Shown piece by piece: positions 1 through 32,357 of a stretch of 32,357 nucleotides of DNA. The stretch spans positions 1-32,357 of the IMG/VR virus record IMGVR_UViG_3300022907_000058; one strand, written 5' to 3'. The stretch's first letter is position 1, and every line of letters starts with the position of its first letter. This stretch comes from a virus. Made by a program: the position numbers and the translations under genes. The notes beneath the pieces are model-generated. The model ran no database searches, had not been told where the DNA came from, and saw nothing but the letters and a program-made list of their open reading frames with translations.

Positions 1-89
1 GTTCCACCAACCGTAATGTTACCTGCTACATCAAGGGTTGTTGCTGTGTTAAAGGTTACAACCTCAACACCTTTGCCAATATATGACAT
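1..89 (-). CDS. Partial virion/tail protein, N-terminus only
   Basis: The first 29 codons of a leftward gene are visible before the window ends. It starts MSYIGKGVEVVTF, preceded by a strong AAGGGAGG ribosome binding site. Many marine phage tail or appendage proteins open with a similar 'SYIGKG' stretch followed by a beta-rich repeat, and the next upstream gene is also a structural one. The position after the fibre-like gene suggests a further tail or appendage component. Function is inferred only from the N-terminus and location. Confidence 0.6.
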   Translation of the reverse strand, partial: MSYIGKGVEVVTFNTATTLDVAGNITVGG

Positions 90-101
90 ATTAAACCTCC
101 C

Positions 102-446
102 TTATGTGATTTCTAGAAGTGACGCAATAGCATCTGCTGAAGATAAAACATTACTAGTTACCTTCAGAGTATCTCCTGGTTCCATTACTACTTTCTGTTC
201 TCCACCAACTACAACAAGGCTACTGCCTACAGGAATTGGTGCATCTTTAATAATATAAACGCTATCTTCAGCGCCGCTTGTTCTTGTACTAGCATCTAAC
301 TCTACATCAATAACAATTTGACTAGCTACAATATTAGCTACTGTAAGTCCAATAATTGTTGTTTGTGTAGCAGCTGGACAAGTGTAAAGCGTAGCAGCAG
401 AAGTTCCAATAGCGGTATCTGTTTTACTTTTAAAACTATTAGCCAT
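102..446 (-). CDS. Small virion-type protein, 114 aa, unknown function
   Basis: A 114-residue protein rich in Thr, Ala, Val and Ile, with the alternating hydrophobic pattern of a beta-sandwich and no membrane segment or catalytic motif. The stretches TLYTCPAATQTTIIGLTVAN and VMEPGDTLKV resemble small head- or tail-associated proteins found beside fibre genes in marine phages. A good AGGAGAT site precedes the ATG. It lies 12 bases after the fibre-like gene in the same leftward transcript, so a virion decoration or tail role is likely, but this is inference from fold type and neighbours. Confidence 0.65.
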   Translation of the reverse strand: MANSFKSKTDTAIGTSAATLYTCPAATQTTIIGLTVANIVASQIVIDVELDASTRTSGAEDSVYIIKDAPIPVGSSLVVVGGEQKVVMEPGDTLKVTSNVLSSADAIASLLEIT

Positions 447-458
447 AGTTATCTCCTA

Positions 459-1574
459 TTATCCTAGTGCAATAGCCATAGCTACCGCTGCATTGTTTGC
501 TTCTGTTACTGCAAAGGCAGTTGTTGAAATACTAGTGTTATTAGTTCCGCTTGCCTGTGTAGTACCTGTTACAGTACTTGCAAGTACACCATCGATACTT
601 GGTGCTGAAATAGGTCCAGTGAAAGTAGCACCAGTTATTGCAGCAAAACCAGAACCTGAAACATAGGCTGCAACCCAAGCACTACCTGTGTAAACTTTCA
701 TTACATCATCAGTAGTGTTATAGTATAACATACCTGCTTGTAGCGGATCACCATCGTTATCAGTAGTAGGGTCTGCTGCTTTAGCGCCAAGGTACTTATC
801 ATCAAAATTATCAAAGGCTGCTAAGGCTTGATCTCTTGCTGCCTCTGCTGCTGTTTGTGCACTACTTGCTGAAGTAGCTGAGCTAGCTGCGTTTGTTTCA
901 CTAGTAGCCGCATTAGTCTCTGAAGTTGCTGCGTTAGTCTCGCTAGTCGCTGCATTAGTTTCAGAAACAAGAGCTGCCGCTGCGGATGCTGCAGCATTGG
1001 TTTCACTAGTAGCTGCATTGGTCTCACTTGTTGAAGCATTACCTTCTGATGTAAGCGCTGCTGCTGCTGAGGCTGCTGCATTTATTTCAGAGGTACTTGC
1101 GTTTCCCGCTGAAGTAGCCGCATTAGTAGCACTTCCTGCTGACTGAGTAGCACTTGACGCCGCTGCAGTTTCGCTAGCAAGCGCATTTGCTTCACTTGTT
1201 GCTGAATTTGTTTCGCTAGTAGCAGCATTAGCTTCGCTAGTGGCCGCATTAGTTTCACTAGTAGCCGCATTAGTTTCACTTGTAGCAGCATTATTTTCAG
1301 ATACTAGTGCGGCGGCAGCGGATGCTGCTGAAGCAGTTACTGAATTTCCAATTGAAGCTAAAGAGGCGGCTGCTGAAGTTGCACTAGCTGCGGCTGAAGC
1401 TGAAGAAACTCCAGCATTAGTAGCTGCTGTTTGTGCATCTTCAACTAGTCCAGCAAGAGAGCTGGCTAATGTAGTTACTACACTACCATCACCTGAATTG
1501 AAAAGTCCACCAAGAGAACCATCATCGGTTGCTCCTGTGGTATCAGTGGTATCTGGACTTGCAGGTGTAGCCAT
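459..1574 (-). CDS. Repeat-rich tail fibre-like protein
   Basis: A 371-residue protein. Residues about 45-245 are almost wholly Ala/Ser/Thr/Glu/Asn repeats built on the 7-residue unit ATSETNA, the low-complexity shaft seen in phage tail fibres and expected to form a trimeric helical stalk. After it comes KYLGAKAADPTTDNDGDPL then GMLYYNTTDDVMKVYTGSAW, a module widely shared by phage fibre proteins. The C-terminus is again Ala/Thr rich. The start codon overlaps the stop of the adaptor gene (TAATG) with a GAGGG site upstream. It probably acts in host contact or as a structural stalk; no receptor-binding domain can be named. Confidence 0.8.
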   Translation of the reverse strand: MATPASPDTTDTTGATDDGSLGGLFNSGDGSVVTTLASSLAGLVEDAQTAATNAGVSSASAAASATSAAASLASIGNSVTASAASAAAALVSENNAATSETNAATSETNAATSEANAATSETNSATSEANALASETAAASSATQSAGSATNAATSAGNASTSEINAAASAAAALTSEGNASTSETNAATSETNAAASAAAALVSETNAATSETNAATSETNAATSETNAASSATSASSAQTAAEAARDQALAAFDNFDDKYLGAKAADPTTDNDGDPLQAGMLYYNTTDDVMKVYTGSAWVAAYVSGSGFAAITGATFTGPISAPSIDGVLASTVTGTTQASGTNNTSISTTAFAVTEANNAAVAMAIALG

Positions 1575-2452
1575 TAGATTAACCCTCCTGCATTATAACT
1601 CATTTGAATGTTACCGCCAGATGCTCCCCGTTTATTATCTTCATCATTTAACTCATCTATTTCTTGAGCAAACATAGCAAAGTATTTTTGTGCCTGATCA
1701 TCATCTTGTAGATAAGCAAATAATTCGCCTAATGAACCCATAAGAAGAATTCTTTCATTATCATCACGTAGCCAATTATAGGCAAGCTGCCCAAGATAGT
1801 ATGCACTTGTAACTGTACCACCTGCTGCGATTGCTTCAGCTTGTGTTGCATAAGGAGTTGCTACACCCCCGGTTGTAGAAAACCAAAGTTCAACAGCACC
1901 TGTTACACCTTGAGAAGACGGATTAAGTAATCCTGCAGTGTAGTTAGTTGGTGTTACATTATATAGTGCATCTAATGCTGGGAGTCTGCGGTAATAGTGT
2001 AATTCAATCTTAGTGGCTGTACCACTAGCTATTCCATCTCGGAAAGCAGGAGAAAGGATTACTGTGTTTCCTCGCCTAGTCCAGAAAGCAGAGTAATTAT
2101 ATTTACTTGCCGTCCAATCATTAAATGTTCTCAAATCTGTTTTTTCGTTAAAAACTCGTGTAGATTGATTTACTGCATCTACCTCTCGAATTTCAATAAA
2201 TTCAATAAGGTCAGATGGTACGGTGATTTCCGTCTTACTAGGAACAAGGTTGTTTCCAGCAGTTGTTGCAGCAATCAAGTCAGTTGAGTTATAACTAATA
2301 GTGTTTTCAAGCGCAATAACCCTTAGTTTACGATATGCCTTATCTGCAGCATATCTTAAACAATCTTTGATTATGTCATCGCTAAGAACTGCGGAATCTT
2401 TATTAGACCAGTTCCTTACTAAGTCAACGAACTGCGTGTAAGTTCTTGCCAT
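1574..2452 (-). CDS. Head-tail adaptor protein (SU10-adaptor-like)
   Basis: A 292-residue protein. The N-terminal part (YTQFVDLVRNWSNKDSAVL, then an acidic helix and AYRKLRVIALENT at about 38-52) matches the pattern of the phage adaptor family that docks under the portal in SU10-like podoviruses: a short helical start, a 'D-LR' turn and a 'RxLRVxxLE' helix. Near the C-terminus there is a helical segment (YLGQLAYNWLRDDNERILLMG) typical of the same proteins. The AGGAGG site lies 6 bases before the ATG. Capsid and portal genes in the same transcript support a connector role. The family call is from memory of the motif. Confidence 0.72.
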   Translation of the reverse strand: MARTYTQFVDLVRNWSNKDSAVLSDDIIKDCLRYAADKAYRKLRVIALENTISYNSTDLIAATTAGNNLVPSKTEITVPSDLIEFIEIREVDAVNQSTRVFNEKTDLRTFNDWTASKYNYSAFWTRRGNTVILSPAFRDGIASGTATKIELHYYRRLPALDALYNVTPTNYTAGLLNPSSQGVTGAVELWFSTTGGVATPYATQAEAIAAGGTVTSAYYLGQLAYNWLRDDNERILLMGSLGELFAYLQDDDQAQKYFAMFAQEIDELNDEDNKRGASGGNIQMSYNAGGLI

Positions 2453-2466
2453 CCTTGGCCTCCTAA

Positions 2467-2808
2467 TTAAGTATTGATTAGCAGATCGCGGTATTCAGTC
2501 ATCAAGATACTTTTTAACTTCTTCATATTATTTGAATCATGCATAAACGCTGGATCATGAAGATCAATATTATGGTCTTGTAGAATCTTAATTGCTACGA
2601 TATCGGGAATCGTTGCCATCTTACGATAGCCATCCTTCCTAATTCCATAATGATCTTGTTTTTCACGATCTAACCGTGCATTCTCTTTATACTGTGTTAT
2701 ATCTTGTGTTGCTTGCCAGTCTCCTGATTGAAGATCAAAGCCAGCGTTAATACCTTTATCTACTTCCACAGTGCTACTGTGGAATTTAAAGTCTGTTTCT
2801 TTTGACAT
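2467..2808 (-). CDS. Conserved small phage protein, possible head-tail factor
   Basis: A 113-residue soluble protein. Its C-terminal half (YRKMATIPDIVAIKILQDHN, then IDLHDPAFMHDSNNMKKLK) resembles a short protein that recurs next to capsid and adaptor genes in marine podoviruses and cyanophages. The sense of that pattern is 'constant region that names a phage virion neighbourhood', not a known reaction. It ends in a hydrophobic helix. It lies between the adaptor and a tiny beta-rich protein in the leftward virion transcript. Function unknown. Confidence 0.65.
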   Translation of the reverse strand: MSKETDFKFHSSTVEVDKGINAGFDLQSGDWQATQDITQYKENARLDREKQDHYGIRKDGYRKMATIPDIVAIKILQDHNIDLHDPAFMHDSNNMKKLKSILMTEYRDLLINT

Positions 2809-2824
2809 GTCCTCGACTCCTTAA

Positions 2825-3046
2825 TTAAGCGGCGGGTTCTGTATACGCTACAAAGCGTCCAGACTTTCCAATATAGCCAAGCTCTGCACCAGTTGGTGCG
2901 GTTGCTGGTGCTGTACCTACGGCAATCGTAGGTGTACCAACTGTAAGATGGGTAAGCTGATAGCCGCCTGCTGCGGCTGAGGCTGTACGCCATACACATG
3001 TTTCTGCGGGGTAAGTATTCCCGTTAGCAAGTTGAATAACTAGCAT
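2825..3046 (-). CDS. Small hypothetical protein, 73 aa
   Basis: A 73-residue protein starting MLVIQLANGNTYPAETCVW, rich in Ala, Thr and Gly and predicted as short beta strands. AGGAGT stands 8 bases before the ATG, which favours this frame over the overlapping one. Lying between capsid-type genes in the same transcript, it may be a minor virion or decoration protein. I do not recognise the family. Confidence 0.55.
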   Translation of the reverse strand: MLVIQLANGNTYPAETCVWRTASAAAGGYQLTHLTVGTPTIAVGTAPATAPTGAELGYIGKSGRFVAYTEPAA

Positions 3047-3065
3047 TTACTGTACTCCTATTATT

Positions 3066-3266
3066 TTATCGACAGTTATAAATTTTACCACCTGCTTTTT
3101 TATAAACAGGATCTTCTTTTAAAGTTGATGGCCCAGTACGCTCAGCATTCATAGGGTGCTTTGGGTTTGCGTATTTAGGCTTTGACTTTGGAAGAGGCAT
3201 ACTCTTCATACACTTTCCAGCAGCTTTACACTTGGCTGGTGATGGGCAATCTGCGCATAGTTTCAT
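3066..3266 (-). CDS. Cysteine-rich basic small protein, 66 aa
   Basis: A 66-residue Lys/Pro-rich protein with a compact set of cysteines near the start (C4, C7, C13 and C19) and one more near the end, which could bind a metal or form a small knuckle. The rest is basic and Pro-rich, ending KKAGGKIYNCR. Its start codon shares one base with the stop of the gene before it (TAATG), so the two are probably translated together. Small 'KAGGKI' proteins of this kind are common in marine phage virion operons. Function unknown. Confidence 0.6.
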   Translation of the reverse strand: MKLCADCPSPAKCKAAGKCMKSMPLPKSKPKYANPKHPMNAERTGPSTLKEDPVYKKAGGKIYNCR

Positions 3267-3457
3267 TAGTCTCTCCCAGTAATTACAGTACCACCAGCTG
3301 AATAATATTTTGAAATTTTACCACCGCCCATTTTATATGTAGCTTTTTTACCATATAGTTTTTTTATTAGTTCGTTTTTTTCTTCACGAGCAATAATTTT
3401 TGGATCTGTACTCATAGACCCATCTTTTAAAATAATACCTTTTTTATTAGCCATCAT
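3266..3457 (-). CDS. Small Gly/Lys-rich protein, 63 aa
   Basis: A 63-residue basic protein. Its second half carries KMGGGKISKYYSAGGTV, a repeat style (Lys-hydrophobic-Gly-Gly) frequent in short marine phage proteins, and related to the end of the gene that follows it. The ATG has AGGAGAT upstream. It is the first gene after the capsid terminator, so it may be expressed by read-through at a lower level than the capsid. Function unknown. Confidence 0.6.
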   Translation of the reverse strand: MMANKKGIILKDGSMSTDPKIIAREEKNELIKKLYGKKATYKMGGGKISKYYSAGGTVITGRD

Positions 3458-3470
3458 TATCTCCTATAAT

Positions 3471-3500
3471 AAAAAGAGGGGAAGCTAGATGCCTCCCCTC
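3471..3500 (-). terminator. Rho-independent terminator after capsid gene
   Basis: Read on the minus strand, GAGGGGAGGC and GCTTCCCCTC pair (7 bp, one A-C mismatch, then 2 bp) around a 5-base loop, followed directly by TTTTTATT. It lies 8 bases after the capsid stop codon. It probably ends most capsid transcripts and lowers expression of the genes further left. Confidence 0.85.
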
Positions 3501-3507
3501 AGATATT

Positions 3508-4644
3508 TTAGTTCAAGCCGTAGATAGCGCCACAACCTGATGGGTTGCGTACTTCCAAGGTTGACTCTTCAACCATCATGCCGACAGTTGAGTCGCCTTT
3601 CTGGCCTACATCAACTTCCTGCATTGGGCGCAGGGTTGCAACATTAAACCACATTGGATCGTAGATCAATGCAGAAAAGTCGGCTACGTTAGTAGTCGCT
3701 GCTAGGTTAGCAGGTGTTGCGTTTGAGTTGATGAACTGTACCTGGTTAGCAAGGCCCATGATGTAGTTAGGAACTACCATGAGATCGCCAAAGTCAGACA
3801 TGTAGATGTCTACAGACTGGCGCAGCTTACCTGACTCATCAATGTTACGCTGAACATTGGTAGAAGCCTGGACAAGGTCAGAGAAGTCACGGCGCAGCTT
3901 TGGTGAAAGCATAACCTTTGAAGCCTTACCGCCCTGCTCGTAGATCTTCTGCATAACTGCATCAAGATCAGACAAAGCAAGTGAACCTTTAGTAGGTGCT
4001 GCAGTTGTTGTCAGTGAAGAACGAACAACCTGAGTACCATCACCAGCAACAGCAGGCGAGGCCCATTGACCAGCGTATACTACAGTATCAGCTGAGTTGA
4101 TGAATGATTGGTAACCACCAGCTGAGCGTGCAGTATTACCCTGAACACCAACAGCTGCTGATACGTTGAATGAGTGAATCATGTCGTGCTCGACATCACG
4201 GCGAAGCTCTGTACCACGCTTCTTGAGCTGGTAAGCATATTCGTCTGCAATGCCTGCCTGATCTACTGCACGGCGTGTGCCTGATACAGCAATTGTCTTA
4301 CCGTTGATCTGAGTGTAGTTACCCAGACGAGTGCGGTATGGGCCAGTGCGAGCAAAGCGATCGCCGACTGCAGGAGTACCTGTACCACCAGCAACAGATG
4401 GTTCGATGTAGTCAGTACCTTCAGCAATGCGTGAAGAGCCTGGAGTATCGAGTTGGTCTGTCTGCCATTCGTGATAAATTGCAGTTGCTTTAGCTTTGCC
4501 AACAGATGACATGAAAGGGGTTTCATCACGAGTAATCATTGTGATGAAGTTAGCTAGATCTTCCCGCTGGGAAACATCTTTGCCAGTTCCGCGAGCTGGA
4601 CCTTGTGGTCCACCTGTGCCGCGTACACCAAGAGTGCTTGACAT
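3508..4644 (-). CDS. Major capsid protein (SU10/DUF5309-like)
   Basis: A 378-residue protein. The start (after a Gly-rich leader) reads REDLANFITMITRDETPFMS, followed by WQTDQLDTPG; this 'I-x-x-D-x-TPF' pattern with 'H-x-W-Q-x-D-x-L' marks the SU10-type HK97-fold capsid proteins. The middle has the GKASKVMLSPKLRRDFSDLV segment and the end ATLRPMQEVDVGQKGDSTVG, where the family shows its 'R-x-x-x-x-x-L-x-K-T-G-D' equivalent. Length is usual for the family. AGGAGGG is 9 bases before ATG. Scaffold and portal genes lie just upstream and a strong terminator just downstream, as expected for the most abundant virion protein. Confidence 0.88.
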   Translation of the reverse strand: MSSTLGVRGTGGPQGPARGTGKDVSQREDLANFITMITRDETPFMSSVGKAKATAIYHEWQTDQLDTPGSSRIAEGTDYIEPSVAGGTGTPAVGDRFARTGPYRTRLGNYTQINGKTIAVSGTRRAVDQAGIADEYAYQLKKRGTELRRDVEHDMIHSFNVSAAVGVQGNTARSAGGYQSFINSADTVVYAGQWASPAVAGDGTQVVRSSLTTTAAPTKGSLALSDLDAVMQKIYEQGGKASKVMLSPKLRRDFSDLVQASTNVQRNIDESGKLRQSVDIYMSDFGDLMVVPNYIMGLANQVQFINSNATPANLAATTNVADFSALIYDPMWFNVATLRPMQEVDVGQKGDSTVGMMVEESTLEVRNPSGCGAIYGLN

Positions 4645-4666
4645 TTATTTATACCCTCCTAAGGTA

Positions 4667-5773
4667 TTAAAGATTTAAGGAGCGTTCAGCAAGAGTTCTT
4701 AGAAAGGCTTGTTGTTCGTCAGCTGAAGCTTGACCACTTAAAGTGCGTCTACGAGTAGCTTCACGTGCATCTTCTTTTTGTTTAGATACAGACTTTGCTT
4801 TCCTTAACGGAGCCTTCTTTGTTGGGGTTGACTTACGTTTAACAGCACCTTTAGTAACACCTTGTTTAAGTCGTCGATAGTCATCAACAAACTTAACAAT
4901 AATAGGATCAGCAATAGAATCTAAAACTTCGGGGGAAATTCCTTCCTCAATAGCAAACTGCCGGATTGCTCCAGCTGTTTCTTCATTGAAATCGGGAATA
5001 AGCGTTGGGATTGTTTCATTGAAATAATCTAACTGCTGTTTCCATTCAGTCTCGTTTGCTTGCTGCTCCTGTTGAGTAATCTGAGTAACAAGTGATTCAC
5101 GTTGTTTACGAGCGTTCCAGTAATTCTTTTGCGCTTGCTCACGTTGGTCCTTGAGTTCATTTACTTCGTAGGTATCACCGTCTTTACGAGCTTGCTCAAT
5201 TTTAGATTCAAGCTCATGGTATTCGGCTGATAACGTTTGTTCATTAGAATATAATACCGCAGCAGATGCTTTAGACATTACGCCTAACTCTTCCACCTTT
5301 GTTTGGTATTCTTCTTCCAACTCTTTTCTTGCGTCACCAAGTTCACGACCCTTTTTAGAAAGATGCTGTTCAGTAGAGTAACCTTTAATCAGGTCACCAA
5401 AAGAAACTTCGGCAAATTCGCCATCAACTTTGATAACAACCTTAGCTTCTAGGTCTAAGTCTTCAGTAGCATAAACATCAGATTCATCGGTAGCGGACTC
5501 TTCGTCGGCATCTTCTTCTTCAGTTTCAGCTTCTTCTTCTTCGACCTCTTCTTCAACTTCTTCGCTATCGGCTTCATCAGATTGTTCTGGGTCTTCTTCA
5601 TCTGATTCTTCCGGGTCTAACTCAGGGACTTGCTCATCGGGTAGAGATCCTACGAACTCGGAGTTTCGTACAATGTCAGCCAGCAAGGCGTCTTCAGTTT
5701 GACCGTTATTAACCTCTGCGGTAGAGTCATCCATTTGGGTAGAGTCCATTTGTGCTTCGGTATCCTGTTCCAT
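4667..5773 (-). CDS. Capsid scaffolding protein
   Basis: A 368-residue, strongly acidic protein. Residues about 40-115 are a Glu/Asp-rich low-complexity tract, about 130-250 are charged coiled-coil helices rich in Gln, Glu and Lys, and the last 90 residues turn basic (KRKSTPTKKAPLRKAKS) and end in a helical hook. Acidic start, coiled centre and basic C-terminal end are the usual build of a scaffolding protein that binds the capsid subunit through its C-terminus during procapsid assembly. The place between portal and capsid genes supports this. Its start shares one base with the previous stop. No protease gene was seen beside it. Confidence 0.8.
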   Translation of the reverse strand: MEQDTEAQMDSTQMDDSTAEVNNGQTEDALLADIVRNSEFVGSLPDEQVPELDPEESDEEDPEQSDEADSEEVEEEVEEEEAETEEEDADEESATDESDVYATEDLDLEAKVVIKVDGEFAEVSFGDLIKGYSTEQHLSKKGRELGDARKELEEEYQTKVEELGVMSKASAAVLYSNEQTLSAEYHELESKIEQARKDGDTYEVNELKDQREQAQKNYWNARKQRESLVTQITQQEQQANETEWKQQLDYFNETIPTLIPDFNEETAGAIRQFAIEEGISPEVLDSIADPIIVKFVDDYRRLKQGVTKGAVKRKSTPTKKAPLRKAKSVSKQKEDAREATRRRTLSGQASADEQQAFLRTLAERSLNL

Positions 5774-5967
5774 TAGTTAGCCTCCTTCTTTGGGGCTGCT
5801 TTCTGGGAATTCAATAATTTTTCATAACGCTCGACAAGTGCATGCATATCAATTAATGTCTCTGCATTAATCTTTGCTTTTCCTGCACTGCGCATTGAAT
5901 CGTACTCAAGCGTATTGATCATGTCTTTATAATTTTTAAGTAGAGCTTCGATATCAATCGGTCTCAT
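5773..5967 (-). CDS. Small helical protein, 64 aa
   Basis: I place the start at MRPIDIEALLKNYKDMI because GGAGG lies 6 bases before it. An upstream in-frame ATG would add 12 residues but lacks such a site. The protein is helical and basic at the end (QKAAPKKEAN). It overlaps the previous gene by 14 bases and the scaffold start by 1, so translation is coupled. Between portal and scaffold genes, an assembly role is possible; the family is not recognised. Confidence 0.6.
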   Translation of the reverse strand: MRPIDIEALLKNYKDMINTLEYDSMRSAGKAKINAETLIDMHALVERYEKLLNSQKAAPKKEAN

Positions 5968-6289
5968 TTGTATCCTCCATAAGGTGTGGGATGTTCTTCC
6001 CATACATCTCGAAGTTTATCATTCTTTCCTTAACACTACCAAGTGCCATGGCTGAAGAGTAGAGGAACTCTCGAGATTTAGTTTCATGCGGCTCCGTCTT
6101 GAGCCACTCTAAAAAGAAGTCAACTAAGACTTCACCATATACTTCATCAAAGAACTCATCCCGTTCTTTGGCAGCGAAGTGCCCCTTTACGTGAGCACGA
6201 CGCGCCAATTCTTCAGGATGAATTTTATGATTACCGTATGATTTATTATTACTCAGCTTCGTCTCAGCTGACTTACGGTACTTATCCAT
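5954..6289 (-). CDS. Conserved-looking hypothetical protein, 111 aa
   Basis: A 111-residue soluble, mostly helical protein with a basic N-terminus (SAETKLSNNKSYGNHKI) and an acidic, aromatic middle (FFDEVYGEVLVDFFLEWLK). The end, SREFLYSSAMALGSVKERMI, is a regular amphipathic helix. It lies 10 bases after the portal gene and overlaps the next gene by 14 bases. A portal- or scaffold-associated role is possible from position only. Confidence 0.6.
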   Translation of the reverse strand: MDKYRKSAETKLSNNKSYGNHKIHPEELARRAHVKGHFAAKERDEFFDEVYGEVLVDFFLEWLKTEPHETKSREFLYSSAMALGSVKERMINFEMYGKNIPHLMEDTNETD

Positions 6290-6299
6290 TTATCCTCTC

Positions 6300-8459
6300 T
6301 TATTCCGGTGACTGTGGTGGTTGTAGTAAGCCACGTGCCATCATTAAGATTTCTTTATAATCAGGATGTGGAGGAAGGTCTGCACCTTCTTTAAGAGCCC
6401 TAATGCTAAGGTCTGCCCACTCCTGGAAGTGCTTATCAATTGCCACTGCAAGTTGCTTAGAGTTATCATCGAATGTATTCTTTGATTGAGCATTCGTATA
6501 CATAACATTAGCTTCTGACAAGGCAATTTCTGCTTCAGCTTTTCTTTGCTCAGCCTGCTTCGCAGCTTCAGCCATTTGAGACTGTTGCTGAATTGCTTGC
6601 TGTGCTTTCTGCTGAAACTCATCGGTAGTATAGTCTTCAAGGAAGTCATTACTATCGAGATCCATTGCTTCAATTAGTTTAGTTGCTAAGACTGCAGGAG
6701 CAGCGGGCTTAACAACCATACCGGCACCTTGCTGATTAAGAGCAGGTAAAATCTCTGCACCAACCTTAGATAGTTTAGCAATCTTTGTAGCATTTGAGTT
6801 TTCACCGATATCAAGCAATACTTCAACTTCCATTTTAGAAGGAAGTGTCTCGAGGTTAATAGTTTTAAACACCCCTTGCATGTTATAAGTGAAGTCACCT
6901 TTCAGCGATTCTTTTAAAGTATGATACACACCACTAACTAACCGCTTGAAACCTGTCTCAGCAAATCGACGTGCAATATGTTGGATACGTTTCTGCGCAG
7001 CTGATTGTACAGCTGAAAGCTTTTGCTCAGAGTTACCTGATACATATAGTGTATCATTCAAACCTTGCGCAGCCTTTGACATACCAGTAGCCTGCTCTTT
7101 AATAAGCTGTAAATGTTCTAGTAGCGGGACAGTACCTGTAGAGATTGCCTCTGGCGGTAGCTGTTGAACTGCACCCATAGGACTTCCATTAGTTGGAATA
7201 ATCTGCTTAGGTTTCATATTCTGCAGTGCGCTAAAGTCAACTACGTTTGGATCAGCTAGCTTCGGTGAGTAGTTAGTAAGATATGTATTCTCAACAAAAC
7301 CCCGTAGGATTGCAGTAGATGCAAGTGTTGAGCTACGTGTGAAGTCGGCCATTGATAGACCGAAATATTCGTGAGGAATACCAAACGGAACAATATCAGC
7401 AAGTGGAACCATATCACAATCTTCTTCATGCAGAATAAAGTTACCTGCTACTATAAGATGCTTAAGCTCAGCAATACCATCACCATCACGATCTACGTGT
7501 AGCCAGCATTCAGTTACAACAACTTCACGACTAGCTTCAAGAGGTGTCTCGCTTACTGAATTTGACCCTTGATAGTACTCTTGACCGGTAATTTGTTTTC
7601 TTGCTGCAACATCCTGAGCGTAGTCCAGTGCACCATTCCAGGTTGTACCATCTGCTAACTCATCCCAATCTAAAATAGCATCAGCCATATCTGGATAGTA
7701 CTTACGGATTTCAGACCGGGTCATACTATTCTGGATACCAACAAAAGAAGCATCTTCAATTGATGTTGCATCCCTAGAAATACGGAAGTTTTCCGGCGGT
7801 ACAAGCTCAAGCTTAACGCGAGACTTGTTAATTTCCCGGCGAACACGCACATTAACATATATAAGTTCTACTTCTGGTGCCATACCATCGGAAGTTGGCT
7901 TAGCACGGTTCTCAAATTCCAGGTCCCCTACGATTTCTAAACTATCATCTGATAAGATTTCATCTAGTTTAGTCTGGCTAATTTCTTCATATTCTTCAAA
8001 TACGTAGTCATAGTCTTCAATATAAGCCCAACGAATAACAGAGTTCTTCCATAGTAGTGCAGATTTCATCCACTGCTCTATAAGTTCCCAACCATTATTC
8101 TGTTTAAAAATTGCGTAGTTTACTAACATCGCTGCATCTTTAGCGCCCTGGAATGCACCTGGGCTATCGTTCCATGGTAGGAATCGACCAATGCGCTGGT
8201 TGCTTAGGAACAGATCACACAATACTGCGGTATATGCTTCAATAACTTCTGTAGTTGAAGTGTCAACGATTGCTGAAACACCCTGAGGTGCGAGGTGGGC
8301 AACTGGTAATCCAGCATACTCATATGTTGCTTTAAGCCGTTCTCTTGCAAGGTCTGATGAATTAAGCCAATCACCTGTTGAGTTGTTTACACCACTCTCA
8401 ATTAGATTAACTAACTGCTCATCAGTTACACTTTCTTTATACCCTTGAGGTGTAGACAT
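6300..8459 (-). CDS. Portal protein (P22-type, large)
   Basis: A 719-residue protein, the length usual for portals of P22-like and marine podoviruses. The first 150 residues contain the helical 'wing' start and the LSNQRIGRFLPWNDSPGAF region. The middle has RVKLELVPPENFRISRDATS, VVTECWLHVDRDGDGIAELK and VPFGIPHEYFGLSMADF, typical of this portal group. About 470-560 has the TGMSKAAQGLNDTLYVSG segment and a long helix, and the last 120 residues are a Gln/Ala-rich helical barrel. It forms the DNA entry ring at one vertex and is the docking site for terminase. Its start shares a base with the stop of the 46-residue gene upstream. Confidence 0.88.
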   Translation of the reverse strand: MSTPQGYKESVTDEQLVNLIESGVNNSTGDWLNSSDLARERLKATYEYAGLPVAHLAPQGVSAIVDTSTTEVIEAYTAVLCDLFLSNQRIGRFLPWNDSPGAFQGAKDAAMLVNYAIFKQNNGWELIEQWMKSALLWKNSVIRWAYIEDYDYVFEEYEEISQTKLDEILSDDSLEIVGDLEFENRAKPTSDGMAPEVELIYVNVRVRREINKSRVKLELVPPENFRISRDATSIEDASFVGIQNSMTRSEIRKYYPDMADAILDWDELADGTTWNGALDYAQDVAARKQITGQEYYQGSNSVSETPLEASREVVVTECWLHVDRDGDGIAELKHLIVAGNFILHEEDCDMVPLADIVPFGIPHEYFGLSMADFTRSSTLASTAILRGFVENTYLTNYSPKLADPNVVDFSALQNMKPKQIIPTNGSPMGAVQQLPPEAISTGTVPLLEHLQLIKEQATGMSKAAQGLNDTLYVSGNSEQKLSAVQSAAQKRIQHIARRFAETGFKRLVSGVYHTLKESLKGDFTYNMQGVFKTINLETLPSKMEVEVLLDIGENSNATKIAKLSKVGAEILPALNQQGAGMVVKPAAPAVLATKLIEAMDLDSNDFLEDYTTDEFQQKAQQAIQQQSQMAEAAKQAEQRKAEAEIALSEANVMYTNAQSKNTFDDNSKQLAVAIDKHFQEWADLSIRALKEGADLPPHPDYKEILMMARGLLQPPQSPE

Positions 8460-8599
8460 TAATACTTACCTCCGGTATTTGAATAGATTGGTTTAGACTT
8501 CTCTAGTTCCTTTACAGAATACTTACCTGCTTTAGGGAGAGGCGCCTGCGGCTTCTTAGCTGGTTTCAGCTTTTGTGGTTCTTGAACAAATCGTGACAT
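8459..8599 (-). CDS. Small Lys/Pro-rich protein, 46 aa
   Basis: A 46-residue gene starting MSRFVQEPQKLKPAKKPQ and ending YSNTGGKY. AGGAGCGG stands 3-4 bases before the ATG, and its TAA overlaps the portal ATG, which makes it a credible translated gene. It is basic and Pro-rich with little hydrophobic core, so it may be largely unfolded alone. It belongs to the row of small basic proteins between the holin-like gene and the portal. Confidence 0.6.
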   Translation of the reverse strand: MSRFVQEPQKLKPAKKPQAPLPKAGKYSVKELEKSKPIYSNTGGKY

Positions 8600-8614
8600 G
8601 TACCGCTCCTGGGT

Positions 8615-8869
8615 TTATGTTCTATGTGTACGTACTTTAGCAGCAATCTTTTTAGGTTGCTTTGAATGCTGTTTACCAGCTTTCGTATCTTTCCGTTTCT
8701 TCTTAGTTGTTGCAGCATACTCAGCAGCTGATAATGCTTTAACAGCAGAAGCCGGCATATATCTTTCACCAGTGGCTAATGGTCCTTGAGTAGAGGGTTT
8801 ACCACTTCGGGTCCGCCATTTCTCCGAGGTCCATTTGCTTAGGCTCTTTTGCGTAGGCTTCTTTGCCAT
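8615..8869 (-). CDS. Basic conserved protein (DUF5872-like), 84 aa
   Basis: An 84-residue, very basic protein. The line KSLSKWTSEKWRTRSGKPST, then GERYMPASAVKALSAAEYAA and a Lys-rich tail with KGKQHSKQPKKIAAK, fits a short family I know from many phages and large viruses under the name DUF5872. High positive charge suggests nucleic acid contact, for instance in packaged DNA or at the portal. Its ATG overlaps the stop of the preceding gene. Family name from memory; activity unknown. Confidence 0.7.
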   Translation of the reverse strand: MAKKPTQKSLSKWTSEKWRTRSGKPSTQGPLATGERYMPASAVKALSAAEYAATTKKKRKDTKAGKQHSKQPKKIAAKVRTHRT

Positions 8870-9036
8870 TAGTCTCTGTAGCCTCCACCCTTTGCTTTAT
8901 ATTGCTTAGCAAGCATTTGAGCTTTACGAGCCGACCATTGGCCCGGTCTACCGCCTTTATTACTTGCTTTAATGCGGTTAAACAAGTTCTTTCGCATGGT
9001 CGGTTTTGTATAATTTCCTGCTGCATTAACTGCCAT
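8869..9036 (-). CDS. Basic conserved small phage protein, 55 aa
   Basis: A 55-residue protein starting MAVNAAGNYTKPTMRKNLF and carrying GRPGQWSARKAQMLAKQYKA with the end KGGGYRD. This exact style recurs in marine phage genomes beside the DUF5872-like gene, so it is a real gene although short; a longer open frame that covers the same bases does not look like protein. Its start follows the previous stop without a gap (TAGATG) and its stop overlaps the next ATG. It is strongly basic, so DNA or RNA contact is possible. Confidence 0.75.
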   Translation of the reverse strand: MAVNAAGNYTKPTMRKNLFNRIKASNKGGRPGQWSARKAQMLAKQYKAKGGGYRD

Positions 9037-9171
9037 CTATTCATACCCCTGTCCTTTTAATCTACGGATCTCAGCCTCTAGTTCTTCAATACGGCGAGCC
9101 CTCATCAGCGCTTTACTACGCCATTGATTACGAGATTTGATTAGCTCTTCAGCATATTTCTCATCTACCAT
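9037..9171 (-). CDS. Short coiled-coil protein, 44 aa
   Basis: A 44-residue protein, helical throughout, with a regular charged heptad pattern in ARRIEELEAEIRRLKG, so it likely forms a dimeric or trimeric coiled coil. It overlaps the previous gene by 7 bases and abuts the next ATG. No clear ribosome binding site precedes it, so it probably depends on re-initiation. Function unknown. Confidence 0.55.
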   Translation of the reverse strand: MVDEKYAEELIKSRNQWRSKALMRARRIEELEAEIRRLKGQGYE

Positions 9172-9440
9172 TTTACTTTATGCGACCAATACTTTGCAGA
9201 TAGCGGACCTGCTGGTGCACCTTGCGCATTATGACGAGCATAGTAGGATTTCTTACGGGCTTTATCTTTAGCAGACTGAGGGTTTTTACCTGCGCCTGTT
9301 ACACCTTGCTGACCAAACCGAATTAGCTTTTCTTTACCGCCTGACCTTGCAAGGACGGCGTGTGATTTGGTCTTATGACCTGGTGTGCGCTTTGGTTTAT
9401 TATATCCGGAGAATCTTTCTCCTGCTTTTTCAACTGACAT
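9165..9440 (-). CDS. Basic conserved phage protein, 91 aa
   Basis: A 91-residue protein. I place the start at MSVEKAGERF because GGAGA lies 6 bases before it; a further ATG 7 codons upstream has its Shine-Dalgarno bases too close. The core PKRTPGHKTKSHAVLARSGG, then FGQQGVTGAGKNPQSAKDKA and YYARHNAQGAPAGPLSAKYW, is highly conserved in my memory of marine phages, always in late gene regions, and is rich in Lys, Gly and Arg. A packaged or DNA-contacting role is plausible but not shown. Confidence 0.75.
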   Translation of the reverse strand: MSVEKAGERFSGYNKPKRTPGHKTKSHAVLARSGGKEKLIRFGQQGVTGAGKNPQSAKDKARKKSYYARHNAQGAPAGPLSAKYWSHKVKW

Positions 9441-9497
9441 AAATTTTCTCCATCTCCCCAATGTACTACCGGGTTTTTATAATATTTACTTTTTTGT

Positions 9498-9698
9498 TTA
9501 CATTTTATTTTCATGGCCCATCCAGATACCGAATACCCCTGTCATGACACCCATAACAACAGATACAAAAGCAGACTGTGCACCAGTCGGCGCATCAAGT
9601 GCCATGAACCATTCAGCACATCGCCAGGACATAAGGGTAGATATAAGCATCATAAACCGCGGAAGTATCTTCCATTTAAGAAATGTTTCTACTGACAT
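9498..9698 (-). CDS. Holin-like small membrane protein, 66 aa
   Basis: A 66-residue membrane protein with two hydrophobic segments: about 10-32 (LPRFMMLISTLMSWRCAEWF) and about 40-60 (SAFVSVVMGVMTGVFGIWMG), joined by a short turn with DAPTGAQ. Two helices, a small size and a polar charged end fit a class II holin. Similar proteins with the 'LPRxMM' start and 'FVSxxMGxxTGxFxxW' second helix are common in marine phages. No endolysin gene was found in the window to pair with it, so holin remains a likely but unproven role. Confidence 0.65.
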   Translation of the reverse strand: MSVETFLKWKILPRFMMLISTLMSWRCAEWFMALDAPTGAQSAFVSVVMGVMTGVFGIWMGHENKM

Positions 9699-9717
9699 TC
9701 TATTCTCTCTAAGCGAG

Positions 9718-9887
9718 CGAGGGACAGCACTACCTGTTTCCCTCGATCTGACACCTGCCCGACAGCGGCCATATATAACATCCTAAGGTAGCGAATCTTT
9801 GCACGAATGACATAACTTCGGTGGTGATCTAAATAAAGTGGCGGATTTATCCCCTACCTCCGCCGGGGTAGTGAGGACACGGGAACT
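9718..9887 (+). ncRNA. Miniature 23S rRNA-like element (helices 63/64 to 71, maybe 74)
   Basis: The gap between TerL and the holin-like gene carries, in order and on the plus strand, blocks of bacterial 23S rRNA. A 7-bp stem CGAGGGA/TCCCTCG encloses CAGCACT; then GACACCTGCCCG (E. coli GACGCCUGCCCG); then GCGGCC and ATATAAC of helix 69; then TCCTAAGGTAGCGAA, identical to the helix 69-70 junction; then GCACGAATG and TAAC from the far side of helix 71. The loops between these blocks (helices 66-68 and the helix 71 arm) are cut to a few bases, as in reduced mitochondrial rRNAs. Beyond 9817 the match is weak: CCCC/GGGG (9851-9868) and ACGGGAAC could stand for helices 73-74. A hairpin GGCGGA/TCCGCC (9840-9864) could also end TerL transcripts. 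It is sense on the strand opposite to all neighbouring genes. E. coli sequence is quoted from memory. Confidence 0.75.
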
Positions 9888-11555
9888 CTAAAGCCACTGT
9901 GTATTCTCTTGAGTATCACCAGAAAACTTCTGGGACCAAGGAACTTTATTCACAGTTAGCTTATCATAGTGTGTACGCAATGTTTCAAGAGCAATAGCTG
10001 TCGCCATAACAGTATCATCATGACACCCGGCTGCAGCTTCGGTCTTACCTGAATTAGTACTAATATAATCTTTCAGTTCTTGAATCATTACTTTAGAGGC
10101 AATCCATATATCATCATTCTCAATAGCATTCTTTAAGTTACCAATGATATGTGGTTTAGTTACCTGAGTTGTCCTAAATCCAGGTACTTGCCCTTCTTCC
10201 TTCGATATGGAAGAAATCTTAGTTTGTTTATATAAATTAATGTAATTCATCTGGGTCAATCGAGATAACGTGGCGACGCCCATAGAATTACTTTCAACAG
10301 TCAATAGTGCATTATTATAGTATCTACCTAGATAAAACAGAAGATCACCAAACTTACTAGGATCCAAGTGGTTGTCTCTAAACAAACCAACTACTTTTCT
10401 ATTTATATCTAAGACTACTGCTGTTGAATAATCTTGACCCACCCCAAGTGCAACATCTGCAGCAACAATATAATTACTATCCCAATCAGGGTAGTCCCAT
10501 ATATGTAGCTTACCTTCACTAGAAGGTTCCCATGTTGACGAAGCATAGTCAAAGTTCATCTTCTTATCAGGTTCGATAGGGATCAGCTTAGCTGTTTTCT
10601 CTGGATCAAACACAGAAGAGCCTGCTGTAATAAACGCTTCATCGGGAGACGCTGGGTATTCCTGGCGGAATTTTAATTCCCCACCTTCAGCAATCTTCAA
10701 CCGACGCCAGTAGAGTTGACCATCATTTAGATCGTACTGTTCTACTAGTAGATCCTCTTCCAAGGATCGTTCAAAACCTTCCGGTGGTTCTCTCCAGTAT
10801 TCGGGAGTCCGAAACCACGGAAGAAATAACGGAAGGTAATCATTCTCACCTTCTACAGCACCCTTCCACAATCTATAGAATTCACCCTTAGCACCATTAG
10901 CTGTTGACTCAATAATAACCTCTGTGCCTGGAGCCTCAGAGATACCCTGAAACAAACCCGCCAATATCTTCTCATCATGCGTCCAGAAAGCGACCTCTGA
11001 GAGATGTGCAATAGTTGGTGTAGTTCCACGTCCTGCTTCCGGAGATCCGGCTGTATATAGTCTATAAGAGCCAACAGGCCTTTCACCCGAAGCATCTTTA
11101 GGAAAATGAGGTGCTGATATAACAATTTCTTTAGCATTTGATTTAACCTCATTAGGTCTATACTCAGGATTCATATTCTTAATGATATTCCTGCTCATAG
11201 TAAACAGGGCATCTGAAGTCGCACTATCATGCGCCATAACAACAGAACGTGCATGTGGTGTGAAGTAAGTTTTCCAAAATACTCTACCAGCACAGTAAGT
11301 TGATATACCCTGTTGCCGAGCCTTAAGGATAATAGCGCGAACCTTCCCGGTTTCAGCAAGCTGTTTATCCAGCGCTTTGTTAATATCTTCCTGACATGTA
11401 TTAAAGGTGAAATCAACAAAACCAGCCCTAGCATCTTTTGTAATAATCTTAATATTGTCTTTAGCAAAGCTGTTGAAGTCATTTTCATAGTCAGCTAGCT
11501 TAGTACGCTTTTGTTTCTCTTTGAGTAACTTAAGCAACTCCTTCTTATCTGTCAT
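9888..11555 (-). CDS. terL: Terminase large subunit
   Basis: A 555-residue DNA packaging motor. ATPase part: Walker A variant LKARQQGIST (77-86), Walker B region IAHLSEVAFW (182-191), coupling motif ESTANG (216-221). Nuclease part, RNase H fold: AADVALGVGQDYS (365-377) with the first Asp, ESNSMG (421-426) with the second acid, and HDDTVMATAIAL (512-523) with the last. I choose the ATG with GAGG 8 bases upstream; a GTG five codons earlier has no site. It is the first gene of the leftward virion transcript, with a T7-type promoter candidate 24 bases upstream. Its small partner lies 4.6 kb away (16138-16542). Confidence 0.93.
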   Translation of the reverse strand: MTDKKELLKLLKEKQKRTKLADYENDFNSFAKDNIKIITKDARAGFVDFTFNTCQEDINKALDKQLAETGKVRAIILKARQQGISTYCAGRVFWKTYFTPHARSVVMAHDSATSDALFTMSRNIIKNMNPEYRPNEVKSNAKEIVISAPHFPKDASGERPVGSYRLYTAGSPEAGRGTTPTIAHLSEVAFWTHDEKILAGLFQGISEAPGTEVIIESTANGAKGEFYRLWKGAVEGENDYLPLFLPWFRTPEYWREPPEGFERSLEEDLLVEQYDLNDGQLYWRRLKIAEGGELKFRQEYPASPDEAFITAGSSVFDPEKTAKLIPIEPDKKMNFDYASSTWEPSSEGKLHIWDYPDWDSNYIVAADVALGVGQDYSTAVVLDINRKVVGLFRDNHLDPSKFGDLLFYLGRYYNNALLTVESNSMGVATLSRLTQMNYINLYKQTKISSISKEEGQVPGFRTTQVTKPHIIGNLKNAIENDDIWIASKVMIQELKDYISTNSGKTEAAAGCHDDTVMATAIALETLRTHYDKLTVNKVPWSQKFSGDTQENTQWL

Positions 11556-11578
11556 TGTAGTAGTCCTCACTAACTTTA

Positions 11579-11599
11579 CTTTAAGGGGACATTTAAATT
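11579..11599 (-). promoter_or_regulatory. Candidate phage RNA polymerase promoter for terL
   Basis: On the minus strand the core TTTAAATGTCCCCTTAAAG ends 23 bases before the terL ATG. The same 19-base core (Y for one base) stands in the same place before TerS and, facing the other way, at 11622. It is built like a T7-family promoter: AT start, C-rich middle, TAAAG at the expected start site, much like phage T3. Together with the copy at 11622 it also forms a 19-bp inverted repeat with one wobble. Confidence 0.6.
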
Positions 11600-11621
11600 A
11601 TTTATTATGAGCGTAGCGAGC

Positions 11622-11640
11622 TTTAAATGTCTCCTTAAAG
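11622..11640 (+). promoter_or_regulatory. Candidate phage RNA polymerase promoter, rightward
   Basis: TTTAAATGTCTCCTTAAAG on the plus strand, mirror image of the terL copy 24 bases to the left, and followed by AGAGGGGGAGG, a purine-rich start like T7 and T3 transcripts. It would drive the early module (12108 onward) from the phage's own polymerase. Confidence 0.55.
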
Positions 11641-12045
11641 AGGGGGAGGATATCTATACTATATATATTATAAAGTATACTATAAGATACTACATATAGT
11701 TTATAGCACCCTAAGCTAGAAGATAGGGATGTTAATAGAGGTTAAGAGTTGGTAAGAGTGGTCTAAGGATAGGTTAATTTAAACCTAATATATATATATA
11801 CCCCCTATATAATTCCTAACCCCCTACTAATATCTCACAGTATCTCACACTTACCTACCCCACTTTACACTATCTCACAGTATCTCACACTTACACTTAC
11901 ATTTACTTGGAGTACCTCACCCTATATCTACTTAGAGTGACCTTAGGGCTATCTCACAGTACTCTCTAAAACATCTCACAGCATACTCACAGCACACTCA
12001 CACTATCTCTCTCACATACTCTCTAAGTATCTCACACTGCACTCT
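11641..12045. other. Non-coding control region, possible replication origin
   Basis: About 400 bases with no credible gene. Bases 11650-11715 are almost pure A/T with short palindromes (GTATAC), a tract that melts easily and has several TATAAT-like boxes. Bases 11750-11820 hold TAATATATATATA and C-runs. From 11826 on the plus strand is almost free of G and full of CTCAC words. AT-rich opening plus short direct repeats beside SSB is what one expects of a phage origin or a packaging site, but nothing here proves it. Confidence 0.45.
11831..12040 (+). repeat. CTCAC-rich direct repeats
   Basis: TATCTCACAG followed by TATCTCACAC and TTAC occurs at 11831-11854 and again, base for base, at 11871-11894 (40-base period). 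Weaker copies continue to about 12036. I count eight TCTCAC and three further CTCAC words in about 210 bases, all on the same strand, which leaves the strand C-rich and G-poor. Such iterons suit a site for a DNA-binding protein. Confidence 0.75.
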
Positions 12046-12068
12046 GAAGAAGCTAACGCTTCTTTTCC
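12046..12068 (+). promoter_or_regulatory. N4-like hairpin promoter candidate, copy 1
   Basis: AAGAAGC-TAAC-GCTTCTT forms a perfect 7-bp stem (12047-12053 with 12058-12064), followed by TT and CC. The coding strand of N4 early promoter P2, as I recall it, is AAGAAGC-TCC-GCTTCTT followed by TT and GG: same stem, same spacing to the start point. After it comes TATAGTATC, shared with copy 2. It lies 40 bases before the small ORFs at 12108. See the virion RNA polymerase at 27127-30657. Confidence 0.65.
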
Positions 12069-12107
12069 TATAGTATCTATCTTATCTCTCAACAGAAAGC
12101 GAATCTC

Positions 12108-12197
12108 ATGTTCACATTCTCTCTTCTCTTCATTCCTGTAGCCACCTTCATTATTTGGTGGTGTATCTCAACTGCAAAGGTAACACTAAATGACTAG
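12108..12197 (+). CDS. Small membrane peptide, 29 aa
   Basis: A 29-residue peptide, MFTFSLLFIPVATFIIWWC at its start, one strong hydrophobic helix with a short polar end. It is the first frame after hairpin promoter candidate 1, and its stop overlaps the next frame's ATG. The ribosome binding site is weak (AGAAAGCG, 6 bases). Tiny membrane peptides also occur at 14349 and 15985 in the same early module. It may be an early host-takeover factor; it could also be chance. Confidence 0.4.
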   Translation: MFTFSLLFIPVATFIIWWCISTAKVTLND

Positions 12198-12252
12198 CTA
12201 TACTTACCATGTGTATCCTGATGGCACTGTTAAAATCATCTGGTGGAAATAA
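12190..12252 (+). CDS. Short peptide, 20 aa
   Basis: A 20-residue frame (start MTSYTYHVYPDGTVKI) whose ATG overlaps the stop of the membrane peptide before it, with AAAGG 9 bases upstream. 'YPDGTVKI' looks like a beta hairpin. Coupled position and the ribosome binding site are the only support. Confidence 0.3.
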   Translation: MTSYTYHVYPDGTVKIIWWK

Positions 12253-12262
12253 CAACTCTGAG

Positions 12263-12284
12263 AGGAAGCTAACGCTTCCTTTCC
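12263..12284 (+). promoter_or_regulatory. N4-like hairpin promoter candidate, copy 2
   Basis: AGGAAGC-TAAC-GCTTCCT: 7-bp stem (12263-12269 with 12274-12280), same TAAC loop, same TT then CC after it, and AATAGTATC close to the TATAGTATC of copy 1. One stem pair is changed on both sides relative to copy 1 (A-T to G-C), so pairing is kept. It stands about 105 bases before the SSB gene. Confidence 0.65.
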
Positions 12285-12389
12285 AATAGTATCAAAGCGA
12301 CAGCTTAACGACCTGTGCTACTAGAGTTTACTCTGAGTCAAACAGTTATCTATAAATCATCTTCAAACTTTTCTAAAAGGAATAATAAT

Positions 12390-12941
12390 ATGCAAAACTT
12401 TCAGCCACGTAATTACCGCATCGACAATGTTGAACTCAACTATGCAAAGCTTGATGCACCTGTTTCACCATTCGGCACTCCGCAATATGAGCTACAAATC
12501 GCCACTACAGATAAAACTGTAGCCGATGAATGGAAAGCTAATCATCTTCCTGTTAAACTCGACATTGACCGCGAAACCAAAAAGCCTAAAGTTCCAGAGA
12601 AATATATTGTCTCTCTGAAGCGTAAAGCCTTAAAAGCTGATGGTTCCGATAACGGTGCACCTGACGTTGTTGAAGCCGATGCTACACCAATGTCTGCATC
12701 ACGCATCAAGAAACTCGGCAACGGTTCAATCGGCAACGTATTCGTCTACCAGATGTACTACGAAGTCGCTGGCCGTAGCGGTATTAGCAGCTCACTGACC
12801 TCAATTCAAGTTGCTAAATACGACGAATACAAAGGTTCCGCAACATTCGAACCTATCGCAAATCTCGATTCAGATTCAGCACCTGCTGCATTTGCACCGA
12901 TCTCGAATGAACCTGCAGCTTCAACTGCTAACCCATTCTAA
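12390..12941 (+). CDS. Single-stranded DNA-binding protein (T7 gp2.5-like)
   Basis: I start the gene at MQNFQPRNYRIDNVELNYAK, with AAAAGG 9 bases upstream; an in-frame ATG 25 codons earlier has no site and adds unlike sequence. The 183-residue protein has the OB-fold order of phage SSBs: strand-rich N-terminus, LPVKLDIDRETKKPKVPEKY, then VFVYQMYYEVAGRSGISSSL and SIQVAKYDEYKG near the end, typical of marine podovirus SSBs. The tail is Ala/Pro/Asp rich and ends NPF; a terminal Phe is the partner contact in T7 gp2.5. It coats single strands for polymerase and primase-helicase, and may also help hairpin promoters, as host SSB does for N4. Confidence 0.78.
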   Translation: MQNFQPRNYRIDNVELNYAKLDAPVSPFGTPQYELQIATTDKTVADEWKANHLPVKLDIDRETKKPKVPEKYIVSLKRKALKADGSDNGAPDVVEADATPMSASRIKKLGNGSIGNVFVYQMYYEVAGRSGISSSLTSIQVAKYDEYKGSATFEPIANLDSDSAPAAFAPISNEPAASTANPF

Positions 12942-13013
12942 ACACTCACAGTCCGCTGTCTCTCTCCCTGGCAGCGGACTGGTTTACTGCGAACCTACAT
13001 CCGACACCTTGAT

Positions 13014-13036
13014 CGAAGGCTAACGCCTTCTTTCCC
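13014..13036 (+). promoter_or_regulatory. N4-like hairpin promoter candidate, copy 3
   Basis: GAAGGC-TAAC-GCCTTC: 6-bp stem (13015-13020 with 13025-13030), same TAAC loop, then TTTCC at the same distance as in copies 1 and 2. The stem sequence is changed on both arms but still pairs. It stands just after the SSB gene and before the structured region and the gene row starting at 13421. A terminator for SSB is another reading, but the shared loop and TTTCC argue for one site family. Confidence 0.6.
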
Positions 13037-13075
13037 AAGCAACATACGTTTATTTGTATGCTCTGCTTTATTTAT

Positions 13076-13246
13076 ACTTCCTGAGTACGAAGATAAACTG
13101 CTCACCTCATTCTAATTTGCGCGCACCGAGCTAGCTACGCAAATGTTGTCAGAGTCAGACTCGAACCCGATAGCTCGCGAGACATCAACGTCTCGATACA
13201 TGCAAGTCTACTTCCTAAGCACGAAGTCAAACTGCTTACCTTATTC
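13076..13246 (+). repeat. Pair of 37-base direct repeats with covarying stem
   Basis: Segments 13076-13112 and 13210-13246 agree at 31 of 37 bases. Each has a 5-bp stem with a 13-base loop: TGAGT with GCTCA in the first copy, TAAGC with GCTTA in the second. The second pair changed from G-C to A-T and the fifth from T-G to C-G, so pairing is kept while the bases differ. The loop core ACGAAG is unchanged. This points to selection on RNA or single-strand structure. Confidence 0.7.
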
Positions 13247-13335
13247 AACTTCGAAGCCGGCATTGCGAGTGTCGGTGTACAGCTCAAACTGTGCAGCAGC
13301 GCCGGTGTAAATGCGCTTCGCCCGTTCCTATAGCA

Positions 13336-13392
13336 GCTCTAGTGTTGTAGCACATTCTCTCCTTGTGTGCTCCACTAGAGCGCTTGCTTTTT
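13336..13392 (+). terminator. Terminator-like hairpin with T-run
   Basis: GCTCTAGTG (13336-13344) pairs with CACTAGAGC (13373-13381), 9 bp, with an inner stem GCACA/TGTGC. TTTTT follows at 13388-13392. It lies 28 bases before the ATG at 13421. It may end the structured RNA, or act as a partial stop or processing site ahead of the gene row. Confidence 0.65.
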
Positions 13393-13420
13393 CCTAAACC
13401 CACAACCGAAAGGTACTAAC

Positions 13421-13759
13421 ATGTACGCTGAATCTGACGATGTTGTTGCTGTTGCACACATCACCAAAGAGTTTACATTAATTGATCCACTTTCTGAAGA
13501 TGAAGCCTACATGCTAACCACAACAGCAGAGGCTTCACACATCTCAATTATGATTAATGCCACTGGTCGTATCATCTCACTCGGCTGTGATGAACTCGAA
13601 ACAGCTACTGCATTACTATCTGAACTCGGCTTAATCGAATCAATTGGTAAAATACGTGAAATCACTGAGTGGGATATCGTAGGCTTATCGCAACCATACG
13701 AACTCGAAATCGACTTTACACCAGAAAAGGGTAACGACAATGGCCCAAGTATTGCTTAA
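13421..13759 (+). CDS. Hypothetical early protein, 112 aa
   Basis: A 112-residue acidic protein, soluble, with mixed strands and helices and no motif I know. GAAAGG stands 8 bases before the ATG. It overlaps the next gene by 20 bases. It opens the row of small early genes after the structured region. The row has C-ending codons and many TCGA words, unlike the replication genes. Early genes in this position usually act on the host, but nothing in the sequence says how. Confidence 0.6.
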   Translation: MYAESDDVVAVAHITKEFTLIDPLSEDEAYMLTTTAEASHISIMINATGRIISLGCDELETATALLSELGLIESIGKIREITEWDIVGLSQPYELEIDFTPEKGNDNGPSIA

Positions 13760-14294
13760 TGAACTTCGTCATGCTATTGATAATTATAAATTCACTATCA
13801 CATCTAAAAATGATCCTCAGCTTCTACGTCTTAAACAACTCGTAAGCTCTCATAATAAACGAGTTCGCTCTATGGCTAGACGCTTTAATAGCTACAACTC
13901 TGACCAACTACTTCGTGTTAGTCTCATGGCTCGTGGTAAACGTCGTGATAAATACGGTAGACGTCTACATTCAAACTGCGATTCTAATCTACAACATAAA
14001 TATGCTTCGCGGTTCGATGTCTACATTCACAAAGATTCCACAGGCAATCGCGAACTAACCGAAGAAATCACGACTGGCTTATCAACCGGTCAACAGCGTA
14101 AAATACGCGCAACTAAATTCGCTCGTCTTAAACAAGAATGGCAAGACGATGACAAACTACGTCGCAACGGTATATACTTCCATCGCATTAATAATGAAAA
14201 AGTATATATGCCTTACGATAAATACGTAGCACATGCTCGTGCTATGCACCCGAATATGCCTGAAGCCACTTTCAATCGTATCTTCTGTAATTAA
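13740..14294 (+). CDS. Basic hypothetical early protein, 184 aa
   Basis: A 184-residue, strongly basic, helical protein with clusters such as KRVRSMARRF, ARGKRRDKYGRRLH and QQRKIRATKFARLKQEW, so it probably binds nucleic acid. It ends in KYVAHARAMHPNMPEATFNR. No zinc or helix-turn-helix motif is clear. AAAAGGG lies 8 bases before its ATG. It is the largest unknown gene in the early row. Confidence 0.62.
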   Translation: MAQVLLNELRHAIDNYKFTITSKNDPQLLRLKQLVSSHNKRVRSMARRFNSYNSDQLLRVSLMARGKRRDKYGRRLHSNCDSNLQHKYASRFDVYIHKDSTGNRELTEEITTGLSTGQQRKIRATKFARLKQEWQDDDKLRRNGIYFHRINNEKVYMPYDKYVAHARAMHPNMPEATFNRIFCN

Positions 14295-14348
14295 CATATC
14301 AACCAATCCGGAATAGTAACGGCCGGATTATGAAAGGTTTATCGTTCT

Positions 14349-14432
14349 ATGCTAGTTGAAATCATGACATTCCTCGGCTTCTTCCTTCCCGCTTTATTTG
14401 TTGTCCGAGCTGTCAATTATTATTTGAGGTAA
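14349..14432 (+). CDS. Small membrane peptide, 27 aa
   Basis: A 27-residue frame, MLVEIMTFLGFFLPALFVV at its start, one hydrophobic helix with a basic end. AAAGG stands 9 bases before the ATG, and its last codons (GAGG) supply the ribosome binding site of the next gene. Its role cannot be told. Confidence 0.45.
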   Translation: MLVEIMTFLGFFLPALFVVRAVNYYLR

Positions 14433-14434
14433 AT

Positions 14435-14671
14435 ATGTCTAAACTCGATGAACTTATGACTGCACATGTTAAATCTAACCTTTCCTATATTCGTCTAGCA
14501 ATACAACCAGCTAGCCGTTTTATCACTGATAATAAAGAAGAAGAAGAAATTGCTAGCTTCCTGTGGCAATGGATGAAGACTGCTCATGCCGATATCGATC
14601 GCGAACAGCGTCAAGAAGCTATTCAAAATCGGAGCAACTTAAACAACGGCCATACGAAAGCGAGCCACTAA
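14435..14671 (+). CDS. Hypothetical early protein, 78 aa
   Basis: A 78-residue helical protein with a Glu-rich middle (DNKEEEEIASFLWQWMK) and a polar end. GAGG lies 5 bases before the ATG. Its stop overlaps the next ATG. Not recognised. Confidence 0.6.
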   Translation: MSKLDELMTAHVKSNLSYIRLAIQPASRFITDNKEEEEIASFLWQWMKTAHADIDREQRQEAIQNRSNLNNGHTKASH

Positions 14672-14958
14672 TGCTTATCCCTGATATTATCGCAACTCGA
14701 TTCTACGAGTTCTTCGAAAAAGAATTATATGACTTTACATTCACATTCAAAACCGAAGCAAACATCGGTAATGACCAAACAATCATGTCGCTATGCGAAG
14801 CCGCCGTTTGTGCAGCTTACAATATCACTCACGAAGAATATGTCGACGAAGCGACTGACATTGAATACGACGAAATCTTTGGCCAAGCTGCAATCATGAC
14901 CGAACAAGTTGTTAACATCATGCTTACAAAATTTGCGGAGCAACACAATGGCCATTGA
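14671..14958 (+). CDS. Acidic hypothetical early protein, 95 aa
   Basis: I start at MLIPDIIATRFYEFFEKELY, coupled to the previous stop (TAATG). An open frame reaches further upstream, but that part has the look of a shadow of the gene before. The 95-residue protein is acidic (pI low), with the EEYVDEATDIEYDEIFGQAA stretch. Acidic early proteins of this size often mimic DNA or bind host enzymes; here this is speculation. Confidence 0.6.
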   Translation: MLIPDIIATRFYEFFEKELYDFTFTFKTEANIGNDQTIMSLCEAAVCAAYNITHEEYVDEATDIEYDEIFGQAAIMTEQVVNIMLTKFAEQHNGH

Positions 14959-15274
14959 AGAAACTCAATCAGCCGGTCTATCTCGTTTACATCTTATGGA
15001 AGCTATGTTCCATCTCGATCATGCAATCGAGCATCTCATTAATCTATGTAATGACGAAGTATGTGACGATATTCGTACTGACATACGACGCACTCAAAAC
15101 CAACTCGAGATAATCCATACACATTTATGCGAAGAAACCGACGAACTATTCAACTTCGACGACTGGCATGGCCTCGAAGCATTCTCCGAACGCGCTCGTG
15201 AAGTCATAGGCGACTGGGGTGCATATCAATTCAGCGAATGGAAACAATCAGGAAAGGTTCCAACCAATGGGTAA
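14948..15274 (+). CDS. Acidic hypothetical early protein, 108 aa
   Basis: I start at MAIEETQSAGLSRLHLMEAM, with GGAG 7-8 bases upstream. 108 residues, helical, with HLDHAIEHLINLCNDEVCDD and FNFDDWHGLEAF. It overlaps the genes on both sides by 8-11 bases. Not recognised. Confidence 0.6.
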   Translation: MAIEETQSAGLSRLHLMEAMFHLDHAIEHLINLCNDEVCDDIRTDIRRTQNQLEIIHTHLCEETDELFNFDDWHGLEAFSERAREVIGDWGAYQFSEWKQSGKVPTNG

Positions 15275-15515
15275 ACTTAAAGATCTATCATTACGTGTCC
15301 AAGAAATCATTGACACCGAAGTTCAAAATAGCTGGGATACAGCTCTCGGCACAATCGAAGATGCTAAGATTGATACAGCTGATAACATCGTTGAACAACT
15401 CGAAAGCCTCGCTAACGAATACGGCCTAGACTTCGAAGATCTCGAAGAACTATTCAAAGAAGAACCTATTCGCGATATGATCGATGAATCTATCCACTAT
15501 GTCTGGGACGTGTAA
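15267..15515 (+). CDS. Acidic hypothetical early protein, 82 aa
   Basis: I start at MGKLKDLSLRVQEIIDTEVQ, with GGAAAGG 9 bases upstream. 82 residues, helical, Asp/Glu-rich toward the end (YGLDFEDLEELFKEEPIRDM). Its stop overlaps the next ATG. Not recognised. Confidence 0.6.
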   Translation: MGKLKDLSLRVQEIIDTEVQNSWDTALGTIEDAKIDTADNIVEQLESLANEYGLDFEDLEELFKEEPIRDMIDESIHYVWDV

Positions 15516-15811
15516 TGTATCAGTATGAAATCTACGTACCATCCGAATTCAAATTCGAGGTCCAATATGTCATCGATACATTCGCAATCTTCTATGGTGG
15601 CGCTACAAGCTACGAAGCCGAAGGCGTCTGGCGCGATGACGACGGCTTACCACACCGAGAAACTATCACAATTGTACGAAGCATTTCCGTCACGGAGCAA
15701 GACCTCCCAGCTCGGAACATGGCTAAATACATCGAAAACGCATGTAACCAAAAAGCAGTCCTCTGGACTAAAACTACTATTCAAGCAACTTTTGAAACCT
15801 TTGAGGAATAA
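15515..15811 (+). CDS. Hypothetical early protein, 98 aa
   Basis: 98 residues, start MYQYEIYVPSEFKFEVQYVI, coupled to the previous stop by TAATG. Mixed strands and helices; 'GVWRDDDGLPHRETITIV' looks like a beta hairpin. A second frame covering the same bases is a shadow. Not recognised. Confidence 0.6.
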   Translation: MYQYEIYVPSEFKFEVQYVIDTFAIFYGGATSYEAEGVWRDDDGLPHRETITIVRSISVTEQDLPARNMAKYIENACNQKAVLWTKTTIQATFETFEE

Positions 15812-15814
15812 GTA

Positions 15815-15985
15815 ATGTCAACACTCATTGTAAATCCAATCGGTTCACAGAATCTTATGTTCCGCCGTACTACTAATCGCTACGGCAAACGCATTGGTAC
15901 ACTCAGCTCTAACCGAGGCTATCTTAAAGTATCTCGGAGTATTGCTCCGAAAACCCGTGGTCAATTCGCACCAAGGCCAGCCTAA
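15815..15985 (+). CDS. Basic small protein, 56 aa
   Basis: A 56-residue basic protein, MSTLIVNPIGSQNLMFRRTT at its start and KTRGQFAPRPA at its end. GAGGAATAA lies 4-5 bases before the ATG. Its stop overlaps the next ATG (TAATG). The repeated R-x-x-R and G turns suggest a small nucleic acid-binding or ribosome-contacting protein. Not recognised. Confidence 0.5.
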   Translation: MSTLIVNPIGSQNLMFRRTTNRYGKRIGTLSSNRGYLKVSRSIAPKTRGQFAPRPA

Positions 15986-16083
15986 TGAATACAAAAAATC
16001 TAACAATTACCTTAGCTAACTTCGTCATATACTTCTATGCATTTGTAGGCCTCTATCACACATTCCTAGCTATTTTAGAATGA
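15985..16083 (+). CDS. Small membrane peptide, 32 aa
   Basis: A 32-residue frame coupled to the previous stop. After MNTKNLTITL comes one hydrophobic segment with many aromatics (FVIYFYAFVGLYHTF). It is the last gene before the two-way terminator. A third tiny membrane peptide in the early module. Confidence 0.45.
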   Translation: MNTKNLTITLANFVIYFYAFVGLYHTFLAILE

Positions 16084-16089
16084 AATTAA

Positions 16090-16128
16090 AAAGCCACTAG
16101 AAATACTTTATGTATCTCTAGTGGCTTT
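16090..16128. terminator. Two-way terminator between early row and TerS
   Basis: AAAGCCACTAGA pairs with TCTAGTGGCTTT (12 bp), with an inner ATAC/GTAT stem around a short loop; A-runs stand on the left and TTTAT on the right. It lies between two genes that face each other (stop codons at 16083 and 16138) and can end transcripts from both sides. Confidence 0.9.
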
Positions 16129-16137
16129 ATCTAATTT

Positions 16138-16542
16138 TTACGAACCCACATCCGAGAGTTCTCTGATTTTGCGGTCAAGTTCCTCTTCGGTCATTGACGA
16201 CGCATCAAGTTGTCTCGTAGTTTGGTCAACTCTCTGCAGCTTTGGCTGCTCATATTCTGCTAACGCAATCGCTAAACGCTCAATAGTTTCCTGATCCTCA
16301 GCTTGCATTGCTTTAATAAGCTGCACCTTTAAGATCTCTACTGCTGTTGGCATCTCAGTAATAATATCATCTCGGATTTTCTTAAATTCCGACGCTGATA
16401 ATTTCATAGCTTCTCGTAATGCTTTATTCCGTCTTCGCGTTTCCGCACCCTTTGCTTGCATCTCGCGAGCTTTCTCAGAGTCCATATAGGGCTTGAGATG
16501 TTTCAGGGAGTTCGGGTGTTTCCCGCAATTCTCGTATCCCAT
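16138..16542 (-). CDS. Likely terminase small subunit
   Basis: I start at MGYENCGKHPNSLKHLKPYM because GGAGG lies 7 bases before it; the open frame runs 19 codons further but without a site. The 134-residue protein opens with the 'NPxSLxxLKP' segment followed by a basic helix (REMQAKGAETRRRNKALREA), then long helices with MKLSASEFKKIRDDIITEMP, and ends acidic. This is the build of small terminase subunits of T7-like and marine phages: DNA-binding start and helical oligomer core. A promoter candidate like that of terL stands 24 bases upstream. It sits alone on this strand between two plus-strand modules, 4.6 kb from terL, which is unusual. The call rests on pattern, not a search. Confidence 0.6.
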   Translation of the reverse strand: MGYENCGKHPNSLKHLKPYMDSEKAREMQAKGAETRRRNKALREAMKLSASEFKKIRDDIITEMPTAVEILKVQLIKAMQAEDQETIERLAIALAEYEQPKLQRVDQTTRQLDASSMTEEELDRKIRELSDVGS

Positions 16543-16565
16543 TGTTAACCTCCAAGTTAAGTGGT

Positions 16566-16585
16566 CTTTAAGGAGACATTTAATT
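16566..16585 (-). promoter_or_regulatory. Candidate phage RNA polymerase promoter for TerS
   Basis: On the minus strand AATTAAATGTCTCCTTAAAG, the same core as the terL site (one base differs in the AT start), ending 23 bases before the TerS ATG, just as at terL. The equal spacing at two unrelated genes supports a real promoter. Confidence 0.6.
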
Positions 16586-16626
16586 TTACTAACCCACATC
16601 CCGAGTATGCTGAAGGAAAATAAAAT

Positions 16627-17007
16627 ATGACAGACTATCTAAGGATCATAAAAGAAATTGAAAATAAAGAAAAGTCGGCTATCGCCGCCTTTCCAAAGAA
16701 GAAAAGAAAGGAGCCAAAGATGGCTAAAGTAACTGCAGTACAAATTCTGCATGAAGCAGCTGAACTTAAAGAACAAAAGTCTAAAGATTACCAAGGCGGT
16801 ACCTGGACAGAAGAAGATTACTTCCCATTCGGAGAAAAATCCTATGTCCACATGATTCATACCAAGTATCTACGTATGCGTAATATTGTTGAAGGTGATC
16901 AGGAAACAAACTTCGAAGCACTTGAAGATACCTTGGTAGATATGGCAGTATATTGTGCGATGTTTGCAGCTTACCTAGAAAATAAAAAGAATGATATACC
17001 TTTGTAA
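16627..17007 (+). CDS. Nucleotide modification-associated protein (DUF1599-like)
   Basis: A 126-residue protein; from residue 37 on, LHEAAELKEQKSKDYQGGTW, then HTKYLRMRNIVEGD and EALEDTLVDMAVYCAMFAAY, the pattern I know as DUF1599 or nucleotide modification-associated domain 1: 'KxKDYG', 'KxxRxxN' and 'DTxxDxAxY'. Such proteins sit in phage operons for base modification or nucleotide pools. Two starts compete: this ATG (AAGGA 9 bases upstream) and one at 16720 with AAAGGAG 7 bases upstream, which would remove a Lys-rich 31-residue extension. The next gene overlaps its end by 17 bases. Confidence 0.65.
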   Translation: MTDYLRIIKEIENKEKSAIAAFPKKKRKEPKMAKVTAVQILHEAAELKEQKSKDYQGGTWTEEDYFPFGEKSYVHMIHTKYLRMRNIVEGDQETNFEALEDTLVDMAVYCAMFAAYLENKKNDIPL

Positions 17008-17272
17008 GCACTGCCATAACAAGCAGCACATACTAGAAAAGTTTAAAGATCTACGAATGCACTGTCGTGTTTGTAGTAATGAAATAAAAAGTGAGGATAG
17101 AATGAAATTTAAAGTTGGAGATAAGGTCGAGAAAGTTGGCGGTGACTATACATTTGTAGGTCATGTAGTAGCTACCTTCCCTAAACTCAGCGGTGTAATT
17201 CGATTAGTAGTTGAAGATGACCGCGGTGTGCTGCATGTATACGGTGAGAAGATCCTACGACTTGTTGACTAA
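16991..17272 (+). CDS. Zinc-ribbon plus SH3-like small protein, 93 aa
   Basis: A single open frame with two parts. Residues 5-28 hold CKHC and CRVC, a four-cysteine zinc ribbon. Residues 38-93 (MKFKVGDKVEKVGGDYTFVG, then VIRLVVEDDRGVLHVYGEKI) form an SH3-like barrel found alone in many phages. GAGG lies 5-8 bases before the internal ATG at 17102, so a 56-residue short form is likely made, perhaps the main product. The long form would start inside the previous gene with a weak site. Function unknown. Confidence 0.55.
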   Translation: MIYLCKHCHNKQHILEKFKDLRMHCRVCSNEIKSEDRMKFKVGDKVEKVGGDYTFVGHVVATFPKLSGVIRLVVEDDRGVLHVYGEKILRLVD

Positions 17273-17287
17273 TAGAAAGGAACCAAG

Positions 17288-18079
17288 ATGGCTTGGACTC
17301 TTGAAGCGCAATACTTACGTATCGCTAAAACAATTATAAATAATGGGCTAGACCGGGAAACGCGTAATGCAGTCACTCGGTCTTTGCCATTCCAAACCCT
17401 AGACTTTAATCTAACCGATGGTTTCTTCCCATTGCTAACAACACGCCGTATGTTTTACAAAGGTGTGCTTGGCGAATACGCTGCAATGATTAGAGGACCT
17501 AAGCATATTAAAGACTTTGAAGAATGGGGCTGTAACTATTGGAACCAATGGGCTAATGAAGATGGGACAATCAATGTTGACTACGGTAATGCATGGCGTG
17601 ACTTCAATGGTGTCGACCAAATGGCGCATGTCATTGATAGTTTGCGTAACAATCCAGCTGATCGCCGTATGGTTATTAGTGGGTGGCGTCCTGATAAACT
17701 CAATGATCTTAGTCTTCCCTGTTGTCACCACAATTACCAGTTTTACGCTAACGGTAACTCATTGGATTTACTATGGATCCAAAGATCCGGAGACTGGATG
17801 GTGGGTGTTCCCAGCGATGTGGTTCTTGCTTCAGTTATGCTTTTATGTTTTGCTGATGTGGCTGGCTATACTCCTGGGAATGTTAAATTCATTGTAGGAG
17901 ATGCTCATATCTATCAAGAGCATATCAATGCTGCAACTAAACAGATCCGCAGATTGCCTTGGGCTCCGCCTAAATACAAACTTAAAAGTCAATCAGATGT
18001 ATATTCATTTAAGCCAGATGGCTTAGAGCTTACTGAATATAAATACGAAGACGCAATCAAATATAATGTAAAGGATTAA
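17288..18079 (+). CDS. ThyA-family dCMP-acting enzyme (hydroxymethylase or methylase)
   Basis: A 263-residue ThyA fold enzyme. It has the folate and phosphate parts (GFFPLLTTRR, DRRMVISGW), the catalytic Cys146 in LPCCHHNYQF, QRSGD (165-169) and GDAHIYQEH with His207 and Tyr209; numbering matches E. coli ThyA at these sites. At 177, where thymidylate synthases have Asn (PFN), it has Asp (PSD). That Asn selects dUMP; Asn-to-Asp changes turn the enzyme toward dCMP, and T4 dCMP hydroxymethylase carries Asp there. The C-terminus ends KYNVKD without the 'PxAV/PVAI' tail needed for methyl formation by ThyA. So I favour dCMP hydroxymethylase over thymidylate synthase. GAAAGGA precedes the ATG. The next gene looks like a dCTPase. 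Confidence 0.75.
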   Translation: MAWTLEAQYLRIAKTIINNGLDRETRNAVTRSLPFQTLDFNLTDGFFPLLTTRRMFYKGVLGEYAAMIRGPKHIKDFEEWGCNYWNQWANEDGTINVDYGNAWRDFNGVDQMAHVIDSLRNNPADRRMVISGWRPDKLNDLSLPCCHHNYQFYANGNSLDLLWIQRSGDWMVGVPSDVVLASVMLLCFADVAGYTPGNVKFIVGDAHIYQEHINAATKQIRRLPWAPPKYKLKSQSDVYSFKPDGLELTEYKYEDAIKYNVKD

Positions 18080-18531
18080 TGATGTATAACACACGACAAG
18101 ATGTTCCGTGGCATTACCATATTCAAGACATGCACGCAAAGTTCGGTGTTAATGAATGGATTGATAAACAACTTATCAAAGATGATACCGAAGCAATGAA
18201 GAAGTTCTTAGAGTTTCGTATTAACTTTCTGAAAGAAGAATTAAATGAAACAGAAAAAGCATTTAAAGAAGGTGATCCTCAAGAAATTGTTGATGGCCTT
18301 ATCGACCTATGTGTTATCGCCATTGGTACACTGGATGCATTCGGCTGTGACGCCGATGGTGCTTGGGCTGAAGTCATGGACGCCAACATGGCGAAAGAGC
18401 CTGGTGTTAAGCCTTCGCGTCCCAACCCTCTGGGTCTTCCTGACCTTATTAAACCTGAGGGATGGGTTGGACCAGACCATACGCACACTACAGGTTTCCT
18501 CACAAGAATCTTTCCAAGAAAGGAAGACTAA
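18079..18531 (+). CDS. MazG-like NTP pyrophosphatase, possible dCTPase
   Basis: A 150-residue all-helical protein. Metal-binding acids of the MazG/dUTPase-like fold are visible: EELNE (53-57) and EIVD (69-72) with DL at 76, in FRINFLKEELNETEKAF and GDPQEIVDGLIDLCVIAIGT. The end (MAKEPGVKPSRPNPLGLPDL) is usual for the phage type. Members split a nucleoside triphosphate to the monophosphate and pyrophosphate. Next to a dCMP-acting ThyA-family enzyme, the natural substrate would be dCTP (as with T4 gp56) or dUTP. Its start overlaps the previous stop and its stop overlaps the next ATG. Confidence 0.72.
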   Translation: MMYNTRQDVPWHYHIQDMHAKFGVNEWIDKQLIKDDTEAMKKFLEFRINFLKEELNETEKAFKEGDPQEIVDGLIDLCVIAIGTLDAFGCDADGAWAEVMDANMAKEPGVKPSRPNPLGLPDLIKPEGWVGPDHTHTTGFLTRIFPRKED

Positions 18532-18995
18532 TGAAAATTAAAGTCACTCAAGAGTTCATTGACCAGTGTTATGAGCGTGCTGAAATCTATAACCCAGGTA
18601 CACGTAGCAAGGAACAACTTCTTCGTGATATCGAATGTGAAATCTTTGAGTACCATATGATTAAAACAGATCAATGGGATTCACATGATTCATGGAAAGT
18701 CGATGGTGTATCTGACGTCTACGGTAATGTAGATGTTAAGTTCGTACATAAGTATTACAACATCGCCCATAAGAAGATGGCGTATCTTGCATGGCAAGCA
18801 ACAGACCTTGAGACATTCTTATTTGTTGAATGGGTATCTCGTCCAGACCGACTGCTTAAAGTCGGTGACGAGGTTGAAGTAAGAGTAGTAGGTTCTCTAT
18901 CATATATGGATTTCCTAAAGAATGTCCGGCCATCACATTATAACAGCGGTTATTATGTTGATGTTAGAAAAGTTGCACAGCCGTATGAGGAATAA
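18531..18995 (+). CDS. Unknown protein with a possible PD-(D/E)XK core, 154 aa
   Basis: I start at MKIKVTQEFIDQCYERAEIY, with AAAGGAAG 5 bases upstream and coupled to the previous stop. The centre, WKVDGVSDVYGNVDVKFVHK, has the order Asp-x-Asp then Asp-Val-Lys on two strands, as in PD-(D/E)XK nucleases, followed by YYNIAHKKMAYLAWQAT and a barrel-like end (VGDEVEVRVVGSLSYMDF). If it is a nuclease, it could act on unmodified host DNA, given the base-modification neighbours. The motif is short, so this is a hint only. Confidence 0.5.
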   Translation: MKIKVTQEFIDQCYERAEIYNPGTRSKEQLLRDIECEIFEYHMIKTDQWDSHDSWKVDGVSDVYGNVDVKFVHKYYNIAHKKMAYLAWQATDLETFLFVEWVSRPDRLLKVGDEVEVRVVGSLSYMDFLKNVRPSHYNSGYYVDVRKVAQPYEE

Positions 18996-19140
18996 GCTTG
19001 ATCACTTAACGGATAAACCGTTTAAAACTTTTAAATGCACAAAGTGTAAAGAGAAATATTATCGTATGGAAATTGACAGTGATATGACTGTCTGCCCGCC
19101 ATGCGATAATGGAAAGGAATCTAATGAGGGTAACATTTGA
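18985..19140 (+). CDS. Small zinc-ribbon protein, 51 aa
   Basis: A short protein with CTKC and CPPC spaced about 20 residues apart, a zinc ribbon, in FKTFKCTKCKEKYYRMEID and TVCPPCDNGKES. I place the start at 18985 since longer starts overlap the previous gene deeply; no start has a strong site. It overlaps the DNA polymerase start by 17 bases. A small replication or transcription cofactor is possible. Confidence 0.5.
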   Translation: MRNKLDHLTDKPFKTFKCTKCKEKYYRMEIDSDMTVCPPCDNGKESNEGNI

Positions 19141-20950
19141 CATTGAAACTGACGGATTAAATGCTACAAAGATCTGGTGTTTAATCTTAGAAGACATTGA
19201 TACTGGTCGGATCATGAGATATACTGATCACTCTGATAAGTATAATGGTGACATCAAGACTGGCTTATCTATGCTACAAAACGCCGAGCTACTTGTTGCA
19301 CATAACGGTATCGGCTTTGATGCTTTACAAATCCTAAAGATTTATGGGATTGATTTGTATCATAAGAAGTTCTTCGATACATGGATTGCATCGCAGGTTC
19401 TCAACTATCGCAGACCGCATAAGCATGGTCTTGCAGGTTGGGGCGAGCATCTCGGCTATCCCAAGTTTGAGTTCAGTGATTTCGATAACTTCTCAGAAGA
19501 GATGATGGAATACTGTAAGCGTGACGTACAGCTAAACACTGTTGTATTTAAGAAGCTCATGGAAGAACTTACAGCACTAGCTGAGAAGCAACCATTAATT
19601 CGTGCTGGTATTAGTGCTGAGATGGAAGCTGCTAAGTTCGATGCTTACTGTCGCCATTATGGTTGGCAGTTTGATACAGAGAAAGGTAAGAGTACCTTAC
19701 ATGATATCATTTCTCGGATGAAATATATCGAAGGTAAGGTTGAACCACATCTACCACCTATTACTAAGTACATCGATAAGATTCCTAAGACTCCGAAGTT
19801 CACAAAGAAAGGTGACTACACTGCAACTACAGCACGGATGCTTAGTGAATACTTTAAGAAACCAGTGGCTATTACTGACACACACATGCTAGCTGCAGGT
19901 CGTGAGTTCCAACGTAAAGAAGTTGTCAAAGCAACTCTCGGTAATATGGATCAAGTCAAAGAGTATCTATACTCTATTGGCTGGGAACCAGATGACTGGA
20001 AAATGGAGCGAGGTGTACATGGCTGGGAAAAGAAATCACCTAAGCTAACCTCCACCTCGCTTGCTAAGTGCGGTGAACACGGCGTACTCATCGATGAGTG
20101 GACTACACTGCGCTCACGTAAGGGTGTGCTTGAAGGTTGGTTCCGTGAGCTAAGAGATGGTAGATTACATGGTCGGTTATGGGTTGTCGGTACACCTACA
20201 TTCCGTTGTCGTCATGAAGTTATTGCTAATCTCCCAGCAGTCAATGCGCCATGGGGTAAAGACCTTCGTGAATGTTTGATCGCTGAACCTGGTCGTAAGA
20301 TTGTAGGTGCTGATTCTAGTGGTAATCAATTCAGATCTCTTGCACATTATGTTAATGATCAGAACCTAACGGATCAAATCCTATCTGGAGATATCCATCA
20401 GTATAATGCAGACATCATTGGGACTGATCGACGTACAGCTAAGACCTGGATCTACGCATTCTTGTTTGGAGCTGGCCCTACAAAGCTAGGCCAAGTACTA
20501 ACAGGTAAGAAGATTGTTAAAGCTGGTAACGAATCTATTGAGAAGTATGGAGATGCTATTCCAGGATTGAAAGGATTGAAAGAAAAGATTGAAACAATCT
20601 GGAAACAAACATCTACATACGGACCTGAGGGTTATATCCCAGGCTTAGATGGGCGACGTGTATACACACCCCAGCCTTATCAAACCCTAAACTACTTGCT
20701 GCAATCATGCGAAGCTATCACAACTAAGTCTGCAGTAGCATATCAAATCGCTAAGATCCGTGAAGAAGGATTAGATGCACAACCTCGTTTGTATTATCAT
20801 GATGAAGTTGCTTGGTCTGTTGCTGAGAAAGATGCTGAGCGTGTACTAGAAATCCTAACTGCTTCATTTGCAGAAGGACCTAAGCAAGTTAATGTAAACA
20901 TCATGGCAGGCGAAGGTTCAATCGGTAACAATTATGCAGACGTTCACTAA
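19124..20950 (+). CDS. Family A DNA polymerase (T7-like) with 3'-5' exonuclease
   Basis: I start at MRVTFDIETDGL with GGAAAGGA 5 bases upstream, which puts exonuclease motif I at residues 6-8. Exo II is VAHNGIGFDAL (about 58-68) and Exo III YCKRDVQLN (130-138). Polymerase motif A is VGADSSGNQFRSLAH (Asp about 396), motif B RRTAKTWIYAFLFGAG with Tyr at the T7 Tyr526 place, motif C YYHDEVAWSV. 608 residues against about 704 for T7; I see no clear thioredoxin-binding insert. It copies the phage genome with the primase-helicase and SSB. It follows the nucleotide genes directly. Confidence 0.93.
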   Translation: MRVTFDIETDGLNATKIWCLILEDIDTGRIMRYTDHSDKYNGDIKTGLSMLQNAELLVAHNGIGFDALQILKIYGIDLYHKKFFDTWIASQVLNYRRPHKHGLAGWGEHLGYPKFEFSDFDNFSEEMMEYCKRDVQLNTVVFKKLMEELTALAEKQPLIRAGISAEMEAAKFDAYCRHYGWQFDTEKGKSTLHDIISRMKYIEGKVEPHLPPITKYIDKIPKTPKFTKKGDYTATTARMLSEYFKKPVAITDTHMLAAGREFQRKEVVKATLGNMDQVKEYLYSIGWEPDDWKMERGVHGWEKKSPKLTSTSLAKCGEHGVLIDEWTTLRSRKGVLEGWFRELRDGRLHGRLWVVGTPTFRCRHEVIANLPAVNAPWGKDLRECLIAEPGRKIVGADSSGNQFRSLAHYVNDQNLTDQILSGDIHQYNADIIGTDRRTAKTWIYAFLFGAGPTKLGQVLTGKKIVKAGNESIEKYGDAIPGLKGLKEKIETIWKQTSTYGPEGYIPGLDGRRVYTPQPYQTLNYLLQSCEAITTKSAVAYQIAKIREEGLDAQPRLYYHDEVAWSVAEKDAERVLEILTASFAEGPKQVNVNIMAGEGSIGNNYADVH

Positions 20951-21101
20951 GTATCATTTGTATTCTCCGATCTCTAAGCAAGTGCTTAAGCAAGAGTATA
21001 ATACTTTTGCTGAGGCTTGCGAGGTTGCCCGTAATCAACCAGGTATTTGGGAAGTACATGTAACTGAAGTATCAAGAAAGAAATCCAATGTTGAAAAATG
21101 A
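20934..21101 (+). CDS. Small hypothetical protein, 55 aa
   Basis: A 55-residue frame, MQTFTKYHLYSPISKQVLKQ at its start, overlapping the end of the polymerase gene by 17 bases and the next gene by 14. It fills a gap that would otherwise be 137 bases. 'FAEACEVARNQPGIWEVHV' reads as a helix and a strand of a small folded domain. The ribosome binding site is weak, so coupling is likely. Not recognised. Confidence 0.5.
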   Translation: MQTFTKYHLYSPISKQVLKQEYNTFAEACEVARNQPGIWEVHVTEVSRKKSNVEK

Positions 21102-21321
21102 TTTAATCAATGGCTACAACTATACACTGCATCCTAAACCAGATAACTATAGCTTATCTGAATGGAAGCATATGGTTGCTTGCTATCATACAAGTAAAGG
21201 TCATGTTGTAAAAGATATTAAAAACTATTACGACGAACACACCGATAAAAATCCAATGTATCCGACAATCCTCGGAACAGAAGTAGGAATGGAGGTCCAA
21301 TGGAGTCCAGCAAAAATATAA
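21088..21321 (+). CDS. Hypothetical protein, 77 aa
   Basis: 77 residues, start MLKNDLINGYNYTLHPKPDN, with aromatic and charged residues and the helix SEWKHMVACYHTSKGHVVKD. It overlaps the exonuclease gene by 22 bases and its own last codons hold the GGAGG site of that gene. Not recognised. Confidence 0.55.
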   Translation: MLKNDLINGYNYTLHPKPDNYSLSEWKHMVACYHTSKGHVVKDIKNYYDEHTDKNPMYPTILGTEVGMEVQWSPAKI

Positions 21322-22118
21322 ACATGCTAGTCGATGCTGATTCTATTTTCTTTAAGGTAGCATATGGTGCTAAGAGTGAATCCGATCTACGCAAAAACTA
21401 CGATAGCTTCTGTCGAAAGATGGAACTAACAGTTAAGAATAAGCTAGCGAACCTCTTTGACGAAGATGAAACCTTCAATACATACTATGCTGTTAAAGGC
21501 AATGGTAACTTCCGTAAGGATTTGTATAAAGAATATAAGAGTCATCGTCCAAACCTAGATCAAGACATAAAAGATAAGCTAAACTTTTTACACCGATACT
21601 CTATTGACAATGGTGCAATAGCTGCTGATGGTATGGAAGCCGATGATCTTGTTGCAATCTGGGCGTATGAAGCTAGAGAGAATGAAGATCAGTACGTTAT
21701 CTGTGGTATTGATAAAGACTTACTACAGATACCAGGTAACCACTATAACTACGGTAAAGACACATGGCAATTCATCGATGATGATGAAGGACACTTACGT
21801 CTTATGCTTCAGTGTTTAACTGGTGACAGCGCAGACAATATCCCAGGGCTTAAAGGTATTGGACCTAAGAAAGCGGAGAAGATTCTCCAAGGTATACCTG
21901 AAAAACGCAGATGGAATAGAGTTAAAGCTGCTTGGCGTGGTCATGGTGGTTCGCTTAAACAACTAGACATTAGCTATCAACTACTTAAGATGCTAACATC
22001 ATGGAAGGAATATGACGATATTAGAACACACCTTTACGGTGAAGCCTCTGTCAGCGAACAACATGACGTATCGCAACAAGTCGATCAAGCAGAGGATGTA
22101 CATCGACTATCAGAATGA
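21300..22118 (+). CDS. 5'-3' exonuclease (flap nuclease family, T7 gp6-like)
   Basis: A 272-residue nuclease of the FEN family. Acid sites: LVDADSIFF (10-18), YKSHR (about 80), EADDLVAIW (about 114-122) and IDKDLLQIPG (about 137-146). The helix-turn-helix that grips DNA is GDSADNIPGLKGIGPKKAEK. It removes RNA primers or degrades host DNA, like T7 gp6. GGAGG lies 5 bases before the ATG. The last 35 residues are read in a second frame as the start of the RusA-like gene and have few family features, so this tail may be under dual constraint. Confidence 0.87.
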   Translation: MESSKNINMLVDADSIFFKVAYGAKSESDLRKNYDSFCRKMELTVKNKLANLFDEDETFNTYYAVKGNGNFRKDLYKEYKSHRPNLDQDIKDKLNFLHRYSIDNGAIAADGMEADDLVAIWAYEARENEDQYVICGIDKDLLQIPGNHYNYGKDTWQFIDDDEGHLRLMLQCLTGDSADNIPGLKGIGPKKAEKILQGIPEKRRWNRVKAAWRGHGGSLKQLDISYQLLKMLTSWKEYDDIRTHLYGEASVSEQHDVSQQVDQAEDVHRLSE

Positions 22119-22440
22119 ACTACGTGATGAAATCCGAGGGGTCGAGTGGCCCTTCGGTGATGATCAAGTTGAGTTCTATATTGTAGCAGGCTTCTCAAAT
22201 CGAGCAGCTGATATTGATAATGTAATTAAACCACTCCTTGATACGTACCAAGGTATCTTCGAGGAGTTCAATGATAACAAGGTGTATCATGCAGAACTAC
22301 ATAAAACAATCGTCCCTAAAGGAAGAGAGTTCCTCTACGTTAGAGTGGGACGAATATCAGAATCAAAAATACAGGAAGGAACGGCGGTTGCAGAAGCGGC
22401 AAGCGAGTTCTATAAAACGGAAACAGACCCGACAAGCTAA
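22012..22440 (+). CDS. RusA-like Holliday junction nuclease
   Basis: A 142-residue protein with the RusA order: a start FTVKPLSANNMTYRNKSIKQ, then DIDNVIKPLLDTYQG with Asp67, Asp69 and Lys73, then FEEFNDNKVYHAEL with the fourth acid at about 88. E. coli RusA has Asp70, Asp72, Lys76 and Asp91, so spacing agrees. Because the family's N-terminal strand is complete only with the ATG at 22012 (GGAAGGAAT before it), I accept the 107-base overlap with the exonuclease. It resolves branched DNA before packaging, the job of T7 gp3. Confidence 0.78.
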   Translation: MTILEHTFTVKPLSANNMTYRNKSIKQRMYIDYQNELRDEIRGVEWPFGDDQVEFYIVAGFSNRAADIDNVIKPLLDTYQGIFEEFNDNKVYHAELHKTIVPKGREFLYVRVGRISESKIQEGTAVAEAASEFYKTETDPTS

Positions 22441-22458
22441 GGAAGAAAGGCTCTGGAG

Positions 22459-24078
22459 ATGACTAGATATACACAAACAGAATGTCCTAACTGCGATTCA
22501 TCAGATGCGTTTACAATCTATGAGGATGGCGGATACTGTTTTTCATGTAACTATTCAGATAAGAAAGTATCAAAAGAAATGAATGATTTCAATAGCATAC
22601 CTACTGCAACCTCAACTAATAAGCTAGCTGAGATTATGGATCTTAACAGCTTTGCCATTACCTCTCGAGGTATTAGTAAGGCAGTTGTCGATCATTTCGG
22701 AATTAAAATGGCAGTCAATCCTGATGGTTCAGGTGGCTCACACTTCTATCCATATACTAAGGATGGAAAAGTAATTGCCTATAAAGAACGGCAGTTACCT
22801 AAAACCTTTTATATTCAAGGTGACTTTAAAGATACCGAACTATTCGGTCAGACCCAAGCTATGGGTGGGAAGTCTCTTGTAATTACTGAAGGTGAACTAG
22901 ATGCTTGCGCAGTTGCTCAGGCATTCTACGATAAGTATGGTAAGATCTACCCAGTAGTATCAATACCTTCTGCATCTGGAACTAAAGTATTACTTGAGCA
23001 ACTGTCTTTCATTAGACGGTTCGAAACAGTTGTACTATTCTTCGATCAAGATGAAGCAGGTCAAGCAGCCGTTGAGAAAGCAGCAAAGATTATTGGAGCT
23101 GGTCGTGCAAAGGTTGCTAAGCTACTAGAGAAAGATCCTTCCGATGAACTCCTAAAGCATGGGTCAGCTAAACTACTGCAAGCTTACTGGGACGCACAAA
23201 CGTGGTCCCCTGCCGGTATTGTAGTTGGTGAGCCTATCTGGGATCAGTTTAAGGCACGTCAAGAAGTGGAAAGCATTCCATATCCTGATTGTCTTAATGG
23301 TTTAAACGAAAAACTACAAGGAATAAGACATGGTGAAATTACTTTGTTTACCTCTGGTACTGGCAGCGGTAAGTCTACTGTCATTAAAGAGATTGCTCTT
23401 GATCTATTGGCTAAAACTAACGATAAGATTGGACTCATATCTCTCGAAGAAAGTGTTGGAGACACTGCTGAAAAGTTTATCAGCATGTCGCTCCAGCGAT
23501 CTAGCATGGACCTCAAGGCTATCCCAGATGCAGAACTGCGACGAGGCTTTGAGCAAGTGTTTAAAGATGAACGCCTTGTTCTTCTTGATCATCAGGGATC
23601 TTGCTCTGACACTTCTCTACTGGATAAGATCGAATATATGGCACTCATGGGGTGCAAGTATCTTATCCTTGATCACATTACCATTGCAGTATCTGAAGGC
23701 TCTGAAGGATTGGGTGGTAACGAAGCTGTAGATAAACTCATGAGTGATCTACTTAAGATTGTGAAGAAGCATAACGTCTGGCTGGGTTTGATCTCACACT
23801 TGCGTAAAGCAACAGGCGGTAACAAATCATTTGAGGAGGGTAACCTTGCGTCAATCGATGACATCAAAGGCAGTGGCTCGATCAAGCAGATCTCGTTCGA
23901 CATCATTGCCTTTGCACGAAACCTCGTCTCGGACAACCTGCTCGAGCGAAACACAATTAAGTTTAGAGTCCTCAAGTCGCGCTTCACTGGACAGACTGGT
24001 TCAGCAGGCGCTGCAGTTTACTCCTCCGAAACAGGGCGACTAAGCTCAACCCTTGATGAAACATTTACGAGTATCTAA
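22459..24078 (+). CDS. DNA primase-helicase (T7 gp4-like)
   Basis: A 539-residue two-part enzyme. N-terminus: zinc site CPNC (9-12) and CFSC (27-30). TOPRIM part: VITEGELDACAVA (about 141-153) and VVLFFDQDEAGQ (191-202), the acids that hold metal for primer synthesis. C-terminal helicase: Walker A TSGTGSGKST (298-307), ISLEES (H1a region), Walker B YLILDHITI (401-409), and an arginine-rich end with FRVLKSRFTGQTG. It unwinds DNA as a hexamer and primes the lagging strand. A long purine-rich site stands before the ATG. Its stop overlaps the deaminase ATG. Confidence 0.92.
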   Translation: MTRYTQTECPNCDSSDAFTIYEDGGYCFSCNYSDKKVSKEMNDFNSIPTATSTNKLAEIMDLNSFAITSRGISKAVVDHFGIKMAVNPDGSGGSHFYPYTKDGKVIAYKERQLPKTFYIQGDFKDTELFGQTQAMGGKSLVITEGELDACAVAQAFYDKYGKIYPVVSIPSASGTKVLLEQLSFIRRFETVVLFFDQDEAGQAAVEKAAKIIGAGRAKVAKLLEKDPSDELLKHGSAKLLQAYWDAQTWSPAGIVVGEPIWDQFKARQEVESIPYPDCLNGLNEKLQGIRHGEITLFTSGTGSGKSTVIKEIALDLLAKTNDKIGLISLEESVGDTAEKFISMSLQRSSMDLKAIPDAELRRGFEQVFKDERLVLLDHQGSCSDTSLLDKIEYMALMGCKYLILDHITIAVSEGSEGLGGNEAVDKLMSDLLKIVKKHNVWLGLISHLRKATGGNKSFEEGNLASIDDIKGSGSIKQISFDIIAFARNLVSDNLLERNTIKFRVLKSRFTGQTGSAGAAVYSSETGRLSSTLDETFTSI

Positions 24079-24539
24079 TGCCAGATCAAAAGAAGCTAGA
24101 CCAGCTCTTCATCGATATAGCACATCGCGTATCTTTGATGAGCCACGATGCTGATACTAAAGTCGGTGCGGTAATTGTTAAAGATGGTAACATCTTAAGT
24201 ATGGGATATAACGGCATGCCTTCGGGCATGTCGAATGACTGTAAACATAGTACCGGCGTAACAAAGAAAGAGGTGATCCATGCAGAAGCAAATGCTATAT
24301 GTAAACTAGCACGTAGTACTGGATCATCTGAAGGCGCAACTATATACTGTACACTTTCACCGTGTATAGAATGTGCAAAACTTATTTTACAGAGTGGTAT
24401 TACACGCGTAGTATTTGCTGAGGATTATAAAGATGACTCAGGTAAACTAATGCTTATGCCATTACCACATATGACCATAGATAGGATTGAATATGCAAGC
24501 ACAGCTCCAGTATCTAACGGAGAAAATAAGAAAAGCTAA
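24078..24539 (+). CDS. dCMP deaminase
   Basis: A 153-residue zinc deaminase. HAE at 68-70 holds the zinc ligand and the acid-base Glu, PCIEC (95-99) the two cysteines. KVGAVIVKDGNILSMGYNG and SGITRVVFAEDY fit the family. It turns dCMP into dUMP and so balances the pyrimidine pools. In T4 the same activity feeds thymidylate synthesis beside hydroxymethylation of dCMP. Coupled to the primase-helicase by TAATG; its end overlaps the RNA polymerase start by 47 bases. Confidence 0.9.
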   Translation: MPDQKKLDQLFIDIAHRVSLMSHDADTKVGAVIVKDGNILSMGYNGMPSGMSNDCKHSTGVTKKEVIHAEANAICKLARSTGSSEGATIYCTLSPCIECAKLILQSGITRVVFAEDYKDDSGKLMLMPLPHMTIDRIEYASTAPVSNGENKKS

Positions 24540-26685
24540 AGCGCATATTGCTTGCAGTCTGTTAAAGATGACAACTGAAGCAGACCTCGAAGCCTACCTT
24601 GTGTTTACAATGGATACAATTCAGCAACACTTCACACGTAATAGTATGCGTGGTAACAAATCATATCAAGGTGAAGCTAACCTTACTCACTTGAGTACAA
24701 CAGTTGGCGCATATATCTTAGATGATATTAAATATTATCATGATGATCAACCACCTTGGGAATGGTTTAAGCTACGTGTAATGATGGGTGATCTGTTTCT
24801 TGAAGCGTTCTATCAAACACACCAGATTAATATTGGCAAGAATAAAGACGATGCCTTTGTTGCTATGGAAAATCTGGACCGTAGTCTAAAGAGAAGTCGT
24901 ACACATTACATTGTTGTGCCAGAGCTATGGGATCTACCTATCCCTGCCGGTTCTAAGAACCTACTACTCGGTACAACATTTGAAAGACCTGAGGATATCT
25001 CAGAACTCATGCAACCTACAGAGCGTCCGGTAATTAAAGGATGGACTGAGCAAAGGAGGAATGAGTTTATGCAATACCTCAGTCGCGACTTTGTTAAAAG
25101 CATGAATGTTCTACAGCAAACCCCTTGGAAAATTAATATACAGATCAGGGACGCTCTTTATCGTAACCGACAAAAGATTCTTGATCAGTATCAACACCTC
25201 CCAAAGAAATATAAATCTAAGGTAATTGAATTTGATTTAACAATGGCTCGCTCTACCTTAATCGAAGACCGAACCTTCTATCAATACACTGAAGCAGATT
25301 ATCGTGGTCGTATATATTATACTACACCCTTCTTAAACTTTCAAAGTAATGATATTGCCAGAGGACAAATGCTATTTGCAAATGGTAAACTCATGACTGA
25401 AGAGGGTCTTAAAAGATTGAAGATACATATTGCCTGCTGCTATAATCAAACCTTTAGTAAAGATAAATTACCTGACTGGTTATCTACAAACTACCAACCT
25501 TATCTTGAGGACGAAGGTCTGGATGATATCTCTGTAGATAAGATGACACTGCAGGATCGTGAAGCATGGACAGATAATAATATTGATATGCTCATGGATC
25601 TTGCAGCTGAAGAGCGTATTGAGTTGGCTGCTGAGAAACCTATTACACTACTTGCTTGTGTACTAGAACTCTACAATGCGATACAGCATGATGGTCCTTA
25701 CTATACTTACTTACCTGTACCAGTAGACGGTAGCAATAATGGATGGCAACATCTGTGTGCAATGTCTAAAGATAAAGAAGCAGGAGAGTTAGTAGGTGTA
25801 GTTCCACAGAAGATCCAGAAAGACTTCTATGTACAGTGTGCTAAGAATCTTATTACTCGAATGCCAGAGTGGTTCGAGGAGCGCCAGATGCCCATGAAAC
25901 ATATACGTAAAGGTATTGCTAAGCGTGGTTCCATGACTCGCGCCTATAGTGCAGGTGCATTAAAGATTGCAGAGAACATGTATATGGATTGTCACGTTGA
26001 AGGTTACCTCGAGAAGTATAATATTACTAAAGAGGATTGTCAACTGTTAGCTAAGCATCTTGTTAAAGCAATTGATGAAGTCTGCGCTGGACCTCTACAA
26101 ACAATGAAGTTCTTACAAAAGATTGCAGAAGCTGAGATCGCTTCGGACTATGCTAAAGAGACACAGCAGAAGTCTATTAACTGGACAACCCCATCGGGGT
26201 TTCCTGTTGTCTATGAAGCCTTCATTGATAATGAGTTTAAAGAGAAAGCAATCATTAGCTGTAGCGAACGCAGAACTAAACCGGTTATCCGTAAAGAAGA
26301 TGGTACAGAAGAAGAGACTGATACAATCCGTATCCAGCATGTCGGTAAAGAAAATACAGACAAGCCTAAGATCAGATCCTTTATGTCAGGCATCTCTCCT
26401 AACTTCGTGCACTCTATGGATGCTGCACACATGGCACAAGTAATTAAAGAATGGGGTAGCGACTTCGGTGCAATCCATGATTCATTCAGTGTACATGCAT
26501 GCGATGTAGATGAACTATTAGAGATCATCAAAGATCGGTTTGTAGATATGTATAACTATCAAAACTTCTTTGATGTTATTGAGCATATGATTATTACAAA
26601 CCAAAACAATTTCAACCAACCACAACCAGGCCTTGGTGCCTTGGAGATAAGAGAGGTATATAACAGTGACTACTTCTTCGCGTAA
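24493..26685 (+). CDS. T7-like single-subunit RNA polymerase
   Basis: I use the ATG at 24493 (MQAQLQYLTEKI; AGG 7 bases upstream), inside the deaminase gene; a TTG two codons earlier also keeps the frame open. 730 residues against 883 in T7, with a shorter N-terminal part. DYRGRIYY (269-276), motif A VPVDGSNNGWQH (Asp412), motif B KRGSMTRAY (Lys477, Tyr485), PNFVHSMDAAHM (636-647), motif C IHDSF (His662, Asp663). It ends YFFA, close to T7's FAFA, the C-terminal foot. It probably reads the TTTAAATGTCYCCTTAAAG sites at 11579, 11622 and 16566. It is a separate gene from the second polymerase at 27127. Confidence 0.93.
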   Translation: MQAQLQYLTEKIRKAKAHIACSLLKMTTEADLEAYLVFTMDTIQQHFTRNSMRGNKSYQGEANLTHLSTTVGAYILDDIKYYHDDQPPWEWFKLRVMMGDLFLEAFYQTHQINIGKNKDDAFVAMENLDRSLKRSRTHYIVVPELWDLPIPAGSKNLLLGTTFERPEDISELMQPTERPVIKGWTEQRRNEFMQYLSRDFVKSMNVLQQTPWKINIQIRDALYRNRQKILDQYQHLPKKYKSKVIEFDLTMARSTLIEDRTFYQYTEADYRGRIYYTTPFLNFQSNDIARGQMLFANGKLMTEEGLKRLKIHIACCYNQTFSKDKLPDWLSTNYQPYLEDEGLDDISVDKMTLQDREAWTDNNIDMLMDLAAEERIELAAEKPITLLACVLELYNAIQHDGPYYTYLPVPVDGSNNGWQHLCAMSKDKEAGELVGVVPQKIQKDFYVQCAKNLITRMPEWFEERQMPMKHIRKGIAKRGSMTRAYSAGALKIAENMYMDCHVEGYLEKYNITKEDCQLLAKHLVKAIDEVCAGPLQTMKFLQKIAEAEIASDYAKETQQKSINWTTPSGFPVVYEAFIDNEFKEKAIISCSERRTKPVIRKEDGTEEETDTIRIQHVGKENTDKPKIRSFMSGISPNFVHSMDAAHMAQVIKEWGSDFGAIHDSFSVHACDVDELLEIIKDRFVDMYNYQNFFDVIEHMIITNQNNFNQPQPGLGALEIREVYNSDYFFA

Positions 26686-26923
26686 ACAACCGGGGATACT
26701 TCCGGTTCGCCTAGGCATTGAGCCTGATAATAAGACAGCACTAAGAGAGCTAGGGATGGACGAGTCCCTAGCTGACTCTATGAATGATCGAGAACTAGAT
26801 GAATTAATTATTGAAAAAGAATATGAACGAGTTAAAGAATATTACAGTAGCAATGGAGAGGATGGAGAACAATATGCAACCGACTGGAAGCGAGAAGCCC
26901 TCCGCAAAATCAACGATAACTGA
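26666..26923 (+). CDS. Hypothetical charged protein, 85 aa, GTG start
   Basis: 85 residues, starting at a GTG with GAGAGG 9 bases upstream, overlapping the polymerase end by 20 bases. Helical and charged: LGMDESLADSMNDRELDELI then IEKEYERVKEYYSS. It may be a small partner or modulator of the polymerase, but no motif shows it. Confidence 0.55.
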   Translation: MTTSSRKQPGILPVRLGIEPDNKTALRELGMDESLADSMNDRELDELIIEKEYERVKEYYSSNGEDGEQYATDWKREALRKINDN

Positions 26924-27047
26924 ATTCTTAGCGTCGCCATTTATGCTTTTAGCTGGACTAAACTTATGGATTGCTACCTTAATTACTGGAAACCCTGTCA
27001 TCCTTATGGAAATCCAATATGAAGAAGATGATGACGAGTACGAATAG
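26874..27047 (+). CDS. Single-span membrane protein, 57 aa
   Basis: I start at MQPTGSEKPSAKSTITEFLA because GGAG stands 6 bases before it; longer starts lie deeper in the previous gene. One membrane helix, FMLLAGLNLWIATLITGNPV, and an acidic end EEDDDEYE. It overlaps the previous gene by 50 bases and is the last gene before the terminator. A lysis or membrane role is possible, as small late-replication membrane proteins often are. Confidence 0.55.
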   Translation: MQPTGSEKPSAKSTITEFLASPFMLLAGLNLWIATLITGNPVILMEIQYEEDDDEYE

Positions 27048-27058
27048 AAAATAAAAAT

Positions 27059-27102
27059 CCCCTGAGAATACCGTAATGGTACTCTCAGGGGTTTATTTTT
27101 TT
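27059..27102. terminator. Two-way terminator between replication and virion genes
   Basis: CCCCTGAGA pairs with TCTCAGGGG, with an inner TACC/GGTA stem around GTAAT. An A-rich run stands before it and TTTATTTTTTT after it. It lies between genes that face each other (stops at 27047 and 27127) and can stop both transcripts. Confidence 0.92.
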
Positions 27103-27126
27103 ACTAACCTTAGGAACTACATGCTG

Positions 27127-30100
27127 TTAAAGATCCATCTGTGTAAGCTTGCCTGTTACTTTAGACAATAGTTCTTTCTTATCTTTACTGATGGTGGTAA
27201 CAGCTGCTGCATTACGCTGCCGTAGATTAATTGCTTTCACAATAATATCAACCACTGCATATGCTTGCTGAGGTGAAATCTTATCAGTCTCATTTATAGT
27301 AATACCACGTGCTGCCATTTCTTTACGGATGCTCGCTTCTATATCAAGGCCTTGCCTCTTAAGCAGCTTACTGTAATCATCTAGTGACATACCCTTTGGC
27401 TTTGCGCCTGTCTGCAAAATCTTAGAGAGTGATTTGCGCAAATACGAATCGCCTTTATCATCAGTCTTAAACTGATGGAACAACCCACGGAATGCACCTG
27501 GTTCTTCTTGAGAAACCATGGTAGTATTTGTAGGGTCGTTAGCTTTCTCTCGTAGTGTAGCGGTGGTTTCATTAAACCAATCACGAGCAATGCTTTCGAC
27601 ATAGCTATGCTGCTCAAGACCTCTAAGCCAATTAGCATTAGCTTCTCTACGTACCTGCTGGAATGAACCAAGATCCGTAACGAACGCATCAAAGATAGGT
27701 AGTACAAATGGTTTAGCACCATGCCTCTTTGCTTCAGATGAAATACGGTTCCAAGATGTACCTGATCCGGTTCTTGAAATCATATTACCATCGTAAGACT
27801 GCACAGCCACTGGTAGAATACGACCCATGGTCCAACCACCTGGTCCTATCTCACCGCGCTCAGCAGCACCTTCAGCTTTCTCTTTGTACAACTGTACAGT
27901 GACATGCTTCTTTGGTTTATCTTCAGTCTTACGGAATTCAAATGATGCAGTAGTAGATGCTTCAGGGTCCATTTGTTTCCCGGCTGCATAACTACGGAAG
28001 CCCATAGCATTATCAAAGTACAGTAGTTCATTCGACAATACTGATAGGAAAGCATTAGCCCTCATCAATCGACCAACTGCAACAACCTTTGGGTCCATGA
28101 TTTCGAAGATCGAATCAACCAAAGCTGTATGTAAGAAGTTAACGGCATCAGGTAAAGAGATACCACCAGCCTTAGCAACAGTAGCAATCTGCTGTGCCAT
28201 CGGACCAGAGTAGGCTGTTGTATTAACATGCATTCTAAGTGATGTTAGTTCCTGCCCATAACCCATAGTCATTGGAGATTTTTTAAGGAAGTTTTGTGTA
28301 TCCTTTACAGCCAATGCTAAGATGTCTTTAAGGTAAGGTCGTTGATTACTCGGAGCTGTCTGTACTAGCTGCTCCGCATTATCATTCATCCACTCACCCA
28401 TAGCTTTACGTGAATCAAGCCAATCTGTATTTGAATAGTCTTGCTCGACAATCAAACCAGTACGCTTAGCCATAGACTGAATGCCTAATAGGCCTGCATT
28501 AGTGGCTGGTCCGTGTGTCTTACCATCCATCTCCGCAGTAATGGTTGAAGAGAATGGTGTCTTATTATCAATTGCCTGCTGATAGTTTGCAATATCAATT
28601 AGCAGATCAATATAGTGTAGACCCTCATCTCCATGCTTAGCTAGCTCAGCTTTAAGTCCATCGCTTAGCGGGTCTTGACTAAAGTCCTGAACCACTTGCT
28701 GCTTAATCTGATTAGCCTGCTCAACATCAGGTGCTTGCCGTATCGCAAGGACAGCTTGCTTTGCCTTGTCAACATCGAAGTTAGCTGTAGCCGTTTTCAG
28801 TTCATTACCGAATGCGACTAAAGTCTTCCACCTTTCATTTCCAATCTGCTCATCGAATAGTTTAAGCCGCTCTCGAGTTGATAGCTTACTACCCGCAGTA
28901 CCGTCACTTGCTTCAAGTACTAGCGCCGCGATGATCTCCTTCCAAGTCGTATCTAATTCACTGCCGCTGCGTGGTTTAAAGGTAAATACATTACCGCCAC
29001 CAACAACAAAGCGTACAAACTTATGAGCTGATGGATTATAAACCGTCTGCTGTACATGCGTACGACCAGTTAATGCTTGCATAGCAAAGGTTAAGTAGTT
29101 AGCCCGACCTGAATACTGCGCGATACCTCCAGCAACATTTAAGAACTTTTCACGGTTCGCTGCTAAGATCTTTATAGGATTATACAGCTCGGCTAGCTTG
29201 CGCTTTTCTTCAGCACGCTCAGGATCTTTTTCAAGATCAGCTTCCATAAAGAGCCTACGCTTTTCACCTTGCAGTGCTTCAAGTTCTTTGTTACCGATCT
29301 TAAACATATCGGCATAGACTTGGTTGTTTGGATTCTTATGGTTAATCAATGCAAGCATACCCATCAACAACCCGACACGCTCACGACGTGGGTCATTAAC
29401 ATATGCAACACTGTGGTAATTAGCCATAGCTTCCTGTACAACTGACCAGTCTTTTAAGTCACCGACTTTTGTAGTAACCTCACGAACCCTTGTGCGGCCC
29501 TCATATAGTGGCTGAGCTGTTGGAGATACACCTGTTAGGGGCGCAACTTCTGGAGTAGCCATCAAACCTTTAGCTGCTTCGCTTAACTGGTTTAATACTC
29601 TAGCCCCTTGCTCAGTGATCTGATAGTAGACCTGACCACCTGGCTCACCGACTTTTGAGTCATCCCGGAAAACCATATCAGGATTAGCGTCGGCATAAAC
29701 TTCCTTAGCCATATCCCCGATAAAAGTAAAGGTATCCGGAGTTAGTTCATCTAACTGTGAAAGGTATTCATCAGTAGCTCGCCCCTCATTCTGTGCACGC
29801 TGACGCTGGTATGCCTGCCAAATCTCTCGGCCTAATCGCTGGTTACCCTGCGCTTTAGAAAAGACCTGACCACCCTGCGCTGCCTCCCCTTGCTCAACCA
29901 TTCCAGCTGGATCTACATCAGTATCCATCTGTGCTTGAACATCTTCAGATGCTTCCATCTGATTAAAGAACCAGCCCTCAGTAGCTAGTCCTAAGATACG
30001 ACCAAACTCTGGGTCTAATCCCATTAACCCTGTGTTAGGATCAAGGATACCTGCATTCATTTGGCGTGGATCGTAAAGCAAAGCCTGCACACCGACATTC

Positions 30101-30657
30101 ACATTTGAATCTCGAAGTGCTGGGACTTGTGCTACACCTTCTTCCCTAGCGAACGCAGCCTCTGGAAATCCAGCCTGGATATTCGCCACTCGCTGTGCAC
30201 CAGTCATCTTAGAACCGGCAAGTCTATCACTCACAACGGTATTCACATTATTAGCACGAGCCAAGGCTAGCTCAAGAGGTTGTTCTACCTGTGAGCTAGC
30301 TGGTTCTAATGTCGTACGTCTAAGCTTTTCTTTATAGGTTGGTACCCTTTCTCGAGCGCGTTGTTCTTCTGAGAGCGCTTGATTAGGAACCACTGCTGTA
30401 GGAATAGCTGCTGCCTCAGTAACCGGTGGGGTAGCAACAGCTTCTGGTATATCCGTAACAGCCCCAGGTTCGCCCGTGATCGGCGCTCCGGGTTCACCTA
30501 ATGGTAATAACCCTTGCGTTTCTACTGGAGATTCTGGAGCTTCTGCTGGTGTACCTTGATCTTCAAAGAGGTCTGCAAATTCTCCCGTCCCTACCTGATC
30601 GGTAGGTAGTATGGGAGTCGCCCCAGGTATTACACTAGGTCCTGCAAATTTAGCCAT
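27127..30657 (-). CDS. Virion-associated single-subunit RNA polymerase (N4-like)
   Basis: A 1176-residue protein whose centre has the full polymerase order. ALTGR (528-532) with YNPSAHKF (540-547) matches T7 'DWRGR' with 'NPQGND'. Motif A is EMDGKTHG (Asp711; T7 FDGSCSG). Motif B is KKSPMTMGYG (Lys792, Tyr800; T7 KRSVMTLAYG, same spacing). PVAVQSYDG (949-957) matches T7 PNFVHSQDG. Motif C is LPIFDAFVTD (Asp990; the usual His is Phe). The first 120 residues are Pro/Ala/Gly-rich and unstructured, as expected of a protein that must thread through the portal or tail. Total length resembles the minimal N4 virion polymerase (about 1100 residues). It is coded beside an internal virion protein, not with replication genes. 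GGAGG is 7 bases before ATG. Motif matches are from reading; no search was run. Confidence 0.82.
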   Translation of the reverse strand: MAKFAGPSVIPGATPILPTDQVGTGEFADLFEDQGTPAEAPESPVETQGLLPLGEPGAPITGEPGAVTDIPEAVATPPVTEAAAIPTAVVPNQALSEEQRARERVPTYKEKLRRTTLEPASSQVEQPLELALARANNVNTVVSDRLAGSKMTGAQRVANIQAGFPEAAFAREEGVAQVPALRDSNVNVGVQALLYDPRQMNAGILDPNTGLMGLDPEFGRILGLATEGWFFNQMEASEDVQAQMDTDVDPAGMVEQGEAAQGGQVFSKAQGNQRLGREIWQAYQRQRAQNEGRATDEYLSQLDELTPDTFTFIGDMAKEVYADANPDMVFRDDSKVGEPGGQVYYQITEQGARVLNQLSEAAKGLMATPEVAPLTGVSPTAQPLYEGRTRVREVTTKVGDLKDWSVVQEAMANYHSVAYVNDPRRERVGLLMGMLALINHKNPNNQVYADMFKIGNKELEALQGEKRRLFMEADLEKDPERAEEKRKLAELYNPIKILAANREKFLNVAGGIAQYSGRANYLTFAMQALTGRTHVQQTVYNPSAHKFVRFVVGGGNVFTFKPRSGSELDTTWKEIIAALVLEASDGTAGSKLSTRERLKLFDEQIGNERWKTLVAFGNELKTATANFDVDKAKQAVLAIRQAPDVEQANQIKQQVVQDFSQDPLSDGLKAELAKHGDEGLHYIDLLIDIANYQQAIDNKTPFSSTITAEMDGKTHGPATNAGLLGIQSMAKRTGLIVEQDYSNTDWLDSRKAMGEWMNDNAEQLVQTAPSNQRPYLKDILALAVKDTQNFLKKSPMTMGYGQELTSLRMHVNTTAYSGPMAQQIATVAKAGGISLPDAVNFLHTALVDSIFEIMDPKVVAVGRLMRANAFLSVLSNELLYFDNAMGFRSYAAGKQMDPEASTTASFEFRKTEDKPKKHVTVQLYKEKAEGAAERGEIGPGGWTMGRILPVAVQSYDGNMISRTGSGTSWNRISSEAKRHGAKPFVLPIFDAFVTDLGSFQQVRREANANWLRGLEQHSYVESIARDWFNETTATLREKANDPTNTTMVSQEEPGAFRGLFHQFKTDDKGDSYLRKSLSKILQTGAKPKGMSLDDYSKLLKRQGLDIEASIRKEMAARGITINETDKISPQQAYAVVDIIVKAINLRQRNAAAVTTISKDKKELLSKVTGKLTQMDL

Positions 30658-30668
30658 GTGCTATCCTC

Positions 30669-32357
30669 CTATTCGAATACACTAGCAAGTGTTCGGTTAA
30701 GTTGGTTAAATGGTCCCAAGAGCGGGGCCGTTTTAAGTAGGTCATATACACCCCTTGATGTTTCACCTTCAATGATTTTACCTGCGCCACCGTAAACACG
30801 AGACACGTTAGATAAAGCAGCAGCTTCACCTGAGATAGTATTAAAGAACCACTCAGCAGGATTATCAGAAGAGGATTCATAGATTGGGTAAATGAAGTTA
30901 ACTACCCGCTCACCAGTACCCATCAAACCTGAAGCACCTAGTGCACGCTGATACTTTTCCATATCATCAAGATAAGGAGAAGGCTCACCGTACTTTAGTA
31001 AGTCTTTCAGATACTGAGATACAAAACCCATCAACAGCATTGTTGACATAACAGCAAAGACATTATACTTTACAGCTGGCGTTCCACGTGCAGCATACTC
31101 ACCCCACATACGCGGGATTTGGTTTGCAGTAAACGTAGAAATAAAACCTTGGAACTGTGTGAACAATGCAAGGTGCTGGTTCTGATAAAACAAAGGTCGG
31201 TTAGCTGTATCTGGAAGTGCAATAGCCATGTTCACAAAGTTGAACTGAGCTTCAAGCATCATCTCATCAAACTCTTTCATCTCCGCTTCAGACCATTGAC
31301 GACCTTGAATACTATTTAATTCAATCAGCCTATCAATATTAATTCCGATATTACGAAGATGCTCTTCAGACTCTTGTACCTCATTAGTATACAAGCTACC
31401 AGTAGTACGCTGCTCTTGGATAATACTTAGGTGGTTCAAAATATAATCATCAGCAATCGATGCACGAATGCTACGAGTATAATCTGTCCACTGCTGTAGA
31501 CCAATGATCTTAAAATACTTATCTAGTAAGTGCCTTGAAGCATGAGTGTTTTCTGTAGCACCGGTAGTCTGTGCCGCACCAACGTCCCAATCAAAGTAAC
31601 CAAGTTCTTTAATCTTTGCTTGACGTTTCTCTTTAGCTAGCTGACGATTTGTACCATTCCATCTTGGATCTGTTATGGTTTCCCATAGAGCTTGCGACAT
31701 TTCTTTAGCAGCTGATCCAATCTGTTTAAAGATTAATTGTTTAGGTACGCCTAAGACAGTAATCATCAGCTCAACGATTGAAGAGATTGTTGCCAATGGT
31801 AGTCCAGCAATTGTAGTCCAGATCCCTAAGTTCTTTTGGATTTTTACAAGCGTTTGGTTTTGAATACGCTTATAGTTACCAGACTCTGCATCAAGATAGT
31901 CTTGCATTTGTGCAGCAATCTTATTAACTACTTCCGCTGGTGCACCTTGCTCTAATGCTTGATTCAACTTTTCATTAATCTTTTCATTATTATCACCAAG
32001 GAATTCTTGATAAGTAATGTAACGAGCCGCTGACTTAGATGCATTAGATAGATTGGTAAAGGCGTCTGTCTCCATGAACGCATCAAACTCTGGGTTCTCA
32101 GAGAGGTTTAATGTACGACTACGGTGTGCGGCAGGTATAAACTTACCCTGACCAACAGTAAACGTATCACTATCACCAACTAATGTTTCTTGATTAAGGA
32201 TATTAGTTGTTAACTCTTTAGCTTCAGCATGTGTAAAGTTATAGTTATCCATTAGCTTTTGGATAAAACCATTCTCATCTTTTTCAATAGCTGCTTTATT
32301 AAATGACTTGTACTTAAACAAATAGTTTTGTACAAACCCGAGGTTTGATTGCTTATT
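30669..32357 (-). CDS. Internal virion protein, N-terminus cut by window edge
   Basis: The frame stays open to the last base, 12 codons past the first possible (TTG) start, so the visible 562 residues are the C-terminal part of a longer protein. It has a hydrophobic stretch near 195-225 of the visible part (WTTIAGLPLATISSIVELMI), a second near 420-450 (VMSTMLLMGFVSQYL), long helices, and the end ISGEAAALSNVSRVYGGAGK and LKTAPLLGPFNQLNR, which recur at the end of large internal proteins of marine podoviruses. It probably leaves the capsid with the DNA and helps form the entry channel. Its stop lies 11 bases before the polymerase start, so the two are co-transcribed. Confidence 0.7.
   Translation of the reverse strand, partial: NKQSNLGFVQNYLFKYKSFNKAAIEKDENGFIQKLMDNYNFTHAEAKELTTNILNQETLVGDSDTFTVGQGKFIPAAHRSRTLNLSENPEFDAFMETDAFTNLSNASKSAARYITYQEFLGDNNEKINEKLNQALEQGAPAEVVNKIAAQMQDYLDAESGNYKRIQNQTLVKIQKNLGIWTTIAGLPLATISSIVELMITVLGVPKQLIFKQIGSAAKEMSQALWETITDPRWNGTNRQLAKEKRQAKIKELGYFDWDVGAAQTTGATENTHASRHLLDKYFKIIGLQQWTDYTRSIRASIADDYILNHLSIIQEQRTTGSLYTNEVQESEEHLRNIGINIDRLIELNSIQGRQWSEAEMKEFDEMMLEAQFNFVNMAIALPDTANRPLFYQNQHLALFTQFQGFISTFTANQIPRMWGEYAARGTPAVKYNVFAVMSTMLLMGFVSQYLKDLLKYGEPSPYLDDMEKYQRALGASGLMGTGERVVNFIYPIYESSSDNPAEWFFNTISGEAAALSNVSRVYGGAGKIIEGETSRGVYDLLKTAPLLGPFNQLNRTLASVFE

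Follow-up and report, generated by a model that had tools for sequence, protein, structure and literature searches.

The window, by which we mean the whole 32,357-nucleotide stretch of marine phage DNA analysed here, codes a 1176-aa protein that is supported, from its sequence and a modelled structure, as a single-subunit RNA polymerase of the same type as the N4 virion polymerase. It is assigned to this type because its motifs, family profile, predicted fold, lack of cysteine, last-gene position and candidate hairpin promoters all agree. Probably, this compact virion polymerase is packaged and transcribes early genes from hairpins, after which a T7-like polymerase takes over. The features on which the argument draws are the following.

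3508..4644, minus strand: major capsid protein, SU10 family (PF17236 SU10_MCP)
6300..8459, minus strand: portal protein, SU10 family (PF23899)
9888..11570, minus strand: large terminase subunit; the early region with the hairpins begins on its 5' side
19109..20950, plus strand: family A DNA polymerase (PF00476)
22459..24078, plus strand: primase-helicase (Toprim and DnaB_C matches)
24487..26685, plus strand: single-chain T7-like RNA polymerase, 732 aa (PF00940, E 5e-59)
27059..27091, no strand assigned: terminator-like GC-rich hairpin; the minus strand has a T-run, the plus side a T-rich tract
27127..30657, minus strand: putative virion RNA polymerase of compact N4 type, 1176 aa; its gene closes the leftward virion operon
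30669..32357, minus strand: internal virion or ejection protein, C-terminal part (PHROG_6958, E 8e-24)

The earlier note named no strand for the 1176-aa protein, whose ORF is on the minus strand. The motif positions that it had quoted are correct when checked on the ORF translation: G531-R532 and N541-P542, D711-G712-x3-G716, K792-x7-Y800-G801, P949-x-x-V-x-S-x-D956-G957, and F989-D990, running in the order TxxGR, A (Asp), B (Lys...Tyr-Gly) and C (Asp). From these motifs and from alignment, the predicted catalytic residues are R532, D711, K792, Y800 and D990, which align with R424, D559, K670, Y678 and D951 of N4 mini-vRNAP. In a 21-sequence alignment of the family, with divergence down to ~33% identity, R532, D711, G712, K792 and Y800 are invariant, as are G801, Q953, D956, F989, D990 and many other positions. 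N4 vRNAPs have a published ExDGxxxG signature (PMC10654107), which is present here as E709-M-D-G-K-T-H-G716, where N4 has EADGVTNG. Phe-Asp in motif C, which had been singled out as a departure from His-Asp, is indeed there, but it is not an oddity, since the N4 enzyme reads IFD at this point (F950-D951).

Profile searches agree with this assignment. PHROG_414 (RNA polymerase) matches the 1176-aa protein at E 1.1e-7 and 12 of 22 members of its family, and the same model finds the real N4 mini-vRNAP, used as a control, at E 5e-6; the polymerase assignment is therefore not a chance result. With the family profile, hhalign favoured Schitoviridae vRNAP domains (probability 96.3%, E 1.6e-9) over the T7-like polymerase family of the same phages (E 0.07). 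No match was obtained when the PDB was searched by sequence, with phmmer and the 1176-aa protein or with the family profile. Relatives reach ~1600 aa, and one of them, found in a scan of a genome collection, lies inside a Ca. Pelagibacter MAG; this is weak evidence for a host, because MAGs collect phage contigs.

Structure prediction, proposed in the earlier note, points to a single-subunit polymerase fold. The AlphaFold model has a pTM of 0.71, with pLDDT below 50 in the motif loops at 531-535 and 794-802, and the PDB matches listed by Foldseek are single-subunit RNAPs (E ~1e-8 to 1e-11). By VIA, the model aligns with T7 1s76 (Z 19.0, rmsd 4.3, 538 aligned) and with N4 mini-vRNAP 3c46 (Z 17.5, rmsd 7.8, 759 aligned), and the predicted fold spans residues ~40-1062 of the latter. 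Cysteine is missing from all 1176 residues, as it is from N4 gp50, and from 38 of 40 relatives (2 Cys in ~49,500 residues), whereas the T7-like RNAPs of the same phages carry 9-14 Cys each.

The internal virion protein that had been claimed as a neighbour of the polymerase is borne out as a virion structural protein by the PHROG_6958 match. It is cut by the window end (~1305 aa in the relative G022) and likewise has no cysteine; the polymerase gene lies 11 nt downstream of it with its own AGGAGG. In G022, a 1109-aa lysozyme-domain protein also stands next to the polymerase and internal virion protein genes, an arrangement comparable to gp50-52 of N4. On its other side, the virion-type polymerase converges on the T7-like one, and the terminator-like hairpin at 27059..27091, which has counterparts in relatives, sits between the two.

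The T7-like polymerase that the earlier note had placed at 24493-26685 is real, although its open frame starts slightly upstream, at a TTG at 24487. Among the large genes of the operon that begins with DNA polymerase, it comes last. It scores 327 bits against PHROG_414 (T7 type), while the models that N4 gp16 and gp15 match best give it 91 and 84 bits. In the second-polymerase tree, Schitoviridae gp16 proteins form a separate group, a tree uniting them with the window-type RNAPs is not rejected, and neither placement of the latter is settled (AU p 0.35 nearer Schitoviridae, 0.31 nearer Autographiviridae). The coexistence of a virion-type and a T7-like polymerase, claimed earlier for this one genome, extends to its relatives: a single-chain T7-like RNAP was found in 24 of the 25 records checked, and the pairing is fixed across the family.

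Candidate promoters for the virion-type enzyme were found in the early region, where the window has three hairpins.

12047..12064, plus strand: candidate early hairpin promoter AAGAAGC-TAAC-GCTTCTT, then TTCCTATAGTAT; its stem is identical to that of the N4 hairpin before gp2
12263..12280, plus strand: candidate early hairpin promoter AGGAAGC-TAAC-GCTTCCT, then TTCCAATAGTAT, before the 12315/12390 gene
13015..13030, plus strand: candidate early hairpin promoter GAAGGC-TAAC-GCCTTC, then TTTCCC

These three share the loop TAAC on different stems, a combination seen in 0 of 60 shuffles. Several hairpins occur in the early intergenic DNA of the window and of seven relatives, with a loop near-constant within a genome, stems that drift but are compensated, and a downstream motif; they stand before early genes, SSB and the DNA polymerase gene (16-31 nt upstream of the latter in five relatives), a placement like that of N4 early promoters. 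Four control phages without a vRNAP, T7 among them, show no such excess of shared-loop hairpins, and N4, the positive control, has the same architecture before gp1, gp2 and gp15. Loops are 4-5 nt long, compared with 3 in N4, and vary from genome to genome. The copies in relative G038 are followed by the AT-rich motif CTAATAATAT; all 8 stem pairs covary with 100% pairing (0/500 shuffles), and 7 of 7 occurrences of CTAA[TA]AATAT on the early strand come after a hairpin, with none on the other strand. Chance origin of the hairpins was judged unlikely on the motif-first test in this genome. Hairpin sets were not evident in G018 and G027, though both have the early region, nor in Roseobacter phage CRP-7; G022 has a single copy and G017 two, with related loops. 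Shared-loop counts were not significant in these five or in contigs without the early region.

By analogy with N4, the early hairpins suggest that infection starts with a virus-borne polymerase instead of the host's. Alternatively, the T7-like polymerase might use them as promoters or have them in the leaders of its transcripts. CTAATAATAT is AT-rich, as initiation regions of single-subunit RNAPs often are, and one copy immediately precedes the operon headed by DNA polymerase, which is a middle-class position. We consider this alternative unlikely: stem identity is free with pairing kept, a published property of the hairpin-form N4 vRNAP promoters (PMC4496689); the elements cluster at the early end beside terminase, with none found facing the late operon; and the T7 genome, which codes a T7 polymerase without a vRNAP, has no such hairpins. 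No convincing T7-like late promoter emerged when the leftward genes were examined for a shared upstream word.

It is distinctly less likely that a real N4-type polymerase acts late and unpackaged inside the cell, in replication or late transcription for instance, with early genes left to host RNAP. The gene does lie within the late operon, and N4 RNA polymerases have roles beyond early transcription (PMC4496689). However, the protein shares its complete absence of cysteine with N4 vRNAP and with the ejection protein coded next to it, whereas the T7-like enzyme, which acts inside the cell, contains cysteine. The gene also adjoins ejection proteins, and the hairpins precede early genes. Sigma-70-like sites, moreover, are not above chance in 11500-27200 (39 found, 39.1 expected). 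Intrinsic terminators are a very improbable explanation of the hairpins: a few T residues follow the stem-loops in some genomes, but the loop is near-constant within a genome, the G038 copies run into CTAATAATAT and not into a T run, the hairpins stand before genes and several in a row, and a terminator scan left the window copies uncalled. A catalytically inactive protein, whether a degenerate polymerase or a structural relative of polymerases, might be hinted at by Q788, which stands where the Rx3K version of motif B has Arg, and by the Phe of motif C, but is extremely improbable, since all known catalytic residues are invariant across a deeply diverged family and the active N4 enzyme also has Phe-Asp.

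In the reading that we prefer, the compact polymerase, homologous to the polymerase domain of N4 gp50, would be a late product of the virion operon, whose last gene codes it. It would enter the particle together with the ejection proteins and leave it before the DNA or along with it. Once in the cell, it would recognise small hairpins on the early strand, perhaps extruded by supercoiling as in N4, and, judging from hairpin positions, transcribe the early genes as well as SSB and the operon headed by DNA polymerase; the single-chain T7-like RNAP, from the end of that operon, would take over later transcription. The window may thus join an N4-style first step to a T7-style second polymerase. More tentatively, and with doubt prevailing, these phages may form a widespread marine lineage outside Schitoviridae in which a minimal N4-type virion polymerase fires hairpin promoters (stems drifting, loop and downstream motif fixed) and hands over to a one-chain T7-like polymerase, such that infection needs little or no host RNA polymerase.

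The literature searched treats the virion polymerase with its hairpin promoters as a hallmark of the N4-like phages, in which it is without exception giant and accompanied by a split second polymerase; the papers searched held no description of the virion-type/T7-like pairing or of a compact vRNAP. A survey of N4-like viruses dropped matches below 2,500 residues (PMC10654107), and the compact group would therefore have been filtered out. That a version can correspond to just the polymerase domain of N4 suggests that the principle does not depend on the huge domains flanking it; according to a recent report (PMC12633501), the C-terminal domain of N4 vRNAP inhibits the enzyme. As a small natural enzyme, the compact form also lends itself to study and may be of use for hairpin-promoter transcription, and it makes the origin of the split RNAPII and of polymerase ejection testable.

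Among known systems, T7 and other Autographiviridae resemble the window in their one-chain T7-like RNAP and T7-like replication genes, whereas the window codes an additional N4-type polymerase. T7 itself has its early genes transcribed by host RNAP, and its virion contains no polymerase. CRP-7 (MK613349), an isolated phage of Rhodobacteraceae FZCC0042, has the same gene order as the window and related capsid, portal, terminase, DNA polymerase, primase and T7-like RNAP. Its hypothetical gp33 (1235 aa, no cysteine) occupies the place of the virion-type polymerase and has motif-like residues in order (TTR, EADARQ, R-x7-YG, QGGD, IHD), but differs in His-Asp at motif C and R where K is expected in motif B. 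It gave no significant match to the family HMM, or by hhalign to either polymerase family, and tblastn of gp33 and the 1176-aa protein against a phage collection returned only CRP-7 itself; an AlphaFold model of a close gp33 relative, from only 8 sequences, has a pLDDT of 35.

The closest counterpart to the window polymerase is N4 gp50 (Schitoviridae), which is like it in motifs, Phe-Asp, ExDGxxxG, lack of cysteine and, as modelled, fold. In both genomes the polymerase is the last gene of a leftward virion operon and hairpins precede early genes. The portals are alike as well (N4 gp59 and the window protein are both PF23899), whereas the capsids differ (PF25209 for N4 gp56, PF17236 here). Reference-genome vRNAPs are giant, at 2842-3820 aa (PMC10654107), and gp50 has 3500 aa; the 1176-aa protein has neither this size nor the N-terminal (~1000 aa) and C-terminal (~1400 aa) domains, and is a compact form, essentially N4's ~1100-residue polymerase domain alone. 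N4, too, has a second polymerase, RNAPII (gp15/gp16), which belongs to the single-subunit T7 family and is presumably made from early or middle transcription, but it consists of two subunits, whereas the window carries the whole polymerase on one 732-aa chain.

The open reading frame at 27127-30657 (minus strand) encodes a compact RNA polymerase of the N4 virion polymerase (vRNAP) type, with 1176 residues, and the earlier note's description of it, down to the positions of all its polymerase motifs, holds. Searches of IMG/VR recovered 32 loci with the protein as query and 70 with an alignment (identity down to 26%). Across 21 aligned sequences, R532, D711, G712, K792, Y800, G801, Q953, D956, F989, and D990 never vary. 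The stretch K-K-S-P-M-T-M-G-Y-G matches K-R-S-V-M-T-L-A-Y-G of T7 RNAP, and P-V-A-V-Q-S-Y-D-G resembles P-N-F-V-H-S-Q-D-G of T7. PHROG_414, a T7-type RNA polymerase family, matches residues 652-896 (E 1.1e-7); because the authentic polymerase domain of phage N4 reaches E 5.1e-6 with this model, a match this weak is to be expected of a virion polymerase. One relative lies on L153 (NZIO01000029.1), a contig of 15.6 kb assigned to the Candidatus Pelagibacter MAG MED605. This hints that the branch infects SAR11 bacteria, although phage contigs are not reliably binned into MAGs.

Several comparisons relate the protein to N4 gp50 (NC_008720), where the corresponding residues, numbered within its polymerase domain, are R424, D559, K670, Y678, and D951 and motif C is F950-D951. 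In motif A, N4 has VEADGVTNGP and the compact vRNAP AEMDGKTHGP. The latter thus contains ExDGxxxG, a conserved N4-vRNAP motif in a published survey that discarded candidates of <2,500 residues (PMC10654107), a cut-off below which the compact vRNAP would have fallen. A profile of 40 relatives matched Schitoviridae vRNAP domains with a probability of 96.3% (E 1.6e-9); against the T7-like RNAPs of the same phages it gave E 0.07.

An AlphaFold2 model (22-sequence alignment) had a mean pLDDT of 73.7 and a pTM of 0.71, with motif loops 531-535 and 794-802 at pLDDT <50. All 50 Foldseek matches listed for it were single-subunit RNAPs (T7, mitochondrial, N4). In VIA, alignment of the model with yeast mitochondrial RNAP (8atw) gave Z 19.5 (rmsd 6.7, 729 aligned), with T7 RNAP (1s76) Z 19.0 (rmsd 4.3, 538 aligned), and with N4 mini-vRNAP (3c46) Z 17.5 (rmsd 7.8, 759 aligned). 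It is the sequence comparisons, and not fold ranking alone, that point to N4. Model residues 104-1176 align to N4 45-1061, so the compact vRNAP is predicted to correspond roughly to the polymerase domain of N4, preceded by ~90 disordered residues.

The gene closes the leftward virion operon; it lies 11 nt past the stop codon of the internal virion protein gene next to it and has its own AGGAGG. In the 55-kb relative G022 the genes are arranged as vRNAP, 1305-aa virion structural protein, and 1109-aa protein with a Phage_lysozyme2 domain, an order comparable to N4 gp50-52. The compact vRNAP has no cysteine, nor do 38 of 40 relatives (2 Cys in all among ~49,500 residues), the 3500 residues of N4 gp50, or the part of the neighboring internal virion protein inside the window; the T7-like RNAPs of the same phages have 9 to 14 each. 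Earlier work used the absence of cysteine as an indication of vRNAPs (PMC10747016), and we take it as the best sequence-only sign of a presumed ejection. Elsewhere, a predicted, cysteine-free tail fiber protein at 459-1574 contains a long repeat of NAATSET-like heptads.

The second, T7-like polymerase of the earlier note was confirmed by a PF00940 match at 24487-26685 (E 5e-59). This single-chain enzyme accompanies the compact vRNAP in 24/25 records, and the two genes are convergent in every oriented genome holding both. In a tree of 22 polymerases, the T7-like RNAPs group with gp30 of the isolated Roseobacter phage CRP-7 (98/100), separately from Schitoviridae gp16. An alternative tree uniting gp16 with them was not rejected (AU p 0.35); therefore, an unsplit N4 RNAPII and an Autographiviridae-type enzyme are both compatible with the data.

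CRP-7 shares its layout and many genes with the window phage, and its published description reports a T7-like enzyme only (PMC6918029). Its hypothetical gp33 (L034:17859-21566), a cysteine-free protein of 1235 aa in the same place as the compact vRNAP, carries plausibly spaced residues that resemble the motifs (D678, R766, Y774, D979), a His-Asp motif C, and an apparently swapped motif B (K762...R766 instead of R...K). Profile comparison did not demonstrate homology to the compact vRNAP, gp33 being too divergent for such methods; it may be a highly diverged virion polymerase of this cultured roseophage. The CRP-7 virion operon also carries, at 35.5-38.2 kb (L035:5552-8170), an adenosylcobalamin-dependent ribonucleotide reductase annotated in two pieces, gp44 and gp46, that are separated by a small gene; an intron or insertion seems to interrupt the reductase gene.

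Intergenic DNA adjoining the terminase gene contains three hairpins with a shared loop and differing stems, all on the early (plus) strand.

Hairpins of the window
12047, early strand: stem AAGAAGC/GCTTCTT, loop TAAC
12263, early strand: stem AGGAAGC/GCTTCCT, loop TAAC
13015, early strand: stem GAAGGC/GCCTTC, loop TAAC

Hairpin loops in relatives
ATAAA in G038; ATTC/ATCC in G042; ATAC/ATTC in G039
AGAA in G032; ACAAG in G040
TAAC/TATC in G021; TCGC/TCAC in G017

TTTCC[TA]ATAGTAT follows the hairpins at 12047 and 12263. Clusters lie between terminase and SSB, often immediately before SSB (so labeled for its position and its resemblance to the ORF at 12315-12941 of the window, for which Pfam gave no match), and in five genomes a hairpin stands 16-31 nt before the DNA polymerase gene heading the operon that ends in the T7-like RNAP. 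On the 30-kb G038 contig, all early-strand copies of CTAA[TA]AATAT (7/7) are preceded by a hairpin, with 0 copies on the other strand; the test started from the motif and not the hairpin, which avoids circularity. The G038 stems vary on both sides at 8/8 pairs with 100% of cells paired, a covariation score reached by 0/500 shuffles and far above all slid versions. Shared-loop hairpins exceeded shuffles in the window, G021, G038, G032, and G039 (0/60 each) and G042 (1/60). No such excess was found in T7, CRP-4, HTVC106P, or HTVC008M; N4 itself was not significant (8/60), because its hairpins are short and few. By the same criteria the set was not seen in G018, G027, or CRP-7, and G022 had a single copy.

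Other elements occur in the window. A long imperfect inverted repeat just upstream of the terminase gene (11582-11640; CTTTAAGGGGACATTTAAA ... TTTAAATGTCTCCTTAAAG), with similar GGACATTTA palindromes in the corresponding position of G021 and G027, is a candidate late promoter, terminator, or packaging site. A tandem array of ~10-nt units (TATCTCACAC) at 11831-12024 precedes the first early hairpin, and a strong 17-pair terminator-like hairpin (16090-16128, minus strand) lies downstream of a solitary leftward ORF at 16138-16599.

In the proposed mechanism, a carried polymerase would enter the cell together with the DNA and, as the hairpin positions suggest, start at the hairpins to transcribe the early genes, SSB, and the operon for replication; that operon would yield the T7-like polymerase, which would transcribe later genes. 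Sigma-70-like sites in the early/replication region are at chance level, which is weak evidence for this scheme because host promoters in the group may differ from the consensus. In the open-access literature we found no description of the compact vRNAP or of its pairing with a T7-like RNAP, and no such hairpin elements outside Schitoviridae.

N4 has hairpins before gp1 (GTTGC-TTC-GCAAC), gp2 (AAGAAGC-TCC-GCTTCTT), and gp15 (AAGCTGC-TCC-GCAGCTT). The candidate hairpin promoters described here differ from these in loop length, whereas the window stem at 12047 is identical to the N4 stem before gp2. In N4, non-conserved stem bases are free provided that the hairpin is kept (PMC4496689), and the window and its relatives have the same pattern of freely varying stems with pairing retained.
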